Assembly: GCF_004522105.1 (NCBI RefSeq)
Contig: NZ_SPUJ01000001.1
Location: forward strand, 868,001 to 932,000
Reading direction: 5' to 3'
Origin: Nocardioides sp. 1609
GTDB lineage: Bacteria; Actinomycetota; Actinomycetes; Propionibacteriales; Nocardioidaceae
Length of the DNA: 64,000 nt
Positions 1-64,000 of the stretch are shown here, piece by piece. The notes beneath the pieces were generated by a model, which searched no databases, was not told the DNA's origin, and was given only the letters and a program-made list of their open reading frames with translations. The number at the start of each line of letters is the position of its first letter. Position 1 is the stretch's first letter. Made by a program: the position numbers and the translations under genes.

Positions 1-168
1 CCGTCGTGCGTCGGTGATGCTCCCGACCCATTCGGTCGCTTCCGCCAGGAAAGACTGCATGACGATTGCGTCCAGCTCGAGCAAGCGCACGAGGCCGGCG
101 CCGTGTCCGTGATCGTGTCCGTGGGCATGTCCGGGGTGCGAGGTAGTGCGACGGTCGGCAGAGTTCAT
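1..168 (-). CDS. Partial N-terminus, probable SAM-dependent methyltransferase
   Basis: The gene starts at an ATG (complement of 166-168) and runs off the left edge, leaving 56 codons. The N-terminus carries a histidine/glycine-rich stretch (HPGHAHGHDHGHG) followed by a helix-like segment (LVRLLELDAIVMQSFLAEATEWV). That arrangement is one I associate with small actinobacterial class I methyltransferases, but the SAM-binding glycine motif would lie outside the window, so the function is inferred from the N-terminus alone. The His-rich tail could also bind metal. It is divergent from the XRE-cupin gene, with about 47 bp between the two starts. Confidence 0.45.
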   Translation of the reverse strand, partial: MNSADRRTTSHPGHAHGHDHGHGAGLVRLLELDAIVMQSFLAEATEWVGSITDARR

Positions 169-202
169 ACCTTCACCGTAGTGCTGTCTTGCCAGAATGG
201 GA

Positions 203-226
203 TACACTCTTGCTCATGGAGCAAGA
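203..226 (+). promoter_or_regulatory. -10 box and palindromic operator across the XRE-cupin start codon
   Basis: A perfect inverted repeat, TCTTGCTC (208-215) and GAGCAAGA (219-226), is centred on the ATG at 216-218. A -10-like TACACT (203-208) ends 7 nt before that ATG, which would give a leaderless transcript. A regulator bound here would cover its own transcription and translation start. Autoregulation is inferred from the position. Confidence 0.5.
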
Positions 227-800
227 AGTGGACCTGGACTCCCTCATTCGTCGTCGCATCCGTGCGCTGCGGACCAGCCGAGGTTGGACCCTGGACGCGA
301 TGTCAACTCGCAGCTCCATCAGTCCGTCCAACCTCAGCCGGATAGAGACGGGCAATCGCCGCATCGCCGTGGATCAGCTGATCCCCATCGCGCGGGCTCT
401 CGGAGTCACCGTTGACGACCTCGTAGCCGGCGACGACGACGAGGACGTAATCATTCGACCCGAGAAGGACCAGCAGTCGGGGCGCACCATCTGGGCTCTA
501 GCCAGGGGCCAAGGGCCCCAAGAGATGTCGGTAGCGAAGATGCGGATCGAAGGTCCCGTGAAGTCAACCGACGACATGGGAGTCCACCCCGGCAGAGACT
601 GGCTGCTCGTCCTCTCCGGAACCGCACTCCTACATCTGGGAGGCAGACGAATTCCCATCGAAGCAGGGAACGCAGCCGAGTTCTCCACCATGACCCCCCA
701 TGCCATCGGCGCCCTTGATGGCCCTGTTGAAATACTCGCCATCTGGTCTAAGGACAGTCACAAGGCGCACGCTGTTCCAACGGACTCGCGGCGGCGATAG
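216..800 (+). CDS. XRE-family transcriptional regulator with C-terminal cupin
   Basis: A protein of about 194 residues with an N-terminal helix-turn-helix of the lambda-repressor type (LRTSRGWTLDAMSTRSSISPS then NLSRIETGNRRIAVDQL), followed by a cupin domain (PGRDWLLVLSGTALLHLGG through the end) that in this family senses a small ligand. I prefer the ATG at 216 over the TTG at 189 because the -10 box TACACT and the palindrome sit around 216. It is divergent from the methyltransferase at the left edge. In relatives this architecture often controls the adjacent gene and itself. The ligand is unknown. Confidence 0.85.
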   Translation: MEQEVDLDSLIRRRIRALRTSRGWTLDAMSTRSSISPSNLSRIETGNRRIAVDQLIPIARALGVTVDDLVAGDDDEDVIIRPEKDQQSGRTIWALARGQGPQEMSVAKMRIEGPVKSTDDMGVHPGRDWLLVLSGTALLHLGGRRIPIEAGNAAEFSTMTPHAIGALDGPVEILAIWSKDSHKAHAVPTDSRRR

Positions 801-1136
801 TCACTCGTTGTGCCATTCCAGGATCGACTCAAGGTCGATTTGCGGTCGCGAAACGTGCCCCTTGGCTCCCATCGGAAGGGGCCTGCGGTGCCTGACAAAT
901 CCGACTGGCTGCAACTAGGCGATCGACCGGTACCCACTGGCATGTCCCCACATGACCTCGTTGTACGTAGTGGGGCGATTCGTTGCTTGGCAACGATCGC
1001 GCGCGGGGTCATCGTGACGTCGAGGCAACACCGAACCACTTCGCTGGATGGCTAGACCCGAGACGAAGTCGAGAAGGGTAGGACTCTGAGTCCCTGGTAG
1101 AGGACGGCCTGGCTGCCTCGGAACGCACGAGTGACA
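801..1136. other. Intergenic region without a recognised gene
   Basis: No open frame here has a recognisable family signature, and I see no RNA gene. The only structured element is the palindrome just downstream at 1137-1153. Confidence 0.6.
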
Positions 1137-1153
1137 CTGGTAGCGGTTACCAG
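1137..1153. promoter_or_regulatory. 17-bp palindrome upstream of the MmyB-type regulator
   Basis: CTGGTAGCGGTTACCAG matches its own complement at 7 of 8 positions around the central base and ends 23 bp before the GTG at 1177. This is a likely operator for the regulator encoded immediately downstream; the assignment is positional. Confidence 0.4.
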
Positions 1154-1176
1154 GCAGGCGGACGAGAGGACGTGCG

Positions 1177-2034
1177 GTGATGCAGGAACGAAACGCGCTA
1201 GGCGAATTCTTGCGCTCTCGCCGCGAGCGCCTGCGCCCCCAAGACGTGGGCATGCCTGCGCACGGCCGCCGTCGCACGCCAGGTCTGCGACGCGAGGAGG
1301 TCGCAACTCTGGCCATGCTGTCCCCCGACTACTACTCGCGACTCGAGCAGGGCCGCGTCCGTACACCGTCGGAGTCTGCGCTGAATAGCCTGGCCCGCGC
1401 CCTGCGACTCACCGGCGACGAGGTCGAGCACTTGTTCCGCTTGTCCGGCCAGCGTCCCCCAGAGCCGCACACGCCACGGTCATATGTCGACCCCGCCATG
1501 AGTTACCTCCTCGATGTCCTCGACGGTGCCGCAGCCGGTACGCCAGCCCAGGTGGCAGACGACCTCCTCACCGTTGTCGCGCAAAACAGGACTGCGCAGG
1601 CCCTGCTCGGCACTTGGGTCGGGCTTCCTCGTTTCGAGTCCAACGTGACGTGGCGTTGGTTTGCCGACCCGTCCTCCCGAGCGCTCAACGACCCCACCGA
1701 GCACGAGGAGATTGGGCGAACCTACGCCGCCGACCTTCGCGCTGGGCTCGGTCAACGTTCGGCGCGAGACGTCCACGCTCAGGCTCTAGTCGATGACCTA
1801 CTCAAGCGCAGCGAGGAGTTTCGTCGCGTGTGGGAGGAGCAGGCGGTCGCGGCGCTCAGTTCGACGCCCAAGCTAATCCACCACCCTGTCGTCGGCGACC
1901 TGGACCTACAGTGCGACGTCGTCCTGAGCCCAGCAACGGGTCATCGATTGATCATCTTCAGGTCGCGCGTCGGTTCCGATGCCATCGACAAGCTCGGCTT
2001 GCTGTCCGTGCTCGGACAGCAGACCTTCGACTGA
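1177..2034 (+). CDS. XRE-family regulator with MmyB-like ligand-binding domain (copy 1)
   Basis: A 285-residue protein. Residues ~5-75 form the helix-turn-helix, with the family signature GMPAHGRRRTPGLRREEVA followed by LSPDYYSRLEQGR. The rest matches the MmyB-like ligand-binding (MLTR_LBD) domain, including the VTWRWFADP and NDPTEHEEIGR stretches. The start is GTG 1177 or the adjacent ATG 1180; GAGAGGA at 1164-1170 is a plausible ribosome site. It is followed at 2169 by an SDR. A paralogous regulator/SDR pair lies at 34.5-36.1 kb, so the SDR is very probably its target. MmyB-type regulators typically control an adjacent SDR or oxidoreductase, with a small-molecule or fatty-acid-like ligand. 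Confidence 0.9.
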   Translation: MMQERNALGEFLRSRRERLRPQDVGMPAHGRRRTPGLRREEVATLAMLSPDYYSRLEQGRVRTPSESALNSLARALRLTGDEVEHLFRLSGQRPPEPHTPRSYVDPAMSYLLDVLDGAAAGTPAQVADDLLTVVAQNRTAQALLGTWVGLPRFESNVTWRWFADPSSRALNDPTEHEEIGRTYAADLRAGLGQRSARDVHAQALVDDLLKRSEEFRRVWEEQAVAALSSTPKLIHHPVVGDLDLQCDVVLSPATGHRLIIFRSRVGSDAIDKLGLLSVLGQQTFD

Positions 2035-2076
2035 GCCGCCTGACTTCCTGACCAGCAACACCTCCTGAACGCCGGC

Positions 2077-2097
2077 GGGCGCCCCTAACGGGCGCCC
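2077..2097 (+). terminator. GC-rich stem-loop between regulator and SDR
   Basis: GGGCGCCC, loop CTAAC, GGGCGCCC form a perfect 8-bp stem 43 nt after the regulator stop. There is no T-run, so it may be a weak terminator, an attenuator or an mRNA-stability element between the two genes. Confidence 0.4.
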
Positions 2098-2168
2098 CGG
2101 ACGGCCGCGCGCGCCCGCGCACGGCATGACATCACAGCCACACCCTTAACCGAAGAGAAGAGAGAATC

Positions 2169-2921
2169 ATGGAAATCAACAGCAGCACCGTCTTCATCGC
2201 TGGCGGGACCTCGGGGATCGGCCTCGGCCTGGCACTGCGCCTTCAGGCCGCAGGCGCCGAGGTCATCGTCGGTGGCCGCCGCGCCGCATTGCTCGAGCAG
2301 ATCGCAGCGAAGTACCCCGGCATCGGCACGGTCGAGGTCGACACCACCAATTCGGCCTCGATCGACGCCGCGCAGACAGACCTTGCCGAGCGTTATCCCG
2401 CCCTCGATGCCATCGTGACGATGGCCGGAATCATGGAACCGGAGGACCTGCTGGACCCTGCGTCCCTCGATGTTGCCGAGCGTACGATCGAGGTGAACCT
2501 GCTCGGCACGATCCGCCTCGTTCATGCGTTCCTGCCGGGCCTGCTGAAGCAGCCCCGCGCCACCGTGGTGACGGTGAGCTCGGGGCTCGCATTCGTCCCC
2601 CTGGCTGCGACGCCCACCTACAACGCGACCAAGGCTGCCGTCCACTCCTTCACCGAGTCGCTGCGCATCCAGCTGACCAAGACCGACGTCCAGGTAGTCG
2701 AGCTCGTCCCGCCCGCCACTCAGACGACGCTCATGGGTCAGGAGAACAGCCCCGTCGCCATGCCGCTGGAGGAGTTCCTCGATGAGGTGATGACTCTACT
2801 GAAGAAGGATCCGGAGGCAGACGAGGTGCTTGTCGAGCGAGTCAAGTGGCAGCGGAACGCCGCAGCCGAGGGCCGGTACGCCGACGTGCTCGCCGCTCTC
2901 AGCGGCCGTTACCGCGACTGA
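2169..2921 (+). CDS. SDR-family oxidoreductase, DltE-like (copy 1)
   Basis: A 250-residue classical short-chain dehydrogenase. The nucleotide-binding motif is GGTSGIGLGLA (residues ~12-22). The usual NNAG is replaced by TMAGIME. The catalytic set is S in TVSSGLAF and Y/K in YNATKAA. It resembles the DltE-type oxidoreductases (COG3967) that accompany MmyB-type regulators. The start ATG follows a purine-rich AGAGAAGAGAG site. The C-terminal half (PPATQTTLMGQENSPVAMPLEEF) is strikingly like that of the SDR at 35403-36149, so the two are paralogues. The substrate is unknown; detoxification of a reactive carbonyl is a guess. Confidence 0.88.
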   Translation: MEINSSTVFIAGGTSGIGLGLALRLQAAGAEVIVGGRRAALLEQIAAKYPGIGTVEVDTTNSASIDAAQTDLAERYPALDAIVTMAGIMEPEDLLDPASLDVAERTIEVNLLGTIRLVHAFLPGLLKQPRATVVTVSSGLAFVPLAATPTYNATKAAVHSFTESLRIQLTKTDVQVVELVPPATQTTLMGQENSPVAMPLEEFLDEVMTLLKKDPEADEVLVERVKWQRNAAAEGRYADVLAALSGRYRD

Positions 2922-3521
2922 CGGGCCACGCAGGCCAACGGACCGCACAGCACCTCGAACGATCGTGCGCCGAGACGGCCCAGGACCAGCGCCGTCGCAC
3001 GGTCATGCACCGATGCGCAACGCTCCAGAGGTGCCAGCCAACGATTGCAGCGGTCCGATCCCGGCCTGCTGTTCTGGTCCAGCCCCGACCCTCATGGACG
3101 CGCTGCTACATCAGGATTCACGTATCGTCCCAGGACGTCACGGTCGCGGAAGCTTCAGACATCTCCCGAGACGCTGGCGCTAGGCAGATTTGCCTAGACG
3201 GCCCCTGGCTTGCATCTATGCAGGCCAGGGGCTCTCGGACGGGTCGCTCGTCAGAGGCGAACTGCTCGAGCGTTTCTGATGGAGCCCCAATTGAAGGTCG
3301 GTACTGACACCACCGCACCTTTGCCGGCTCGATGGTCATGGCATGTAGGGCTCTCGTGGTTCCGGAAGCGAACTGAGGGTCCCCACGCGGGCAATCATCA
3401 GAACGCTGAGAGCGGCGCGCTCCCTGTTCGAACGACTGGGTTCCCCGAGGTGCCACGCGCCGCGGCCGCTGCCCGGATCGGCGGTCACGATGAAGATGAC
3501 GCAACTCGGGCGAGCGTCCAT
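2922..3521. other. Intergenic region with two stem-loops
   Basis: No convincing gene. It contains the tandem hairpins at 3180-3232 and ends at the promoter of the aldo/keto reductase. Confidence 0.6.
3180..3232. terminator. Tandem strong stem-loops
   Basis: The first hairpin is CTAGGCA-GATT-TGCCTAG (3180-3197). The second, starting at 3201, pairs GCCCCTGGCTTGCAT with ATGCAGGCCAGGGGC, about 15 bp with one G-U and a very tight loop (ends 3232). They lie about 260 nt after the SDR stop and before the next promoter, which suits transcription termination, but neither is followed by a T-run. A small structured RNA is an alternative. Confidence 0.4.
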
Positions 3522-3583
3522 TGACACCCGACGAACGCGGGCCTATCGTCAACGCCGCACTATTCTCCGTATACGGACGATAG
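3522..3583 (+). promoter_or_regulatory. Promoter and CGTATACG operator (site a) of the aldo/keto reductase
   Basis: TTGACA (3522-3527), 16 bp, TATCGT (3544-3549) form a sigma-A-type promoter. Downstream lies TCCGTATACGGA (3566-3577), a perfect 12-bp palindrome and the first copy of the window-wide motif. CTATCGTC (3543-3550) is also inverted as GACGATAG (3576-3583), so the operator may be larger. Repression is inferred from the location after the -10. Confidence 0.6.
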
Positions 3584-3626
3584 TCGTTACTAGACCTGTA
3601 GCTAACGCGAACTCTTGGAGACTGAG

Positions 3627-4622
3627 ATGGATAGGACACAACTCGGCGCGGCCGGGCCGGACGTTTCGGTGCTGGGTCTCGGAGCGATGGGCATGTCCGA
3701 CTTGTACGGACCAGCCGACCACGACGAGGGGCTGCTCACCATCCGCGCCTCCCTGGACGCCGGGATCAACCTCATCGACACTGGCGACTTCTATGGTCTT
3801 GGCGCCAACGAAATGCTGATCGCCCGAGCCCTCGACGGCGTAAACCGCGAGGACGTCGTCCTGAGCGTGAAGTTCGGGGCGCAGCGCAGCCCAGACGGCT
3901 CCTGGTTGGGACACGACAACAGCCCCAATGCAGTCAAGAACTCGCTCGCCTACTCCCTCAAGCGACTGAACGTCGACTACATCGACATCTACCGGCCGGC
4001 CCGCCTCGACCCGAGCGTGCCAATCGAAGAAACCGTAGGGGCGATCGCCGAGATGGTCCACGCCGGATACGTCCGACACATCGGGCTTTCCGAAGTCGGA
4101 GTAGAAACCATCCGCCGAGCCCACGCAGTGCATCCCATCTGTGACCTCCAGATCGAGTACTCGCTGCTGTCCCGAGACATCGAGGAGGATGTCCTCCCTG
4201 CTACTCGTGAACTCGGAATCGACATCACCGCCTACGGCGTTCTCGCACGCGGGCTCCTCAGCGGCCACTGGAATGCCAACCGCCAGCTCGCCGCCAACGA
4301 CTACCGAGCGATCATCGACCGATTCAGCCAGGACAACGTCGAAAAGAATCTGGCCCTGGTCGCCGCTCTGACAGAGATCGGACAGTCGGTCGGCGCGACC
4401 CCCGCTCAGGTCGCCATCGCCTGGGCCACGGCGCAGGGTCCCGACATCGTCCCGGTCATCGGCGCACGTCGACGAGACCGGCTTAGCGAGGCAGTTGCCG
4501 CCGCAAGCCTGAAGTTGAGTCCCAGCGACCTCGAGCGGATCGAACACGCAGTGCCAATGGGCGCCGCCGCCGGCGCACGAGACGTGGCACAGAGCCTCGA
4601 CCCTGCCCTCCACGGGTCGTAG
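3627..4622 (+). CDS. Aldo/keto reductase family oxidoreductase
   Basis: A 331-residue TIM-barrel NADPH-dependent reductase. The start ATG 3627 follows GGAG (3617-3620) at good spacing. Visible landmarks are GLGAMGMSDLYG near the N-terminus, the catalytic Asp and Tyr in LIDTGDFYG, the catalytic Lys in VLSVKFG and the cofactor-binding IPVIGARRR-like segment (VPVIGARRRDRL). The histidine of the usual tetrad (normally in a YxHR segment) is not present: the corresponding region reads IYRPARLDPSVPIEE. It is transcribed alone under operator site a, so it belongs to the catabolic regulon. It probably reduces or oxidises an aldehyde/ketone intermediate; the substrate is unknown. Confidence 0.88.
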   Translation: MDRTQLGAAGPDVSVLGLGAMGMSDLYGPADHDEGLLTIRASLDAGINLIDTGDFYGLGANEMLIARALDGVNREDVVLSVKFGAQRSPDGSWLGHDNSPNAVKNSLAYSLKRLNVDYIDIYRPARLDPSVPIEETVGAIAEMVHAGYVRHIGLSEVGVETIRRAHAVHPICDLQIEYSLLSRDIEEDVLPATRELGIDITAYGVLARGLLSGHWNANRQLAANDYRAIIDRFSQDNVEKNLALVAALTEIGQSVGATPAQVAIAWATAQGPDIVPVIGARRRDRLSEAVAAASLKLSPSDLERIEHAVPMGAAAGARDVAQSLDPALHGS

Positions 4623-4645
4623 GAGTACAGCCGGGCAACGCCGAA

Positions 4646-4662
4646 GGCCCGGTCGCCGGGTC
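4646..4662 (+). terminator. Short GC stem-loop after the aldo/keto reductase
   Basis: GGCCCGG-TCG-CCGGGTC begins 24 nt after the stop codon; the stem has one G-U pair and no T-run. A possible factor-assisted terminator. Confidence 0.3.
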
Positions 4663-4747
4663 CCGCGCGGTCCGAGGCAGGGCTGGAGAAGCTCCGCCCT
4701 GACCACCTAGACAGAAAACTCGGTTTGCCCAGGTCAACGGATAGGTC

Positions 4748-5943
4748 ATGAGCCGCTCAGCAACGCGACGGTCACTGCTCGCGTTGGCGGACACCACGCC
4801 AGCCAGCCTGACGGAGGACGACTACGAGGACCGTCGAGCCGAACTGGAAGCGGTCAGCAACGACCTGACGCGACAAGTGTTCGACTAATGGAAGCAGAAC
4901 CCGAATCTCCGCGTTCGCTTCGACATCGACCGCCACGTCGAGAACGACCCGCAGGGCCGTCCCCGTGTCACCAAGAACTACCTCGACATCCGCGTCGAGG
5001 ACACCAGGCACTACTTCACCAACAACTTCTCTCAGCGATCCAGCGGCCTCCGCTGGTTCTTTTCATTCCTAGCCGCCTTCACCGAGTTCGAGTCTCGCAA
5101 CGACGACTTCGTGATCCTTCTCGACGAGCCCGCGTTGACACTCCACGGGCGAGCTCAAGCCGACTTCCTACGCTTCATCAACGAGCGTTTGGCGACTGTC
5201 GGGTCCGTCATCTACACGACCCACTCGCCATTCATGGTCGAGACCGGCAAGCTGGAGCGCACCCGAATCGCCGAGGACCAAGGGCCCGATAAGGGGGCGG
5301 TCGTCAACCAGGAACCCATGACGGTCGCGTCCGACAGCCTGTTCCCCCTGCAGGCCGCACTCAGGTATGACATTGCCCAGCACCTGTTCATTGGAGACAC
5401 CAACCTCCTGGTCGAAGGACCGAGTGACCTTCTCTACCTCGACTTGATCGGTCGCCGCCTCAGTGCCGAGGGTCGGAGCGCGCTCGACGAGCGCTGGCGC
5501 ATCCTGCCCGCAGGTGGCTCGTCCAACATTCCAGCGTTTGTCTCGCTCATAGGTCGAGAACTCGACGTCACGGTCCTCGTGGACTCGGGAACCGAAGGTG
5601 CCGGACGTCTGGATGCCGCCATGGCTGCTGGGCGACTCAAGAAGAGCCGGCTGGTTCGCGTCGGCGAGGTGACTAAGACGACCTACAGCGACGTCGAGGA
5701 CCTCTTCACCGTCCCCGACTCCCTCGCCCTCTACAACCATGCGTTCGCATCGAACGTGAAGGAGAAGGACCTCCTGGGGGTGACCGCATCGTCCAGAGGC
5801 TCACGACGCTCAACGGGAAATACGACCACTACAAGCCCGCAGACGCACTGCTTCGCGACCCCACGAAGATCGATGCTCTGAACTGATCCACCTTGGATTC
5901 TTTCGAGGCGCTCATCGAGCTCATCAACGCCACAGTCGACTAA
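4748..5943 (+). pseudogene. Broken OLD-family ATP-dependent nuclease (C-terminal remnant)
   Basis: One frame from 4748 carries the C-terminal half of an OLD-type protein: Walker B-like VILLDEPALTLH, the switch histidine in YTTHSPFMVE, then a TOPRIM domain with NLLVEGPSDLLYLD and TVLVDSGTEGAG. It is broken three ways. A TAA at 4886-4888 interrupts QVFD*WKQN (probably a mutated Tyr codon). The frame shifts near 5775-5780 (the tail continues as GDRIVQRLTTLNGKYDHYKP in another frame). A TGA at 5884-5886 precedes the final TAA at 5941. The N-terminal ATPase part with Walker A is missing. Intact OLD proteins act in phage defence or DNA repair. This one is a dead relic and points to lost mobile DNA. 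Confidence 0.85.
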
Positions 5944-6566
5944 TTGGCGGCGGCCACACGTGCACGATATCGACACCGAGATCGCCATTGGCTGAATGCG
6001 TCACGTGTCAACAGCCTCGAGCAGCAATCGCCTCAGGCAAAGGTCCCGCCCGTGCCGGCGCCCAGTACCTGGCGTGAGGTGTCGACCTCGCGGGTCCAGG
6101 GTTGGTCGTGGCGGGACCTTCGACCGGGCCAGCGCGGCACCCCATGCTTTGGACTGGCGCAGCTGTCTGGTCTTAATTCTACCCCGGTGGTCGCGGTGAG
6201 CTCGCTATCTATATGAGGTTGGGGCGGCGGCTCTGGCCGCGAAACTGGTTGCAGTGCCTGAGTCGCCGCTGGCACCTCCCGGAACCTGGGCTCTGCTGTC
6301 ATCCAGGGGGCACCAGTGCACAAATTCTGGACTCGTCAGTTGCCACGTACGACGCGGCGTTGTAACTCGCTGTGAACTATTCCGTCTGCAACCGCCCGGC
6401 AGGACGAGCGCCGCGGCTCGCGTGACGGCGCGACTCGGCAATACAACGGCGTCCCTGACTCCCCCACGGCCAACGTAAGCAGTCGAAGCTGGTCGCCGCA
6501 CCGGTCTGCAGAGTCGATGTCGACCGATGCCACGAACTCAGGTCCGCTCGGGCGACCATCAGTGCC
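5944..6566. other. Intergenic region, no gene recognised
   Basis: About 620 bp between the nuclease remnant and the convergent ABC ATPase gene. No reading frame shows a recognisable motif on either strand. It is probably eroded DNA continuous with the nuclease remnant. Confidence 0.5.
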
Positions 6567-8084
6567 TCAGACCAACTCAACAGTGCCCGTGTTGATAGCC
6601 ATGAGGAGGCGATGTTCGGATAGGTCCTCACCAGCCAGTTCACCGCAAGCGTGCCCCTGAAAGAACACGATGACACGATCGCAGATCTCGGCTGTCTCTT
6701 TGAGATCGCTAGACGTAAAGAGGACGATTCGGCCCTCCGCGGCCAGCTGGGAGATGTGGGCGAAGATCTCTCGTTTGGCTCCCACGTCGACGCCTCGCAA
6801 CGGGTCGTCGAGCAACACGACACTCGGATCGGTGTCGAGCCACTTGGCGAATACAACTTTTTGTTGGTTGCCGCCGGAAAGGTGCCCCACTGGGGCCGTT
6901 GCGGAGTCCATTTTGATGTCTAGTCGTCGTGCCCAGCGATCGGCCTGTTCGATCATTTTGCGTCGGCGGAGGAACAGGCCTCGACGTCGAAGTGGCCCGC
7001 CACTGACCGTCGAGACGTTCTCAGACACTGACTTCGCCAACATCACACCCAGACGCTTGCGATCCGCCGGAACGTAGGCGACGCCGGCCCTTACGGCTTT
7101 GTTGATGCTACGGGGTGCTCCTTGTCCTCCCGGCAGTGAAATGGATCCACCGTTGATTCGACGTTGTCCAAACAGGATCTCGAAGATGGTGTGGACCCCT
7201 GATCCGTCAAGTCCTGCCAGCCCGACGACTTCACCCGGTTCGGCCACCATTGAAAAGGGGTGCACGCTGCGACTGACGTGGACGTCTCGAAGAGTCAGCG
7301 GTTGTGCGCTCGGCAGATCCGCTCGGGTTGATGCACGCGCTCTCCGCGTGCCCATGCTGGTGCCGTCAAGGTCGCCAAGCATTTCACTGACCACCGTCGT
7401 AATGGACAGCTGCTGGCGAGCTTCTCGGTCTACGACCGTCTTGCCGTTTCGCAGAACCGTGATGACGTCGGCGATAGCGAACACGTCCTCGAGGAAGTGG
7501 GAGACGTAGACCACGCCAACGCCCCGCTCCCGCAAGTTGCGGACAACCTGCAAGAGGCGCTGGGCCTCTGCGGCCTGCAGCGCCGATGTGGGCTCGTCGA
7601 GGATCAGCACCTTGGGATCGTCGATCAGGGCACGGGCAATCTCGACCAGCTGCTGTTCTCCCAGGCGGAGAGTTCCGAGCCTCCGGTCGAGATCGACTTT
7701 GAGGCCAACGGCGTCGACGGCTGCTTGGGCCCGCCGACGCATCGCCCGCCGGTCATTGATCACACCGGCGTGTGCAGGAATCCGCGGAAGGAAGAGGTTG
7801 TGTAGGACATCGAGGTCCGGGAACAGATTCAATTCCTGAGACACGATGGCAATACCTCGGTCGGCTGCCTCACGTACCGACTTGAACACGGCGGGCTCGC
7901 CGTCCAGCGTGAGGCTCCCTGTAGTCGGAGTTTCGGCACCGACGAGGATCTTGACGAGTGTGGACTTGCCTGCCCCGTTGGCTCCAAGCAATGCATGAAC
8001 CTCTCCAGACTCGATCCGCAGATCGACGCCGTCCAGAGCCTGCACGCCGCCGTAGTGCTTAGAAATCTCCGAGGCGATCAACAT
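6567..8084 (-). CDS. Sugar-type ABC importer, tandem ATPase (RbsA/XylG family)
   Basis: A 505-residue protein with two nucleotide-binding domains, normal for the family. Domain 1 has Walker A GANGAGKST (~35-43), signature LRLGEQQLVEIARAL and Walker B VLILDEPTSAL. Domain 2 has a degenerate Walker A (GLDGSGVHTIF), as usual, plus LSGGNQQKVVFAKWL and VVLLDDPLRGVD. It powers uptake through the permease at 9275-10366 with the lipoprotein at 8091-9203; the stop of the latter is only a few bases before this ATG. No sugar catabolic gene is nearby, so the substrate is more likely an aromatic glycoside, polyol or other catabolic substrate of the surrounding regulon. Confidence 0.93.
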   Translation of the reverse strand: MLIASEISKHYGGVQALDGVDLRIESGEVHALLGANGAGKSTLVKILVGAETPTTGSLTLDGEPAVFKSVREAADRGIAIVSQELNLFPDLDVLHNLFLPRIPAHAGVINDRRAMRRRAQAAVDAVGLKVDLDRRLGTLRLGEQQLVEIARALIDDPKVLILDEPTSALQAAEAQRLLQVVRNLRERGVGVVYVSHFLEDVFAIADVITVLRNGKTVVDREARQQLSITTVVSEMLGDLDGTSMGTRRARASTRADLPSAQPLTLRDVHVSRSVHPFSMVAEPGEVVGLAGLDGSGVHTIFEILFGQRRINGGSISLPGGQGAPRSINKAVRAGVAYVPADRKRLGVMLAKSVSENVSTVSGGPLRRRGLFLRRRKMIEQADRWARRLDIKMDSATAPVGHLSGGNQQKVVFAKWLDTDPSVVLLDDPLRGVDVGAKREIFAHISQLAAEGRIVLFTSSDLKETAEICDRVIVFFQGHACGELAGEDLSEHRLLMAINTGTVELV

Positions 8085-8090
8085 GCCCAG

Positions 8091-9203
8091 TTACCAGGCC
8101 TCTTCGAGTGGATAGGTGTTTGCATCGAGATCAGCGAAGAGCTCCTCGATCTTCGGCGCGTACCAAGCCGCCGTCTCCTCAGGCGACGAGTCACGCTTGA
8201 TGATCTCCGCGACGTTGTCGCTCGTGATGAGAGTGGCGCCGATGTCGACGAATCCCTCGGGGAGCGCGTCCCCGCGAGCTCCCTCGGTCAGGAGCCTGGC
8301 AACGGTGTAACCCTGCAGGTACCAGTTCACGGCGCTCGTTGCGAGGAGGGTGCCGTCCTCGACGCCAGTCAGAGTTTCGGGAGAAGTCTCGAGCGCGCCA
8401 GCGGCAAAGTCGTAGCCCTGCTCCTTCTTGACCTTGTAGATACTGGGGCCGTCCTGGTCACAGGCACCGATCGCCAAGACTGTGTCAGGGTGGGCCCGAA
8501 GCTGCTGATCCCATGCGGCGGTGTTGGCCTGCGGCTCTACCTTCGAGTCGAACACCTCGACGTTCGTGTTGGGCAGCAGTTCGGATGCGACGTCCCTCCA
8601 AGCGTCCACTCGCTCGGCCAAGACACCGGTGTCCCCGGGGACGCACTGTCCGAGAATGACGTCCCCCGTGGTGTCAGTGTCCAGGCCCCCGAGTTCGATG
8701 ACCGTGGTCATGGCTTCGCGAGCGTGGGCGGCGTCATTGATGCCCACGAAGGTCTTGAGCAGCGACGATGCGGCTTCGTCCTGGGTCTCTACAGGCTTGA
8801 TTGCGTAAGCGAGGGAGTTCGGAACCCGCTGCGTGAGGTCCTGCAAGGTGCGGGTCCACAGGGAGGGTGGGAACGGAGATACGCCGAACCCGTCTGGGTT
8901 GCGCGTGAGCAGGTTGTTCGTCTGCTGCTGAGCGAGGGCCGGGTCGATCGACGGAGGTCCCTGGACATCGAGGTTCACATTGCCGTCTTCGTCTGCGAAA
9001 GCCTCCATTCCCGCTCGCGTGTCCTGTGCGAACTTGACTCCGGTCAGGGTGAGTTCCATCGCAAGGTTCACCTCATCGCCGTCACCACCGGAGCCCGACT
9101 CGCCGGCGCAACTGGAGAGCGACACGACCGCGACGGTCGCAAGGGCGACGCCGATCGTCCGCTGGGCTGTGTGATTCCAGGCCTGGTTTCGAGTAATCAT
9201 CAT
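8091..9203 (-). CDS. Periplasmic-type sugar-binding lipoprotein of ABC importer
   Basis: A solute-binding protein of about 370 residues (peripla_BP_4-like). I place the start at ATG 9203 (a second ATG follows directly), preceded by AGGA. A signal peptide with lipobox VSLSSC gives lipidation at Cys ~33, followed by a Gly/Ser/Asp linker. The mature part starts VNLAMELTLTGVKFAQDTRAG. A longer in-frame frame reaches 9605 but would overlap the permease gene, so I reject it. It sits second in the order permease, binding protein, ATPase, an uncommon order for rbs-type systems. It should capture the substrate outside the membrane. Confidence 0.9.
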   Translation of the reverse strand: MMITRNQAWNHTAQRTIGVALATVAVVSLSSCAGESGSGGDGDEVNLAMELTLTGVKFAQDTRAGMEAFADEDGNVNLDVQGPPSIDPALAQQQTNNLLTRNPDGFGVSPFPPSLWTRTLQDLTQRVPNSLAYAIKPVETQDEAASSLLKTFVGINDAAHAREAMTTVIELGGLDTDTTGDVILGQCVPGDTGVLAERVDAWRDVASELLPNTNVEVFDSKVEPQANTAAWDQQLRAHPDTVLAIGACDQDGPSIYKVKKEQGYDFAAGALETSPETLTGVEDGTLLATSAVNWYLQGYTVARLLTEGARGDALPEGFVDIGATLITSDNVAEIIKRDSSPEETAAWYAPKIEELFADLDANTYPLEEAW

Positions 9204-9274
9204 TGAATTCCTGCTTTCAGTGGGTCTTGACGGGACTCTGGTTCTGAAGGGATCGATTGGACGGACGGCGAAGG

Positions 9275-10366
9275 TCACGCGAAGGCCCGGCGCGCCCGCC
9301 TGTTTCGAACTAGGGCGTCCGTACCGACCGCCACCAGGATCACTGCGCCTGTAACGAAGTTGGTCCAGTTGGTGCTGACGGCGAAGAAGACAAGGCCGGT
9401 ATTGATGACGGCCACAATGAGCGCTCCGAGTAGAGCACCAGGGACTGTGCCGGACCCTCCACTGACCGCGGTGCCGCCGATGATTGCTGCGGCAATGACC
9501 TGAAGTTCGAAGCCGACACCGACGGTGGGATCCGCGCCCTGGAAGTAGGCCAAGCTGAGCACACCAGACAGTCCAGCCAGGCCTCCCACTAGCCCGAGCG
9601 CCCACAGACGAACGCGACCAACCGGGATACCTGAGAACCGGGCGGCTTCACGGTTCGAGCCGACGGCGCGCACTGCGGCACCGAACCGCGTCCTATTGAA
9701 TACGACCGTCATGACGCATCCGGTGAGGAAGACCACCCACACGACCACAGGGACCCCGAGCAGGTCGCCACCAAACCTGACGAAGAAGCTGCTCTCGACG
9801 GGGATGTCCGCGATAGGCATCCCATCAGAAATGATGGTGACCAGACCGCGGTATAGGGACAGCGTTCCGAGGGTGACGATGATGACTGGAATCCTGAACA
9901 GTTGAGCCAGGACCCCGTTCATCAGGCCCATCGCTGCGGCCAATCCAATAGCGAGCAGCGCTGCGATGTACGGGTTGACGCTGGACATCAGTTGAGCTGC
10001 GGCGACGATACTCACGGCGTAGATGCCGCCGACTGAAAGGTCGATCTCTGTCATCGCCAGGAGGAACACCATCCCGTAGGCGACGATCGCCACGTAGGCC
10101 GCCGTGCGGAGCGTGTTGAGAAGTGCGTCGACTTGGAGGAAGTCGGGACGCAACAGTCCGATTCCCACGACGAGGAAAATTAGGGCCAGGGCCGTTCCGA
10201 GTTCGTCGAATTTCAGGAATCGGTACGGCGCGGAGCCGCTTTCAGCCTTGAGCGAGCTCGCGTCTTCTGAACCTGGGGTGCCCGGCCCTGGTACGTCCCG
10301 ACCGTGGGCCAACGCCCCAGTCTGAGCGGATCCGACTTCACGATCCGGTTCGGTCCGGCGCCTCAC
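9275..10366 (-). CDS. Sugar-type ABC importer permease (RbsC family)
   Basis: A 363-residue membrane protein. A polar N-terminal extension of ~45 residues precedes the first membrane segment (LGTALALIFLVVGIGLL). The family signature region is MTEIDLSVGGIYAVS, and the EAA-like cytoplasmic loop includes AVGSNREAARFSGIPV. About ten hydrophobic segments follow the RbsC pattern. The GTG start at 10366 overlaps the stop of a possible 32-codon leader frame (GTGA), suggesting coupling. It is first in its operon, under operator site b. Confidence 0.92.
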   Translation of the reverse strand: MRRRTEPDREVGSAQTGALAHGRDVPGPGTPGSEDASSLKAESGSAPYRFLKFDELGTALALIFLVVGIGLLRPDFLQVDALLNTLRTAAYVAIVAYGMVFLLAMTEIDLSVGGIYAVSIVAAAQLMSSVNPYIAALLAIGLAAAMGLMNGVLAQLFRIPVIIVTLGTLSLYRGLVTIISDGMPIADIPVESSFFVRFGGDLLGVPVVVWVVFLTGCVMTVVFNRTRFGAAVRAVGSNREAARFSGIPVGRVRLWALGLVGGLAGLSGVLSLAYFQGADPTVGVGFELQVIAAAIIGGTAVSGGSGTVPGALLGALIVAVINTGLVFFAVSTNWTNFVTGAVILVAVGTDALVRNRRARRAFA

Positions 10367-10461
10367 AGTCGCCCCTCGGCCGCACTGTGCCCGCGGACGT
10401 CGTTCGCGTAGCCGTGCAGCGTCCTAGTCGACGGTGTCGCTGGATGAATACCTGACGCCAC
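10363..10461 (-). CDS. Possible 32-codon leader ORF coupled to the permease
   Basis: A GTG at 10459-10461 (minus strand) lies five bases after AAGGAG, the best ribosome site upstream of the permease. Its frame stays open for 32 codons and stops with TGA inside the GTGA that also starts the permease. No homology is recognised. It may serve only to deliver ribosomes to the permease start, or the permease may really be initiated elsewhere. Confidence 0.35.
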   Translation of the reverse strand: MASGIHPATPSTRTLHGYANDVRGHSAAEGRL

Positions 10462-10507
10462 GACCACTCCTTGCGTGTGATGAGCCTCACTCTTGTGCGG
10501 CCGGCTC

Positions 10508-10537
10508 AAATTAGTCCGTATACGTTTGGAGTGTCAA
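10508..10537 (-). promoter_or_regulatory. Promoter and operator (site b) of the first ABC importer
   Basis: On the minus strand TTGACA (complement of 10532-10537), 18 bp and TAATTT (complement of 10508-10513) frame the motif CGTATACG (10517-10524). The operator lies between -35 and -10, where a bound repressor would block RNA polymerase. Confidence 0.6.
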
Positions 10538-11703
10538 CGTTTACAGTCGCCCTCTGTCCGTCGTCTCGCCGCCCTCTCTGCAAGACAGACTCTCCGAGTT
10601 GCTCCGCATGCTGACCACGTGTCCGGACGATCGGACGTCAGCACGTTTCGGCACGGAGTCGAGGGGGGCGGCTTCGGACGAACGGTCGGCGGTCGACTCG
10701 GCGCCCCGACAGCACCGACCTGGAATCGGCTTGCGGCAGCCACCAAGGTTGGGTGAGTTGCGCGACCCGAGGGGCCCACAACCTCTCCAAGCGTCATGCC
10801 GAGGCACCGGGAACGCGGGTCCATCCAAGCCGACAGGGAGGGCTGGCCTCGTTCAGACAGCGAACGGCCTAGCGAACGCGTTCCCAGGCCTGATGCAAGG
10901 CGCGACGTCCTTAATCGTTGCCTCGACTAGGGGACGGCCGCGCGCGCGGTCACATGCGCACCAAGACGGGCAACCGGTCAACAGAACATTGTTCGGCCCG
11001 TGCCGGGTCAGCGTCGCGACGTCCCGCGAATGCGAATGTAGCGAGACGATGACCACCTGTTCATCGGAATCTGTCGCGACTCTCATTGCTAGGTCACCTC
11101 ATCGGCACGCTCACCAAATGCGGAAACTCTGAGGGGTAAGGACGAGCGACCCTCGGGGCAGCGAAGACAGCACGCCGACCCGCCGGCCGAGCTCAAAGAC
11201 GGAACACCCAGTTCTTGGACTGAAAGTCGTCATGGCCGCAACGGGCGAACGTGCAGGTGGTCACCCTGCTTTCGCAATCGAGTTGCTGCACGCGCACCCG
11301 CTGCGTCGGCGCTGTGACGCCTTATTGGTCCAGGCGATCCCGAGCGGGCTAGCGGTGACCATGCCGCATACTCGGCTCATTGACGATGGGTCGTAGCGGC
11401 TCCGGTATCACCCTGCAGACCAAGCGCGACGAGGTACCGCGATCCATTCGCCGCCGTGCCTTCTAGGCACGCTGACATCGGACCACGACCGAAGGCAACA
11501 ACGTACTTCCAGTCTAAGCTGGCATCAGAGCGGCTACCGGAACTTTCGGCCACAGAGGGTCCTCGCAACTGATTGAGGGACATCGTTGATCAGATTCCCT
11601 GACAGGGCCATGCGCCTCGGATCATCTGCGGCAACAAGAAGGCGTAGACAGAGGGGGGCGTATCCGGCCAGCGCAGCCCACCTGCTCTGCGTCCGAAATC
11701 TAA
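10538..11703. other. Long intergenic region, no gene recognised
   Basis: About 1.2 kb. Open frames exist on both strands (for example 10599-11132 plus, 10853-11086 minus), but none has a ribosome site, a recognisable motif or convincing composition. It is most likely degraded sequence between two transcription units. Confidence 0.5.
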
Positions 11704-12447
11704 TTAGGTACGTACGAGTCCACCATCAATGACGAGCGTCTGACCCGTCATGAAGGCAGCGTCGTCGGACACGAGGAACGACAGCGCTCCAACGACATCA
11801 CTCGGCTGTTGCGTCCGATGAATCGCCTGCAGACTCTTGGTGATCGTGAAGTCATCCTCGGCGCTGATACGCCGCGTGCTCTCGGTTTCGACAATGCTGG
11901 GAGCCACGGCGTTCACGGTGATACCAGACTCAGCGAGCTCTGTTGCCAGGGCGTGCATGAGCCCGATGAGTGCGCCTTTGGTGGAGACGTAGTGCGGAAA
12001 ACCTGGAGAGCCGGCTTGGAAGCTCACAGACGAGGTGAAGACGATGCGGCCCCATCGGCGGTCGGTCATCGTCGGCAGAATGGCACGCGTAACGAGGAAG
12101 GCACCTTCGACGTTGACTGCGAAGACCTTACGCCAGTCAGCCAGTTCAAGGGTGGCCAAGTCTCCCTTGGGATAGATACCCGCGTTATTGACGAGGACGT
12201 CGACGCCGTCGAACTCCGACAAGACGGTCTCGTTCATTCGAGTTACTGCATCTTCGTCGGTGATGTCGCACTCGATGGCGAGGCACCGTCGGCCGGCAGC
12301 CTCCACCTGCGCCACTGTCTCGGAGGAGCCGCGGAGATCTACGGCAACGATGTCGTGGCCGTCCACGGCGAGGCGCTGTGCGAACGCCTGACCTAGTCCG
12401 GCGGCTGCACCGGTAACGAGTGCAACACGGCGACGGTTCGTAGTCAT
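11704..12447 (-). CDS. SDR-family oxidoreductase (FabG-like)
   Basis: A 247-residue classical SDR: TGAAAGLGQAFA (NAD(P)-binding), an acidic AVDLRG after beta-2 favouring NAD, CDITDED, NNAG in VLVNNAGIYPKGD, catalytic Ser in FTSSVSFQAG, Tyr/Lys in YVSTKG, and the C-terminal FMTGQTLVIDGGLV. I choose ATG 12447 because CTGGAGG sits just upstream; the frame could extend to 12546. It is divergent from the tandem MarR gene with operator sites c1 and c2 between them, so it is a likely target of that regulator. It probably oxidises or reduces a hydroxy/keto intermediate. Confidence 0.92.
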   Translation of the reverse strand: MTTNRRRVALVTGAAAGLGQAFAQRLAVDGHDIVAVDLRGSSETVAQVEAAGRRCLAIECDITDEDAVTRMNETVLSEFDGVDVLVNNAGIYPKGDLATLELADWRKVFAVNVEGAFLVTRAILPTMTDRRWGRIVFTSSVSFQAGSPGFPHYVSTKGALIGLMHALATELAESGITVNAVAPSIVETESTRRISAEDDFTITKSLQAIHRTQQPSDVVGALSFLVSDDAAFMTGQTLVIDGGLVRT

Positions 12448-12609
12448 TGGTACCTCCAGTTGGTGCGGCCGGGCCGCTTCTTGGGCTGGCCGGCCGCTGG
12501 TGGGACTTTGTCTCTGATGCGGCCAACCACATCTGTTGCCGTGCACCGCTCATCGCCGGTTGTCCGTCGCGAGTCTGCTACTCGACGAGCTTGCACTCAT
12601 CCGATGGTG

Positions 12610-12649
12610 CGTATACGGAAGATTAGGGGCGTCGAGGACGGCAGGTCAA
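12610..12649 (-). promoter_or_regulatory. Promoter and operator (site c1) of the SDR
   Basis: On the minus strand TTGACC (complement of 12644-12649), 18 bp and TAATCT (complement of 12620-12625) are followed at once by CGTATACG (12610-12617). The operator covers the expected start of transcription. Confidence 0.6.
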
Positions 12650-12652
12650 GAA

Positions 12653-12677
12653 GATCCGCATACGTTACGATCAGTTC
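12653..12677 (+). promoter_or_regulatory. Variant operator (site c2) at the tandem MarR promoter
   Basis: GATCCGCATACGTTACGATC (12653-12672) contains a one-base variant of the core (CGCATACG, 12657-12664). A -10-like TACGAT (12666-12671) ends 6 nt before the ATG at 12678 and no Shine-Dalgarno is visible, so a leaderless transcript is likely. The overlap suggests autoregulation. Confidence 0.5.
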
Positions 12678-13604
12678 ATGGCTAACGCCCGCACCGCGTC
12701 AGTCAAGGTAGGCAACGAGATGAGCTTGCCTCTCGACAGCACGCTCGGCCACCTTCTGCGCCGTTCGCAACAACGCCACACGGCTATGTGGACGAATCAG
12801 TTCAACGGTGACCTCACAGGTCCCCAGTACGCGGTTCTGTGCGTCGTCTATTCATCCGCAGACTTAGACCAGCGGGCCATCGGCGAGATGGCGTCTCTTG
12901 ACAAATCGACTACCGCCGACGTTGTAGCTCGACTAGAACGGCGTGGCTGGCTGCACCGCAGTCCGGCCCCAGAGGACGCCCGCAGGAACATTGTCAGGCT
13001 CAGCTCCCCTGCACGCGTCGCCCTCCGTGGGATCACAGACACTGCAAGACAGGTGCAAGGTGACCTGCTCGATTCGTTACCCGCAACCCAGCGCCAACGG
13101 TTCATTGAACTGCTGGGACGCGTGGCCTACGCCGGGGACGTTCCGACGGCAGAGCGATCAGACGGCCAACCCGTCGAACCGGTACTTCCGCTTCCCACGG
13201 CACCGGGACATCTCCTTCGTCGAGCTGAGCAGCTTCACGGTTCGGCCTGGTCACGACTGGTAGGTGCGGACATCACGCCCTCTCAATATGCGGTGCTTAC
13301 TGCGTTGTCCGGCAAGCCCCAAGCATCGCAAGTAGAAGTCAGCGAACTCGCATCTCTCGACAAGTCCAGCGGAGCCGACATAATCGGGAGGCTTGCCTCT
13401 CGCGGACACATCGTCTTGAACCGTGACCCCGAGGACCGACGCCGGAAGGTCCTGGAACTCGCTCCGCAGGGCACTGCCCTGCTGAGGGATGTGACGCCGA
13501 CTGTGCAGTCAGTTCAAGACTCGTTGACTCAGCCCCTGATGCGGCCGCGAGACAAGACCGACCTCATCCGCCACCTGAAAGGCGTCGCCTACGGCACCAC
13601 GTGA
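12678..13604 (+). CDS. Tandem (double-domain) MarR-family transcriptional regulator
   Basis: 308 residues containing two complete MarR winged-helix units. Unit 1 (~20-150) has GHLLRRSQQRHTAMW, LTGPQYAVLCVVYSS, the recognition region MASLDKSTTADVVARLERRGWL and the wing PEDARRNIVRLS. Unit 2 (~170-305) has GHLLRRAEQLHGSAW, ITPSQYAVLTALSG, LASLDKSSGADIIGRLASRGHI and PEDRRRKVLEL. Ordinary MarR proteins are ~150 residues and dimerise; this one looks like a covalent dimer. It is divergent from the SDR with two copies of the CGTATACG-type operator between them. I infer it is the regulator of the window-wide motif, probably released by an aromatic ligand as is common for MarR proteins. Confidence 0.92.
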   Translation: MANARTASVKVGNEMSLPLDSTLGHLLRRSQQRHTAMWTNQFNGDLTGPQYAVLCVVYSSADLDQRAIGEMASLDKSTTADVVARLERRGWLHRSPAPEDARRNIVRLSSPARVALRGITDTARQVQGDLLDSLPATQRQRFIELLGRVAYAGDVPTAERSDGQPVEPVLPLPTAPGHLLRRAEQLHGSAWSRLVGADITPSQYAVLTALSGKPQASQVEVSELASLDKSSGADIIGRLASRGHIVLNRDPEDRRRKVLELAPQGTALLRDVTPTVQSVQDSLTQPLMRPRDKTDLIRHLKGVAYGTT

Positions 13605-13669
13605 CGACGCCTTCCGGCGGCAATGGCTGAATCGGCTTACGTCCGAATCGATACTGGCGACCTCAATGT

Positions 13670-14611
13670 TCACGCTAGTCGCGGGAAGAGGGACTTCGCA
13701 GCCTCCGACGAAATCGACTTCGCCGCGTGGTCATCGAGTCCCGCCGAGTCGAGCTGATTCGTGAAGTACTCGGGCTGTCCATCGCCGGCATACGGGTAGT
13801 CGCTCCCGTAGGTGATGCGACCAGGCTGCGCGAACGCCATCAGGCTGGGCAGACTTGAAGGACTAGCCGTGAGCGCTGTGTCGAAGTAGAACTCTCGGCA
13901 GTCCGCCAGGAACTCTTCGCGGTTAGGCGGGCCATCGGCTGTAGTGGGCGTCAGTGACGCGATGCGATGGGCGGCGTAGGGGAGGAAGCCGCCGCCATGG
14001 GACAGCAGGAACTTGATGCGTGGGTACCTCCGAACGCACCCATGCCGAACGAGATTGAGTGCCGCTCGAGTCGTGTCGAGCAAGAAGTCGGCAATGAAGA
14101 CTGGAACGTCCTGCAACGGTGGCGCCTCTGGAAGCGCGTTGGGGTGCACGAATAGCACAGCGGATCTGCGATCCAACTCCTCAAGCAACGGATCCAGGGA
14201 TGGGTCGCCCAAGTAGGTTCCTTCTTGGCTAGCCAACATCACGACACCGTCGCAACCGAGTACGTCGAACGAATGAACGATCTCTTCCAGCGCGTCGTCG
14301 ACGTTCGGCAGAGGAAGGCCGGCTAGGAGTCCGAATTCCTTCGGTCGTCGGGTTACCAGGTCGGCGGCGTACTCGTTGACCTCGCGAGCGATCGCGCGTG
14401 CCTCCGATCGGTTTCCGAAGTAGAAACCTGGTCGTGCAGTCGAGAGAACGCTCGCACCGATTCCGAGTCGTCCCATGAGGTCCAGTGAGGCCTCGGGCGA
14501 CCACGCTGGAATAGCCTGTCCCCCAAAGTAACCTTTCCCTTCGAGGTAGCGCCGATATTCTGGGGCCACGAAGTGATGGTGAGTATCAATCCGCGGAGCA
14601 CTGTCTACCAT
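13670..14611 (-). CDS. Amidohydrolase-family protein, ACMSD/resorcylate-decarboxylase-like
   Basis: A 313-residue TIM-barrel metal enzyme. Metal-binding positions are visible: IDTHHHF (residues 8-14, HxH), the His in LFVHPN, the His in LLSHGGGFLPY and the Asp in YGSDYPY. That set fits the amidohydrolase_2 branch, whose members decarboxylate aromatic acids (gamma-resorcylate, 2,3-dihydroxybenzoate, ACMS) or hydrolyse ring-cleavage products. It is the last gene of the gentisate operon, coupled to the preceding FAH gene by a TGATG overlap. It may decarboxylate a carboxylated hydroxybenzoate before ring cleavage; hydrolysis of an open-ring product is an alternative. Confidence 0.85.
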   Translation of the reverse strand: MVDSAPRIDTHHHFVAPEYRRYLEGKGYFGGQAIPAWSPEASLDLMGRLGIGASVLSTARPGFYFGNRSEARAIAREVNEYAADLVTRRPKEFGLLAGLPLPNVDDALEEIVHSFDVLGCDGVVMLASQEGTYLGDPSLDPLLEELDRRSAVLFVHPNALPEAPPLQDVPVFIADFLLDTTRAALNLVRHGCVRRYPRIKFLLSHGGGFLPYAAHRIASLTPTTADGPPNREEFLADCREFYFDTALTASPSSLPSLMAFAQPGRITYGSDYPYAGDGQPEYFTNQLDSAGLDDHAAKSISSEAAKSLFPRLA

Positions 14612-15516
14612 CAGCTAGCCTCCGAACTGTTGCGCACGGGCGTGAGCTCGCTGGGCGGGAGTGGACCACGGCGAGCGCCGGATGTGGGGCACGCGACAGC
14701 GTCCTGGGCGGAAACCAGGACCGTCAGTGTTCCCACACGCCCAACCTCGACTGAGATCTCGTCTCCATCGTGAATCTGGCCGACGCCAGCGGGGGTACCG
14801 GTCGCAATGACGTCTCCCGGTTCCAGCACCATGACGGAGGACACGTAAGAGATGAGCTTGGGCACGTCCCAGATGAGATCCGCGATGTCCGCATCCTGTC
14901 GTCGGTCCCCGTTAACTCGAGTGATCAGTCGGAGTTGGTCCAGGGGGCCGACTTCGTCGGGTGTGACAAGGAGTGGGCCCATGGGTGTGAACGTGTCGAA
15001 GGACTTCCGTGTGGATCGGTCCTCGCCTCCCCTCATAGTCATGTCCAGAAGACAGGTATATCCGACGACGTGCTCGAGGGCGTTCGCTTCGTCGACATGA
15101 CTGGCCCTGCGGCCAATCACCACCGCCAGTTCTCCTTCTTGATCGAACCTCCGGTCGTGGTACGGGAGTCGGACCACCCCACCGTCGGCGATCAGCGATG
15201 TAGGCGCCTTGAGAAACACTCCGAGACTGCCGATATGAACAACCTCGCTCATCTCCGTCTGGTGATCGGTGTAGTTGACCGGGGCTGCAACAATCTTGCC
15301 CGGATCGGGCACCGGCGGCAGAACAGTCACCTGAGATAGCGGAATCACGTCTGACTCCGGTTCAGTGCTTGCGAGCTCACCTGCCATCAAGAGTCGACGC
15401 ATCGGACTGTGATCACCAGGGACTCCGCGCGCGAGGACGCGGATCCCTCCGTCCTCGTCGAGGATGCCAGCTGCGGCAGTCCCGTCGCTGAGGCTGACAC
15501 TGAGATAGCGGGTCAT
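14611..15516 (-). CDS. FAH-family hydrolase/isomerase, probable fumaryl- or maleylpyruvate hydrolase
   Basis: A 301-residue fumarylacetoacetate-hydrolase fold. Signatures are KIVAAPVNYTDH, KAPTSLIADGGVVRLP, the metal-binding Glu pair in FDQEGELAVVIGR and the Asp/Glu segment LLDMTMRGGED, TPMGPLLVTPDEV and GDVIATGTPAGVG. It is adjacent to a gentisate 1,2-dioxygenase, so cleavage of the maleylpyruvate or fumarylpyruvate produced by ring opening is the natural assignment. The C-terminal ~30 residues after LVSAQDAV are low-complexity and longer than needed. No maleylpyruvate isomerase is seen in the window. It overlaps the hydroxylase gene by 4 bp upstream and the amidohydrolase by 1 bp downstream. 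Confidence 0.87.
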   Translation of the reverse strand: MTRYLSVSLSDGTAAAGILDEDGGIRVLARGVPGDHSPMRRLLMAGELASTEPESDVIPLSQVTVLPPVPDPGKIVAAPVNYTDHQTEMSEVVHIGSLGVFLKAPTSLIADGGVVRLPYHDRRFDQEGELAVVIGRRASHVDEANALEHVVGYTCLLDMTMRGGEDRSTRKSFDTFTPMGPLLVTPDEVGPLDQLRLITRVNGDRRQDADIADLIWDVPKLISYVSSVMVLEPGDVIATGTPAGVGQIHDGDEISVEVGRVGTLTVLVSAQDAVACPTSGARRGPLPPSELTPVRNSSEAS

Positions 15517-16700
15517 GCTGTGGTCCTTTCGGAGGGTGCGTAGAGCCAGTCGAGTTCGCTGAAGTCGTCTGGGCGGCGTTGCCCCAGGACCCGATCCCGC
15601 AGGGCAAGGGTCAGTGGGTCAGCGGAGTGCCAGAGCTCGCCCCACGGGCGAGCGGACCGCTGGCATCGCGAGGCTCGTGGAATTCGATCGCTCTCGTAGG
15701 CGGTGAGTGCGTTGGACAATGTCGTCTCAGTCGCAAGATGTCGGGCCAGACTGATCGCGTCCTCGAGGGCTTGGCAGGCGCCCTGACCCAAGTACTGGAG
15801 CATCGGGTGGGCCGCGTCACCGATAAGAGCCACACCGTCGGTGGTCCAGCGGGCGATCGGGTCGCGATCGTATAGCGGCCATTCCTTAGTGGAATCGATC
15901 AGCGGGATGCACCGTCGAACTGCTGGGCAGGCGGCTGCGAAGGCATCGTTTAGGGCGCTTGGTGACATTGGTGTGTCGAGCGATGGGTCCGGACGGCGGA
16001 TGACCGCGACCTGGTTATAGACCTGGCCTCCTCGTACCGGGTATTGCATGAGGTGCACGCCCGGGCCGACCCACAGGACCACGTCATCGAGTGACATGTC
16101 GTCCGACACAGCCGATGTTGGGACGGTCCCACGGAACGCCACGTACTCGCTGAAGACAGGCTTGTCGTCGGAGACCAGGCCGCGAACCAGCGACCAAAGA
16201 CCATCGGCCCCGATCACGAGTTGAGCATGGATCCTTCGCCCGTTCTTGAAGGTGACCTCGTGGCCGTGATCCGCACGGTCCAGACCTACTACCTGCATGT
16301 CCGTGAGGAGGGTGACAAGCGGGCTTTGCCGACAAGCGTCGAGGAGGACTTCGAGAACGTCGTTTCTGTGGACGACGAAGTATGGGTAGCCGAAACGGGA
16401 CTGGAAGGCTGGGCCCAAATCGAGGGTTGTGATGGTGCCGCCGGTGATGGCGTCCCTCATGACTCCCGCGCGCGGCAGCACGGCACGGCTGACCACCTTG
16501 TCGTAGAGACCGAGGTGGTCGAGCGCGGCGCTGGCGTTCGGGCCCATCTGCAGGCCGGCGCCGATTTCGGTGAACTCGGGAGCCTGTTCCACCACATGTA
16601 CGGCGCGGCCCGTGCGCGCCATCGCGTAGGCAGCGGCCAGGCCCCCGATTCCGCCGCCGATGATCAGAGTCTCTACAGGTTCAGTCTGTGACTTGTTCAC
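15513..16700 (-). CDS. FAD-dependent aromatic hydroxylase (3-hydroxybenzoate 6-hydroxylase / salicylate hydroxylase type)
   Basis: A 395-residue class A flavoprotein monooxygenase. The FAD-binding GGGIGGLAAAYA (residues ~15-26) is followed by HVVEQAPEFTEIGAGLQMGPNA, the DG motif in VIGADGLWS, and GDAAHPMLQYLGQGACQALEDA near residue 300. The MLQYLxQGACQALEDA segment is typical of the 3-hydroxybenzoate-6-/salicylate-hydroxylase group. It lies directly after the gentisate dioxygenase gene (4-bp gap), so its product is most likely gentisate, made from 3-hydroxybenzoate or, with a 5-hydroxylating enzyme, from salicylate. It is cytoplasmic and uses NADH and oxygen. Confidence 0.9.
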   Translation of the reverse strand: MNKSQTEPVETLIIGGGIGGLAAAYAMARTGRAVHVVEQAPEFTEIGAGLQMGPNASAALDHLGLYDKVVSRAVLPRAGVMRDAITGGTITTLDLGPAFQSRFGYPYFVVHRNDVLEVLLDACRQSPLVTLLTDMQVVGLDRADHGHEVTFKNGRRIHAQLVIGADGLWSLVRGLVSDDKPVFSEYVAFRGTVPTSAVSDDMSLDDVVLWVGPGVHLMQYPVRGGQVYNQVAVIRRPDPSLDTPMSPSALNDAFAAACPAVRRCIPLIDSTKEWPLYDRDPIARWTTDGVALIGDAAHPMLQYLGQGACQALEDAISLARHLATETTLSNALTAYESDRIPRASRCQRSARPWGELWHSADPLTLALRDRVLGQRRPDDFSELDWLYAPSERTTA

Positions 16701-16704
16701 GGCT

Positions 16705-17760
16705 CTACTCCGCGGTCTCTCGATACAGGCCCAACGACTCTAGAACGGGCGCGTCGGACACGGAGAACAGATCAAGCTCGGCGTCAGCGCGGATTTGCCA
16801 CGTGTGCCAGGAGGGGATCACGACAATGTCCCCGCTCTCCACTGGGAACGACGTATTGCCGACGTGGATGACACCGTTGCCGTGGAGGACGGCGCAAACC
16901 TGTGACCCTGTCTGTCGACGCGGGGCGGACTGGTTTCCCGCAAGGACTCGTTGCATCTGGCAGCGCATCGTGGGCATGACATCGCCGCCGCTGAAGGGGT
17001 TGGTGAACCTGAGTGTCGTTTCGCTGGCGCTCGAATCGGAATCGAGAAGACGGCTCAAGGCACGGTCGGTGTCGGCCCAGCGGTAGGCCAGCAGCGGAGA
17101 GTGCGGTGCGGCAGCGTTCTTGCCGAGGTGCCGGACCGGCGATAGTCCAGGTCCGCCACCCCAGTGCTGCTCGGAGCTCGAGAGGGGGTCCGTGCGGGTG
17201 TCCACCTGCTCGGTGGGCCCCTCTTCGAAAAAGACTGCATCGAGTGCAGCGACCATTGGGAGGTCCAGCACATCCATCCACATCATTGGTTGGGCGCCAG
17301 GGTTGTGGTGCTCGTGAAAGGTCATGCTGGGTGTCAGCACCAAGTCACCCGTGGCCATGTGCAGTGGGTCACCGTCAACGAGCGTCCAAGCCCCCTCCCC
17401 TTCCAGTACGAATCTGAGAGCCGCCGGCGTGTGCCGGTGCGGCGGTGCGCCTTCGGACGGATTGAGGAACTGGACTGCGGCCCACATTGTCGAGGTAGCG
17501 AAGGGCGCGCCCTGAAGCCCCGGGTTGGCGCAAGCGAGTACACGACGGTCACCACCCCTGTCGATGGGGATCAGTTCTCCTGACCGGGCGGCCAGCTTCT
17601 TCAGGGTGCGGCCGCTCCAGCGAAACGGTTGAGTACTGACGGCCGGTTCGTGCGTGAGGAGGCCAGTCAGCTCCCATAGGGGCTGGAGGTGTTCGTCCGC
17701 TAGATCGTTGTAGAGGGTCTGGACGTCGTCCTCTTCGCTGGTAAACCGTTCGGTGCCCAC
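16705..17760 (-). CDS. Gentisate 1,2-dioxygenase (bicupin)
   Basis: A 351-residue bicupin. The N-terminal cupin has the Fe(II) ligands in APPHRHTPAALRFVLEG (His108, His110) and a third histidine in SMTFHEHHNPG (~149-151). The C-terminal cupin (TGSQVCAVLHGNGVIHVGN to PSWHTWQIRADAELDLF) retains the fold. The length is normal for the family. It opens gentisate between C1 and C2 to maleylpyruvate. It is first in an operon with the FAD hydroxylase, FAH hydrolase and amidohydrolase. The start GTG 17760 is preceded by AGGAGGAG on the coding strand, and the promoter carries operator site d. Confidence 0.92.
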   Translation of the reverse strand: MGTERFTSEEDDVQTLYNDLADEHLQPLWELTGLLTHEPAVSTQPFRWSGRTLKKLAARSGELIPIDRGGDRRVLACANPGLQGAPFATSTMWAAVQFLNPSEGAPPHRHTPAALRFVLEGEGAWTLVDGDPLHMATGDLVLTPSMTFHEHHNPGAQPMMWMDVLDLPMVAALDAVFFEEGPTEQVDTRTDPLSSSEQHWGGGPGLSPVRHLGKNAAAPHSPLLAYRWADTDRALSRLLDSDSSASETTLRFTNPFSGGDVMPTMRCQMQRVLAGNQSAPRRQTGSQVCAVLHGNGVIHVGNTSFPVESGDIVVIPSWHTWQIRADAELDLFSVSDAPVLESLGLYRETAE

Positions 17761-17780
17761 GGCACTCCTCCTAGTTAGTA

Positions 17781-17820
17781 CGTATACGGACGATTATATG
17801 GCCGGGGCCGCGCGCGTCAA
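17781..17820 (-). promoter_or_regulatory. Promoter and operator (site d) of the gentisate operon
   Basis: On the minus strand TTGACG (complement of 17815-17820), 16 bp and a consensus TATAAT (complement of 17793-17798) are followed by CGTATACG (17781-17788), embedded in a TTAGTACGTATACGGACGAT context. The expected start of transcription falls inside the palindrome, a textbook repressor position. Confidence 0.75.
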
Positions 17821-17982
17821 CACGGCAGCCACCGCTGAAAGGCTTGCCGTCGCTTAAGCCCTCGGGGCTCTCGGCCGGGACCGTCCTGAGTCTCGGGCGT
17901 GCAGCCGTCCGGGTGGTCCCCCCGGCCTCGGCCGCGGCGACGATGTCGCGCACGGCCGCGGGCCCCTGTACGCGCGAGCTCG

Positions 17983-19104
17983 TCAGACGCTGTCGAACAC
18001 CAGCACCGGCTTCACGGTCCTACCGGCCGCGGCGTCCGCAGCGGCAATGTTGATGTCTTCGAACGCGTAGTGCTGTTGCATGGTCTGCACTGGCAAGCTT
18101 CCGTCCAGAACGCGGTCGACGAGGTACGGGAGGAATGTCTGGGGCTCGGAGTCCCCCGCCGCGATCCCGCGGATGCTCCGTCCCATGACTAGAGGCATCA
18201 CATCGAACGCGGCGTGCTGGCCGGCTGGGGGAACGCCAACGATTCCGCACTGGCCGCGAATAGCCAACGAAGCGACGAGTCCCTCAATGACCTGAACGTG
18301 CCCTGTGGTGTCGATGGCGACGTCGACACCGACGCCGTGAGTGAGTTCAGAAAGAACCTGGACCAGGTCTTCGCCTGAAGTGTCTACGGTGATGTCTGCT
18401 CCCATAGTCTTCGCAAGCGCTAGGCGTTCCGGAACGCGGTCCACCACAATCACCCGACTCGGGCGCAGCAACTTCGTCGCCATGACGGCGGCCAGCCCCA
18501 CTCCACCTGCGCCGGCAATGACTACAACGTCGGTCGGGACAGGGCGCAGGACGTTCAGAACGGCACCTGCGCCTGCTTGCACTCCACATGCCAGAGACGC
18601 GAGGGCCGGGAGAGATGCGTCTGGTACGTGAGAACCCAGGATTACGAGGCTGTCCTCGTGGACCAGAGCGTGCTCAGCGAAGGATGACTGGCCGAAGAAG
18701 TGCCCGCCGAGCTCCACAGCTCCTGCTCGGATGGTAACCGACCCGTCGGCTCGGCGCCCGCCGGTTAGGTTCAGCGGTACCTTCACTTCGCAGTAGGCCG
18801 GGTGTCCTCCTCGGCACCATCGGCAAGTGCCGCATTGAGCGAAACTCAGAAGTACACGGTCGCCAGGGGCAGTCTTGGTGACGCGGCTACCGATGCTCTC
18901 TACGACACCGACGCCTTCGTGACCTAACACGCCGGGAAGTGGGAAGGGGAAGTGACCGTGCGCGGCTCCCATGTCGGACTGGCAGAGACCGGCTGCGACC
19001 ATTCGGACGACGACCTCGTCTGGCCTGGTCTCGTCCAACTCGACCTGTTGAATCTCGAATGGCGCTCCGGCCTCGGGTACCACAGCTGCGCGAGTCACTG
19101 TCAT
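17983..19104 (-). CDS. Zinc-dependent alcohol dehydrogenase (aryl-alcohol type)
   Basis: A 373-residue medium-chain dehydrogenase. Catalytic zinc ligands are visible in AGLCQSD, LGHEGVG and the Cys in SLACGVQAG. The structural zinc site is CGTCRWCRGGHPAYC. The Rossmann motif is AGAGGVGLAAVMA. It resembles benzyl/aryl-alcohol dehydrogenases that oxidise alcohols to aldehydes with NAD. It is the last gene of the long operon that begins with an aldehyde dehydrogenase at 30090, so alcohol-to-acid oxidation is encoded in one transcript. A second zinc dehydrogenase lies directly upstream. Confidence 0.9.
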   Translation of the reverse strand: MTVTRAAVVPEAGAPFEIQQVELDETRPDEVVVRMVAAGLCQSDMGAAHGHFPFPLPGVLGHEGVGVVESIGSRVTKTAPGDRVLLSFAQCGTCRWCRGGHPAYCEVKVPLNLTGGRRADGSVTIRAGAVELGGHFFGQSSFAEHALVHEDSLVILGSHVPDASLPALASLACGVQAGAGAVLNVLRPVPTDVVVIAGAGGVGLAAVMATKLLRPSRVIVVDRVPERLALAKTMGADITVDTSGEDLVQVLSELTHGVGVDVAIDTTGHVQVIEGLVASLAIRGQCGIVGVPPAGQHAAFDVMPLVMGRSIRGIAAGDSEPQTFLPYLVDRVLDGSLPVQTMQQHYAFEDINIAAADAAAGRTVKPVLVFDSV

Positions 19105-19158
19105 TTTCCTTCACTGTCGGGAAGCGTCGGGGTGTAGCCGCCTGATTGGAGCTGATGT

Positions 19159-20241
19159 TTACGGGAAGGTGACCATTCCTCGGATTGTGTGGCCGGCCTC
19201 GAGGTCGGTGAACGCCGACGGGAGGGCGTCGAGCCCGTATCGGGTCGTAATGAGGCCTTCTGCGTCGAGCCGTCCGGCTTCGATGAGGTCCACGAACCGC
19301 TGGAAGTCCGAGCGAACTTGCGTCGACCCGTAGTACGACCCGATTAGGTGCTTTTCTGCGCGAAAGAAGTCAGAAGCCGGAAGGTCGAGGCGAGCGGTGG
19401 GTGCAGGGATTCCCACTGTTGTGACGACCCCGCCGCGTCGAGCGCACTCGTATGCCACCGTCACCGTCGCCGGGGATCCGACGACCTCGAAGGCGAAGTC
19501 GACGCCTCGCCCTCCGGTCAGTTCTCGTACCTGTTCGGCCGTATCCGCCAGCGTCGGGTCAACTGTGTCGGTGGCGCCCAGCCCAAGACTCACGGTCCGC
19601 TTCAACGCGATTGGGTCTACCGCGATGATGCGTGCCGCACCACGGAGCCGAGCCCCCTGGATCACGCTCTGTCCGACTCCCCCGCACCCGATAACGGCAA
19701 CGGATGATCCAGCACTGACTTTGGCGGTGAACATTGCTGCTCCGGCGCCGGTTGCGATGCCGCAACCGATGAGGGCGAGTTGTTCGGAGGGGAGTTCGGA
19801 CTCGATCTTCACGGCTAACCGCCGGTCGATCGTCATGTACTCAGCGAAGGCACCGAGCCCGAGCATTGTTGTCACCGGTCGGCCGTCGGCGAGTTCGGCT
19901 CGGACAGTGCCTCGCACCGCATCTGTCTCGGCGCAAAGGTGCGTTTGACCGTTGACGCACCAATAGCAGTTGCCACAGACGGGAACCAGGCTGGCGACAA
20001 TTCGGTCACCTTTGACGATTCCTTGGACGTTGCTACCGATATCTTCGACCACGCCGGCTGCTTCGTGTCCGAGAACAGCAGGCGGCGCGATTCTCAAGAA
20101 CCCGCGTGTGGCGGAGATGTCGCTGTGGCATACCCCGGTTGCCTCGAGGCGCACGACGACATCGTCGGGTCCGGGATCGCGGGGCTGAATGTTCTCGATG
20201 GTGAATGATTGGTTCGTGTCGTGCATTACCGCGGCGCGCAT
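19159..20241 (-). CDS. Zinc-dependent alcohol dehydrogenase (second copy, distinct)
   Basis: A 360-residue medium-chain dehydrogenase. Catalytic zinc ligands are in TGVCHSD, LGHEAAG and IGCGIATG; the structural zinc cysteines are in CGNCYWCVNGQTHLC; the Rossmann fold is IGCGGVGQSVIQGA with AVDP after beta-2. Only moderately like its neighbour at 17983, it is not a recent duplicate. It resembles the class III-like/NDMA-dependent alcohol dehydrogenase branch in its ISATRGFLRIAPPAVLGHE region. It lies between the ABC permease and the other dehydrogenase in one operon. It probably oxidises an alcohol or hemithioacetal intermediate of the imported substrate. Confidence 0.9.
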   Translation of the reverse strand: MRAAVMHDTNQSFTIENIQPRDPGPDDVVVRLEATGVCHSDISATRGFLRIAPPAVLGHEAAGVVEDIGSNVQGIVKGDRIVASLVPVCGNCYWCVNGQTHLCAETDAVRGTVRAELADGRPVTTMLGLGAFAEYMTIDRRLAVKIESELPSEQLALIGCGIATGAGAAMFTAKVSAGSSVAVIGCGGVGQSVIQGARLRGAARIIAVDPIALKRTVSLGLGATDTVDPTLADTAEQVRELTGGRGVDFAFEVVGSPATVTVAYECARRGGVVTTVGIPAPTARLDLPASDFFRAEKHLIGSYYGSTQVRSDFQRFVDLIEAGRLDAEGLITTRYGLDALPSAFTDLEAGHTIRGMVTFP

Positions 20242-20314
20242 GGCTGCTCCATTGATCGGGATATGTGAGGGGGCTGTTTTGCTGGCTGGCGCGTCGCTAC
20301 CGGCAGGTGAGCCG

Positions 20315-21388
20315 TCACTCGTCCTTAACTTCGTGTCGGCGGACCCCTCGGGCAGCTCGGGCTTGGCGCGCCCGTCGTTGGGTTCGTGCCATGCCCACCG
20401 CGAGGAGCAACGCCATGCCGTTGAAGAGATCGGGGATCCACACCGGGGCGCCGCCGAGCTGGAGGCCCTTCACTCCAACCGCCAGCACGAAGACGGCTAC
20501 GAGGGTGCCTGCCACGTTGTATCGGCCACTTCGGAACTGGGTAGATCCCAGGAAGGCTGCCGCGTACGCGGGTAGGAGGTAGGCGGGGCCGATGGTTGGG
20601 TCACCTGTTGCCAGTCGCGAGCTCGCGAGCGCCCCTGCGAATCCGGCTATAGCCCCGCAAGCTGCGAGTGCTCCAACCAGGATCAGAGAAGTGCGAACTC
20701 CTGCGAGGCGTGCTGCGTTCAGGTTGCCACCCGTGGCATAGATCCGCCGTCCGACCGGGGTGCGCTCGAGGACGTACCAAACGATCAGGCCGACGACCAG
20801 CGCAAGCCATACCGGGTGGGTAAAGCCGAAGAGTTGCCCTGTAGCAAAGTCCTGGAACCCTTCGCCCAGGTTGAGGATCTGCTGCGAGTCCGAGAGCCAG
20901 GCGATGGCAGCAAGGACAACAGAACTCATGCCGAGGCTGGCGATGAAGGAGTCGATGTTTGCGACTGTGATGAGGATTCCGGTGAATGCGCCGACTGCGG
21001 CGCCAGCGACCAGTGTGAGAACGACTGCCTGAGCCGGACCCAAGCCTTGCTCTGTCAGGAGCCAGGCCACGACAATCGCGCCCAGGCCAACCTCGGCTCC
21101 GACGGCGAGGTCGAAAGCTCCAGCGGCCAGAGGAAGGACGAGCCCCACCGCGACGATGGCTACGAGGGCGCTGTTGTCGAGCATCGATCGCCAGACCGAT
21201 GCTGTCAGGAACGTGTCTGGAACCCACAGCGAGTAGATTGCGACGAGCGCGATCAGGATGTAGATGGCACTGATGTTGCGGAAAGACAGGGTCCGCAGAA
21301 GCACGCGCGCACGGCTCACCGAAGGTGGGTCAGTAGGCGTGGCGAGGCGGGCGCCATCGAGTCGATCGTTTGCGGCGTCAATGGACAT
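20315..21388 (-). CDS. Sugar-type ABC importer permease (second system)
   Basis: A 357-residue RbsC-family permease with about nine to ten hydrophobic segments. It has LPLAAGAFDLAVGAEVGLGA where the family has its DLSVG signature, and the cytoplasmic coupling loop YATGGNLNAARLAGVRT. The start overlaps the end of the ATPase gene by 11 bp, so they are cotranscribed and coupled. It partners the ATPase at 21378-22934 and the lipoprotein at 22942-24075. It is embedded in the HyuAB/dehydrogenase operon, which argues that the imported compound is the substrate of those enzymes rather than a plain sugar. Confidence 0.9.
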   Translation of the reverse strand: MSIDAANDRLDGARLATPTDPPSVSRARVLLRTLSFRNISAIYILIALVAIYSLWVPDTFLTASVWRSMLDNSALVAIVAVGLVLPLAAGAFDLAVGAEVGLGAIVVAWLLTEQGLGPAQAVVLTLVAGAAVGAFTGILITVANIDSFIASLGMSSVVLAAIAWLSDSQQILNLGEGFQDFATGQLFGFTHPVWLALVVGLIVWYVLERTPVGRRIYATGGNLNAARLAGVRTSLILVGALAACGAIAGFAGALASSRLATGDPTIGPAYLLPAYAAAFLGSTQFRSGRYNVAGTLVAVFVLAVGVKGLQLGGAPVWIPDLFNGMALLLAVGMARTQRRARQARAARGVRRHEVKDE

Positions 21389-22934
21389 AGGGGGCCTCTT
21401 CTGCGTCTTCGGCGGGCTGGGTCGTGGGGTGAGAGATCTCGGCTTCGAGGCTTTCAGTGACGAGTCGCGCTTCGCTCAACTCGTTGCGCTGCACCTCAGC
21501 CGCAATTCGTCCGCCGCGTAGGACCACGACCCGGTCGCAGAGCTCGGCCAACTCAGCTGAGTCAGAGGAGGAAACAACTACGGCGCTCCCGGCAGCCGCC
21601 GCATCGATGACGAGTTGATAGATGGCTGCTTTGGCGCCTACGTCTACGCCTTGGGTCGGTTCGTCGAGTAGCAGGACAACGGGCTGGTTGCGCAGCCATT
21701 TGGCGAGTACGACTTTCTGCTGGTTCCCGCCACTGAACAGCTCGAGGGTCCGTTCGGGATCGGGCGGATCGAGTTCGACCCGGTTCGCCCACAGAGTTGC
21801 CTCGCGCCTCTCCGCGTTGGCCCGGAGATTTCCCAGCCTGCCTCGCAGTTGACGTAAGGACGGCAGGGTCAGATTTTCTCGGGCCGGCATGGTCATGATC
21901 GCCCCGTCGGCGTGCCGATCCGAAGGGACGAACCCAACACCACGGCTGACGGCGCGTCGCGGCGAGGCCGGAAGGTTCTTGCCCTGGACAAGCACGCTGC
22001 CAGCGGATCTCGGCGTCGATCCAAATAGAAGACCGCAGAGGTGCTCTCGGCCAGACCCAAGGATTCCTGCGACGCCGACGATCTCGCCGGCGTGGACAGT
22101 CAGGCTGACTCCGTCTACCTCGCCCCCGCGAATTGCGCGTGCTTCCAACGTAGGAGCGCCCAGGTTCCGGTTCCCTGTGTCGAGAGACGCCAGGCTCTTG
22201 CCCGCGATCAGCTCGATGAGCTTGCCTCGATTCAGTTCTGAGGTGGGCACGTCGGCGACTACGCGGCCACCGCGCAGTGCGACGACGCGGTGCGCGAGGT
22301 CGAGGACCTCGTCTAGGCGGTGGCTGATGAAGATGACACCGGCGCCTTGTTCGGCTACGCGTGTAATTGCTTCGAACAGCCTGGCCGCCTCATCACCGTG
22401 GAGGGCGGCCGTGGGTTCATCGAGTAGCAGAACCTGATCGGGTCGAGGCCAGTTGCTGAGAGCCCTCGCGATGGCGACGATGGAACGCTCGCCGGGCGTG
22501 AGTTTCTCGATGGGCGCGTTGACGTCGAAGTCACCGGAGAAGCGTCTGATGAGTGACTTGGCAGCTTGTCGTTCGCGCCTGGGGGAAGTGGGGAGCCAGC
22601 CGCGGCTCCCCACCGCCCGTGCCAAGTTGAGGTTTTCGACCGTGTTCAGCATCGGGATGAGGCCGAGATCCTGGTGGATCACATGAATCTCAGCACGTGT
22701 AGCTGCTCCGTGGAGCCAATCGCCGCTTGCTGAGCGCACCTCGATCCGGCTTCCCGGATCAGGGTCGTGAATGCCTGTGAGCGCCTTCACGAGCGTGGAC
22801 TTCCCTGAACCGTTCTGGCCTACCACCGCCACGATCTCCCCCGAATGCAGGTCGAGGTCGACATCGATGAGGGCGCGTTGGCCCGGGAACGACTTCCCCA
22901 GACCACGGGTTCGGAGCAACTGATTCGAGTTCAT
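21378..22934 (-). CDS. Sugar-type ABC importer, tandem ATPase (second system)
   Basis: About 518 residues from the ATG at 22934; the frame extends further upstream but overlaps the binding-protein gene. Domain 1 has Walker A GQNGSGKST, signature LTPGERSIVAIARAL and Walker B VLLLDEPTAAL. Domain 2 has the weak Walker A region GILGSGREHLCG, signature FSGGNQQKVVLAKWL and VVLLLDEPTQGVD. It is a fused dimer of RbsA type. It energises the permease encoded immediately downstream. Only 7 bp separate it from the binding-protein stop. Confidence 0.92.
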   Translation of the reverse strand: MNSNQLLRTRGLGKSFPGQRALIDVDLDLHSGEIVAVVGQNGSGKSTLVKALTGIHDPDPGSRIEVRSASGDWLHGAATRAEIHVIHQDLGLIPMLNTVENLNLARAVGSRGWLPTSPRRERQAAKSLIRRFSGDFDVNAPIEKLTPGERSIVAIARALSNWPRPDQVLLLDEPTAALHGDEAARLFEAITRVAEQGAGVIFISHRLDEVLDLAHRVVALRGGRVVADVPTSELNRGKLIELIAGKSLASLDTGNRNLGAPTLEARAIRGGEVDGVSLTVHAGEIVGVAGILGSGREHLCGLLFGSTPRSAGSVLVQGKNLPASPRRAVSRGVGFVPSDRHADGAIMTMPARENLTLPSLRQLRGRLGNLRANAERREATLWANRVELDPPDPERTLELFSGGNQQKVVLAKWLRNQPVVLLLDEPTQGVDVGAKAAIYQLVIDAAAAGSAVVVSSSDSAELAELCDRVVVLRGGRIAAEVQRNELSEARLVTESLEAEISHPTTQPAEDAEEAPYVH

Positions 22935-22941
22935 GGGCAGG

Positions 22942-24075
22942 TCAGCCCACGTTCCACAATGTGGAGAAGCGCTCTGCGTAGTCTGGGTAGCCGGTCCATC
23001 CCAGGGACAGGTCGCCACTGAGCGAGTCAGCGTCCAGCCACTGGATCGGGACGAACTGCTCTTGTTCGACCGCAGTCAGCGGGTCGCCGATTGCCAGACG
23101 TGCTGCTTCGTCGACCATCGTCCAGGCCAGTACCGGGTAGTCGAGTCCGAGGCCCGCAGCCTGGTCTCCGTTCTCGATGTCCTGAAGGTTGGACGGTGTG
23201 GGACCGAACCCGATGTATGGGATGTCGATGCTGCCGGCCCGGAGTGCTGCCGGAAGGCCGGTTGTCGGCTCATTCGCACCGAAGACCGCGATGTCGGTGT
23301 CTGGGTTTGCCTGCAGGTCGCTGACGACAAGTGACGGTGCGGTGGAGCCGTAGCTGGTGATGGGAAGGTCGACGACGCGCAGGTCGCACGCCGGGCACAC
23401 CTCGGCCAACTGCTTCTCGAACGCGTCGCCTTCGGGGCCGAAGAAGTCGAGTTCGGGTGTGGTGTAGAAGACGACCTTGGAGTCCTGGTCATGGTTTGCC
23501 GCTACCCAGTCGGCCTGCAGACGGCCGACGGCCTCAGCGAGTGGCTGACCGAAGGAGGCCGCATCGATGCCGTACTTCTCGATTCCCATGATGCCGGTGC
23601 TGACGACGGGGATGTTGGCGGCCTCTGCCTCTTCGAGCTGTGAGGCAATGGCGTCGGGCTCGATAGCAGGCACGATGATCACGTCCGGGGACTGCTCGAG
23701 GATGGACGAGAAGGCACTCTGGACGTCCGCGGTTGACGCGCCCGCCTTAACGATTGTGAGGTTGACGCCGAGAGCATCGACGCCGTCCTGAAGCAGTTCT
23801 GAGAGCTGGGCACACACGGCTGCTGCACACTGCAGGTAAGCCAAGTTCGTGTCGGCGGGGATGGGCGCGGAGAGGGGTACGTCGGCCGGGAAGTCGCTCG
23901 GCGCGTCCGTGTAGGTCTTCGTCCGCTCCTTCGCGTCGTCGATCACCTGTTTGGTCGCTGCCTCGCGGCCCGAATTGTCGGACGTGTCATCCGAGCCACA
24001 TGCGGCCAACGCCAGCAATGCGGCGGTCGTAACGAGTGCCAGGCTGGCTCGACGACGCCTTGCGTGGAACACCAT
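22942..24075 (-). CDS. Substrate-binding lipoprotein of second sugar-type ABC importer
   Basis: 377 residues. A signal peptide with arginine-rich start (ARRRRASLALVTTAALLALAACGSD) and lipobox LAAC anchors the protein at Cys ~26. The remainder has the two-lobed peripla_BP_4 pattern (LTIVKAGAST, SPDVIIVPAIEPDAI, VVSTGIMG). An extra segment with three cysteines (LQCAAAVCAQ, VCPACDLR) is unusual for this family and may form disulphides. ATG 24075 follows GAAGGAGAC. It is first of the transporter genes, about 130 bp after the small zinc-ribbon gene. Confidence 0.9.
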   Translation of the reverse strand: MVFHARRRRASLALVTTAALLALAACGSDDTSDNSGREAATKQVIDDAKERTKTYTDAPSDFPADVPLSAPIPADTNLAYLQCAAAVCAQLSELLQDGVDALGVNLTIVKAGASTADVQSAFSSILEQSPDVIIVPAIEPDAIASQLEEAEAANIPVVSTGIMGIEKYGIDAASFGQPLAEAVGRLQADWVAANHDQDSKVVFYTTPELDFFGPEGDAFEKQLAEVCPACDLRVVDLPITSYGSTAPSLVVSDLQANPDTDIAVFGANEPTTGLPAALRAGSIDIPYIGFGPTPSNLQDIENGDQAAGLGLDYPVLAWTMVDEAARLAIGDPLTAVEQEQFVPIQWLDADSLSGDLSLGWTGYPDYAERFSTLWNVG

Positions 24076-24202
24076 TGGTTGTCTCCTTCGCGATGTTTGT
24101 TCTCAGGGTGGGCGCGCCGGTCACCCGGATGACCGTCATGAGGGCATGGCCCTCTAGCCGCCGACCTGTCGGCCGGACGGACGTAGTGAGGCGGTGGGGC
24201 CG

Positions 24203-24493
24203 CTAGCTGATGCGCCTGCTTCGGAGCCCTATGTCCTTCTCAGGCAGGACCTCGGTCTGCAGAACGGTGTAGCACCCCGGGCAGAACGCCTGCCTATGCA
24301 CGATTGCCTCGTCGACGTAAGTCGCGGAATGTGTTGGCAGACGTGTCCCGACGGTGGGCCACGGGGACTGCCGGACGCGCGCATTCGCGAGCCACTTGTC
24401 AGCACTTCCGACTGTCGCTCCGCAGTGTCGGCAGCGAACAGCGCCATCAACTAGGTCGAGGTTGTCGTCGAGTCTGCGGGTCGTCGCGCTCAT
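24203..24493 (-). CDS. Small zinc-ribbon subunit of the HyuAB-type carboxylase
   Basis: 96 residues with CRHCG at ~21-25 and CPGCY at ~71-75: two CxxC knuckles consistent with a structural zinc ribbon. The ATG overlaps the HyuB stop by 4 bp (ATGA), so it is translated with it. Acetone carboxylase has a small gamma subunit and acetophenone carboxylase a small zinc-containing subunit in the equivalent position. That context is the main argument for a third subunit, since I cannot align it to either. A plain hydantoinase would not need such a partner. Confidence 0.7.
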   Translation of the reverse strand: MSATTRRLDDNLDLVDGAVRCRHCGATVGSADKWLANARVRQSPWPTVGTRLPTHSATYVDEAIVHRQAFCPGCYTVLQTEVLPEKDIGLRSRRIS

Positions 24494-26475
24494 GGACGCA
24501 CCTCACTCTCGGAGACACGTACTTGTCGAAGTTCCTCTCGCCGCGTGACCGTGGCAGCAGCATCAATGAGGAAGCCGGTGTCGTCGTCGCTCACAACAAC
24601 GCCATAGATGTCGTGCGCAGCGACCTCACCGATCTTGGCGTCCGTGAGGTCTCGGGCAACCAAGCTCGGGTCACGACGCAAAGGATCGCCGTACCCGCCG
24701 CCACCCTGCCACTCGAAGTAGTACACGTCGTCCCAGTCGAGAACTGTCTCGAGTGCGGGAGGAACGATCTCTGCGGACCCCCCGATGTCCACCAACGCGA
24801 TCGGCATCCCGCTCTCGCGTAGCTGGTTACGAATGTCACTGTCGCGGACGATGACCTCATACGAGGCACTGCCCGGGTATCCGCCGCTCAGGCCGGCAGC
24901 CTGCGGCAGTGCCTTGCCTGAAGAGCAACTAACCAAGTGGATCGCCCGGGCGGCAGTGTCATGAGGGATGAGGCAGCTGGACCCCCCGAGCCCACCTCGG
25001 AATCGTCCGGGCCCACCGCTGTCTGGTTCTTCTCGTCGCCACAGGTACAGAACCGGATATGCAAACTCGTTCATCTCGACGTCGGCGATCCTGCCCCCGA
25101 GGTTTGGCGACTCACCAGCGGTGTCGACGCCGTCGCGGTCGGGGCGTGCCCCGAATCCGCCGGCCATGCAGTCGGACAGCATGGTGACGAATGGGTTGGA
25201 ACGCTGGTCGACCCCGGCGAGCAAGGAGAGGCCGAAGGTGCCCTTACAGACGCTCATGAACTCTGGTGTCGAGGTCTCTTCGGCGTCGAGCATGTTCGCC
25301 AGGCATTCGTGTACCGCGTTGCCAGTGGCCCAGGCGCTGGCAACTGACGCCTTGCTGATCCCGGAGGGGAAGGTGCAGTTGTTGATGGTTCCTGGCTCGG
25401 AGATGATTTCTACGCATCGCATAAGTCCGCCGGGGGCCCACGGGATCCGCCCGCAGATCAGGGTCAGGATCCCGGTAACTACACCACCGCGGAGTCCGGC
25501 GAATGTGCAGTTGATGAGACCCTCGACCTGTTCGTCTGTGCCAGTGAAGTCGAACGTGATGCGGTCGCCGTGTTTCGTCATCGACAAGGCGATCTTGTAC
25601 AGGCCACGGTCTCCCACTCGGGCCTGGTCTTGGTAGGCGACGGAGGACCACTCACCGTCGGGGAGCTCGGTGAGCCGCTGCCGCAGTCTTCCCTCGGCGT
25701 CGTCCATGATGCGCCGCATGACCGTTTTGACGACGTCAGCGCCGTAGCGCTCGACCAAGCGAGTCAACTGCTGCTGGGCCACATTGTTGGCACCGATCTT
25801 CGCGCGAAGGTCAAGGCCCACGAGCGCCGGCATTCGCGATCGCCGCAGATACGAGTCCTCCACGTCTGCCAGAACAACTCCACCAGACACGATCTTGAGT
25901 GGGGGAATAGGAAGGGACTCCCAGAACACGTCCTTCGAGTGGACGGACCAGCTTCCCGGTGAGACGCCACCGAGATCGATCTGGTGAGCTACGGCGCAAG
26001 TCCAAGCGAAGAGCTCATCGCCGACGAACAGCGGAGCAAACAGCGAAACATCGTTCTGGTGGACGCCGCCACCGACCCAAGGGTCGTTGCAGAGGAACAT
26101 GTCGCCGGCCTGGATTCCAGGGTTGTCCGACCTGTTCTGCAAGGTCCAGCGCACCGCCATGTCCATGGTGGCGCACAGTTGGGCGTTGTACATGCCTACC
26201 TGGACGGCGTCGCCTACCTCATCGGTGATACAGACCCCGAAGTCCACGGCATCGGTGACCACAACCGATCCGGACATGCGCTTGATTGCTGCGCCCATCT
26301 CCTCGGTGATGGCTGCGAGCCGGTGCCTGACGATCTCGTAGGTCAGGGCATCTACTGACAATGCGTCGTCGGGGTGGTGCAGCCGCAGCCGGGGGTCGAG
26401 CCGCTCGGGGTCAACGCCTCGGTCTTCCGATCCACTGGCGAATTTCTCGGAGCCCTGCACATGGAACACAGCCAT
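24490..26475 (-). CDS. Hydantoinase B / acetone-acetophenone carboxylase alpha-type subunit (HyuB family)
   Basis: A 661-residue hydantoinase_B/oxoprolinase protein. Landmarks are LTYEIVRHRLAAITEEMGAAIKR, DAVDFGVCITDEVGDAV, MFLCNDPWVGGGVHQNDV, AVAHQIDLGG and the C-terminal WQGGGGYGDPLRRDP. The DPWVGG..HQND and AHQIDLGG segments are metal-site regions in carboxylase structures. It works with HyuA (26477-28624), which supplies ATP-dependent activation. Family members carboxylate acetone or acetophenone, or hydrolyse hydantoins/oxoproline. The aldehyde/alcohol dehydrogenases alongside, and the small zinc protein, favour a ketone carboxylase. Confidence 0.9.
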   Translation of the reverse strand: MAVFHVQGSEKFASGSEDRGVDPERLDPRLRLHHPDDALSVDALTYEIVRHRLAAITEEMGAAIKRMSGSVVVTDAVDFGVCITDEVGDAVQVGMYNAQLCATMDMAVRWTLQNRSDNPGIQAGDMFLCNDPWVGGGVHQNDVSLFAPLFVGDELFAWTCAVAHQIDLGGVSPGSWSVHSKDVFWESLPIPPLKIVSGGVVLADVEDSYLRRSRMPALVGLDLRAKIGANNVAQQQLTRLVERYGADVVKTVMRRIMDDAEGRLRQRLTELPDGEWSSVAYQDQARVGDRGLYKIALSMTKHGDRITFDFTGTDEQVEGLINCTFAGLRGGVVTGILTLICGRIPWAPGGLMRCVEIISEPGTINNCTFPSGISKASVASAWATGNAVHECLANMLDAEETSTPEFMSVCKGTFGLSLLAGVDQRSNPFVTMLSDCMAGGFGARPDRDGVDTAGESPNLGGRIADVEMNEFAYPVLYLWRREEPDSGGPGRFRGGLGGSSCLIPHDTAARAIHLVSCSSGKALPQAAGLSGGYPGSASYEVIVRDSDIRNQLRESGMPIALVDIGGSAEIVPPALETVLDWDDVYYFEWQGGGGYGDPLRRDPSLVARDLTDAKIGEVAAHDIYGVVVSDDDTGFLIDAAATVTRREELRQVRVSESEVRP

Positions 26476-26476
26476 T

Positions 26477-28624
26477 TCACTGGCCTCCTGTCGTGTTGCC
26501 GCTCAGCACGGACGCATTCGATTGCCCGACAGTCTCGAAGGTCAGCCGGAGGTTGCCGTACCGGTCGACCGTCCCCAGCACGCCTTCGGGGATCGAAACG
26601 GTGGTGGTCGACGCCTCGATGACGGCAGGGCCGTTGATCTGGTCCTCGGCGTAGAGGTCGGCGTAGTGGTAGATCGCTGCTTCCTGCCAACCGAGCCTGG
26701 CGATCTGCCAGACCCGTCGGTGGCTGCGCGGCCGCAGTTCCTCACTCGCACGGGTCGGGGCCTCGGGGAGCTGAGGACGCAGAGGGAGTTCTCCGGTGAC
26801 GAACGCCCGGTAGCTGATGGCTTGCAACCCCGCGTCGCGGTACCCGGCTTCAGCACCGAACAGGCGTGCGTACTGGGCCTCGAACTCCCCGGCGATGTCG
26901 GCGACGGTTCGCTCATCGATCACACCTGCCCCGACCGGCGTGGCGAGCTCTGCCAGTTGCATCGAGTAGCGGACGTCTACTTCACGCCTGGTGGTGACTG
27001 AGGCGAACTCGATGTTCTGCCGGCTCAGGTTGTCAGCAAGGGTGGTCTCGAGTGCCGCGAACTCGGCAGCCACCTGGTCAACATCGAGAGGGAAGGTGCT
27101 CGGTCGCGACGACTCAGCCGCTAGGACGACGTCAGTCGCCGCCAGCCCGTAAGCCGAGAATGCGGAGGCAGTCGTGCCCAGGGGCACGACAACTTCACGG
27201 ACCCCGAGGTCAGCGGCATAGCTCGCGCAGTGAACCGGCCCGGATCCGCCGTAGGCGTAGACCACGAAGTCGCGTGGGTCGTGCCCGGCGCCGACCACTA
27301 CGCGCCTCACAAGGTCAGCTGTCTGTGAGTTGGCGATCGCGTAAACCGCCGCCGCCGCTTCTTCAGCGTTCAGGCCGAGTGGGCCTCCGACATCGCGAAG
27401 GAGGGCTTCGCGTGCCAGGTCCAGGTGGAGCTGCTTGCGGCCGCCGAGGAACTGGTTCGCGTCGAGAAGCCCGAGAACCAGGTTCGCATCTGTGATCGTG
27501 GGGCGGGTGCCTCCCTCACCGAAGCATGCTGGGCCGGGACTGGCGCCGGCGCTATCGGGTCCCACACGCAGGTTCCCGTGGTCCAGCCATGCGATGGCGC
27601 CGCCGCCGCTGCCGATCGCGGTGACGTCGACCATGGGTGTGTTCACCCGATACTGGCCGAGCAGCATGGTCGGGCTCACCACTGGTGCCCCATCAACCAC
27701 GAGGCCGGTCAGGAAGGTTGTGCCACCCATGTCGGTTGAGATGACGTTCGGGTGATCTAGAAGTGCACCCAACCGGACGCAGCCTGCGATGCCTCCGGTG
27801 AGGACGGAGCCGACGGTAGTAATCGCCTGGTTCGGTGCCTCGGCTGCAGTAACTGCGCCACCGGACCCTTGCATCAGGAGCAGGGAGCCGCTGAACCCCA
27901 GGCTTGTGAGACGGTCGGTCAACGGATCTAGGTAGGCCCGAAGCCGCGGCGCTACCTGGGTGCTCATGATCGTCGTCACGCTGCGGGAGTACTCGCGGAT
28001 TCTTGGGCTGAGCTGCGAGGACAAACCGACGTGCATGTCCGGCGCCAATTCACCGATGATGCGTTCCACCGTCTGCTCATGCTGGGGGTTGATGAACGAC
28101 CAGAGGAGACTTACGGCGATTGCCTCGACTCCGGCATCGATGAGCTCCTGGACGACCTTCCTCGTGTGGTCCTCGTCCAAGGCAATGATGACCGAGCCTG
28201 AGTGGTCTACCCGCTCGTGAAGCTCACGAACGAGACTGTGGTGCACAAGTGGCTGGGGTTTGTCGGTTTGGGAGAGATTCTGCTTTTCCTCAGCGGACAA
28301 CCCGGTGTGTCGTCCTTCGGCGTTCTGGATGCGGATGGAGTCAGCGTGCCCCTGAGTGCACAGATATCCGATGCGTGCGACGTTGCCGGTGACTAGGGCA
28401 TTGAGGGTTGATGTGGTGCCGTGACAGATGTAGGCGGTCTCGCTGAGAAGCTCGCTGATGGGGCGGCCGATCGTGTTGGCCAGTTCGGTCAGCGAATCGA
28501 TCATTCCCGTTGCGAAGTCGCCGGGCGTGGAGGGTGCCTTGGCCGAGAAGGCTCGCCCTTCGTCGTCGCACCCGAACGCGTCAGTGAACGTGCCGCCGAT
28601 GTCGACTCCCAGGACGTAGGTCAT
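26477..28624 (-). CDS. Hydantoinase A / ketone carboxylase ATPase-type subunit (HyuA family)
   Basis: 715 residues from ATG 28624; upstream in-frame codons to 28774 lie inside the aldehyde dehydrogenase and are rejected. ASKHA-fold landmarks are VLGVDIGGTFTDAF (phosphate 1), ISTDMGGTTFLTGLV (phosphate 2) and YAYGGSGPVHCASYAADLG (adenosine loop). In acetone and acetophenone carboxylases this subunit phosphorylates substrate and/or bicarbonate with ATP. The start overlaps the aldehyde dehydrogenase stop (ATGA), and the stop is 2 bp before HyuB. The order is aldehyde dehydrogenase, HyuA, HyuB, zinc ribbon, ABC importer, two alcohol dehydrogenases. Confidence 0.92.
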   Translation of the reverse strand: MTYVLGVDIGGTFTDAFGCDDEGRAFSAKAPSTPGDFATGMIDSLTELANTIGRPISELLSETAYICHGTTSTLNALVTGNVARIGYLCTQGHADSIRIQNAEGRHTGLSAEEKQNLSQTDKPQPLVHHSLVRELHERVDHSGSVIIALDEDHTRKVVQELIDAGVEAIAVSLLWSFINPQHEQTVERIIGELAPDMHVGLSSQLSPRIREYSRSVTTIMSTQVAPRLRAYLDPLTDRLTSLGFSGSLLLMQGSGGAVTAAEAPNQAITTVGSVLTGGIAGCVRLGALLDHPNVISTDMGGTTFLTGLVVDGAPVVSPTMLLGQYRVNTPMVDVTAIGSGGGAIAWLDHGNLRVGPDSAGASPGPACFGEGGTRPTITDANLVLGLLDANQFLGGRKQLHLDLAREALLRDVGGPLGLNAEEAAAAVYAIANSQTADLVRRVVVGAGHDPRDFVVYAYGGSGPVHCASYAADLGVREVVVPLGTTASAFSAYGLAATDVVLAAESSRPSTFPLDVDQVAAEFAALETTLADNLSRQNIEFASVTTRREVDVRYSMQLAELATPVGAGVIDERTVADIAGEFEAQYARLFGAEAGYRDAGLQAISYRAFVTGELPLRPQLPEAPTRASEELRPRSHRRVWQIARLGWQEAAIYHYADLYAEDQINGPAVIEASTTTVSIPEGVLGTVDRYGNLRLTFETVGQSNASVLSGNTTGGQ

Positions 28625-30090
28625 CGCGGACCTTCGGTCTCGAAGTTGACGTGGACGTTCTTGATCTGGGTGAACGACTCCACTTCGGACATGTCCTCCT
28701 CGCGACCCAGGCCGCTGTCCTTCCATCCGCCGAAGGGGGTGGCCGGAACGTGACGGGAAACGTCGTTGACCCATACGTAGCCAGCTTCGATGTCGCGCGC
28801 GAAGCGGTGCGCGAGTCCGAGGTCACTGGTGAAGACGCTGGCGGTCAGCCCGTACTGCACGCTGTTGGCGATGCCCATGGCGTGGTCGTAGTCGTTGAAG
28901 GGCATGACGGCGAGAACTGGTCCGAAGATCTCTTCCTGAGCGAGGCGTGAGTTCGGGTCGACGTCTGCGAATACCGTCGGCCTGACGAACAGTCCCCGGT
29001 TGAAATCCCCGTCGGTGAGCCGGCTTCCGCCAGCGATTAGGCGTGCGCCCTCGTTGTGCGCGATGCCGATGAATTCGGTGACCTTGTCCATCTGAGACTG
29101 GTTCACGATCGCGCCGGTCTCGGTGTCGTCATCGGACGGGGACCCGGACCGGATGGCATCGACCTTCGATGCGACGGCGTCCACGAAGTCGGTGTAAATG
29201 TCCCTGTGGACGATCAGCCGTGAAGTTGACCCGCACGACTGTCCCTGCCAGGTGAAGTTCATGCCGCGCACCGCCGCAGCGATCGCTGCGTCGATGTCGC
29301 TGTCAGGAAAGACTACGAGCGGGTTCTTGCCTCCGAGCTCCAGGGTCACAGTCTTCAGGTTCACCTGCGCAGCTCGCGCGACGATGCGCCGTCCAGTTTC
29401 GGCCGAACCGGTGAACGAAATCCGTCGAATATCAGGGTGTGTGACCAAGGCGTCGCCCGCAGTGGCGCCGAGGCCGGTTACGCAGCTGACGACGCCGGGG
29501 GGCAGGACTTTCTGGGCCAGCTGTGCCACGCGAACCGCGGACAGACTGGTGTGCTCGCTCGGCTTGATGATGACGGTGTTCCCGGCGGCCAACGGGGCCC
29601 CGATTCGGGAAGCTGCGAAGAGTAAGGGGTGATTGAAGGGAATGATGCGGGCCACAACACCAAACGGCTGCCGGAGCGTGTAGTTCAAGCGGCTGCTGGA
29701 TGTCGGCACGGTGCGCCCGGCAACTTGCATGGTCAGAGACGCGTAGTAGCGCAGGCACTCCACCGCGAAGCGGACGTCGTTGCGCATCTCCCGGATCGGG
29801 CTGCCGTTGTCCTGGACGTCGAGCAGGGCGAGCTCGTCGCCGTTCTCGTGGATCAGGTCTGCGATCGCCAGCAGGGCATCGCGCCATACCTGTGGGTCCT
29901 GACGCTTCCACTCAGAAGCCGCTGTCAGGGCGGCCGTGACCGCGTCGTTCACATCGTCTGCCGTGGCAGACGGGACCCGGGCCAGGAGTTCGCCGGTGGC
30001 TGGGTTGATGGCGTCGAGCGTTTCGCCATCGCTGGCGCTGCGCTCGCGTCCCCCGATGACCATTGGGAACAGCTCTACCTGGGTGGGCAT
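28621..30090 (-). CDS. NAD(P)-dependent aldehyde dehydrogenase
   Basis: About 489 residues from ATG 30090, chosen because AAGGTGG precedes it; the frame opens at 30120. Catalytic Cys is in WQGQSCGSTS, catalytic Glu in TLELGGKNP, cofactor-binding residues in PFNHPLL and KPSEHTS, and FTGSAETGRRI supplies the Rossmann turn. It oxidises an aldehyde to the acid, probably the product of the two alcohol dehydrogenases at the other end of the operon. It is first gene after the promoter with operator site e. Confidence 0.92.
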   Translation of the reverse strand: MPTQVELFPMVIGGRERSASDGETLDAINPATGELLARVPSATADDVNDAVTAALTAASEWKRQDPQVWRDALLAIADLIHENGDELALLDVQDNGSPIREMRNDVRFAVECLRYYASLTMQVAGRTVPTSSSRLNYTLRQPFGVVARIIPFNHPLLFAASRIGAPLAAGNTVIIKPSEHTSLSAVRVAQLAQKVLPPGVVSCVTGLGATAGDALVTHPDIRRISFTGSAETGRRIVARAAQVNLKTVTLELGGKNPLVVFPDSDIDAAIAAAVRGMNFTWQGQSCGSTSRLIVHRDIYTDFVDAVASKVDAIRSGSPSDDDTETGAIVNQSQMDKVTEFIGIAHNEGARLIAGGSRLTDGDFNRGLFVRPTVFADVDPNSRLAQEEIFGPVLAVMPFNDYDHAMGIANSVQYGLTASVFTSDLGLAHRFARDIEAGYVWVNDVSRHVPATPFGGWKDSGLGREEDMSEVESFTQIKNVHVNFETEGPR

Positions 30091-30126
30091 CCATCCACCT
30101 TTCTCGTGCGCTTCGCGCACATCTCA

Positions 30127-30164
30127 CGTATACGGAGTATTCGGACTGCGATGTGCGCCACCAA
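30127..30164 (-). promoter_or_regulatory. Promoter and operator (site e) of the HyuAB operon
   Basis: On the minus strand TTGGTG (complement of 30159-30164), 17 bp and AATACT (complement of 30136-30141) are followed immediately by CGTATACG (30127-30134). The layout is the same as at site d. Confidence 0.6.
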
Positions 30165-30344
30165 GGGAGAGATGGTGGCGCGCATCACATCTGCTGCACT
30201 CCATCATGGCTCTTCTCGAACCAAAGTCAAGATGATCCGGAGCACGAAATTCGGGTCTGCTATGCCGCGGACGGGTTCTGTGGCCTATCGTCGCCCTGAT
30301 CGGCCGAAGCGGCGTCGGACGTCGTGGTACGTCATCGCTGGATA

Positions 30345-30362
30345 GGACCTATACGGACCTTC
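30345..30362 (+). promoter_or_regulatory. Variant operator (site f) upstream of TetR
   Basis: GGACCTATACGGACCTTC keeps the right half of the motif (TATACGGAC) with a changed left half. It lies about 45-60 nt before the TTG start at 30405. A weaker copy than a, d, e or g; it may link the TetR gene to the regulon. Confidence 0.4.
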
Positions 30363-30404
30363 ACCAATAGACCTCGACGGCTCTCGCCAGGATGGAGCAG
30401 CACG

Positions 30405-30950
30405 TTGCCTCGCAACCGCAGGCACATACCCCGGGATGAGCGCGCAGCCGAACTCCTCGATGCGGCCACCCAAGAGTTCGTTGCCCACGGTTACGCCAAC
30501 ACGACGATCGCGAGCATCAGCGCTGCAGCCCACGTCGCTCGGGCCAACGTCTACTGGTACTACGAGTCGAAGGATGATGTCTTCGCCGCCGTGATGGACG
30601 GTCTCCTGGACCGTGAGATCGAGCAACTCAACGTGCAGCACGCGTCCCTGGATGCCGCCAGCCGGCTCAAGCGCGGCTTGGTCGAGCTCTATCCATACAG
30701 ACACCTGCACCGTGAGATGCACGAGAGGCTCCCGTACTCAGCGACCGTCGAGGCGGCACATACCAAATTCATGGGGTGGCTGACCGGGTTGGTGAGGGAA
30801 GCGCTGACAGAGTCCGGTACCGAACTCGACACCAACATGGCGACGGACATGGTCATCGCCATCTTCGAGGGCGCCCGGTCCCCGACCGAAACTAGACCCG
30901 CCTATGAACTGATTCCGTTCGCTATGGAACTACTTGCCCGCAAGACCTAA
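30405..30950 (+). CDS. TetR-family transcriptional regulator
   Basis: About 181 residues from TTG 30405, which is preceded by GGAG (30394-30397). The N-terminal helix-turn-helix is AAELLDAATQEFVAHGYANTTIASISAAAHVARANVYWYYESKDDVF. The C-terminal ligand domain is short (about 120 residues). It is divergent from the HyuAB operon and convergent with the Fe-alcohol dehydrogenase operon. It is an obvious alternative candidate for a local repressor. Site f in front of it could be its own operator or that of the tandem MarR. Confidence 0.88.
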   Translation: MPRNRRHIPRDERAAELLDAATQEFVAHGYANTTIASISAAAHVARANVYWYYESKDDVFAAVMDGLLDREIEQLNVQHASLDAASRLKRGLVELYPYRHLHREMHERLPYSATVEAAHTKFMGWLTGLVREALTESGTELDTNMATDMVIAIFEGARSPTETRPAYELIPFAMELLARKT

Positions 30951-30974
30951 AGACTCGTAGCGAAACCCGGCAAA

Positions 30975-32090
30975 TCAATGTGCCCCCACTGTCGCCAAGA
31001 GTGTTCGTAGGTCGTCGTCGGTCGCCAGTTTCAAGTTGTTGTGCCGAGCCGGATGGCTGGCCGCCGCCTCGATCATCATTTCAGCTGCACCATCGGGGAT
31101 AGTTCCGTGACGGAATTCTGGTCGGAACCCGATCTGTTCGTACATCGGCGTAATGTCCGCGGCCAGTGCGGCGACCTCGGGTCGAACCTCCGCAGCATTG
31201 AAGCGAGCCACCGCAGGTAGCAGGATGCCGTTCTGGTGTCCGTGCTCGACATGGATGCCGATTGCGCTCGAGAGAGAGTGGACCAATGTGAGACCGCTGT
31301 TACCGCAGGCCAAGTTCGCCGCACAACTCGCCTCCAGGAGGTCTTGGAGTACTTCGTCGTTGTCACCTGAACCGTTCAAATCTCCCACGCCGGCCAGAGC
31401 GGCCGGGAGTTTGGCGACGATTGTCCGCGCTGCGCTCATTGCCAATGCTTCCGTAGCGAACGACGAGTTGCGTGACCACAGGGACTCCATCGCATGCGAC
31501 AGGGCGTCCAAGGCTGCATAGGTAAGCGGTCGGACAGGCAGGGAGCGCAGCAAGCGGCCATCGAGGAAGGCCAAATTGGGCGCCAAGCGCTCGTCCGTAA
31601 CGATGAGCTCGCGAGATCGGCCCGGCTCGTGAAGGACGAGTGTGCGCGAGACCTCGCTTCCGCTGCCAGCGGTCGTGGGGATGGCGATACTCGGCACCGG
31701 TGCATGACTGATCGGATCGGCGCCGACCTCGTAGGCGTCGATCGTCTTCTCGTTACGCAGTCGCAGTGCGACCGCCTTGGCGACGCCGAGGGCACTCCCG
31801 CCCCCAACTCCGACAACTAGTTCGATCCCCGCCTCGCGTGCGGTCCGACACGACTGTTCGGTGGCAGCAACCCCCGGGTCCGGGTCGATGTGCATGGTGG
31901 TCACCGCGATCCCGTCCGGAAGGACGTCGGTGACTTGGTCCAGCACGCCAGCTTCGGCTACTCCGCGGTCGGCCACTACGCCCACCGTGGTGACGCCGAA
32001 AGACAGAATCGCGTCGGATAGTGCGTCCAAGGACCCGATCCCGGCTACGACACGAGTCGGGACGTGGAACGTCGAGTTGCGCTTAGTCAT
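30975..32090 (-). CDS. Iron-containing alcohol dehydrogenase family (maleylacetate-reductase-like)
   Basis: A 371-residue group III dehydrogenase. NAD-binding GVGGGSALGVAKAVA and IPTTAGSGSEVSRTLV are clear. Metal ligands are in DALSHAME, LVHSLSSAIG and VEHGHQNGILLPAV. The compact length and the absence of an N-terminal extension resemble both maleylacetate reductases and short-chain Fe-alcohol dehydrogenases, and I cannot choose from sequence alone. It overlaps the upstream aldehyde dehydrogenase by 4 bp and is last in the aldolase/aldehyde dehydrogenase/alcohol dehydrogenase operon. Confidence 0.88.
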   Translation of the reverse strand: MTKRNSTFHVPTRVVAGIGSLDALSDAILSFGVTTVGVVADRGVAEAGVLDQVTDVLPDGIAVTTMHIDPDPGVAATEQSCRTAREAGIELVVGVGGGSALGVAKAVALRLRNEKTIDAYEVGADPISHAPVPSIAIPTTAGSGSEVSRTLVLHEPGRSRELIVTDERLAPNLAFLDGRLLRSLPVRPLTYAALDALSHAMESLWSRNSSFATEALAMSAARTIVAKLPAALAGVGDLNGSGDNDEVLQDLLEASCAANLACGNSGLTLVHSLSSAIGIHVEHGHQNGILLPAVARFNAAEVRPEVAALAADITPMYEQIGFRPEFRHGTIPDGAAEMMIEAAASHPARHNNLKLATDDDLRTLLATVGAH

Positions 32091-33514
32091 GCGGAGACGA
32101 ACACCGCCTGAGGTTCAGTGAAGAACTCGCGACTGAACGCGCCGCCTTCGCGACCGATACCGGAGTCGCCTGGTCCGCCGATCGGGGCACGCAGGTCTCG
32201 AACTTGGTAGCAGTTGACCCAGACCGTGCCACTGCGCAATCGCGGGATCATGTGCCGTACCCGCGACAAGGACTGCGTGTGCAGCACGCTGGTCAGTCCG
32301 TAGCGAGTGTCGTTTGCGAGGGCGACTGCCTGTTCGTCCGATGTGTACCCGATGACAGTCGCTAGGGGCCCGAACACTTCTTCCTGTGCGACGCTCCCTC
32401 GTGGATCAAGGTCAACGGCAACGGTGGGCGCGAACAAGTTCCCGTCTCGTGGACCGCCGCACAGGACGGTTCCCTTCTCACCGGGGATCCGGTCGAAGTA
32501 GTTGGTCACTCGCTCGCGCTGTGCCTCGGAGGCAAGTGGGCCGAGGTCAGTCTGGGCGTCGAATGGGTCCCCGACAGTCAGCTTGTCGGCCTGCGCGACG
32601 AGGCGTTCGGTGAAGTCGTCCTTGATGCTTTCGTGAGCCAACACTCGGGTGCCTGCGAGGCACACCTGGCCGGTGTTGTTGAAGACGGCGCGGGCGGTGA
32701 GCTCTGCTGCATGGTCGAGGTCGGCATCTGGGGCGATGATCGAGGCACCCTTCCCGCCGAGTTCGAGGGTCGTGGGGACCAGGTTCGCCGCGGCTGCCTG
32801 GGCCACTGTCCGCCCGGTAGCAGTTGAGCCGGTGAAGGTGATCCGATCGACGGCTGTCGAGCTGGTGAGAGCAGCACCAACTTCGGCTCCGTAGCCTTGA
32901 ACAACGTTGAGGACGCCGGGAGGGATGCCTGCCTCTAGCGCCAATGAGGCGACCATGTACGCCGACGTTGGGCTCGACTCTGCCGGCTTCATGACGACCG
33001 TGTTGCCCCAGGCAAGCGGGGCGGCGATCTTCCAAGTTCCGAGCATGAGCGGGTGATTCCAAGGGGTGATTGCTGCTACGACGCCGGCGGGCCGGAATGC
33101 CGAGTACGCGTGGTAGTCGTTGCCATGCGGGTAGGTTTCGCCGGTTGCCATGGATACGTGGTCAGCGAAGAAGCGGAACATTGCGGCTGCGCGAGGTACG
33201 TCCACTGCCAGCGCAGCGGCATAGGGGCGGCCCATGTCACGAGCCTCCGCAGCCGCGAGCTCTTCTGCGTTTTCCACCATGAGGTCGGCAAGGCGGTCGA
33301 GGTGGGAAGCGCGTTCGTCCTCGGACATACGCGGCCAAGGCCCCTCGTCGAATGCGGTCCTCGCAGCGATGACCGCGCGTTCGACGTCGGCGGAGGAGCC
33401 GCGCGCAACAGCGCTCTGCGCGGCGTCACTCCACGGATTGGTGTTGTCGAACGTTCGCCCGTCCTGTGACTCCTCGTCTTGCCCGCCGATGTGATGAGGG
33501 ATGTATGTGGTCAT
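32087..33514 (-). CDS. NAD(P)-dependent aldehyde dehydrogenase (second copy)
   Basis: 475 residues. Catalytic Cys is in NNTGQVCLAGTRVL, catalytic Glu in TLELGGKGAS, and cofactor-contacting regions are ITPWNHPL, KPAESSPTSA and FTGSTATGRTVA. VWVNCYQVRDLRAPIGG near the C-terminus is family-typical. It diverges clearly from the copy at 28621-30090, so a different substrate is expected. It lies between the class II aldolase and the Fe-alcohol dehydrogenase; the three could process the aldehyde released by the aldolase. Confidence 0.91.
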   Translation of the reverse strand: MTTYIPHHIGGQDEESQDGRTFDNTNPWSDAAQSAVARGSSADVERAVIAARTAFDEGPWPRMSEDERASHLDRLADLMVENAEELAAAEARDMGRPYAAALAVDVPRAAAMFRFFADHVSMATGETYPHGNDYHAYSAFRPAGVVAAITPWNHPLMLGTWKIAAPLAWGNTVVMKPAESSPTSAYMVASLALEAGIPPGVLNVVQGYGAEVGAALTSSTAVDRITFTGSTATGRTVAQAAAANLVPTTLELGGKGASIIAPDADLDHAAELTARAVFNNTGQVCLAGTRVLAHESIKDDFTERLVAQADKLTVGDPFDAQTDLGPLASEAQRERVTNYFDRIPGEKGTVLCGGPRDGNLFAPTVAVDLDPRGSVAQEEVFGPLATVIGYTSDEQAVALANDTRYGLTSVLHTQSLSRVRHMIPRLRSGTVWVNCYQVRDLRAPIGGPGDSGIGREGGAFSREFFTEPQAVFVSA

Positions 33515-33604
33515 TGGTCCTGCTCCGATTCTGGTGTCCGGGATCGTGCCACCGGGGTTTGTCTGGCTGGGCCGAGATTGAGGGCTTTCGAGTGAGCGCC
33601 GCGG

Positions 33605-34339
33605 TCAGTCGTCGAGAAGCTCGGCGCACCCTGCTCGTGTCGCCCAGTAGTCCCAGCTGCGTCGAACGGCTGGCGAGTCGGGATCGAAGTTCGAGCCCGG
33701 CGTGCGTTTGCGGCCCTCAGCTTCGCCCGCCGAGAGGGGCTTGAAGGCGCCGATGTTTCGGGCTGCCAGGAGTACACGAGCGTTCCTGGCCAGGTAGACC
33801 GTCATGCCGACTGTAGTGAGGATGGATTGGTCGGCTGCGGCAAACCCATGTCCGCGCATCAGCACGACCGAGTGGCTTCCGAGTCGATCCGCGAGGTCGT
33901 TGCCCATGTCCATGTTCGACACGAGGAGGTCGGTGCTATCGCCGAACGCGTCGCTGATGTCCCACTTGGGAACAACGGTGCCCATCTCGCTTCCGGAGTG
34001 GATGACTGGCACCAACGGGACGTCGGTAATGGTGAAGGGCAGCAGAGCCTCGGTGTGGGCGTGAACCACGCTGTGGACCTCAGGCCTGTGGGCGTAGATG
34101 GCGGCGTGGATGAACCGCTCGATGTAGGGCGGTCGCGGGTCGTCGCTCGTGCATCGGCCTTCGAGGTCGAACTCCATGATGTCGTCGAGTTGCACATGCT
34201 GAGGGCTGCGGGACCTGGAGAGTAGGAACTGGTCCGGCCGGTCGGGATTTCGTGCGCTGATGTGACCGTAGGCGTCTACGACGTCTTCGCGAGCAAGGAT
34301 CCGGTTGGCGATAACCAGTTGGGTTGCCAAGTCAGGCAC
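33605..34339 (-). CDS. Class II aldolase/adducin-family protein (aldolase or aromatic decarboxylase)
   Basis: 244 residues. The family metal site is present: SVVHAHTEALLPF (HxH) and the distal His in LMRGHGFAAAD; ISARNPDRPDQFLLSRSRSP is the substrate-side loop, and PPYIERFIHAAIY carries the usual Glu. Members are fuculose/ribulose-phosphate aldolases, but the same fold includes decarboxylases of aromatic acids such as 3,4-dihydroxyphthalate and pyridine dicarboxylates. Given the aromatic surroundings the decarboxylase reading is attractive. It is first gene of its operon, with operator site g in the promoter. Confidence 0.85.
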   Translation of the reverse strand: MPDLATQLVIANRILAREDVVDAYGHISARNPDRPDQFLLSRSRSPQHVQLDDIMEFDLEGRCTSDDPRPPYIERFIHAAIYAHRPEVHSVVHAHTEALLPFTITDVPLVPVIHSGSEMGTVVPKWDISDAFGDSTDLLVSNMDMGNDLADRLGSHSVVLMRGHGFAAADQSILTTVGMTVYLARNARVLLAARNIGAFKPLSAGEAEGRKRTPGSNFDPDSPAVRRSWDYWATRAGCAELLDD

Positions 34340-34354
34340 GGGAGAACTCCTAAA

Positions 34355-34408
34355 TAGAACGTATACGTACTAATTGCGAGAGTATCCACGCCGCCAACGG
34401 GCCGTCAA
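34355..34408 (-). promoter_or_regulatory. Promoter and best operator (site g) of the aldolase operon
   Basis: On the minus strand TTGACG (complement of 34403-34408), 16 bp and GATACT (complement of 34381-34386) are followed by an 18-bp near-perfect palindrome with one mismatched pair, TAGAACGTATACGTACTA (34355-34372). It shows the full symmetry of the motif better than any other copy. It ends 16 bp before the gene start at 34339. Confidence 0.72.
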
Positions 34409-34465
34409 CCACCGCGAGCGGATCTACAGGGATCGGAGACGCCCGGGGTCGGTCAAGAGGGGCGG

Positions 34466-35299
34466 TCAGAACCGCTGGTGCCCGACCACCGCGAGCAGGT
34501 CCAGCAACTCTTGGCCAGCTGACCGCGGTTCTGCAGTCAAGACAAGCAAGGCCTGCGACTGGTCTTCGGTGAACAACGCCTGACAGTTGAGCTCAATTTG
34601 GCCAACCTCCGGGTGGATCAGGGTCTTGCGGTCCGCGAACCGACGCGCCACCTCATGCCGTTCCCACATCGACACAAACTCATCGCTCTGCTTCATGAGC
34701 ACCCGGACCAACTCCTCCGCGCGGGAGCCAGGACCCATCTGCCCGAACGCGACCCTCAGATTGGCCACCGCGGCCCTCCCCTGACGTTCGTGGTCCTCAG
34801 GTGGGTAAACCAACCGCGACTCAGGATTCGTGAACCACCGATAGACGTCGTACCGATCCATCCCCGTGCGGGTGGTGTGGTCTCCGAACAACAGGACGGC
34901 CATCTTGTTCGCAACCAATGTCTCAAGCATCGAGCTCAAGATCAGCGCCGGGCTGTGGTCCAGTCGATCAAGGATCCTCATGAGACCCGGCGCCACGTGA
35001 GGACTGGTGAAGGTACGGTCCGGAGGCGCGTGCCCCGCAACTCTGAAGAGGTAATCACGCTCATCTGTAGATAGCCGAAACGCTCGAGCGATCGCGGTGA
35101 GCATGCTGGTGCTCGGCTGAGGACCGCGCCCTTGCTCGAGCCGGGCGTAGTAGTTCACCGACATCCCGGCCTGTGCTGCTACCTCCTCGCGTCGCATGCC
35201 CGCCACACGTCGACGGGCTCCCGAAGTAAGACCCAGGTCTTCGGGTCGCAGGGCCTCTCGTCGTCGGCGCAGGAAGTCAGCCAGTTCGATGGAGCGCAT
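34466..35299 (-). CDS. XRE-family regulator with MmyB-like ligand-binding domain (copy 2)
   Basis: About 277 residues from ATG 35299 (the frame opens at 35392 but the family start is MRSIELADFLRRRREAL). The helix-turn-helix signature LGLTSGARRRVAGMRREEVAAQAGMSVNYYARLEQGR is followed by the MLTR ligand-binding domain (YRWFTNPESRLVYPPEDHERQGR). It is paralogous to the protein at 1177-2034. It is divergent from the SDR at 35403, itself a paralogue of the SDR beside copy 1, so the regulator/SDR pair exists twice in different orientation. Confidence 0.9.
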   Translation of the reverse strand: MRSIELADFLRRRREALRPEDLGLTSGARRRVAGMRREEVAAQAGMSVNYYARLEQGRGPQPSTSMLTAIARAFRLSTDERDYLFRVAGHAPPDRTFTSPHVAPGLMRILDRLDHSPALILSSMLETLVANKMAVLLFGDHTTRTGMDRYDVYRWFTNPESRLVYPPEDHERQGRAAVANLRVAFGQMGPGSRAEELVRVLMKQSDEFVSMWERHEVARRFADRKTLIHPEVGQIELNCQALFTEDQSQALLVLTAEPRSAGQELLDLLAVVGHQRF

Positions 35300-35314
35300 G
35301 ACAACATGATGCGC
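35294..35314. promoter_or_regulatory. Inverted repeat over the start of MmyB copy 2
   Basis: GCGCAT (35294-35299) and ATGCGC (35309-35314) are exact inverted repeats with a 9-bp spacer and include the regulator's start codon. In the divergent region this is a plausible shared operator for regulator and SDR. Six-base arms are short, so confidence is limited. Confidence 0.35.
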
Positions 35315-35402
35315 GCGAACGCGGACGGGCAACAGGTGACTGCCAATCCCCCCATAGGCAGGGCCATTCTGCTGCCGGCTGGATGCAGGCACCGTTCACG
35401 TC

Positions 35403-36149
35403 ATGCACCTCACCGACAACACGATCTTCATCCCCGGCGGCACTAGCGGAATCGGGTTGGCCCTGGCAACGCGTCTCCAGGCCAAGGGAAACACCGTCAT
35501 CATCGGCGGTCGACGCACCCACCTGCTCGACGAGCTCGCTGCCGAACACGGCCTTGGCACCGTCGAGATCGACACCTCCTCCCCGGAGAGCGTCCGCACC
35601 GCGGTCCAGACCCTCCTTGCGGGGTTCCCGTCCACGAACATGGTGATCACGAGCGCGGGCATCATGGAGCTCGAGGACTGGCACACGTCCGAGGGCTTCC
35701 TCGATGTTGCCGAGCGCACCGTCACCACGAACCTTCTCGGCACGATTCGCGTGATCGCGGCCCTAGTTGAGCATCTTCAGACGCAGCCACGCGCGGCCAT
35801 CGCGACGGTCTCCTCTGGTCTTGCGTTCATCCCGCTGACGGTGACTCCTACGTACAACGCCACCAAGGCGGCGATCCACATGTTGACCGAGGGGATCCGG
35901 CTCCAGCTCGCCGACACCAACGTCGAGGTCATCGAGATCGTGCCGCCCGCCGTCCGGACAACTCTCCTGGGCCAGGAGAACAGCGAGCGCGCCATGCCTC
36001 TCGACGAGTACGCAGACGAGACTATCGAGCTTCTGGCGGTCGAGCCGTCTACACGTGAGGTGCTCGTCGAGCGGGTCAAGTTCCTGCGCCACGCCGCGGA
36101 GCGCGGCGATTACGACCAGGTGGTTTCGATGGTCAACGGACCGCACTGA
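35403..36149 (+). CDS. SDR-family oxidoreductase, DltE-like (copy 2)
   Basis: A 248-residue SDR: GGTSGIGLALA (cofactor), GGRRTHLLDEL (basic residues favouring NADP), TSAGIMELE in the NNAG position, TVSSGLAF (Ser) and YNATKAA (Tyr/Lys). It shares long identical stretches with the SDR at 2169 (for example PTYNATKAA and TTLxGQENS), showing that the pairs arose by duplication. Divergent from MmyB copy 2, it is presumably controlled by it. The start ATG has no clear Shine-Dalgarno. Confidence 0.9.
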   Translation: MHLTDNTIFIPGGTSGIGLALATRLQAKGNTVIIGGRRTHLLDELAAEHGLGTVEIDTSSPESVRTAVQTLLAGFPSTNMVITSAGIMELEDWHTSEGFLDVAERTVTTNLLGTIRVIAALVEHLQTQPRAAIATVSSGLAFIPLTVTPTYNATKAAIHMLTEGIRLQLADTNVEVIEIVPPAVRTTLLGQENSERAMPLDEYADETIELLAVEPSTREVLVERVKFLRHAAERGDYDQVVSMVNGPH

Positions 36150-36287
36150 TCTGACCAGGTCCGCTCGACCGCGCGTAGATCTGGGGGGTCTCCGCGCGGC
36201 CAGGCGACCATCGGCTCCGGCACCCAAACCTCGCTCACGCATCTCGTGGTCCTTCTAGTGGGCCACGACGTCACAAAGGAGACTTCG

Positions 36288-37493
36288 TTGCGACCCCAGA
36301 ACTGCGATCGCCGTCTAATTGCTGCGCCTGTATTGATGTTGGTGATGGCAACCGTCACGGCATGCAGCGACGCAAGTTCGGACCCGAGCGAGTCAGCACG
36401 ATCGGTTCAACCTTCAGCGACGACGTCGAACTCGAGAGAACCCGCTCCTTCGTCTGCGCCCTCTCCACCGTCGTCCACGACACCCGCACAGCTGACCTTA
36501 GGACGTCACAGCGAACTGGCGACAGGGCTCGACGCCCCGTGGGGTCTCACGTTCCTGCCCGACGGCAGCGCCCTCGTTTCGGAACGACTGACGGGCCGCA
36601 TCATGCGGGTGCCCCGGACAGGTGGGGACCCCGAACTCGTCGGGCTTGTCCCTGACGTGGCGCAGAGCGCTGAAGGTGGACTCTTGGGTCTCGCAACATC
36701 TCCGACCTTCGAGTCCGACCGCACCGTCTTCGCGTACGTCTCAGCGCTCCCGACGAACCGTGTCGTGGCCCTTGAGATCGCCGAAGACTTTGATGCGGTG
36801 ACCCAGACCGACGTGTTGCTCGACGGTATTGCAACGTCCGACCGGCACCATGGTGGCCGTCTACGGATCGGCCCGGACGGTCATCTCTGGATCACGACAG
36901 GCGACGCCTTCGAGCCCTCCAACGCTGCCGATCGGGACACCTTGAACGGCAAGATCCTGCGGATCGCTCTGGACGGCTCCGTCCCAGAGGACAACCCATC
37001 ATCGTCGGCCATCTATTCAGTCGGACACCGCAACGTCCAAGGGATCACCTTCGGGCCGGACGGCACTGCGTTCGCATCCGAGCTCGGGGACAGCCAATGG
37101 GACGAAGTCAACGTGATCACGGGCGACGCCGACTACGGCTGGCCGACAAGCGAAGGATCCGAAGGCGACTTCGGACAGGACCCCATCTTTGAGTTTCCAA
37201 CCGAAGACGCATCGCCGTCCGGAATCGCATATGCGGGCGGGTCGGTATGGATGGCTGCGCTGCGGGGTCAACGACTCTGGCAGCTGCCGGTCGCCGGTGA
37301 CCAGCCGGCTGGGTCCCCGGTTCCACACATGATCGAGCGTTATGGGCGTATCCGGACCGTTGAAGTCGCGCCAGATGGGTCGCTCTGGCTCATCACGTCA
37401 AACACCGACGGCGTCTCGGCGGCCTTCGGTGGGCTTCCCCCACGCTCTGGTGACGACCGCATCCTGCGAGTCGAACTCGTCCCGGCCGAGTAG
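36288..37493 (+). CDS. PQQ-dependent sugar dehydrogenase-like lipoprotein (GSDH family)
   Basis: About 401 residues from TTG 36288, chosen because AAAGGAGA lies five bases upstream. A signal peptide with lipobox ATVTAC leads to a Ser/Pro/Thr-rich linker (~25-65), then a six-bladed beta-propeller: [67 protein letters not shown] and [14 protein letters not shown]. These are the signatures of soluble aldose dehydrogenases (YliI-like), including the HHGG and GHRN active-site segments. It is exported and membrane-anchored. No PQQ synthesis gene is in the window, so the cofactor must come from elsewhere. Confidence 0.88.
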
Positions 37494-38002
37494 CCATAGA
37501 GCACGCCTACTGATCGCGGCAGCGGGCAGCTTCGCTGTTCCGCCACCACGCCTGAACCGAGGTGGACGCTCGAGTGCAGGATTGCGGTGGCACGGGAGAC
37601 CCGGCCACTACGAGGATCGGATCGCTTTGGTGCCGCATGTCGCGGGTACACCGATCGGTCTCGCAGACAACGTCGTCACGCGCGCGGATTGCCTCGTGTC
37701 GGCCCTCGCCCGGACTGCAACGACGAGCTGGCGACGATCTCGCTCTATAGGTCCGCGGGAAATGAACCCCATCGTCCGCGTCCTTCGGTCGTCGAGAACG
37801 ACGTTGATGCAAGTCTGCGCCTGGAGTCGCGAGCGGAGCCAGGCCCACGGCGCCTCCTGTAGTCGGCGTGTCCCTTCGCGCTCGCGACGTACCTATGCCG
37901 GTCAAGCCACCCACGATCTCGAACTAACTCGGCCTGGTCAGGCAACGGTGCAGCGCCAGGGCCGTAGCCCGACGTTCGGCCATCCGGGCGACCGCGCGAC
38001 AG
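37494..38002. other. Intergenic region, no gene recognised
   Basis: About 510 bp between convergent genes. No motif-bearing frame and no clear terminator were seen. Confidence 0.5.
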
Positions 38003-38704
38003 CTACGGGTGCGAGCGCCTCGTCGCTACCTGTTGCTCTATGCCGCGGAGAAAGATGTCCACACCCGCGAGGAACTGGCCGCGGTCGTCATGGCTGACCA
38101 GTTGGTCTGCGATCTGCTGCATGATGGGGTCGGTGTCGTCTTGAACGAGTTCGCCCATTCGCAGTTTTAAGTAAGACTCTCGGTCGACATCGTCAGGTAA
38201 GTGTCGAGCCCCCTCCACGTACTGAGCGGCCGCTCCGAGCACGTAACTCATCAGGGCCGATCCGGCGTCAGATAGGGCACCTGCCGGAACCCCAAACTGC
38301 TGCAGGTGGAGGCCTAGAACCTTCCAGATTCGCACCACTGCCGGTTGGAGCGGCTCCGCGACGAGTTGGCGCCCCACCCACGGGTGCGAATCGATCGCGT
38401 CGAAGATTCCGACTGCCAGCGAACGGATCGACTCCACCGGATCTCCGCTTTTCAGGCTCGAGTCATCACTGACGGTTCCGGCGATCACTCCAACGACGAC
38501 GCTATCGAGGGCAACCCGCAGGAGTTCGGCCTTTCCGGACACGTGGTGATAGATCGCGCCACGTCCGGTGGCCAGACGGTCCGTGAGGGCGCGCACGGTG
38601 AGTTCGTGTTCACCTGCTTCGTCAAGCAACTCGATGGCCGCCTGAACGATGCGATCTCGGGACAGAGGTTCAGTGCGTCTGGGGTTACGCGTTACCGCTT
38701 CCAC
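38003..38704 (-). CDS. TetR-family transcriptional regulator
   Basis: 233 residues from GTG 38704. The helix-turn-helix is DRIVQAAIELLDEAGEHELTVRALTDRLATGRGAIYHHVSGKAELLRVAL. The ligand domain resembles the TetR_C tetracycline-repressor-like branch. A 15-bp palindrome 20 bp upstream (38724-38738) is a probable auto-operator. It is divergent from another TetR gene at 39010. The target gene is not obvious; neighbours on the same strand are not close. Confidence 0.88.
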   Translation of the reverse strand: MEAVTRNPRRTEPLSRDRIVQAAIELLDEAGEHELTVRALTDRLATGRGAIYHHVSGKAELLRVALDSVVVGVIAGTVSDDSSLKSGDPVESIRSLAVGIFDAIDSHPWVGRQLVAEPLQPAVVRIWKVLGLHLQQFGVPAGALSDAGSALMSYVLGAAAQYVEGARHLPDDVDRESYLKLRMGELVQDDTDPIMQQIADQLVSHDDRGQFLAGVDIFLRGIEQQVATRRSHP

Positions 38705-38723
38705 ATGCTCATCTTGACATAAA

Positions 38724-38738
38724 TGGACCGCTGGTCCA
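38724..38738. promoter_or_regulatory. TetR operator candidate between divergent TetR genes
   Basis: TGGACC-GCT-GGTCCA is a perfect 6+6 inverted repeat 20 bp upstream of the GTG at 38704. Its position in the promoter suggests autoregulation. Confidence 0.5.
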
Positions 38739-39009
38739 ACACTCGGCCCCGGCGGTCGATGATCCCAACGAGAACTCGCAGTCAGCCGTCACATCAACTT
38801 CTTCGAGCCAGTCTCTCAGTGATCCGGGTCTGGCGGCCTCGGACCCGACAGCTTCCCTAGCATGCGCGCCCACCGCACGTGAACGACACGACCGCGTCCC
38901 GCCTCTTGTGCAAGACATCCATCACTACGGCGCGGGCTCGGTGCCGACGCCACTCAGGGTCATTGAGGGAGAGGGGCAGCTCCGTGAACAGTGGTCTAAC
39001 CTGTACGAC

Positions 39010-39630
39010 ATGGCGAAGTCGACCCAATTGCGCGGCCTACGAGCCCGCGAAGCCATTCTGGACACGGCGCGTAAACAATTCATGGACCAGGGATTTCGCA
39101 ACACCTCGATAGAGTCGATTGCAACTAAGACCGGCGTGGCACGGCCAACGGTCTACGCGCACTTTAGTTCGAAGGACGACATTTTCCGAACGATTGTCGG
39201 TGAATTGCACGACGAGCGGCTCGCCGCCATGCAAGCCGCAGCGAGATCCTCGGCGAGCCTCTCCGAACGACTGTATGCAGCCCTTTCAGCGAGGTTCGTT
39301 CCGTTCGTCGAGATCACCGCAGCGTCCGCCTTTGGCAGCGAGCTCCTGGATGAGAACAGTCGAGTCTGCTCGGACATCTTGCAGGCTGCCCGGAGGCAGT
39401 CGTTGGATCTTCTGGAGAACGTTCTTGCCGAGGCAGACGCGGCCGGCGAGATCTCGCTAGCCGACGCCGACTTAGACGAAGCCGACGCCGCCTCCATCCT
39501 CTACGACGCGGCCAGGGGACCGAAAGAGGAAGCCACAATCACCCCTGAAGCATACGAGAAGCAGTTGAGGCGGCTCGTGCGAGTGCTGTCACGCGGATTG
39601 GGCGCACACCTACCAGCGCCTCACAGCTGA
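39010..39630 (+). CDS. TetR-family transcriptional regulator
   Basis: About 206 residues from ATG 39010; the open frame begins at 38908. The helix-turn-helix is REAILDTARKQFMDQGFRNTSIESIATKTGVARPTVYAHFSSKDDIFRTIV. The C-terminus (ARGPKEEATITPEAYEKQLRRLVRVLSRG) is of the AcrR/TetR_C type found with catabolic genes. TAACCT about 8 nt before the ATG may be a -10 for a leaderless transcript. Possible targets are the convergent ThDP-enzyme operon or itself. Confidence 0.88.
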   Translation: MAKSTQLRGLRAREAILDTARKQFMDQGFRNTSIESIATKTGVARPTVYAHFSSKDDIFRTIVGELHDERLAAMQAAARSSASLSERLYAALSARFVPFVEITAASAFGSELLDENSRVCSDILQAARRQSLDLLENVLAEADAAGEISLADADLDEADAASILYDAARGPKEEATITPEAYEKQLRRLVRVLSRGLGAHLPAPHS

Positions 39631-39987
39631 GCCGCGTTCCCACCGCGCAGCGCTGGATCATCCATATGCGGGGCGGACGTTCCGAAAAACACGAACACCT
39701 TTCTCGCCACCGCGCTGTTCTTGCCAGCGGGGCAGCGGTCGGGTCGAACGCAGCACCCGGTCGTCCAGCACAGCGCCAGACACCTCGCGTCTACGGCAGC
39801 CGGGATCATGTGGCACCGACGGCGCAGCACGGGAGTACGCAAACAGCCGTCTTCTCGGACAGATCGGCGGTGCAGCGAAGCGAGACGCCAGCACACTCTT
39901 CGCCAACCGCGGACCGGAAGTCAGAGTCGGCGGTCGAATCAGCGGCCAGACCAGTCGTCGCCGTTAACAGTGACCTGGAATCTAGGG
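39631..39987. other. Intergenic region between convergent genes
   Basis: About 360 bp with no recognisable gene or clear hairpin. Confidence 0.5.
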
Positions 39988-41589
39988 TTAATCGAGCCAC
40001 ATTCCGGTGGCAACAGGCACCTCCAGGAGACGAGGGCCCATTAGTCCCGTCGTCTCGTCGCGTAGGGCTGCTTCGAGTTCCTCTGCCGTCGTGACTTGGC
40101 GCGACGGCACGCCGTAAGCAGTAGCGATCGCGACCATGTCTATCCCTGGTACCGCCAAGCCAGGTACGCCGTGCGCCCGTTCCAGTTCGGCGAACCATTT
40201 GAGGATCATGTATTCGTCGTTGCGTAGAACGAGAAACGTGACTGGGATCTTGTAAGTAGCCGCCGTCCACAGGGCTGTGATGCCGTACTGAGCGGAGCCC
40301 TCTCCAAGGACACACACGACTGGCCGACCGGGTTGGGCCATCTGTACCCCCACTGCGGATGCGATACCGAAACCCAGGCCGCCACCAGCGCCGAAGTAGT
40401 AACTACCCGGCCGGTCGAGCCGCAGCCTGTTGCGCAACGCAAGAGCGCTTGAGGGAGCCTCCAGCACCGCAATTCCATCGGTAGGCCATGCAGCCGAGAG
40501 TGCAGCCATTGCGGCGCTCCCGCTAATCGGACTACTCGTCGCAGGCACAGCCGGGTCCGGCCGCGGGTCTGGTTCTTCGCGCGTGCTCGTGCCTACCAGC
40601 TCCAAAAGTGTGGCAATCGCCGCAGCTACGTCGCCGACGATGGCGTCACCCATAGGCGCGCGGGCTGCTTCGTCTGGGTCACTCGTGATCTGGACCAGGC
40701 GCGCTCCCTCCGGAAGAAGTTCACCCGGCACGTAGGGGTAGTACGGGAAGACGGAGGAGCCGATTACCAAGATGAGGTCGTGTCCCTCGAGCACATTCGA
40801 TACTGCTGCGATCGCTGGGGGAAGTACGCCTTGGAAGAGGTGATGGTTCTCGGGGAACCCGAGTCGTCCTCCGCCGGTCGCTGGGGTGGCCCAGACGGCG
40901 AGGTGTTGTTTCTCTGCCAGCTCTACGGCTGCGTTCCAGCCGCCGCTGGGATCGATGTCTGGTCCCGCTATGAGTACCGGTCGCCGGGCCTGTTCAAGTA
41001 GGGCTGCGACTTCCGAGAGCGCCGCGCGAGAGGGGCCGGGTCGACCATGGACGACCCTGAGTCGTGCATGTCGCGCAAGGGAGTCTTCGACTTCGATGTT
41101 CCAGTCATCCATTGGAATGGACACGAAGGCCGGACCTTTTGGCGGTGTCGATGCGTGATGGATGGCTCGAGCGATCGCTTGTGGAACGTCTTCGGCGCGG
41201 GGAGGTTCGTTGGACCACTTGGTGTGAGAGGCCGGCAGTACTGGTGCGTCGCGATTGGTCAGGTTCGCTTCCATCGTCATCTGCGCTCTGACCTGTTGGC
41301 CGGCCGTGACCAGCAGTGGTGTCTTGTTGGCGCGCGCGTTGAAGATCCCCCCCATAGCGTTTCCGACACCAGGGGCCGTGTGAAGGTTGGCGTGGCCGAC
41401 CGTCCCACTTGCTTGCGCGAACCCGTCGGCCATGCCGATGACTACGAGCTCTTGGAGCCCAAGCACGTACTCGAAGTCGTCGGGGAAGTCCTTCAGCATC
41501 GGTAGTTCCGTGGAGCCAGGGTTGCCGAAGATTGTCGTCATGCGGTGGCGTCGGAGGAGATCGAAAGTAGCGTCACGGGCAGTCGTCAT
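39988..41589 (-). CDS. ThDP-dependent benzoylformate-decarboxylase-like enzyme
   Basis: 533 residues aligning by eye with benzoylformate decarboxylase (MdlC): Ser26 in GNPGSTELP, Glu47 in LQELVV, His70 in HANLHTAPGVGNAMG and a His in LGFPENHHLFQG, the four active-site positions of that enzyme. The cofactor motif reads GEGSAQYGI...LRN (~429-457) where MdlC has GDGS...NN, so the magnesium-binding Asp is a Glu. It probably decarboxylates an aryl 2-oxo acid to an aldehyde, feeding the aldehyde dehydrogenases. It is the last gene of the operon starting at 46333. Confidence 0.87.
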   Translation of the reverse strand: MTTARDATFDLLRRHRMTTIFGNPGSTELPMLKDFPDDFEYVLGLQELVVIGMADGFAQASGTVGHANLHTAPGVGNAMGGIFNARANKTPLLVTAGQQVRAQMTMEANLTNRDAPVLPASHTKWSNEPPRAEDVPQAIARAIHHASTPPKGPAFVSIPMDDWNIEVEDSLARHARLRVVHGRPGPSRAALSEVAALLEQARRPVLIAGPDIDPSGGWNAAVELAEKQHLAVWATPATGGGRLGFPENHHLFQGVLPPAIAAVSNVLEGHDLILVIGSSVFPYYPYVPGELLPEGARLVQITSDPDEAARAPMGDAIVGDVAAAIATLLELVGTSTREEPDPRPDPAVPATSSPISGSAAMAALSAAWPTDGIAVLEAPSSALALRNRLRLDRPGSYYFGAGGGLGFGIASAVGVQMAQPGRPVVCVLGEGSAQYGITALWTAATYKIPVTFLVLRNDEYMILKWFAELERAHGVPGLAVPGIDMVAIATAYGVPSRQVTTAEELEAALRDETTGLMGPRLLEVPVATGMWLD

Positions 41590-41640
41590 CTCGGCGGGTC
41601 ACGTTCCGTTTCGTGGTTCAGGTGGGAGAGCGGTTGCTGG

Positions 41641-42168
41641 CTATGTCGACTGCGAGGGGATGGTCTTGCCGGCGCTATTGGGAGGCTTCGCCGCGGGCCA
41701 TGGACGCCGTCCGCTTTCTGCGAGCTTGATTAGGTTGTGAACCCAGGTTTCGTGAGCTGCAAGGGCCCGCGGCCCGAGAATCCGTCGCCGGGCGAATGGC
41801 TTCTCCTCTCCGGTCGAGAGTCGCGAGTTGACTTGATGTCCAATTGCCAGATGCCCTATCTCCCAGGTTGGGTGGCGGTTGCCGCCCATTCCTCTGCTGC
41901 TCCAGGAAGGGCACTCGTTTGGGACTAACTCAGTCACCGTGGTCGTCGTCGTGGGCATGTGAGGCGCACTCCAGGAAAAGGTCGACTCAAGTTCGATGGT
42001 CGGCCAGGCTCCGCCCCTATGCCGGACGTGTTGAGCATGCAAGAAGCAGTAGTGGCTCCAGCAGTCCGGTCGGACAAGCCAAGCCCAGACATCCTCAGGG
42101 TCGGCGGTTGTACTCCACCTGCGCGCTACTACAACGGTCCGAGTCACGGTTTCACATGTGGCGATCAC
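41641..42168 (-). CDS. SRPBCC-fold protein (copy A)
   Basis: 175 residues of the START/SRPBCC (polyketide-cyclase-like) fold. DPEDVWAWLVRPDCWSHYCFLHAQHVRHRGGAWPTIELESTFSW matches the equivalent region of the protein at 42814-43299 closely, so the two are paralogues in one operon. The fold offers a hydrophobic pocket for aromatic ligands, and members act as cyclases, hydrolases or carriers. The central part is less well conserved than in copy B. The C-terminus is longer by about 20 residues. No catalytic function can be assigned. Confidence 0.7.
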   Translation of the reverse strand: MIATCETVTRTVVVARRWSTTADPEDVWAWLVRPDCWSHYCFLHAQHVRHRGGAWPTIELESTFSWSAPHMPTTTTTVTELVPNECPSWSSRGMGGNRHPTWEIGHLAIGHQVNSRLSTGEEKPFARRRILGPRALAAHETWVHNLIKLAESGRRPWPAAKPPNSAGKTIPSQST

Positions 42169-42399
42169 AGGTCGTCACACCTGTTGCTGCCGACCCGGCC
42201 CGAACCAAATCTCCTACCTGCGGCGAAGGCCATGGAGAGGATGGCTTCATTCCGTCTTCCTGCGACGCCCTCGCCACGTAGGCACAAACGGTATGCTCGG
42301 TCGTGATCGGCGTAGCAACGGAAACACTTGCACTCCGGAACGCAGTGTGGTCTCGCGTTTCCAGGGATTGCGCCGGTCTGCCGCTGCCGCACGTGTCAC
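42169..42399. other. Spacer inside the ThDP operon
   Basis: 231 bp between the ABM-fold gene and SRPBCC copy A. A short frame (42165-42392, minus) has no recognisable motif or ribosome site. Confidence 0.4.
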
Positions 42400-42705
42400 C
42401 TATCCGAAGAGTGGGCGGGCAGAGTCGACCTGGTAACGGACGAAGTCGGCCGGGCCGTCGGCAGATTGCACTAGTACCTCCGCAAAGGTCGCGAAGTGCG
42501 TTGACGAGAAATGAAATTCGAGGGCCTCGTCCGATTCCCAGTGCTCGAAGAGGCGGAGAACGGCGGGCTCGTTCATGTCGAATGAGAACTGGTACTCCAA
42601 GCAGCCACTCTCGGCCAGAGTGTCAACCATCATGGTTTTTGCGGCGGTGCGGAGAGCTCCGATCTCTCCGATCTTCAACTGGATGCGTCCGGTTACTACG
42701 ACCAT
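42400..42705 (-). CDS. ABM-fold (antibiotic biosynthesis monooxygenase / YgiN-like) protein
   Basis: 101 residues of the dimeric alpha-beta barrel superfamily: VVVTGRIQLKIGEIGALRTAAKTMMVDTLAESGCLEYQFSFDMNEP, then LRLFEHWESDEALEFHFSSTHFATF, the typical strand-helix pattern with EHW and a histidine-rich helix. Cofactor-free quinol monooxygenases of this type oxidise hydroquinones, while others are heme or ligand binders. Its place in an aromatic operon between two SRPBCC proteins makes oxidation or protection of a hydroxylated intermediate plausible. Confidence 0.82.
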   Translation of the reverse strand: MVVVTGRIQLKIGEIGALRTAAKTMMVDTLAESGCLEYQFSFDMNEPAVLRLFEHWESDEALEFHFSSTHFATFAEVLVQSADGPADFVRYQVDSARPLFG

Positions 42706-42813
42706 GGGTATCTCCTTCGACTTCAGTTATGCGGACTTCGCTGCCGCTAAGTCTTTGGTTGCGGTGTCGTGTTCAAGCTCTTCGATGCAGTCCATGGCCG
42801 GCGACTGGCACAT

Positions 42814-43299
42814 CTACGGGGTGCGGCTGCTCTCTGCAATATTGGCCAAGCTGTCCACCCAGAGTTGGTGAGCCTCAAGCATTCGAGGTTCATGAAACCT
42901 GCGCACCAGGGAAATCAGCTTTCCGCGCTGGGTCTCTTCGGTGAGGATTCTCGTTCCACCCGACTCGGTCGCATCGAGAACCCAGGCATGGTGCCCGATC
43001 GCGCCCAAACCCGATCCAGTCCAGGCGAGTCGCCGGTGTGGCTCAAACTCCGTTACGACCGTCTTGACCCGTGTGCCGAAAGTGACCCAGTCGAAGACCG
43101 ACCCGAGTTCTATTGCCGGCCAGGCGCCATCCTGGTGCCGCATTTTCCGAGCGTTGCTGTAGTACTCGCTCCATCTGTCTGGCCTGATAAGCCAACCCCA
43201 GACAACCTCTGGCGGCGCCGTGCTGATACCGGTGTTCACTGCATGGATCGCAGCCCCGTCCGGCTCGTGTCCTGCGGGCCATCGAACTGTGGTCAGCAT
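42814..43299 (-). CDS. SRPBCC-fold protein (copy B)
   Basis: About 161 residues from ATG 43299, which overlaps the end of the FAH gene; the frame opens further upstream inside that gene and is rejected. The fold is clear: NTGISTAPPEVVWGWLIRPDRWSEYYSNARKMRHQDGAWPAIELGSVFDW, VVTEFEPHRRLAWTGSGLG and a C-terminal long helix (FHEPRMLEAHQLWVDSLANIAES). It is paralogous to copy A. It probably binds a hydrophobic aromatic metabolite; no catalytic residue can be named. Confidence 0.8.
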   Translation of the reverse strand: MLTTVRWPAGHEPDGAAIHAVNTGISTAPPEVVWGWLIRPDRWSEYYSNARKMRHQDGAWPAIELGSVFDWVTFGTRVKTVVTEFEPHRRLAWTGSGLGAIGHHAWVLDATESGGTRILTEETQRGKLISLVRRFHEPRMLEAHQLWVDSLANIAESSRTP

Positions 43300-44294
43300 G
43301 GTTCTCCTAGTCGGTTGGTGAGGCGACCGATTTGCTCGACCTCGAGTACTACTTCTGCCCCGAGTGGCGGCAGGCGGTCGATCTCGATTCCGCTGCATCC
43401 GGCCAGAGTCCCGGTGGACAGGAGCTCACCGGCCCGTACGGTCTCGCCTTGACTGAGACGGGACAGGCAGGCGGGCAGGCTGTGAACGAAGTCGTCGGCG
43501 CGACCTGACGCCCACAACTCGCCATCCACGTGAACCGTGCCGCTGACGGACGACATGTCGTCCAAGTAGTCGTCGGCGGTCACGACCTCGCTGGACATTG
43601 CCGTCGCGAATGATTTGCACTTGTTGACTGGTCCCAGTGGGCTTCCAGTGACTTCCTCGAACTGGGTGTCGCGCAACGAGATGTCGTTGAGGATGACGAG
43701 TCCGCCGATGGCGTTGCGGCACTCGGCTGGCGATTCGTCGCGGACGTCGCGAATGACCAGGAACCCGATCTCCAGTTCGTAGTCGAGGTCGCTCCCGTAC
43801 GACGGTCGCGCAACCGTCGTGCCGTCAGCAACGATGGCGTTGTGGTTGCCTTGGTAAGCCAGAGGCACGGTCCGCATCAGCGGTCGTTCGTGTCTGGCAT
43901 CCCCTCCCCCGGCCTCTTCTTGGTCACCGGCCGGGTTCGGTACGTAGCGGGCCACCATTCCACGGACGACCCCTCGCGAGTGTCCAGGTGACAGCAGGAA
44001 CGGTCGCAACGACTTCGCCGCGAAAGGCAGTCGAGGCGTTGAGCCGACTTCGAACGTGGCGGCGCTCAGGAGTCCGGACGCGGCCCGCACCAGTTCCTGC
44101 GCAGATGAACCGAGTGCAAGGAACGCCACGATGTCGTCGCATACCTCAAGTACCTTGTGGCGTTCGGCTGAGTCGATCGAACTGGTGACCAGTGGGTCGG
44201 TGAGAGCGTCGCTGAGTGGCATCCACCGCGGAGGCAGGTCCGTCCAGACTGCAATGGAGATGCCTGTCGGGGTTTGTACTAGTCGGAGCCTCAC
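43293..44294 (-). CDS. FAH-family hydrolase (second copy)
   Basis: A 333-residue fumarylacetoacetate-hydrolase-family protein with the N-terminal ~130 residues of the FAH type and the catalytic C-terminal fold: AYQGNHNAIVADGTTV, the metal-binding Glu pair in DLDYELEIGFLV, LNDISLRDTQFEE and LLSTGTLAGCSGIE. It could hydrolyse a carbon-carbon bond of a beta-diketo or acylpyruvate product, or hydrate/decarboxylate it. The start GTG overlaps the reductase stop by 4 bp. It is only distantly similar to the FAH gene in the gentisate operon. Confidence 0.86.
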   Translation of the reverse strand: MRLRLVQTPTGISIAVWTDLPPRWMPLSDALTDPLVTSSIDSAERHKVLEVCDDIVAFLALGSSAQELVRAASGLLSAATFEVGSTPRLPFAAKSLRPFLLSPGHSRGVVRGMVARYVPNPAGDQEEAGGGDARHERPLMRTVPLAYQGNHNAIVADGTTVARPSYGSDLDYELEIGFLVIRDVRDESPAECRNAIGGLVILNDISLRDTQFEEVTGSPLGPVNKCKSFATAMSSEVVTADDYLDDMSSVSGTVHVDGELWASGRADDFVHSLPACLSRLSQGETVRAGELLSTGTLAGCSGIEIDRLPPLGAEVVLEVEQIGRLTNRLGEPC

Positions 44295-46333
44295 AGCTTG
44301 CGCGCCTGTCGGTGACCCTCATAAACCGCTTCGTACGTACCGCGGGGAGCGACCGCATCGCCGATGACTTCGAACGAGTAGCCGCTGGCTTCCAGCGGTT
44401 CCACTAGGGCGGACTCTGATCGGCGTGCGGTGGCCATGACGACCCAGTCTGCGGGCAAGGTGCGCGTCGTTTGGCCTGAATGGTCGTGCACCAGAGTGAC
44501 AGTGACCGCGTCCGGGTTGATCGACGTCGCCCAGTAGTCGCTAATCATTTCGACGCCGCTGGCGTAGAGCTGCGGATAGATCCATTCAAGATAGACGTCC
44601 AGGATTGTCTCCATCCCGATCATGGGCCAGCGCGTCACGAGCGAGACCTGTGCGCCGCGTTCAGCAAGCATGACCGCGGTAAGAGGAGCGACGACGTCGG
44701 ACTGATCGTCGATGACGACGACTCGCCCGCTCGGCGCCACGAGGCCCTCCGCCACGTCGTCCCACGCAGCGGTGTTTGTGCTCTCCCAGCCCGGGATGGG
44801 TTGACCTGTCCACCCTTGGAAGCCATCGCGGACCGCGCGGGACCCTGTTGCTAGGACTACGTGATCGGGGGCGGTTTCGGTGAGAAGTCCTGTCAACGAG
44901 CTGGCGTCCACCCGTTCGCCAGTGCGGATTACTGCCCCGTTCGCGAGCGCTTGCTCACCGAGCCACGAACCGATACGCCCGTATTCCTGACGCGTGGGCA
45001 ATCGAGACTGAATTCGGGAGTGCCCGCCGACCTCGGCGGTGGCTTCCAGGACGGTGACCTGGTTCCCTCTCGCCGCAGCGACCCGGGCGTACTCGAGTCC
45101 GGCTGGGCCAGCGCCGATGACGAGGACACGCTTCGGGGCTGGCCCGATGGTCAGGGTGCCGCTTCCCCATACCGCTTCGCGTCCCATTGCCGGGTTGTAG
45201 ACACATTGGACTCGACGGCCTTGCATGGCGGTCTTCCAGCAAAGGTTGGCTGCGACGCACCGGCGGATGTCGTCTGGTCGTCGCTCGATGGCTTTGAGTA
45301 CCCAGTCTGGGTCGGCGAAGAGCTGCCGTCCTAGACAGACGGCGTCCCCGTAGCCCTCGACGATCATTCGTTCCGCGACCTCGGGTTCGCTGATTCTGCC
45401 CACCATGAGCACCGGTTTGGTTGATACGGCCTTGATGGGAGAAACAAGTTCGCGTTCCCATCCTTGCTCGAAGTGCATCGGGGTGTGGATGAAGGCGTGA
45501 TGGACTCCGGCAGATACCGACACGTAGTCGATGTCGCAGCGCTGCTCGATCTGTTGCACGATCTGTACGACGTCGTCGGTTTCGAGATCACCGGGCCAGA
45601 ACGAGGTCGAGTTGATCCGGTACCCGAGGAACATGGCGTCCCCGACTGCCCGCCGGATCTCGTCGAGGCACCGGACTGGGAATTTGAGGCGCCGTTCAGC
45701 ATCTCCGCCCCACTCGTCGTCGCGATGGTTGTAAAGGGGAGACAGGAACTGCCACGGGAGGTATCCGTGCGAGAGGTGGTATTCGACTCCGTCGAGCCCT
45801 GCCGCTCGGACGCGAGCTGCGGCTGTGCCGAAGGCTTCGATCACCTCTTCGATTTCGCCGACTGACATGGGCTTCGGGGTCAGCGCTCCCGGTGTCTCGC
45901 CGAGCGGAATTTGCGAGGGGGCACGTGAGTGCCACTCAGCGTCCAGGTCGTATCGGGTGTCCTGCTTGAAGGCGAGAGCTGACCGGACACCGGTGTGTAG
46001 CAACTGGATCGAGAGCTTTGCTCCCTCAGCGTGGACCGCCTCGGCGACGCGAGCTAGTGGCTCGATAGCTCGATCGTCATAGATCGATCCGATCGTAAGT
46101 GGCGCCGCCAGTGACGACGGGTGTACGTGGGTAGCCCCGATGATGACCATCCCTACACCGCCGGCTGCCCGCTCCCTGTAGTAGGCGACAGCCTGGTCGG
46201 TGAACTTGCCCGACCACGGGTTGTCGACCCACGTCGGGCATGTGGGCGGGAACACGACTCTGTTGCGAATCTCTGTCCGACGGATGTGCCAGGGCGAGAG
46301 CAGCTCAGGGAAATCCGGGTGCCTTACAGTCAC
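44291..46333 (-). CDS. Old-yellow-enzyme/2,4-dienoyl-CoA-reductase-type FMN-FAD oxidoreductase
   Basis: A 680-residue fusion like 2,4-dienoyl-CoA reductase and trimethylamine dehydrogenase. An FMN TIM barrel (1-~370) has NRVVFPP, LLHTG, GVEYHLSHGYLPWQFLSP and VGRISEP. An FAD/NADH module (~395-680) has VLVIGAGPAGLEYARVAAARGNQVTVLEA. The bridging iron-sulfur site reads CVAANLC...CVYNP, only three of the usual four cysteines. It is the first gene of the operon with FAH, SRPBCC, ABM and ThDP enzymes. It probably reduces an unsaturated or aromatic intermediate, or cleaves a C-N or C-O bond; the substrate is unknown. Confidence 0.88.
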   Translation of the reverse strand: MTVRHPDFPELLSPWHIRRTEIRNRVVFPPTCPTWVDNPWSGKFTDQAVAYYRERAAGGVGMVIIGATHVHPSSLAAPLTIGSIYDDRAIEPLARVAEAVHAEGAKLSIQLLHTGVRSALAFKQDTRYDLDAEWHSRAPSQIPLGETPGALTPKPMSVGEIEEVIEAFGTAAARVRAAGLDGVEYHLSHGYLPWQFLSPLYNHRDDEWGGDAERRLKFPVRCLDEIRRAVGDAMFLGYRINSTSFWPGDLETDDVVQIVQQIEQRCDIDYVSVSAGVHHAFIHTPMHFEQGWERELVSPIKAVSTKPVLMVGRISEPEVAERMIVEGYGDAVCLGRQLFADPDWVLKAIERRPDDIRRCVAANLCWKTAMQGRRVQCVYNPAMGREAVWGSGTLTIGPAPKRVLVIGAGPAGLEYARVAAARGNQVTVLEATAEVGGHSRIQSRLPTRQEYGRIGSWLGEQALANGAVIRTGERVDASSLTGLLTETAPDHVVLATGSRAVRDGFQGWTGQPIPGWESTNTAAWDDVAEGLVAPSGRVVVIDDQSDVVAPLTAVMLAERGAQVSLVTRWPMIGMETILDVYLEWIYPQLYASGVEMISDYWATSINPDAVTVTLVHDHSGQTTRTLPADWVVMATARRSESALVEPLEASGYSFEVIGDAVAPRGTYEAVYEGHRQARKL

Positions 46334-46410
46334 GTCCTGAACGTTAACACCATGGTGCGATTCGTCAAGATACGAAACCCGCCGCGACCCGCTTTGAGAG
46401 CGAGACTGAC

Positions 46411-47244
46411 GTGACCAACGTTCTAATCACCGGATGTAGCAGCGGCTTCGGCCGGCTGACGGCCTTGGCGCTTGCCAACCGCGGCGACCGCGTCTTCGCC
46501 ACCGTGCGCACCGAAGAAGCTGCACACACCCTCAAGGCGGACGCCGCAGACCTGCCCCTCTCCACCCATATCCTCGACGTCACCGATGCCGCGTCAGTAG
46601 ACACAGCGGTGGCAGAAGTGGCCGCACTCGGCCGGATCGATGTCTTGGTCAACAACGCGGGATACGCCCTACGAGGACCCGTGGAGTCACTCGAAGACGC
46701 AGAACTGTTCCGGCAGTTCGACACCAACGTCTTGGGGGTCGTGCGAATGATCCGTGCCGTCGTTCCAATCATGAAGGCCCAAGGCACGGGCACCGTCATC
46801 AACATGTCGTCGGCTGTCGGCCTGCTGGGACTCCCATTCGAAGGCGCCTACTCGGCCAGCAAGCACGCCGTGGAAGGACTGTCTGAGTCACTGCGACTCG
46901 AGTTGACTGACACCGGTGTCGTAGTAGTGCTGATCGAACCCGGGGCGTTCGAGACAGGCTTCGTCGGCAACACGACCGAGTCAGCAGCATTTACGGCAGA
47001 CCACCCGATGCGCCCTGCCCTCGGCCGGTTCGTGGAGTTGATTGAGGGCGTCACTGAAGGCGTCGGTCGGGCACACCCGCAGGCCGTCGTGGACGCCGTA
47101 GTCGGCGCGATTGACGACCCCACCGGCCCCTTCCGGCGTCTAGTAGGCGGCGACGCAGAGTACGCGGACGCGATCGTTCGACGTGGCAGATTCGAGCAGT
47201 ACGAAACGGGCGTCCAGGCTGTGCTCCGGGCCGGCGCCAACTGA
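46411..47244 (+). CDS. SDR-family oxidoreductase
   Basis: 277 residues: TGCSSGFGRLTALA (cofactor), LDVTDAASV, VLVNNAGYALRG, catalytic Ser in NMSSAVGLLGLPFEG and Tyr/Lys in YSASKHA. The longer C-terminus (EGVTEGVGRAHPQAVVDAVVGAI) matches the SDR branch that includes retinol/hydroxysteroid-type dehydrogenases. The start is GTG 46411. It is divergent from the reductase operon with only 77 bp between starts; no CGTATACG copy is seen there. Confidence 0.9.
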   Translation: MTNVLITGCSSGFGRLTALALANRGDRVFATVRTEEAAHTLKADAADLPLSTHILDVTDAASVDTAVAEVAALGRIDVLVNNAGYALRGPVESLEDAELFRQFDTNVLGVVRMIRAVVPIMKAQGTGTVINMSSAVGLLGLPFEGAYSASKHAVEGLSESLRLELTDTGVVVVLIEPGAFETGFVGNTTESAAFTADHPMRPALGRFVELIEGVTEGVGRAHPQAVVDAVVGAIDDPTGPFRRLVGGDAEYADAIVRRGRFEQYETGVQAVLRAGAN

Positions 47245-47585
47245 GGACCGCCAACCGCTCACGGTCGACGCGCCGGATCCACGAAATTCAGTGACTCCCG
47301 GTTGCCTCGACGAGCGGAGTGGTTGGACGCGGGGGCGGTGTACCCATCCTCCTATGCGCACACCGCCGCACCGTCCGTCCTCGGCCCGCCAAATTAGGGG
47401 CCCGTGCCGCGACAACGACGAGCCACATCGGTCAACGTAGTCACCCTCCGAGCAAGGGCTTCACGCGTTGTTCTGCCCGCCCACGGCGCGTACGGGTCAG
47501 CAACGTGCTGACCTCCGCGCGCGAGAACCACTAACAACTGTTGCAGCCGCTGAGTCCGTCTCTCATCTGTAGTCTCGTCGACCAG
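47245..47585. other. Intergenic region between convergent genes
   Basis: About 340 bp. No gene is recognised and no clear hairpin with T-run is visible. Confidence 0.5.
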
Positions 47586-48911
47586 TTAGAACAGTGACGG
47601 CACGCCGATCAGGAGACCTACAGTCAGCAGGGGCGCAACGACGATCATGCTGAGTCCCCACACCATCAATCCGTTCAGCAACTTCGGTCGAGACCCCTCC
47701 GGCGCGCCTGCCACCGCCAATGCACCTGTTGCCGAGAATGGACTTGCGTCGACGATGACCGACGAGAGCGCTATCGCCGCCGTCAAACCCAAGACAGGCA
47801 ACCCGGCATCCGTCATCAGGGGAATCGAGAGCGGTACAGTAGCACCGATCGTTGCTGGGCTGGACGCAAAAGCTGAGATCAGTGCCGCAGCTACACAAAG
47901 CAAAAGAGCCGCCAAAATGGGCTCGTCGAAGTTAGCGAGCGCGTCTCCCACACGGCCGATAGTGCCAGCCCGCTGCAGGACCCCGATGTAGGTAACCAGT
48001 CCACAAATCATCAGGATGATGTCCCAACTGATGTCGCTGGTTGCTCCGTCACGCGGGAACAGCAGATGGAGAATCAGCGCTACGCCAAGCGCAAGCAGAC
48101 CCAAATCAGCGTCCAGGATGACCGCACCGGCCAACACCAGCCCAATCCCCACCAACGTGGCAAGGACTGCACGGTCAAAGGGTGCCGCATGGTCCTGCTC
48201 TGCGGCCGACTCGTCGATCTCGGCGCCACCGTCAGAAACGGACCCGTCGAGGCCGGACGCTCCAACATGGACCGCGCCTGCGTGCACCGGGATAGCCTGC
48301 GACCCAGCACGGGCGCGCACCAGTTCGGCCACCATTGTCACAACCAGAGCCAGCAGTGCGAACACAGTCACGCACACCACATAGAAGACGACGGGCTGGA
48401 CCTCGAGATCCGCATTCCTCACCGACTCGAGGGACGTAATGCTGATCAAGCTGATCGGTGAAAAGGTTCCAGCACAAGCTCCCAAAATGACGACTAAGGC
48501 ACTCACGAAAATGGGTTGCCCGTACTGCAGTCCAAGTCGGATGCCGACTGTGCCCAGCATGGCTACAGCCGCAGGCGCCGGAACGCCGATCGACGACATG
48601 GCTGCACTCGCCACGAACAGCCCCGCTGGGAGGAGAGCAGCACGACCGTAGATCAATTGCGTGGCGCGAGAAACGATCCAGTTCATCGTCCCGTTTGCGG
48701 CGGCAACCGAGAATAGATACGTGACGCCCAGGAACAGAACGAAGAGCGTGATGGGAAACCCCGCCAGCAGCTCTTCGGGCGTCTCCCCCAAAAGTAGCCC
48801 GCCCACGACGTAACTAGCGATTAGACCGAGGGCTCCTAAGTTCAGCCTGGTGACACTCCCAAGCAAGAACACGAGACCTAGCACCACGCCGCCAACCACG
48901 TCAGTCCACAC
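47586..48911 (-). CDS. SLC13/MatC-like carboxylate permease
   Basis: About 441 residues from GTG 48911, selected because GAGGAGG lies nine bases upstream; the frame opens at 49022. Around eleven hydrophobic segments flank an acidic central loop (GSVSDGGAEIDESAAEQDH). The N-terminal GLVFLLGSVTRLNLGALGLIASYVVGG, with LGACAGTFSPISLIS and the C-terminal SSVIVDASPFSATGALAVAG re-entrant motif, fits the dicarboxylate carrier MatC / ion transporter superfamily. It should take up an organic acid, perhaps a di- or aromatic carboxylate. Operator site h lies in its promoter, so it joins the regulon. Confidence 0.85.
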   Translation of the reverse strand: MWTDVVGGVVLGLVFLLGSVTRLNLGALGLIASYVVGGLLLGETPEELLAGFPITLFVLFLGVTYLFSVAAANGTMNWIVSRATQLIYGRAALLPAGLFVASAAMSSIGVPAPAAVAMLGTVGIRLGLQYGQPIFVSALVVILGACAGTFSPISLISITSLESVRNADLEVQPVVFYVVCVTVFALLALVVTMVAELVRARAGSQAIPVHAGAVHVGASGLDGSVSDGGAEIDESAAEQDHAAPFDRAVLATLVGIGLVLAGAVILDADLGLLALGVALILHLLFPRDGATSDISWDIILMICGLVTYIGVLQRAGTIGRVGDALANFDEPILAALLLCVAAALISAFASSPATIGATVPLSIPLMTDAGLPVLGLTAAIALSSVIVDASPFSATGALAVAGAPEGSRPKLLNGLMVWGLSMIVVAPLLTVGLLIGVPSLF

Positions 48912-48950
48912 GTCTGTCCGCCTCCTCTGCGCCGGCGTCCAAGCCACCGC

Positions 48951-48975
48951 TATTAGTACGTATAAGGACAGTCTA
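48951..48975 (-). promoter_or_regulatory. -10 box and variant operator (site h) of the permease
   Basis: Read on the plus strand, TTAGTACGTATAAGGACAG keeps the left half of the motif exactly (TTAGTACGTATA) and has one core change. On the gene's strand a -10-like TAGACT (complement of 48970-48975) lies just upstream of it, as at the other sites. No good -35 is visible. Confidence 0.5.
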
Positions 48976-49590
48976 GGTGTGGCGTACGTCTCACGTCTAG
49001 CGCTCGCGAATCTGCGAAGCACTTCGAGGGGACTGCCTAGGACGCATCACCGTCCTCCCAACCACTCCCAAGCGGCAAAGCGTCCCTCCACACAACCGTG
49101 ATTCAGTCGGCCCCTGTCGCTCTGCCTGCGAACGCCAACCCCGCCCATGCAGGCCATCTGCACGAATCCGTGTAACTGCGCAACCAGCGATCTAGGCGGC
49201 TAGCGACAGATCCTCGAAGGGCGCAACCGAATGGACCTCGGTCAGAGACACCCACGCGGGCTATAACGCTCCGCCGGGCAGGAGGGTCATAGCAACCGAC
49301 CTCGACGAGTCAAGGGACCACGTCTCACACCTCATCTGAGCCAGATCATCCGTATAGGGACGATTTAGTTCGTACCCTCTGTTGGCTACACGCAGCCGGC
49401 TTGCACCGCCAACCGGCCTCCATGTTGCAGAACTCGCGAACTCGTCCCACGAACACGTCGCGGCCAGCCCCGGAGCGCCCAGGCCTGGCGAACGGACAAT
49501 CATCGCCACGTCACCGCAGGTGGAACAACCAAGTCACTCGTCACGCCGGCCTTGTTGGAAGGTCTCCCAGCTGAACGTCATGGGCTCAGT
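48976..49590. other. Intergenic region containing an orphan operator
   Basis: About 600 bp between the permease promoter and the CGNR gene. No gene is recognised. Operator-like site i (49349-49366) lies inside, without an obvious gene to control. Confidence 0.5.
49349..49366. promoter_or_regulatory. Orphan operator-like copy (site i)
   Basis: ATCCGTATAGGGACGATT differs from the motif by one core base (GTATAG for GTATAC), while the right flank GGACGATT is identical to sites a and d apart from spacing. No gene start follows within 200 bp on either strand. Confidence 0.4.
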
Positions 49591-50163
49591 TCAACTGATG
49601 CGGCGCTTTCGCGCGTAGTGGTTGCGGGCCTTGGTCCGGTTTCCGCAGGTAGTCATCGAACACCATTTGCGAGCCCCCGACTTCGAGACGTCGTAGAAGT
49701 GCAGCGTGCACGCAGTGCTGGCGCACTTACGGATCCGCTCTGGCTTCTGCGCTAGGAGTTGAAGGAACTCTTCCGCCACCCGCCACCCCGCAGCCCACCC
49801 GGGCGTGTCGGTCTCAACGACGCTTACCGGGCCGTCGGCGCCAAGCACCCGTCGTATGCGGCCGTGACTGAGAGCCTCGTTGAGGAGGTCTCGCGCTGGA
49901 GCCGGGCCGTAGCCACCAGCCTGCACGATCGCGAGCAACGCCGCTCGCGTGGTGAGGAGCCGTGCGAGCGTTTCGTCGGTCTCTGGCACTTCGCCCAAAA
50001 GTCCGACAGAGGTCAGCCAGATGCCCAAACCGTCCGGTCGGTCGAGCAGATCGTGGGCACTGTCGTCCTCGTTCCACCGAGTGTTCAGCAGGTCCAGCGG
50101 CAGTGGTTCACCGACCAGCGGCCGGGGATCGACAGAACTCATGGGGGCAGTGTAACCAGTCAT
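49591..50163 (-). CDS. CGNR zinc-finger regulator (ABATE domain)
   Basis: 190 residues. An N-terminal ligand-binding region (LPLDLLNTRWNEDDSAHDLLDRPDGLGIWL) precedes the C-terminal zinc finger with KCASTACTLHFYDVSKSGARKWCSMTTCGNRTKARNHYAR, the CxxxxC...C...CGNR pattern that names the family. The start is ATG 50163, or ATG 50142 seven codons later. Two inverted-repeat operators lie at and just upstream of its start, shared with the divergent VOC gene. Family members are repressor-like regulators; the ligand is unknown. Confidence 0.9.
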   Translation of the reverse strand: MTGYTAPMSSVDPRPLVGEPLPLDLLNTRWNEDDSAHDLLDRPDGLGIWLTSVGLLGEVPETDETLARLLTTRAALLAIVQAGGYGPAPARDLLNEALSHGRIRRVLGADGPVSVVETDTPGWAAGWRVAEEFLQLLAQKPERIRKCASTACTLHFYDVSKSGARKWCSMTTCGNRTKARNHYARKRRIS

Positions 50164-50221
50164 GCGTGTTTCACTGGTTGACTCTTGACGGACTAACCAC
50201 TAAATTTCAAATCACTGGTTA
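50153..50221. promoter_or_regulatory. Two spaced inverted-repeat operators between CGNR and VOC genes
   Basis: TAACCAGT (50153-50160) faces ACTGGTT (50173-50179), and TAACCACT (50194-50201) faces ACTGGTTA (50214-50221). Both pairs have the same 12-bp spacer and begin 41 bp apart. The first covers the CGNR start region. The second lies just downstream of TTGACG (50185-50190), a -35 for the VOC gene. A binding protein could thus control both directions. Confidence 0.65.
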
Positions 50222-50254
50222 CTCCCGGTCACCGCCCATCGAAAGGCAACACGA

Positions 50255-50704
50255 ATGAGCACCAAGTTCGCCACCGGCCACGTCGGCATCAACGTCACCG
50301 ACCTAGACCGATCCGTTCCCTTCTACTCCCGCATCTTCGGCTTCGAGACCCTCGCCGAGGGCACCGCCAAAGACCGCCGCTGGACGTTCCTCGGCCAGGG
50401 CAGCGACCTCGTCCTGACCCTGTGGCAGCAGAGCAACGCCACGTTCTCCGCGACCACCGCCGGCCTACACCACTTGTCCTTCCAGGTGGACTCACTCGCG
50501 GACGTCACCGCAGCCGAGTCAGCACTCAAGGAACTTGGCGCGGAGTTCGCGCACGAAGGCGTCGTCGCCCACTCCGAAGGTGCATCCTCTGGCGGCATCT
50601 TCTTCAACGACCCCGACGGCATACGGCTCGAAATCTTCACGGCCAGCGGTGCCGAGGACACGCCAGCACCAGACGGTCAGACCCCGACCTGCGGGTTCTT
50701 CTAA
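50255..50704 (+). CDS. VOC-family (glyoxalase/dioxygenase-fold) protein
   Basis: 149 residues, two beta-alpha-beta-beta-beta modules: GHVGINVTDLDRSVPFYSRIFGFETL and LHHLSFQVDSLADVTAAESALKELGAEF, ending FFNDPDGIRLEIFTASGA. Candidate metal ligands are the His in GHVGIN, the His in LHHLSF and the Glu in RLEIF. It is divergent from and probably regulated by the CGNR protein. Members include glyoxalases, extradiol dioxygenases and antibiotic-binding proteins; nothing here selects one. It is followed by the flavin-binding gene at 50785. Confidence 0.88.
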   Translation: MSTKFATGHVGINVTDLDRSVPFYSRIFGFETLAEGTAKDRRWTFLGQGSDLVLTLWQQSNATFSATTAGLHHLSFQVDSLADVTAAESALKELGAEFAHEGVVAHSEGASSGGIFFNDPDGIRLEIFTASGAEDTPAPDGQTPTCGFF

Positions 50705-50784
50705 GCCGAGCAGCAAGCACGCCGATTTCACGTCTCTGGGCGCCCCGCCATGAACAGCGGGCACCCAGGCCGATAGGAGCTGCA

Positions 50785-51690
50785 ATGAAAAGGCCCTACC
50801 ACCACGGAGAGCTCATCGCTCAGCGCAAGGCCGGCGTGCTCGAACAGGCAGCGCACGTCGCCGCGGTCATCAAAGACGAGGTCCCGCCGGCTGCGATCAC
50901 CTTCCTAGCTGCCCAACCAATGCTGGTGATCGGCGCAGCCGACACCAACGGCGACCTCTGGGCCACGATGCTGACCGGCAACCGCGGCTTCATCACAGTC
51001 ACCGGCCCGTCGACACTGCAGGTATCAGCGACACCGGCGGTGGGCGATCCCCTTCACGTCGCCCTCGGGTGCCCGCAGCTCGTCGGCCTCATTGCTATCG
51101 AGCCGGGCACGCGCCGGCGGGTCCGGATGAACGGGACGGCGTACCCGGCGCCCGGCGGCCTGCGGGTCGAGCTCGCCCAGGTCTACGCCAACTGCCCCAA
51201 GTACATCCAGAAACGGGTGCCGACACCGGCCCACACGACAGCCTCCCCAAGTGCAGCACTAGTCAGCTCCGGCCTGACCACAGCTGACCTCGAGACGATC
51301 CAGAAAACCGACACATTCTTCGTCGCCACCGCAGACCTCGACGGTCACGCAGATGCCTCCCACCGCGGCGGCAACCCCGGCTTCCTCCGCGCCAAAGGCA
51401 CCCACCACCTGCAGTGGCCCGACTACGCCGGCAACTCCATGTTCAACACCCTCGGCAACCTCGAGACCAATCCGCACGCAGGCCTGCTCCTACCCGACTG
51501 GGCATCCGGCACACTGCTGCACCTCACCGGCACCGCCCGCGTCGACTGGGACACAGCCCACGCCGCGCCCGTCCCCGGCGCCCAACGCCTCGTGAACTTC
51601 ACCGTCGAGAGATCGGTCCGCATCGAAGGCGCCTCCCCGCTGCGGTGGACCGACCCTGAGTATTCGCGCTTCAACCCATCACCTCTTTAG
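50785..51690 (+). CDS. PNPOx-fold flavin-binding family protein
   Basis: About 301 residues from ATG 50785, which follows AGGAG; the frame extends upstream over the VOC gene but is rejected. The first part (PPAAITFLAAQPMLVIGAADTNGDLWATMLTGNRGFITV) and second part (TDTFFVATADLDGHADASHRGGNPGFLRA to FNTLGNLETNPHAGLLLPDW) are pyridoxamine-phosphate-oxidase-like, as in two-domain FMN-binding proteins of actinobacteria. It begins 80 bp after the VOC stop and is probably cotranscribed with it. It is likely an FMN- or F420-dependent reductase acting on an unknown small molecule. Confidence 0.85.
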   Translation: MKRPYHHGELIAQRKAGVLEQAAHVAAVIKDEVPPAAITFLAAQPMLVIGAADTNGDLWATMLTGNRGFITVTGPSTLQVSATPAVGDPLHVALGCPQLVGLIAIEPGTRRRVRMNGTAYPAPGGLRVELAQVYANCPKYIQKRVPTPAHTTASPSAALVSSGLTTADLETIQKTDTFFVATADLDGHADASHRGGNPGFLRAKGTHHLQWPDYAGNSMFNTLGNLETNPHAGLLLPDWASGTLLHLTGTARVDWDTAHAAPVPGAQRLVNFTVERSVRIEGASPLRWTDPEYSRFNPSPL

Positions 51691-51991
51691 CGAACGCCAA
51701 ATATGGGACCAAATGCCGATGCCAGCGGGTCTTTGCGAGACGGCTGACGCGTAATTCGACGCGAAACATCGACGTTACGGCTCGCACGGTTCGTTCCGTC
51801 CGTGCTCCACGCCTCAATAAGGACGAGCGCTCCCCGGCAGACCCCGTCCGAGCTCATGCCGCCGCCAACACCGACACTGAAGAACTAATCACGAAGATGC
51901 CAAGCGCAGCCACTATCTTCTCTCGCACCTGGTCGCAGCCTGCGGGCTCGCCGGTCGCGAGAAGCTCACAAACTCCTCCACTCCGGCCACA
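51691..51991. other. Intergenic region, no gene recognised
   Basis: About 300 bp marking the border between intact genes and the decayed zone. Nothing recognisable. Confidence 0.45.
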
Positions 51992-52513
51992 ATGACTATC
52001 GACACTGACCCAAGAGAGGATCACCCGACTCGCGGTCCCGATGAGCCAACGCCCGATGCGATCCGCACGCTCGACGCCTTCGATGACACAGCTGCCGACC
52101 TATACAAGAAAAGTTTTGATGCCTGCGAAGATGGCTGCGGTGGACCATCGATTGCGCAACGCATTGCCGCCCCTACCCAGGTTTGCTGGCTTGGACTCTT
52201 CGAGAGACCCTCGAACCTGGCAAAGGTGGATGCGGACGAAGTCGATCACCACATGGAGTGCGACATCGAAGCTTGTCCCGTCTGCAACGACTACGACCTG
52301 GCTTCAGTGGAAGCCTTGAGCACCCGGCACGCAGCGAGAGGAACCCCGTCAGAGGCCAGCTCGCGGACGGGCGGGTACATCATCTTCCCGTTCCCGGCAG
52401 GTTCGCCTGGGACAGATAAGCGGCTGCGCGGCCTAGGACCTCGTTCTCCTGCTCGAGCGACTCGGTCCACTTGTGGGCCTCACGCAGCGCCTCGGACTCG
52501 GTACCGGAGCTGA
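51992..52513 (+). CDS. Hypothetical protein fragment, 3' end overrun by IS remnant
   Basis: An open frame of 173 codons whose first ~105 residues are acidic (DPREDHPTRGPDEPTPDAIRT...) and carry cysteine pairs (CEDGCGG, CDIEACPVCNDY). From about 52305 onward it is antisense to the IS3 remnant, so the native C-terminus is lost. I do not recognise the protein. It may be a truncated small metal-binding protein or a chance frame. Confidence 0.25.
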   Translation: MTIDTDPREDHPTRGPDEPTPDAIRTLDAFDDTAADLYKKSFDACEDGCGGPSIAQRIAAPTQVCWLGLFERPSNLAKVDADEVDHHMECDIEACPVCNDYDLASVEALSTRHAARGTPSEASSRTGGYIIFPFPAGSPGTDKRLRGLGPRSPARATRSTCGPHAAPRTRYRS

Positions 52514-52688
52514 GTGAGCCTGAAGACCGGGTCGAAAATTTCGGGTCGGTCGCGAGCCAGCGCTTCAGGCACGACGGCGAGATACCGACAGCTTTCGCGA
52601 CCGGGGCCATCGAGGCATCGGAGTCCTTATAGATCCGGATCGCGTCCTCGCGGAACTCCCCATTGGGAACGCCTTCGGCATGGTGCAT
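52303..52688 (-). mobile_element. IS3-family remnant (orfA plus start of orfB)
   Basis: On the minus strand, orfA runs from ATG 52688 with FREDAIRIYKDSDASMAPVAKAVGISPSCLKRWL (helix-turn-helix) to LEQENEVLGRAAAYLSQANLPG, the conserved orfA/orfB junction of IS3-type elements. In the next frame the start of orfB follows (KMMYPPVRELASDGVPLAACRVLKAST) and stops being recognisable near 52305. The DDE integrase domain is gone. No terminal inverted repeats were identified. It is a dead fragment. Confidence 0.8.
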
Positions 52689-53291
52689 ATCCTTCCAGCG
52701 CCGACACATCGACGCAGATCAGATGTCGCCTATCCGTGCAGCTGCGCCAAACGCCGACGCCCCAACCATCACTAACAATACCGATGGTCATACTCCGGCA
52801 GAGGACCCGGCACGAGACCTCTCTACACCCAGCGCCACCACGCCAATTAGCCTGGAACGACTAGTACGCGACCAGAACAGGTCCCAGCAGGCGATGCTGA
52901 ACACCCCATCAGACTGCTCACAAGGACCACCCGCAAAGCGCCTCGCAGCTGGTAACCACAGGCAGCGCACTGCCCGAATGTGACGGATACCAAGGACTCA
53001 GCCGACTGAGACTACTTTCAAGTCGAGACTTGACGTTACCTGCCGCCCGTGATGGCGCGGCACCAAGTCTTGGAACTCGTGTTCGGACTTGACCTGGGGG
53101 GACGGCCGACCGCGAGTTCCGAACGCCCAGTGTCAGCCTGTCCACGCCAAGCGGCCGGCACATCGGGCCAACAAACAACCAAGTTTCTCAGCAGCACCCC
53201 GAAGGCCGCCAACTATCGTTGGCACCGTCCCAGTCGAGTGCACTCACCTCGCGCAGTCCTGGGCCTGGCTGAACAGTACGAGTGTAGCGAC
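52689..53291. other. Decayed intergenic region
   Basis: About 600 bp between the IS remnant and the membrane-protein relic. Only low-complexity frames without motifs. Confidence 0.45.
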
Positions 53292-54030
53292 CTAGCCGCT
53301 GCCGCCGGAGGCAAGCAAGTACGAAACCACGTCAGCGACCGGGACGACCATCTCTCCGTACGCGTCGTAGGCCAGGCCTAGGTAGGCCTGGGCCGGATCC
53401 GTGTCGGGCGCGCCGACCGTCACGCCCTTCGACGTAGTCATCTGGCCGCACAAAGTGATGGGACGACACGGCCCGCATCGACGGATAGGTCGCAGTGCCA
53501 CCTGCCTTTAGCAAGTAATCAGTGGATCCGCTAGGGGTAACGTCAACAGCCGCGGTGTCACCTGCTGCCAGGAGATCCTCAAGCGTGATACCGAGCTTCA
53601 CGTTCCCGTAGCCGACCCGCTCGGTCCCGCCGTAACCTGCCAAGAACTCCGGCGGTTTGACTCTGCTGGTCGGGCCGGTTTGACCTGGGCTAGCCGGCCG
53701 CTCCCCCGACTCTGGCGCGCTGCTGGCCGCGGGCGGGCCGGGCGCGGTCATGGTCTGCCCCGAACTCGTGGCGCGGCCGGAAGTTCTCGTGACGGACGGC
53801 GATGCCTGCCCTTGCTCCCCGGCGAGGGCACTAAGTGCAGTGGCGGCTGCGCCAACTGCGGCGGCAACGACAACAACTGCAGCAACGATCAGCGGGACAC
53901 AGCGTCGCCGACCGGTGCCGTGTGCGATGTCCGCCGGGACGATCGCAATTCCGACGTCGCTGTGCTGGGCCACAGCAGCAGCAATCGGCATCTCATGACT
54001 GCCCCCCTCAGCGCCGTGTGCTGCAAGCAT
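53292..54030 (-). pseudogene. Frameshifted single-pass membrane/lipid-anchored protein relic
   Basis: The frame from 54030 carries one membrane segment (CVPLIVAAVVVVAAAVGAAATAL), a Ser/Thr/Pro-rich linker and an outside segment (GYGNVKLGITLEDLLAAGDTAAVDVTP). Near 53440 the natural continuation switches frame: the tail DPAQAYLGLAYDAYGEMVVPVADVVSYLLASGG, ending at 53292, is in another frame. It follows the kinase relic directly and may be its target, or its extracellular part separated by decay. Confidence 0.55.
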
Positions 54031-54034
54031 TGAG

Positions 54035-55001
54035 CTAGATCTCAGCTAAGGTCCGTGGACCTCGGCCGCCCGACACGCCCTCACCGTCAGCGGCCAAGAC
54101 GTGCGCCAGTTCGACGGCCCTCGGCCAATCGGCTGGTGTCGCAACAAGCGCACACGCAACGAGCGGGACGAGCATTGGATCGAGCTCGGCCGGCATAGAG
54201 GAGGACCCGGTCCAACCCCGCAAGGTCGCGAGACAGTCCTCGATGCTGTCGCCGCCAAACGGCGAAGACCCGGCTGCGGCGTACCAGCACAAGCAACCCC
54301 ACGAGAAGACGTCGACGGCTGGGGTCGGCGTCGAGAACGGACGAGCCGCTCCGGAGACATCCACCCCGGCGAGCCCGGCGCAAGCAATCCGGTCCGAGTC
54401 AAGTTCGAAGCGACCCAAAGAAGGCGACGCCGAAGTCGATGAGGCGCGGCCCAGCGCTGGTCGAGATGACGTTCGACGGCTTGAGGTCGCGATGAATCGG
54501 CCCATGACGACGCAGGTCGGTCCATCCGGCCGCCAGCGCTGCCCCCAACGCCCGCTGCTGGTGCCGGTCCAGCGACCCGCACGTCCGGATGAGTTGCTCA
54601 AGGGTGGCCCCTTCGATGTACTCCATCGCGACCCACTGCCGCACAGCCGACACGTCCGATGCGAGCACCTCCGGAACGAATGGCGTCTCAACCGCTGAGG
54701 CCGCCGGCACTTCACGGCGAACCCGCCTACCGGCGTCCGGATCGTCTGCGAAGTCCAGCTGGATCATCATGACCACCGCTGCCTTGCCGACAGACCGAGC
54801 AAAGAACGCCACACCCATCCCGCCGACACCAAGCCGGCCAAGGATCTCGCATCTCCTAAGCGACGTAGGGTCACCGGCCTTCAAGGGGATAAGCCAGTCA
54901 GGGTCGACCACAGCTCCCGCTCCCCGCAACATCGGCAACCAACGCCCAACGGTAGAGCGCGAACGCCGACGAGGACCCCGGAACGCCGACCTCGCCCTCA
55001 C
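54035..55001 (-). pseudogene. Frameshifted Ser/Thr protein kinase (PknB-type)
   Basis: The N-terminal part (54399-55001) shows the glycine loop LGRLGVGGMGVAFFA, EYIEGATLEQLI, the catalytic loop IHRDLKPSNVI and LIDFGVAFF. Downstream the frame shifts near 54420, and the rest of the lobe is read from the other frame (SGAARPFSTPTPAVDVFSWGCLCWYAAAGSSPFGG...). The ATP-anchoring Lys expected in a VAVK segment is absent (VVMMIQ). The frameshift and the lost Lys together indicate an inactive gene, unless the sequence contains errors. Confidence 0.8.
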
Positions 55002-55910
55002 CTAGCCCCGCGGGGCTCACTTCGCTCGCCGCCCATGAAGCAGACCCAGAGTGTCACCCCTACGTCGATGGATCGCCACGACCTTCGAACGCAGGAGCTC
55101 GGCGGCACCCAACGCCCAGGAGGCGAGTAGACGCTGACAGCACGCGTGGTGCTCTGACGGCGCCATCGGACGACGCTCGTACGCCATCCCACGCGTCGAA
55201 CCGGCTTGACCGAGTTGAAACGCAGCGGTGGGCATGCCGGCGGCGGAGACCTCGGCCCGAGCATCCAGTTCTACTGCTCAGGGCACCGTCAGGATGGGAC
55301 ATGGACAGTCACGGTCAACTGCTGCGCGCCACGCCATCTCACTTTCCACCTCGTAGGTGACGTTTCCGGCGGGGATTTGCATTTGTGGTCGAGCTCGCGC
55401 GGACGTCTCGAACTTCACCATCGGCCACGATTGCCCGACGCATCCCGCGAGAGGTGATGAGGAAGGAACCAACGCCTGCGAGTGCCAAAGAGGTTGCCAG
55501 CGTCCCACCTACGCCGGCCAGAATTTCGCCGCCGTCTACAGTCTTCCGTCTTTCTGCGAGTAGCAGCCACAAGGAACGACCCCGAACACTAATCGGGCGA
55601 TCCAGCCGCGCGTGTTGTAGCTCAACCGCTCATTTTCGTTAGCACACGACGGCGACGGAGTTGAGCCATTCGTGTGCCTGACATTTCCCGACCCAACTCC
55701 GCCGCGATATCCGTGTGGGTCGCCGCGCTTCGGTGACCTGACTTTGCGCAGCCCTCTGGATGTTTGGGAGCAGCAGGTTTCTACTTGCCCGGCTGAACAT
55801 CGAACGGGGCGGGGAGGCGCTTCAATCATCGGTTTGCGCAGGCGCAGGGTCGACACTGGCACGCGCGCACGGAAATCGGGGTGCATAAGGATGACGCCGC
55901 TGAACTCGCC
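55002..55910. other. Decayed region, no intact gene
   Basis: About 900 bp. Short minus-strand frames look like gene fragments (for example 55339-55572 with a hydrophobic stretch LAGVGGTLATSLALAGVGSFLITS, and 55017-55235), but none is complete or recognisable. Confidence 0.45.
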
Positions 55911-56123
55911 CTACTTACCAGTTGAGACGAGGCCCCGCATGAGGTCGATGTGGGTGGGGTCGGGGTGCGGGCCGTAGCGGCGCCAGAAGGCGTAGGCGAC
56001 TAGGTCGGCTGCTTGCACAAGCCGGCTGGGCGGCTGTCCGTGAAGAGTGGCACTTGGATGAGGCTGTCCAGTCGAGCGCCGGACCGTTGCCACTGTGCGG
56101 CCATGCTCTGGATTTCGCGTTCG
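55911..56123 (-). pseudogene. C-terminal relic of a DUF3800-type protein
   Basis: After the thiolase stop, one frame reads YEREIQSMAAQWQRSGARLD then SLIQVPLFTDSR. A frameshift near 56035 leads to PSRLVQAADLVAYAFWRRYG before a stop at 55911. The ADLVAYA segment after a helix is typical of the C-terminus of DUF3800 proteins, which are often found near defence or mobile genes. The first ~170 residues are absent. Confidence 0.5.
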
Positions 56124-56125
56124 TA

Positions 56126-57301
56126 TCACGAGGCATTCTCCAGCACCACAGCGAGGGCTTGGCCGACGCCAATGCAGACCGCGGCCACGCCCCAACGCTC
56201 GCCACTCTCGGCCAGACGGTGAGCCAAGGTCCCGAGGATCCGCGTGCCGCTGGCGCCGAGCGGATGACCGACGGCAATCGCGCCGCCCTTCGCATTGACA
56301 ATCTCAGGATCGACCTTCCACGCGTCCATGCAGGCGAGCGACTGGACGGCGAACGCCTCGTTGAGCTCGACCGCGCCGACGTCGGCCCACACAATCCCCG
56401 CCCGGGCCAACGCCTTGTTGGCAGCTTCGACGGGCGCGTAACCGAAGTCCTGCGGGTCAAGGGCATGGGCGCCGCGACCAGCGACTCTCGCTAAAGGATC
56501 TACGCCTACCTCGGCGCCCTCCACAGCGAGCAGCACCGCAGAAGCACCGTCATTGAGCGGGGACGCGTTGGCCGCAGTGATTGTCCCGTCCCTACGGAAC
56601 GACGGCGTGAGCCCGGCGAGCTTCTCAACCGTCGAGCCCGGACGGATCCCCTCGTCGCGGGCCAGTTCGACGCCAGGCACCGGCACAACTAAGTCGTCGT
56701 AGAACCCCGCCTCCCAAGCAGCGTCGGCCAGATTGTGCGAGCGAGCCGCAAACTCATCCTGGCGCTCACGCGAGATGGAAAACCGGTCAGCAAGCACCTC
56801 GTTGGCCTCTCCCAGCGAGACCGTCCACTCCGCCGGCATCCGCGCATTGACCAGGCGCCAGCCGAGGGTCGTCGACACTGCGGCGACATCGCCGGCCGGG
56901 AACGGGCGCGACGGCTTAGGCAGCACCCACGGTGCACGGGTCATCGACTCGACGCCCCCCGCAACCGCAACCTTCGCATCACCCGACTCGATCGTGCGCG
57001 AGGCCATCATCGCGGCGTCAAGCGAAGACCCGCAGAGCCGGTTGACCGTGGTCGCCGACACCGATGTCGGCAACCCGGCAAGTAGGACCGCCATTCGTCC
57101 AACGTTGCGGTTGTCCTCGCCCGCACCGTTGGCATTTCCCCACACCACGTCACCGATTCGCGCAGGGTCAAGCGCAGGCACCTTCGCCAGCAATTCGGAG
57201 AGCGCGACAGCGGCAAGGTCATCGGCACGGACGCCGCTCAGGGCGCCTCCGAAGCGGCCGAAGGGCGTACGGGCGGCGGCGTACAACATGGCATCCAGCA
57301 C
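56126..57301 (-). CDS. Thiolase, probable beta-ketoadipyl-CoA thiolase type
   Basis: A 391-residue thiolase. Nucleophile Cys is in VNRLCGSSLDA, then GGVESMTRAPWV, ELNEAFAVQSLA, His in VGHPLGASGTR and the second Cys in CIGVGQ. The CIGVGQ ending resembles PcaF-type 3-oxoadipyl-CoA thiolases rather than CxGGG-type acetoacetyl-CoA thiolases. The start is GTG 57301 or ATG 57289. It is divergent from a LysR regulator, as in many aromatic-acid clusters, but no other beta-ketoadipate gene is in the window. Confidence 0.9.
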   Translation of the reverse strand: MLDAMLYAAARTPFGRFGGALSGVRADDLAAVALSELLAKVPALDPARIGDVVWGNANGAGEDNRNVGRMAVLLAGLPTSVSATTVNRLCGSSLDAAMMASRTIESGDAKVAVAGGVESMTRAPWVLPKPSRPFPAGDVAAVSTTLGWRLVNARMPAEWTVSLGEANEVLADRFSISRERQDEFAARSHNLADAAWEAGFYDDLVVPVPGVELARDEGIRPGSTVEKLAGLTPSFRRDGTITAANASPLNDGASAVLLAVEGAEVGVDPLARVAGRGAHALDPQDFGYAPVEAANKALARAGIVWADVGAVELNEAFAVQSLACMDAWKVDPEIVNAKGGAIAVGHPLGASGTRILGTLAHRLAESGERWGVAAVCIGVGQALAVVLENAS

Positions 57302-57357
57302 GTCCCGAACCTAGACACGGACACCGATCTCGTCCAACACTAGTTTGTGAACAATTA

Positions 57358-57372
57358 ATCGCCTGGGCCGAT
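57358..57372. promoter_or_regulatory. LysR-type box (T-N11-A) between thiolase and lysR
   Basis: ATCGCCTGGGCCGAT is an interrupted palindrome with the T-N11-A pattern (T57359, A57371). It ends just before TAAGAT (57372-57377), a -10 that lies six bases from the GTG at 57384 and implies a leaderless lysR transcript. It is a likely binding site for the LysR protein. Confidence 0.55.
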
Positions 57373-57383
57373 AAGATCAACCC

Positions 57384-58280
57384 GTGGAGATCCGCGTCCT
57401 GCGTCACGTGCTCGTTCTCGCCGAGGAGCAGCACTTCGGTCGCGCGGCAGCCCGGGCACACCTCGCACAGTCAGCCCTCTCGGAGCAGCTGAAACGGCTC
57501 GAAACCGAGCTTGGCGTCCGCCTGTTCGACCGCTCGACCCGACGAGTAACCATCACCGAGGCCGGCGAGCGCTTCGTACGGCACGCCCGCTCCATCGTGG
57601 CTTCGGCCGACCACGCCACGACCGACATGCGCGCCGTCGCTGACGGGCGCACAGGCGCTGTCTCAGTCGGCTTCGTCGGGACCGCGACATACGACGTGCT
57701 GCCGCGCGTCGCCCACTACGTGCGCACCGACATGCCAGGAATCGACCTGACGCTGCGCGGCGAGCTCCTCAATCCGACCCTGTTGGAGCGGCTCTCGACG
57801 AACGAGCTCCATCTAGCACTGATCCGCCCCACCTGCACTCCGCCCGCCGGACTCCTCGTCGAACACCTGCGCAGCGAGCGACTGGTAGCCGTCCTGCCGG
57901 ACACCCACCCCCTCGCCGATCGAAGGCAGATCCGCCTGGAACTCCTCGCCGACGAAGACTTCGTCATCCATCCCTCAAGCGAGCAATCCTCAATTCACCA
58001 GGTCGTCCTGTCGGCCTGCGCCCGCGCCGGCTTCATCCCACGCTCGACTCTCGAAGTCCGCGAGACCGCAACCCTTGCGGTCTTCGTCGCAGCAGGCCTC
58101 GGCGTCGCGCTTGTCCCCGCACCGGCCCGTAGCCTGCAGCTCGACGGCGTCGCGTACGTGGACCTAGCAACAAGGGTTCCTATCGATCTCGCCCTAGCCC
58201 GACGGAACTCAGACCACTCGCCCGCCACCGCATTCGTTGCCAGAGCGATCAGGCGATGCGTCGCGGTCGCAGAGAGCTAG
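57384..58280 (+). CDS. LysR-family transcriptional regulator
   Basis: 298 residues from GTG 57384. The winged helix is MEIRVLRHVLVLAEEQHFGRAAARAHLAQSALSEQLKRLETELGVRLFDRSTRRVTITEAGERF. The effector domain follows, with VGFVGTATYDVLPRVAHYV and FVIHPSSEQSSIHQVV. This subtype resembles aromatic-catabolism LysR proteins of the BenM/CatR kind. It is divergent from the thiolase, with a LysR box in the short intergenic region. Confidence 0.92.
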   Translation: MEIRVLRHVLVLAEEQHFGRAAARAHLAQSALSEQLKRLETELGVRLFDRSTRRVTITEAGERFVRHARSIVASADHATTDMRAVADGRTGAVSVGFVGTATYDVLPRVAHYVRTDMPGIDLTLRGELLNPTLLERLSTNELHLALIRPTCTPPAGLLVEHLRSERLVAVLPDTHPLADRRQIRLELLADEDFVIHPSSEQSSIHQVVLSACARAGFIPRSTLEVRETATLAVFVAAGLGVALVPAPARSLQLDGVAYVDLATRVPIDLALARRNSDHSPATAFVARAIRRCVAVAES

Positions 58281-58873
58281 ATCGGACCGGAGCGACCAAC
58301 CGGCCCGGCACACCATCGGCGCCAGATCTGAGTTTGCCATGAAGACGACCTAGCAACGCCCCGGGCTTTGGGCGGTCCATCCTGGCCCAGACGGCTCGCC
58401 AGATGGTGCCGCCAATCTCGGTGCTTGCCATTGACCCGGACCAGGCCAGGGAAATCCGGCGGGTTTCAGTCTGTAGCGACGGTCAGACCTTCGCTCGCGC
58501 GTACGCCCACCAAGCACTGCCCGCACGCTGCTGACAACTCACATCGGAACGGTAGGTCCCACAGTTTCTCCCATGACGTGGCCGATGCGCCACACACTGC
58601 CCGGGTAGTGCCCATCTCCTTGGCGTGCACAGGTCCGGCCAGTCCCTCCCCACCGCGCAGTATTGGGGACTGACTGACGAACGGGCCGGTGACGAAAAAC
58701 CGGGAGCGCGCCGCCGGGGACGCCGGGGTCTCAGCCGACCCCAGGTACGGGAAGGGACGCCCCGCGGACCCTCCGCCGCGTGAACCGGTCCTTGACCTAT
58801 TAGTTTCTATAACAAGACCCCATCCACCTTGACCTCGATACACGTTGGCGCCCCAGGCGGTCAACGGCCCGGC
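58281..58873. other. Intergenic region between convergent genes
   Basis: About 590 bp. No gene is recognised. A hairpin GGGGTC-TCAGCC-GACCCC (58725-58742) may terminate one of the flanking transcripts. Confidence 0.5.
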
Positions 58874-61108
58874 TCACACCGCTTCGGGGCGTGGTTGCCC
58901 GTCCCCCGCATCTCGGTCCTCGGCCGGCCGGGAACCCTCATCGGCCGACGTGGAGGGCTCGGTCCACGAGATCAGTCCATCCAGAGCTTCGATGGTCGTG
59001 CCATGGGCTCGCAGGGGGTTGACTTCGAGCGATTCGAGGGCGTCACCCAGGGACTGCCCCAATTCGGCTACCTTCAGAATGGTCCGCGCCAGGGCTTTGC
59101 GGTCCACCGGCGCAAGACCATGCCCGCCATCCAGGATCGAACTTCCCCGGAGCTTGTTTAGGGCGTCCTCGACACTCTGCTCCGTGGTGGGGAGAACGAC
59201 GAGCGAGACGTCCTGCAACACTTCGGTCCAGACGCCACCCAGACCAATTGCAAGCACGAGCCCCCAGGTCTCGTCACGCTTCAGTCCCACGATGAGATCG
59301 ATCCCTGCGTCCCGTTGGGGAGTGATGAGCGCCCCCTCGATGCGGGCGTCCGCGACGTGGGCAAGCGGGCGGCTGCGCACCTGATCGAACGCCGCAATCG
59401 CTGCGTCTTCGTCGGCGATGCCAAGCACCACGCCACCTACCCGGCTCTTGTGCGCGATGTCCGGAGAGGACACCTTCGCAACCAACGGGAATCCGAACTG
59501 TCGAGCAGTCTCGAGGACTTCATCCCTGGTGACGCACACCCGCCAGGGCATCACCGGAACGCCCGCGCTCTCTAAGAGATCGAGACTGCGTGCCTCGGTC
59601 CAGACGAGACCCCGGCCTCGGTCGGGAACTTCGCGTGCTTCGGGCTTTCTGCTCGGGTCGTTGAGGGCCCGTGCTCCCCCGCGCGCGAGGAAGCGCTCAC
59701 GGGTCTCGCGCCACCAGCAGGACTTCTCGATGGCAAACACACCGTGTGCGGCGCCGCCGATCTCGTAGCCCTTACCGGACTGCTCCACGATGTCGCGGTA
59801 CGCGGCCGGCGGATCGGAGTAGACAAGTGAGGCAGGAAGTAGCGGCTTCGTGGACCGACGTACGACCGCCCCGTACGGTTCACTGGCCGCGACTGCGGCT
59901 GCCAGATCCGGTACGCCGTCCGGGCCGGGGAGGAAGTCGTTAAACACCACGATGTCGAGATTCGGATCCTTGGTCAACACCTCGAGTGCTTTCGGGATGA
60001 TCGTCACGTCGGTCTGCGCGACTCCCGTGACATCCAACGGATTCTTGGGTGTGCTGATGGCCGGCAGGATCTCGGTCAGCCTGGTCACCGTCTCCGGCTG
60101 AAGCTTGGGCATGTTCAGCCCCGCCTCGATCGCGAGGTCTGCGAACATCTCGCAAACTCCGCCCGACACGCTGAGGTAAGCCAGGCGACGACCCGGCATG
60201 ACGCCATGGTTGGCGAGCAGGGCGAGCGTCGCCAGGTACTCCTCGAGCGAGCGCACTGAGATCACTCCGAGCTCCTCCAGTGCGGCTTCTTTGACCTTCT
60301 GGTCACCTACGATGGCGCCGGTGTGGGACACCGCCATGTCGACGGTCACCTCGGTCCGACCGGCCGTGAGGGCGACAATCGGCTTCCCGGCCTCCAGCGC
60401 TCGTGAGGCGGCGCGACGGAACGCCTCGGGGTCGCGCGTGGTCTCCATGTAGATGCCGATGACCTGGGTGGCGGGGTCCTCCACGAAGTAGTCGATCATG
60501 TGGTCGAGGGAGATGACGGCTTCGTTGGCGACGCCAGCCAGCGTGCTGAACCCCACACCGCGCGGGGTGAGGCCCGAGACCGTTGCCGCCAGCAGGACAC
60601 CGCTTTGTGCGGCCAGACCGACAGAGCCCTGAGGCACGCCCCCGCCAGGGGAGCCGTAGGCGACCACGTGGTCCGTCGCGTTGATGAACCCGATGGTGTT
60701 CGGTCCCAGGAGCGCCACCTCGTGCTTGTGAGCCACCTCGATGAGCCGCCTCTGACGAGCCGCACCCTCGACCGTTTCCCCAAAACCGCCCGAGAGCACG
60801 ACGACGTTGCGTGTACCCCGCTTAGCGGCCTGCTCGACAGCGTCAACCACCCGGTCGCCGCCATAGAGGACGTACAGCATGTCGATCGGCCCATCGACCG
60901 CATCGAGGGAGGGGACGGTGCGCTCCCCATGCACGACCGGGCTGTTGGGATTGACGTAATGCACCGTGCCGGCGAACGAGTTGCGGCGAAGGCCCTCGTG
61001 CACCTGTCGTGACATGTCGTTCCGGTCGCTTGCGCCGAGCAGGGCGATCGACCTCGGGTTGAAAAACTCGCGCAGACGGGCAGGCGAGACGAATGGGGCT
61101 GAAACCAC
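58874..61108 (-). CDS. NDP-forming acyl-CoA synthetase (CoA ligase with ATP-grasp domain)
   Basis: About 744 residues from GTG 61108, preceded by AGGAGA. Domain order is CoA-binding (FNPRSIALLGASDRN, GGFGETVEG), succinyl-CoA-ligase-like (LLGPNTIGF, VGLAAQSG, the phosphorylated His in AVSHTGAIVGDQ), then an ATP-grasp domain (FPLVAKVSSPDIAHKSRVGGVVLG, ALITPQRDAGIDLIVGL, GIGLGG-type LAIGLGGVWTE). Such enzymes make acyl-CoA from a carboxylic acid, CoA and ATP with release of ADP and Pi. It is last in the liv-type operon, so it probably activates the acid that the ABC transporter imports. Confidence 0.9.
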   Translation of the reverse strand: MVSAPFVSPARLREFFNPRSIALLGASDRNDMSRQVHEGLRRNSFAGTVHYVNPNSPVVHGERTVPSLDAVDGPIDMLYVLYGGDRVVDAVEQAAKRGTRNVVVLSGGFGETVEGAARQRRLIEVAHKHEVALLGPNTIGFINATDHVVAYGSPGGGVPQGSVGLAAQSGVLLAATVSGLTPRGVGFSTLAGVANEAVISLDHMIDYFVEDPATQVIGIYMETTRDPEAFRRAASRALEAGKPIVALTAGRTEVTVDMAVSHTGAIVGDQKVKEAALEELGVISVRSLEEYLATLALLANHGVMPGRRLAYLSVSGGVCEMFADLAIEAGLNMPKLQPETVTRLTEILPAISTPKNPLDVTGVAQTDVTIIPKALEVLTKDPNLDIVVFNDFLPGPDGVPDLAAAVAASEPYGAVVRRSTKPLLPASLVYSDPPAAYRDIVEQSGKGYEIGGAAHGVFAIEKSCWWRETRERFLARGGARALNDPSRKPEAREVPDRGRGLVWTEARSLDLLESAGVPVMPWRVCVTRDEVLETARQFGFPLVAKVSSPDIAHKSRVGGVVLGIADEDAAIAAFDQVRSRPLAHVADARIEGALITPQRDAGIDLIVGLKRDETWGLVLAIGLGGVWTEVLQDVSLVVLPTTEQSVEDALNKLRGSSILDGGHGLAPVDRKALARTILKVAELGQSLGDALESLEVNPLRAHGTTIEALDGLISWTEPSTSADEGSRPAEDRDAGDGQPRPEAV

Positions 61109-61152
61109 GGGTGGATCTCCTGGTCGTGTGCAGACGAAATGGTGTCGAGATA

Positions 61153-61180
61153 GTGCAGCCCGGCCGGTGCCCGGCTGCAC
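61153..61180 (-). terminator. Strong stem-loop between binding protein and acyl-CoA synthetase
   Basis: GTGCAGCC (61153-61160) pairs with GGCTGCAC (61173-61180), and the inner GGC/GCC extends the stem past one mismatch. It lies 14 nt after the binding-protein stop. There is no T-run, so partial termination or protection of the upstream mRNA would raise the binding protein over the ligase. Confidence 0.5.
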
Positions 61181-61193
61181 CTCCTCAAGCGTG

Positions 61194-62420
61194 CTAGAGG
61201 TTGCAGTCGCCGAGCGGCGGTTCGATGTCGCCCGCTTCGATCACCTCGACGGGGTTCAGCACCCACGAGCCGTCGATCTCCTCGGGCTTGCTGACGAGTC
61301 CCTTAGTCAGGAGCTGGTGGTCATCGGCGCGCATCGACACCTCGCCCGCCGGTGTCTCGAAGGTCCCGCTGGCTAGTGCTTCGCTCACGGCCTTAACGTC
61401 GTCGGTCCCGGCGTCAGCGACTGCCTGTGCGATGATCGAGACGGACTGGTAAGCGGAGTAAACGGGGGCACTGCCGCCCAGAGACGCCTCTGAACCCGTG
61501 TGCGCGGCCTTGTACGCCTCCACGTATTCCTTGGCCTCAGGTGTGTCGAGCCGGTCGTTGAACAGACCCGCGATTTCCACCGCCTGAGGCATCTGCGGAG
61601 CGTAGGTCGGGAGGTCCTCAGGTAGCAGAGTGGCCCAGAAGCCATCACCGATTACCGACTCGTACTTGTCGAATACCTCGAACTGAAGACCTTGCTTGAT
61701 GAATGTTGACGCGTCCGATCCGGCGAGGCCGACGATAATGCCCGTGGCGTCGTCGTCGCGCAGCTGTGAGATGTAGCTGCCGTAGTCGGCCGACCCCAGG
61801 GGGACGAAGACCGACTCGGTGATCTCGCTGCCGGACTCAGCAAGGCTGTCCTGCAGGCCAGCCTCGAGGTCGCGGCCGAATCCGTAATCGGAGCCGATGA
61901 ACGCCCACTTCTTGACCTCGGTCCCCTTGGCGACCGTGGCCGCTAGCCGCGCGAAGGCGGCAGCGTTGCTGGTCACACGGAAGTAGCCGGCCTGGCAGCC
62001 CTTGCCTGTCAGATCGTTGCCTTGGGCTGTGAAGTCGACGTAGACACCACCCAATCGCGTCACGACCGGGCCGAGGGCGAGGCCCTGGTCGGTGGTGTTG
62101 GATCCGGTGATGATCTTGATGCCCTCTTGCTGGATGAGCCGGGTCGCGGCAGTCACCGCGCCCTGAGCAGTTCCGTCCTGCTCGATGGGCACGAGTTCAA
62201 TCTCGCGACCGTACTTCTCGGAGGCTTGGTCAGCGGCGAACTTGAGGCCGATGTTGGCCTGTTCGGACGACGTGACGAGCGCGCCAGCCGTGTTGACCAG
62301 GACGCCGATCTTGAGGGGCCCCGACGCCCCCCCGGATCCGTCCTCGTCCGGGGACGAACAGGCGGCCAGCAGAACGGCCGCTGCGCCGAGCGCGACCATC
62401 TTTTTCACGTTGTACATCAT
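61194..62420 (-). CDS. Branched-chain-amino-acid-type ABC substrate-binding lipoprotein
   Basis: 408 residues. Signal peptide VKKMVALGAAAVLLAACSS with lipobox LLAAC, then a Gly/Ser/Asp linker and the peripla_BP_6 (LivK) fold: PLKIGVLVNTAGALVTSSEQANIGLKFAADQ, ITGSNTTDQGLALGPV, WAFIGSDYGFGRDLEAG. In actinobacteria such proteins often bind aromatic or short-chain carboxylates rather than amino acids. It is downstream of livF, with a hairpin on both sides. Confidence 0.92.
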   Translation of the reverse strand: MMYNVKKMVALGAAAVLLAACSSPDEDGSGGASGPLKIGVLVNTAGALVTSSEQANIGLKFAADQASEKYGREIELVPIEQDGTAQGAVTAATRLIQQEGIKIITGSNTTDQGLALGPVVTRLGGVYVDFTAQGNDLTGKGCQAGYFRVTSNAAAFARLAATVAKGTEVKKWAFIGSDYGFGRDLEAGLQDSLAESGSEITESVFVPLGSADYGSYISQLRDDDATGIIVGLAGSDASTFIKQGLQFEVFDKYESVIGDGFWATLLPEDLPTYAPQMPQAVEIAGLFNDRLDTPEAKEYVEAYKAAHTGSEASLGGSAPVYSAYQSVSIIAQAVADAGTDDVKAVSEALASGTFETPAGEVSMRADDHQLLTKGLVSKPEEIDGSWVLNPVEVIEAGDIEPPLGDCNL

Positions 62421-62481
62421 GATGAAGCCTTCCAGGGTGATTGCGTCGACGGACGAGCGGGAGCGCGACCGTGTGGTGTGT

Positions 62482-62503
62482 GGTCCCGGACGTGGCCGGG
62501 GCC
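62482..62503 (-). terminator. Stem-loop between livF and the binding-protein gene
   Basis: GGTCCCGG and CCGGGGCC pair with one G-U around ACGTGG, 3 nt after the livF stop. It could separate expression of the ATPases from the binding protein. Confidence 0.4.
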
Positions 62504-62506
62504 GTC

Positions 62507-63202
62507 TCAGAGGGCCAGGGCTGCCTTGGTGGCCTCTGAGTCAAAGGTGTCGACGCTGCCCTGATGGAGGATCTCTCCCTTGGACAGCACGACGAATCGT
62601 TCTGCGACCCGTCGCACCAGGTTGAGGTGCTGCTCGACAACAATCAGCCCGATGCCCTGAGTGCGGATCACGCCTAGCGCGTCGACGATGTCGTCGATGA
62701 CTGCGGGAGCGAGTCCCTCGGTCGGCTCGTCCAGCAGCAATATCTGCGGGTTGGCCATGAGCGCTCGCCCGATGGCCAGCATTTGCTGTTGACCACCGCT
62801 CAGCGCCACGCCTGGCTTGTTGTGCCTTTCGCCGAGGATCGGGAACAGGTCGCAGACGGAGTTCACGTCCCAGACGCCGTTCCGGCCCGAGGCGCCGCCG
62901 AGAAGCAGATTCTCCTTCACGGTGAGGTTTGGCAGGATGAGCTTGCCCTGAGGGGACACGGCTAGCCCCTTGGCCGTGGCGTCGAAGCCAGCCGCCATGT
63001 TGAGTTGTCTGTCGTCGACAGACACGTCTCCGGCGAACACGGTCGCTTTGCCGAAGAGCGCCATCAGCAGCGTGGACTTCCCTGCACCGTTGCGACCGAC
63101 GATGGCGATCGCCTCGTCCTTCGCCATGTCGAGGTCGAGGTCGCGAATGACGACTGCCTTGCCATAGCCAGCTGACAGATTGTTGATCTTGAGGTAACTC
63201 AT
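62507..63202 (-). CDS. livF: Liv-type ABC transporter ATPase (LivF)
   Basis: 231 residues: Walker A GRNGAGKST, signature LSGGQQQMLAIGRALM, Walker B ILLLDEPTEGLAP and a switch His in VVEQHLNL. The short length and the LLDEPTEGLAPAVIDDI segment are typical of LivF. It overlaps the livG stop by 4 bp. It pairs with LivG to drive uptake of the compound bound by the lipoprotein encoded downstream. Confidence 0.93.
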   Translation of the reverse strand: MSYLKINNLSAGYGKAVVIRDLDLDMAKDEAIAIVGRNGAGKSTLLMALFGKATVFAGDVSVDDRQLNMAAGFDATAKGLAVSPQGKLILPNLTVKENLLLGGASGRNGVWDVNSVCDLFPILGERHNKPGVALSGGQQQMLAIGRALMANPQILLLDEPTEGLAPAVIDDIVDALGVIRTQGIGLIVVEQHLNLVRRVAERFVVLSKGEILHQGSVDTFDSEATKAALAL

Positions 63203-63894
63203 GCCGCCGTCCCGAGGTAGGCCTTGATCACCGCGGGATTGGTGCGGACCTCGCTGGGTGCGCCGCTCGCCAGGACCCGACCCAGATCCAGCACTGTGAC
63301 GGTGTCGCAGAAAGAGAACACTGCATCGACATCGTGCTCGACGACGACCGCTGTGATGCCGCGGTCGCGCACGAGGTCGGTGAGGTGCGTGAACACTGCA
63401 TGCGTCTCGGCCACCGAGAGTCCGGCTGCGGGCTCGTCGAGCAACAACAGGCGAGGACGTCCCAGGAGGGCGAGTGCCAGGTCGACTCGACGCTGGTCGC
63501 CGTACGCGATCGTGTTGGCAACCTCATCGAGAAGGCTGGAGATGCCGAGTGCCTCGATGATCTCGTCTAGTCCGTGGTCAGCGAACCGCGAGGCGGCGAG
63601 CTCGAGTTGCTCGCCGACCTCCAGCTCAGGGAAGATGCTCGTCCTTTGGAAGCACCGAGAGATGCCCAAGCGCCGTCGCGTCCGGACCGAAAGCTTGGTG
63701 ATCGCCTTGTCCTCGAAGGAAACCTCGCCGGCGGCAAGCTTCTTGCCGCCGCAGACGACGTCCATGAGTGTGGACTTCCCTGCCCCGTTAGGACCGATGA
63801 TGCCGTGGATGGCACCGAGCTCGATGTCCATGCTCACCCCGTCAAGGGCGATCAGGCTGTGGTACTTGACGGTCACTTCGTCAATTCGAAGCAT
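63199..63894 (-). CDS. livG: Liv-type ABC transporter ATPase (LivG)
   Basis: 231 residues: Walker A GPNGAGKST, signature region IAYGDQRRVDLALALL (YGDQRR replaces LSGGQ), Walker B LLLLDEPAAGLS and the His in VVEHDVDAVF. It matches LivG rather than LivF by the GISRCFQRTSIFPELEVGEQ loop. It overlaps livM by 14 bp and livF by 4 bp, a tightly coupled operon. Confidence 0.92.
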   Translation of the reverse strand: MLRIDEVTVKYHSLIALDGVSMDIELGAIHGIIGPNGAGKSTLMDVVCGGKKLAAGEVSFEDKAITKLSVRTRRRLGISRCFQRTSIFPELEVGEQLELAASRFADHGLDEIIEALGISSLLDEVANTIAYGDQRRVDLALALLGRPRLLLLDEPAAGLSVAETHAVFTHLTDLVRDRGITAVVVEHDVDAVFSFCDTVTVLDLGRVLASGAPSEVRTNPAVIKAYLGTAA

Positions 63895-64000
63895 CGCTAC
63901 CTCCTCGTTTGATTCGCCCGAGTGCCTTCTTGCTCACTTCACTGATGAGACCCGCGAGTCCTCGCGGAAGGAAAAGGACTACAAGCGCCGTAATGGCACC
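63881..64000 (-). CDS. livM: C-terminal end of Liv-type ABC permease (LivM), partial
   Basis: The frame entering from the right edge reads GAITALVVLFLPRGLAGLISE then a basic tail (VSKKALGRIKRGGSDASN) and stops at 63881. The terminal hydrophobic segment with LPRGLAGL is the usual end of LivM-type permeases, and position before livG confirms it. Only 39 residues lie within the window. Confidence 0.8.
   Translation of the reverse strand, partial: GAITALVVLFLPRGLAGLISEVSKKALGRIKRGGSDASN

Follow-up and report, generated by a model that had tools for sequence, protein, structure and literature searches.

A predicted nine-gene operon in Nocardioides sp. 1609 encoding a gamma-bearing HyuA-HyuB complex, a putative carboxylase of an uncharacterised clade

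Nocardioides sp. 1609 carries a predicted operon whose HyuA, HyuB and gamma products may form a biotin-free, ATP- and bicarbonate-dependent carboxylase of the acetone/acetophenone carboxylase kind, placed in a separate, uncharacterised clade and serving an aryl-ketone route to gentisate. We give this whole explanation, drawn from sequence analysis, a probability of about 0.5. Its parts differ in strength. That the three proteins constitute a gamma-type complex of the ketone-carboxylase kind is very probable, and carboxylation by this complex is probable. An aromatic substrate draining to gentisate is a tentative proposal.

Gene layout

The window, the whole 64-kb stretch of DNA that was analysed, contains nine same-direction genes on the minus strand at 17983-30120 (Table 1), and the layout of the predicted operon is thereby confirmed. 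All nine genes lie where the preliminary description had placed them, and the ATGA overlaps that it reported, 4 bp each, occur at aldehyde dehydrogenase (ALDH)/HyuA and HyuB/gamma. From ALDH to ADH1, the intergenic gaps are -4, 1, -4, 127, 4, -11, 73 and 54 bp. An ALDH translation start at the ATG at 30090 is also possible. The ABC ATPase most likely starts at 22937, correcting a mechanical call at 23018. Promoter-like sites at 30230-30203 and 17820-17793 (minus strand) are weak, since three were found in the scanned region against 2.1 expected. The same-strand run extends beyond 17983, because a gentisate 1,2-dioxygenase-like (GDO-like) gene follows ADH1 after 222 bp.

Table 1. Features of the window discussed in the text.
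Feature	Position	Strand	Evidence
Amidohydrolase-2 family enzyme	13670..14611	-	PF04909
Fumarylacetoacetate-hydrolase (FAA-hydrolase) family enzyme	14611..15516	-	PF01557
3-Hydroxybenzoate 6-monooxygenase-like (3HB6MO-like) FAD hydroxylase	15513..16700	-	NF006021 381 bits, cut-off 459
GDO-like cupin, downstream of ADH1; possibly own transcript	16705..17760	-	TIGR02272 279.6 bits, cut-off 442
Zinc alcohol dehydrogenase ADH1, last operon gene	17983..19104	-	PF08240/PF00107
Zinc alcohol dehydrogenase ADH2	19159..20241	-	PF08240/PF00107
ABC permease, RbsC kind (BPD_transp_2)	20315..21388	-	PF02653 E 3.8e-35
Two-domain (two-NBD) ABC ATPase, AraG/RbsA kind	21378..22937	-	PF00005, two stretches
Peripla_BP_4 substrate-binding protein, lipoprotein-like, CUT2 (ribose) kind	22942..24075	-	PF13407 E 1.2e-19
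Gamma subunit (small CxxC protein), 96 aa	24203..24493	-	profile, Foldseek, fusion evidence
HyuB, beta subunit, 661 aa	24490..26475	-	PF02538 E 2.4e-122
HyuA, alpha (ASKHA kinase) subunit, 715 aa	26477..28624	-	PF01968/PF05378/PF19278
HyuA Leu305, aligned with CapA Asp302 / Apc Asp315	27710..27712	-	alignment
HyuA residues 273-275 S-V-L, replacing family S-G-P motif	27800..27808	-	alignment
Aldehyde dehydrogenase (Aldedh), first operon gene	28621..30120	-	PF00171 E 1.1e-160
Inverted repeat, 17-nt arms, 88%, 9-nt spacer, in divergent gap; candidate operator	30147..30189	.	repeat sequence
TetR-family gene, divergent, upstream of operon; start uncertain; candidate regulator	30324..30950	+	PF00440 E 3.7e-14
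Gene of the class II aldolase family, within a separate Fe-ADH/ALDH cluster (30975-34339); may belong to the pathway	33605..34339	-	PF00596

Subunits and clade of the HyuA-HyuB-gamma enzyme

The small CxxC protein of the preliminary description can now be named a carboxylase-type gamma subunit, on which several lines of evidence agree. In a profile search of the PDB, its family profile best matched ApcB (5l9w_C, 1.9e-7) and also AcxC (5m45_C, 0.0012). PF08882 (Acetone_carb_G) is matched at E<=1 by 19 of 27 gamma-family members, the window copy not among these. Foldseek ranks 1-5 for the AlphaFold model are all gamma subunits, with the acetone carboxylase gamma fold at rank 1, and good matches are to ketone-carboxylase gammas only. 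The four zinc-ribbon cysteines (C21, C24, C71, C74) are invariant in 27 sequences. Gamma is present in 83/83 clade loci examined, fused to HyuB in 59 and a separate gene in 24. A complex of the ketone-carboxylase kind is therefore most likely, given the gamma profile, the AlphaFold match and the fusion to HyuB. Hydantoinase complexes are without gamma, and the acetone carboxylase gene order is alpha-beta-gamma (PMC5214803), the order seen in the window with gaps of 1 and -4 bp.

The subunit make-up, the ATP motifs, the metal site and two pocket changes can be read directly from sequence. HyuA retains intact ATP motifs (VDIGGTFTD, DMGGTT and GASPGP for ASKHA DxGGTxTD, D.GGT and GxxPGP). The HyuB metal site (D78/H139/D142/H164) aligns with D65/H123/D126/H148 of Apc, and its ligands are kept in 92/92 rows (H164 in 91/92). 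Both the ASKHA motifs and the Asp-His-Asp-His beta-subunit site are common to carboxylases and hydrolases. In the HyuA alignment, SVL replaces the usual SGP in 78/78 clade rows versus 0/18 outside rows. The CapA Asp302 position is Leu in all 78, and D (15), E (1) or K (2) in the other 18. Pro272 and Asp302 of the CapA substrate site are thus both Leu in the window HyuA and throughout the clade. These two clade-specific changes could signal a different chemistry, which counts against the carboxylase reading.

The HyuA tree, which took in 48 of the 78 clade rows and no oxoprolinase of known activity, places the window HyuA inside a fully supported clade (100/99). A hydrolase clade (100/96) holding CapA, N-methylhydantoinase and gamma-less plasmid rows excludes it. 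The clustering with hydantoinases that the preliminary description had named as fatal to its reading is therefore not found, but HyuA does not group with the characterised carboxylases either: Apc and Acx pair up on long branches, apart from the SVL/Leu clade, which counts against carboxylation. So do the NCBIfam scores, at 482 bits for the caprolactamase model and 361 for the acetophenone carboxylase model, and so does the fact that no clade member found has a known activity or substrate. Among PDB chains, phmmer ranked Apc 5l9w_B first for HyuA, then CapA, N-methylhydantoinase and Acx. Members of the SVL/Leu clade come from Actinomycetota, Pseudomonadota and Myxococcota, several as MAGs.

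Acetophenone carboxylase (ApcABCDE, Aromatoleum aromaticum, PDB 5l9w) is homologous in its alpha (ApcC), beta (ApcD) and gamma (ApcB) subunits, shares the ATP motifs, metal ligands and Cys4 zinc site, and comes closest to HyuB in beta length (684 aa). It differs in having a second kinase subunit, alpha', of which none was found here; the 4.83 Mb genome as a whole yielded no PF01968 gene besides HyuA. Its epsilon subunit is absent from some predicted operons. The Pro of its SGP-like motif and its Asp315 are replaced by Leu in the window HyuA, which belongs to a separate clade. Acetone carboxylase (AcxABC, Xanthobacter autotrophicus, PDB 5m45, 5svb) has three subunits in the alpha-beta-gamma order of the window, but a longer beta (about 720-776 aa, HyuB being ~115 aa shorter) and gamma (about 168 aa, ~70 aa longer than here), lower phmmer scores than Apc, and pocket residues unlike those of HyuA. 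Caprolactamase CapAB and N-methylhydantoinase (PDB 6yra, 7hk5) share HyuA/HyuB homology, ATP motifs and metal site, but are described as two-subunit enzymes or fusions that lack gamma, retain SGP and Asp302, and form their own clade.

The preliminary description had also counted hydroxyphenylethanone-type enzymes among those using HyuA/HyuB, a claim that does not hold for HpeCBA of Rhodococcus rhodochrous GD02. According to PMC9618137, HpeCBA is biotin-dependent and acetophenone-type carboxylase is 'not homologous' to it. The proposed chemistry, aryl methyl ketone carboxylation, is shared. A window enzyme of the HpeCBA type, with biotin carboxylase, carrier and carboxyltransferase subunits, was rejected, the three window proteins being PF01968, PF02538 and gamma-like. 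An actinobacterial ARO microcompartment locus carries HyuA/HyuB, with no role assigned, beside aromatic ring-cleavage genes (PMC10470539), a gene setting like that of the window.

Importer, aromatic neighbours and the proposed route

By its domains, the CUT2 (ribose-type) importer is complete, with a Peripla_BP_4 binding protein, two-NBD ATPase and BPD_transp_2 permease. No importer component reached an NCBIfam equivalog cut-off; the ATPase scored 359-373 bits against AraG/YtfR/RbsA models with cut-offs of 689-850. The binding protein resembles sugar/ribose-binding proteins only distantly (best E 8.3e-7). We viewed the surroundings of nine of its relatives (8 of 22 relatives and 1 of 5 plasmid records). 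These include an HpaB-type hydroxylase (L142), MhpA-like and VOC genes (L148), Baeyer-Villiger-like flavoproteins (L146, L147) and HyuAB-gamma itself (L019, L140); L145 is mixed. Two of the nine (L143, L144) have no clear aromatic cluster, which counts against the aromatic reading. The glycosylated or polyhydroxylated substrate once proposed from the sugar-type importer is thus weakly founded, since several relatives sit in aromatic or ketone loci and a glycoside is not indicated; a lignin-type acyl aromatic is possible. No description of the operon layout was found in open-access PMC literature, in line with its having been called undescribed, but the pairing of importer and HyuAB is not unique. 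RbsABC-type genes also adjoin HyuAB in L019, L022, L025 (binding protein not seen in L025) and annotated Rhodococcus qingshengii.

Many clade relatives adjoin aromatic-ring genes. A Nocardia locus (L041) carries, in one direction, GDO-like, FAA hydrolase, maleylpyruvate-isomerase-family, 3HB6MO-like, ALDH, HyuA, HyuB, gamma and class II aldolase genes, and L103 has consecutive 3HB6MO-like, ALDH, class II aldolase and HyuA genes. Class II aldolase-family genes occur near HyuAB-gamma in some other relatives too. In Labrys (L033), 3HB6MO exceeds its cut-off (581.7 vs 459). ALDH cluster c9 appears in 19/24 separate-gamma loci versus 2/59 fused-gamma loci. The fused branch has a salicylyl-CoA-hydroxylase-like FAD enzyme cluster (44/59 loci) and an aryl-AMP-ligase-like cluster (34/59), each labelled from one or two representatives. 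Several observations count against the gentisate link. Equivalog cut-offs are not reached by the GDO-like and 3HB6MO-like genes, whether of the window, of L041 or of L103, and the window pair may form a separate transcript. Within flanks of at most about 10 kb, GDO-like genes lie beside HyuAB in 2/89 loci, and the 3HB6MO-like cluster c26 in 5/89, one of them (L023) outside the clade.

For the importer, dehydrogenase, kinase/carboxylation and side-chain steps, we infer the following route. The importer would take up a polar aromatic alcohol or ketone, and ADH1/ADH2 would convert alcohol to ketone. HyuA would phosphorylate the enol(ate) and bicarbonate, which HyuB would join to yield a beta-keto acid. 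CoA-independent side-chain removal could proceed by reduction, retro-aldol cleavage by the class II aldolase and aryl aldehyde oxidation by ALDH; alternatively, ALDH may act on a second side-chain alcohol. Products of the genes alongside (3HB6MO-like, GDO-like and FAA hydrolase) would then break down the resulting hydroxybenzoate. Against this pathway, annotation of genes at 11704-36149 of the window revealed no enzyme recognisable as cleaving beta-keto acids.

Alternative readings and implications

An ATP-dependent hydrolase is unlikely. HyuAB-gamma would open the ring of a cyclic amide (a lactam, a hydantoin or another) brought in by the importer, with gamma purely structural. The top NCBIfam model for HyuA is indeed a caprolactamase alpha, an R. 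qingshengii RbsABC importer adjoins a gamma-less HyuAB and an amidohydrolase, and gamma is thought to be distant from the active site (PMC5214803). However, the constant presence of gamma in the clade, its absence from six hydrolase-side plasmid rows (HyuB 532-602 aa), and the position of the clade outside the hydrolases argue otherwise, as do common neighbours that are aromatic hydroxylase-, dioxygenase- and ligase-like. These neighbours also weigh against a carboxylase of aliphatic ketones or hydroxyketones (acetone, acetoin or a sugar-derived ketone), in which a polyol would enter through the importer and the ADHs would oxidise a secondary alcohol to the ketone. CUT2 importers carry mostly sugars and polyols, the binding protein is distantly ribose-binding-like, and two ADHs with an ALDH suit polyol oxidation. 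Yet binding-protein relatives L142 and L148 sit with HpaB-like and MhpA-like genes, and HyuB and gamma are far below the 776 and 168 aa of acetone carboxylase, making this reading rather improbable.

Improbable to a greater degree is a phenol/enol-type carboxylase, which would phosphorylate a phenol and carboxylate it directly to salicylate, 3-hydroxybenzoate or gentisate, with no methyl ketone. In both clade branches, some loci adjoin hydroxybenzoate-processing-like genes (3HB6MO/gentisate in L041, L103, L033), the fused branch has its aryl-AMP ligase and salicylyl-CoA-hydroxylase-like enzyme, and two pocket residues that most carboxylase and hydrolase rows retain are both changed. Ring carboxylation would nevertheless leave the ALDH and SDR/ADH partners unexplained, and we know of no precedent for direct phenol carboxylation in the family.

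Aryl-ketone carboxylation is the preferred reading, and the preliminary description is borne out in part. In the literature found, the only characterised gamma-bearing enzymes of the family are acetone and acetophenone carboxylases. A bolder and doubtful extension would give the gamma-bearing ATP-dependent carboxylases a third functional class, the SVL/Leu clade. Its enzymes would carboxylate hydroxyaryl ketones (or phenols) with one kinase subunit only, and a dehydrogenase, a class II aldolase and ALDH would remove the side chain aerobically and without CoA, leading to 3-hydroxybenzoate and gentisate; the sister branch, with gamma and HyuB fused, would do the same via aryl-CoA hydroxylation. 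The two-residue marker separates SVL/Leu clade genes from other 'hydantoinase' annotations, and the gene content of the L041 run makes the proposed pathway testable. The conserved pocket change and the repeated gentisate- and CoA-type links point to a biotin-free step of CO2 fixation, so far undescribed, in the aerobic breakdown of aromatics, and the predicted operon may open an undescribed route of this kind.

The gene cluster and its surroundings

The preliminary description proposed a nine-gene operon, and all nine genes were found as described, on the minus strand: an aldehyde dehydrogenase (ALDH), HyuA, HyuB, a 96-residue CxxC protein, the binding protein, ATPase and permease of an importer, and two alcohol dehydrogenases (ADH2 and ADH1). 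This is a real gene cluster; the gaps between its genes are, in order, −4, 1, −4, 127, 4, −11, 73 and 54 bp, and it is very likely a single operon. Across the 4.83 Mb genome, HyuA was the sole PF01968 locus found. Upstream of the cluster is a divergent TetR gene, and an inverted-repeat scan placed a 17-nt inverted repeat, a putative element, in the intervening gap; promoter, terminator and inverted-repeat scans gave signals that were near chance or putative only, and carry little weight. A second tight cluster starts 222 bp past ADH1 on the same strand. Its gentisate 1,2-dioxygenase (GDO)-like gene scores 279.6 bits, under the NCBIfam cut-off of 442, and its 3-hydroxybenzoate 6-monooxygenase (3HB6MO)-like gene scores 381 bits, under the cut-off of 459.

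Features in and around the nine-gene cluster, in window coordinates
Feature	Position	Strand
SDR, beyond the four-gene cluster	11704-12546	
MarR gene, beyond the four-gene cluster	12678-13604	+
Four-gene cluster: GDO-like, 3HB6MO-like, FAA-hydrolase family, amidohydrolase-2 family	13670-17760	-
Nine-gene cluster	17983-30120	-
Iron-containing ADH, second ALDH (HpaE-like), class II aldolase-family gene, all with the same orientation	30975-34339	-
Class II aldolase gene, in a separate cluster from the operon	33605-34339	-
MmyB-like regulator, after the iron-containing ADH/ALDH/aldolase cluster	34466-35392	

The small CxxC protein

By itself, the small protein reaches no Pfam family cut-off, matches ApcB of acetophenone carboxylase (Apc) weakly (phmmer E 0.38), and has no PF08882 (Acetone_carb_G) among its matches listed. 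HyuB relatives carry this Cys4 domain as a C-terminal fusion. A 27-sequence family profile has ApcB as its top match (5l9w_C, E 1.9e-7), followed by the acetone carboxylase (Acx) gamma chains 5m45_C (0.0012) and 5svb_C (0.0021), with everything else behind; 19 of the 27 members match PF08882 at E ≤ 1 (best 6.9e-12). A structure search with an AlphaFold model (mean pLDDT 86.3) placed five gamma chains at ranks 1–5 (probability 1.0, E about 1e-3), and the probability drops to 0.23 at rank 6. The fusions, the family profile, the model and the PF08882 matches of family members identify the small protein as a gamma subunit, an assignment settled only by the first three. The acetophenone carboxylase structure paper describes hydantoinase complexes as having no gamma subunit and the acetone carboxylase gene order as alpha-beta-gamma (PMC5214803).

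Another locus, L024 (7264-9393, plus strand), encodes a HyuB whose C-terminal gamma-like domain has just one of four zinc cysteines left. In the tree, the HyuA of L024 branches as sister of the gamma-less hydrolases, a possible intermediate in gamma loss.

A HyuAB clade and its pocket signature

A HyuB-alignment scan, whose patterns sit within HyuB and outside gamma, confirmed 341 stretches, and the best 80 of these gave 78 loci; five from further relatives bring the clade loci examined to 83. Gamma, scored as two CxxC motifs in the last 135 HyuB residues or, failing that, as a BLAST match to the gamma of the window at another place in the locus, is present in 83 of 83, fused to HyuB in 59 and encoded by its own gene in 24. 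These loci are partly non-independent through shared genomes or near-identical strains (e.g. L040/L050/L053 and L068/L069). HyuA counts comprise 78 rows (the window plus 77 loci), as against 83 loci for gamma, because L038, L050, L051, L053, L090 and L092 have no usable HyuA partner and were left out; the frame-shifted L093, plus L058, were omitted between two successive alignments. Among the matches listed (best 80 of 341), the closest HyuB relatives are 60–64% identical and come from Amycolatopsis, Labrys, Modestobacter, Klenkia and others. Prevalence is low: in a sample of 396 genomes drawn evenly from the phylum to which the window belongs, 2 have a match at E ≤ 1e-150, the window's genome counted. 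Two loci from metagenome-assembled genomes (L040, L047) hold two HyuA genes, one on the opposite strand, three HyuB-gamma genes and an adjoining ADH; L050, L051 and L053 carry clade HyuB-gamma genes with no recognisable HyuA inside the locus.

Two HyuA trees recover the clade: one of 66 rows, which includes 48 of its 78 members, with an SH-aLRT of 100, and a careful one of 41 rows (23 of 78) with support of 100/99; membership of the other clade rows was assigned by similarity. In the 41-row tree, the gamma-less hydrolase side, caprolactamase and N-methylhydantoinase form their own clade (100/96), and Apc and Acx pair with each other. HyuA falls outside that hydrolase clade; the carboxylase-type reading, against which the preliminary description had set a firm grouping of HyuAB with hydantoinases or oxoprolinases, thus stands on this point. 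Both trees are unrooted, with long branches for Acx, Apc and the caprolactamase alpha subunit (CapA), which limits further inference, and we therefore claim no ancestral state.

The ATP motifs of HyuA are intact. The HyuB metal ligands D78, H139, D142 and H164 match the Apc ligands in alignment and are conserved in 92 of 92 rows (H164 in 91). The caprolactamase paper describes two CapA residues near the substrate and the gamma-phosphate, Pro272 and Asp302, as conserved (PMC8453981). In all 78 clade HyuA rows (the window and 77 loci, from the best 80 of 341 stretches plus five), SVL replaces SGP and Leu replaces Asp302. Among 18 non-clade rows, SVL occurs in none, SGP or GGP in 17 and SGL in one; the Asp302 position holds Asp in 15, Lys in two (L113 and L115), Glu in one and Leu in none. 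Pocket signature and clade coincide among the rows examined. A haloarchaeal plasmid locus (Natronosalvus, L029:7963-12279) has HyuA, HyuB and a separate gamma, yet an ordinary SGP/Asp pocket; the region also holds an FAD monooxygenase and acyl-CoA dehydrogenases.

Genomic context and a putative pathway

An earlier link to hydroxyphenylethanone-type enzymes does not hold: HpeCBA is described as biotin-dependent and without homology to the Apc-type enzyme (PMC9618137), and an Hpe-type pathway was rejected as not homologous. Acetone carboxylase proper was rejected on subunit lengths and sequence, and acetophenone carboxylase proper for want of alpha', the second kinase subunit of Apc. The word 'hydantoin' is absent from the main text of the RHA1 acetovanillone paper (PMC13101465), and the ARO microcompartment paper places HyuAB, whose role it gives as unknown, beside aromatic genes (PMC10470539). 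Searches of open-access PMC papers gave no description of the clade or layout.

The transporter has a CUT2 architecture and reaches no sugar equivalog cut-off. Its binding protein occurs in 18 of 391 genomes of the order (E ≤ 1e-25, the window's own counted), and surroundings were inspected for 8 of 22 other matches and 1 of 5 plasmid records. The neighbours of one relative (L142; 46% for the binding protein, 64% for the permease) include genes for an HpaB-type hydroxylase, an alpha/beta hydrolase and an ADH; those of the Herbiconiux plasmid relative are MhpA-like, VOC, FAA-hydrolase, thiolase and acyl-CoA dehydrogenase genes. Two others (L146, L147; binding protein 28–29%) are near flavoproteins that a motif reading labels Baeyer-Villiger-like (BVMO), and L145 lies among mixed genes that include a P450; no clear aromatic cluster was seen in the surroundings inspected for L143 and L144. 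In L019 the importer (permease 59%) adjoins HyuAB-gamma itself, and in L140 a more distant importer lies about 8–11 kb from its own HyuAB-gamma. The sugar-type importer had earlier suggested a glycosylated or polyhydroxylated substrate; since several importer relatives sit in aromatic loci, a glycosylated or polyol substrate was rejected as the default reading. The importer/HyuAB layout alone is no proof of carboxylation, because a Rhodococcus qingshengii plasmid (L113) has a cluster in which an RbsABC-type importer and an amidohydrolase accompany a HyuAB that lacks gamma.

Neighbour counts are approximate, being based on mechanical ORF calls, single-linkage clusters labelled from one or two representatives and counted anywhere in the locus, and flanks of ~10 kb or less. 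Among the 24 separate-gamma loci (best 80 of 341 plus five), ALDH occurs in 19 (15 on the same strand within 1.5 kb), SDR in 17, a Rieske-system reductase in 10, a Rieske oxygenase in 7, class II aldolase in 8 (10 with cluster c79, the Aldolase_II gene of L033) and an aryl-AMP ligase in 5. Among the 59 fused-gamma loci of the same set (best 80 of 341 plus five), a salicylyl-CoA-hydroxylase-like FAD enzyme occurs in 44, an aryl-AMP-ligase-like gene in 34, a VOC protein in 30, an arylmalonate-decarboxylase-family protein in 29 and ALDH in just 2.

Close gentisate links are few: GDO-like genes occur in 2 of 89 loci examined and 3HB6MO cluster c26 in 5 of 89, one (L023) outside the clade. A Nocardia locus (L041) reads, in one direction, GDO-like, FAA hydrolase, mycothiol-type maleylpyruvate-isomerase-family, 3HB6MO-like, ALDH, HyuA, HyuB, gamma and class II aldolase. 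A locus of the fused branch from a Herbiconiux metagenome-assembled genome (L103) has consecutive 3HB6MO-like, ALDH, class II aldolase and HyuA genes, with GDO-like, isomerase-family and FAA-hydrolase-cluster genes close by. Both 3HB6MO homologues score under the cut-off of 459; that of Labrys (L033), divergent from ALDH-HyuA-HyuB-gamma, is above it at 581.7.

In the proposed pathway, the importer would bring the substrate in and an ADH would oxidise it to a ketone. HyuA would then use ATP to phosphorylate the enol and bicarbonate, one after the other since there is no alpha', and the HyuB metal may be the site where the two are joined. The side chain would be removed by a dehydrogenase, class II aldolase and ALDH, the aldolase step being the least supported because the window's class II aldolase gene lies in a separate cluster; alternatively, ALDH may oxidise a second group directly. 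Gentisate cleavage would be the last step. The enzyme at the core of the cluster appears to be an uncharacterised ketone-carboxylase-type variant.
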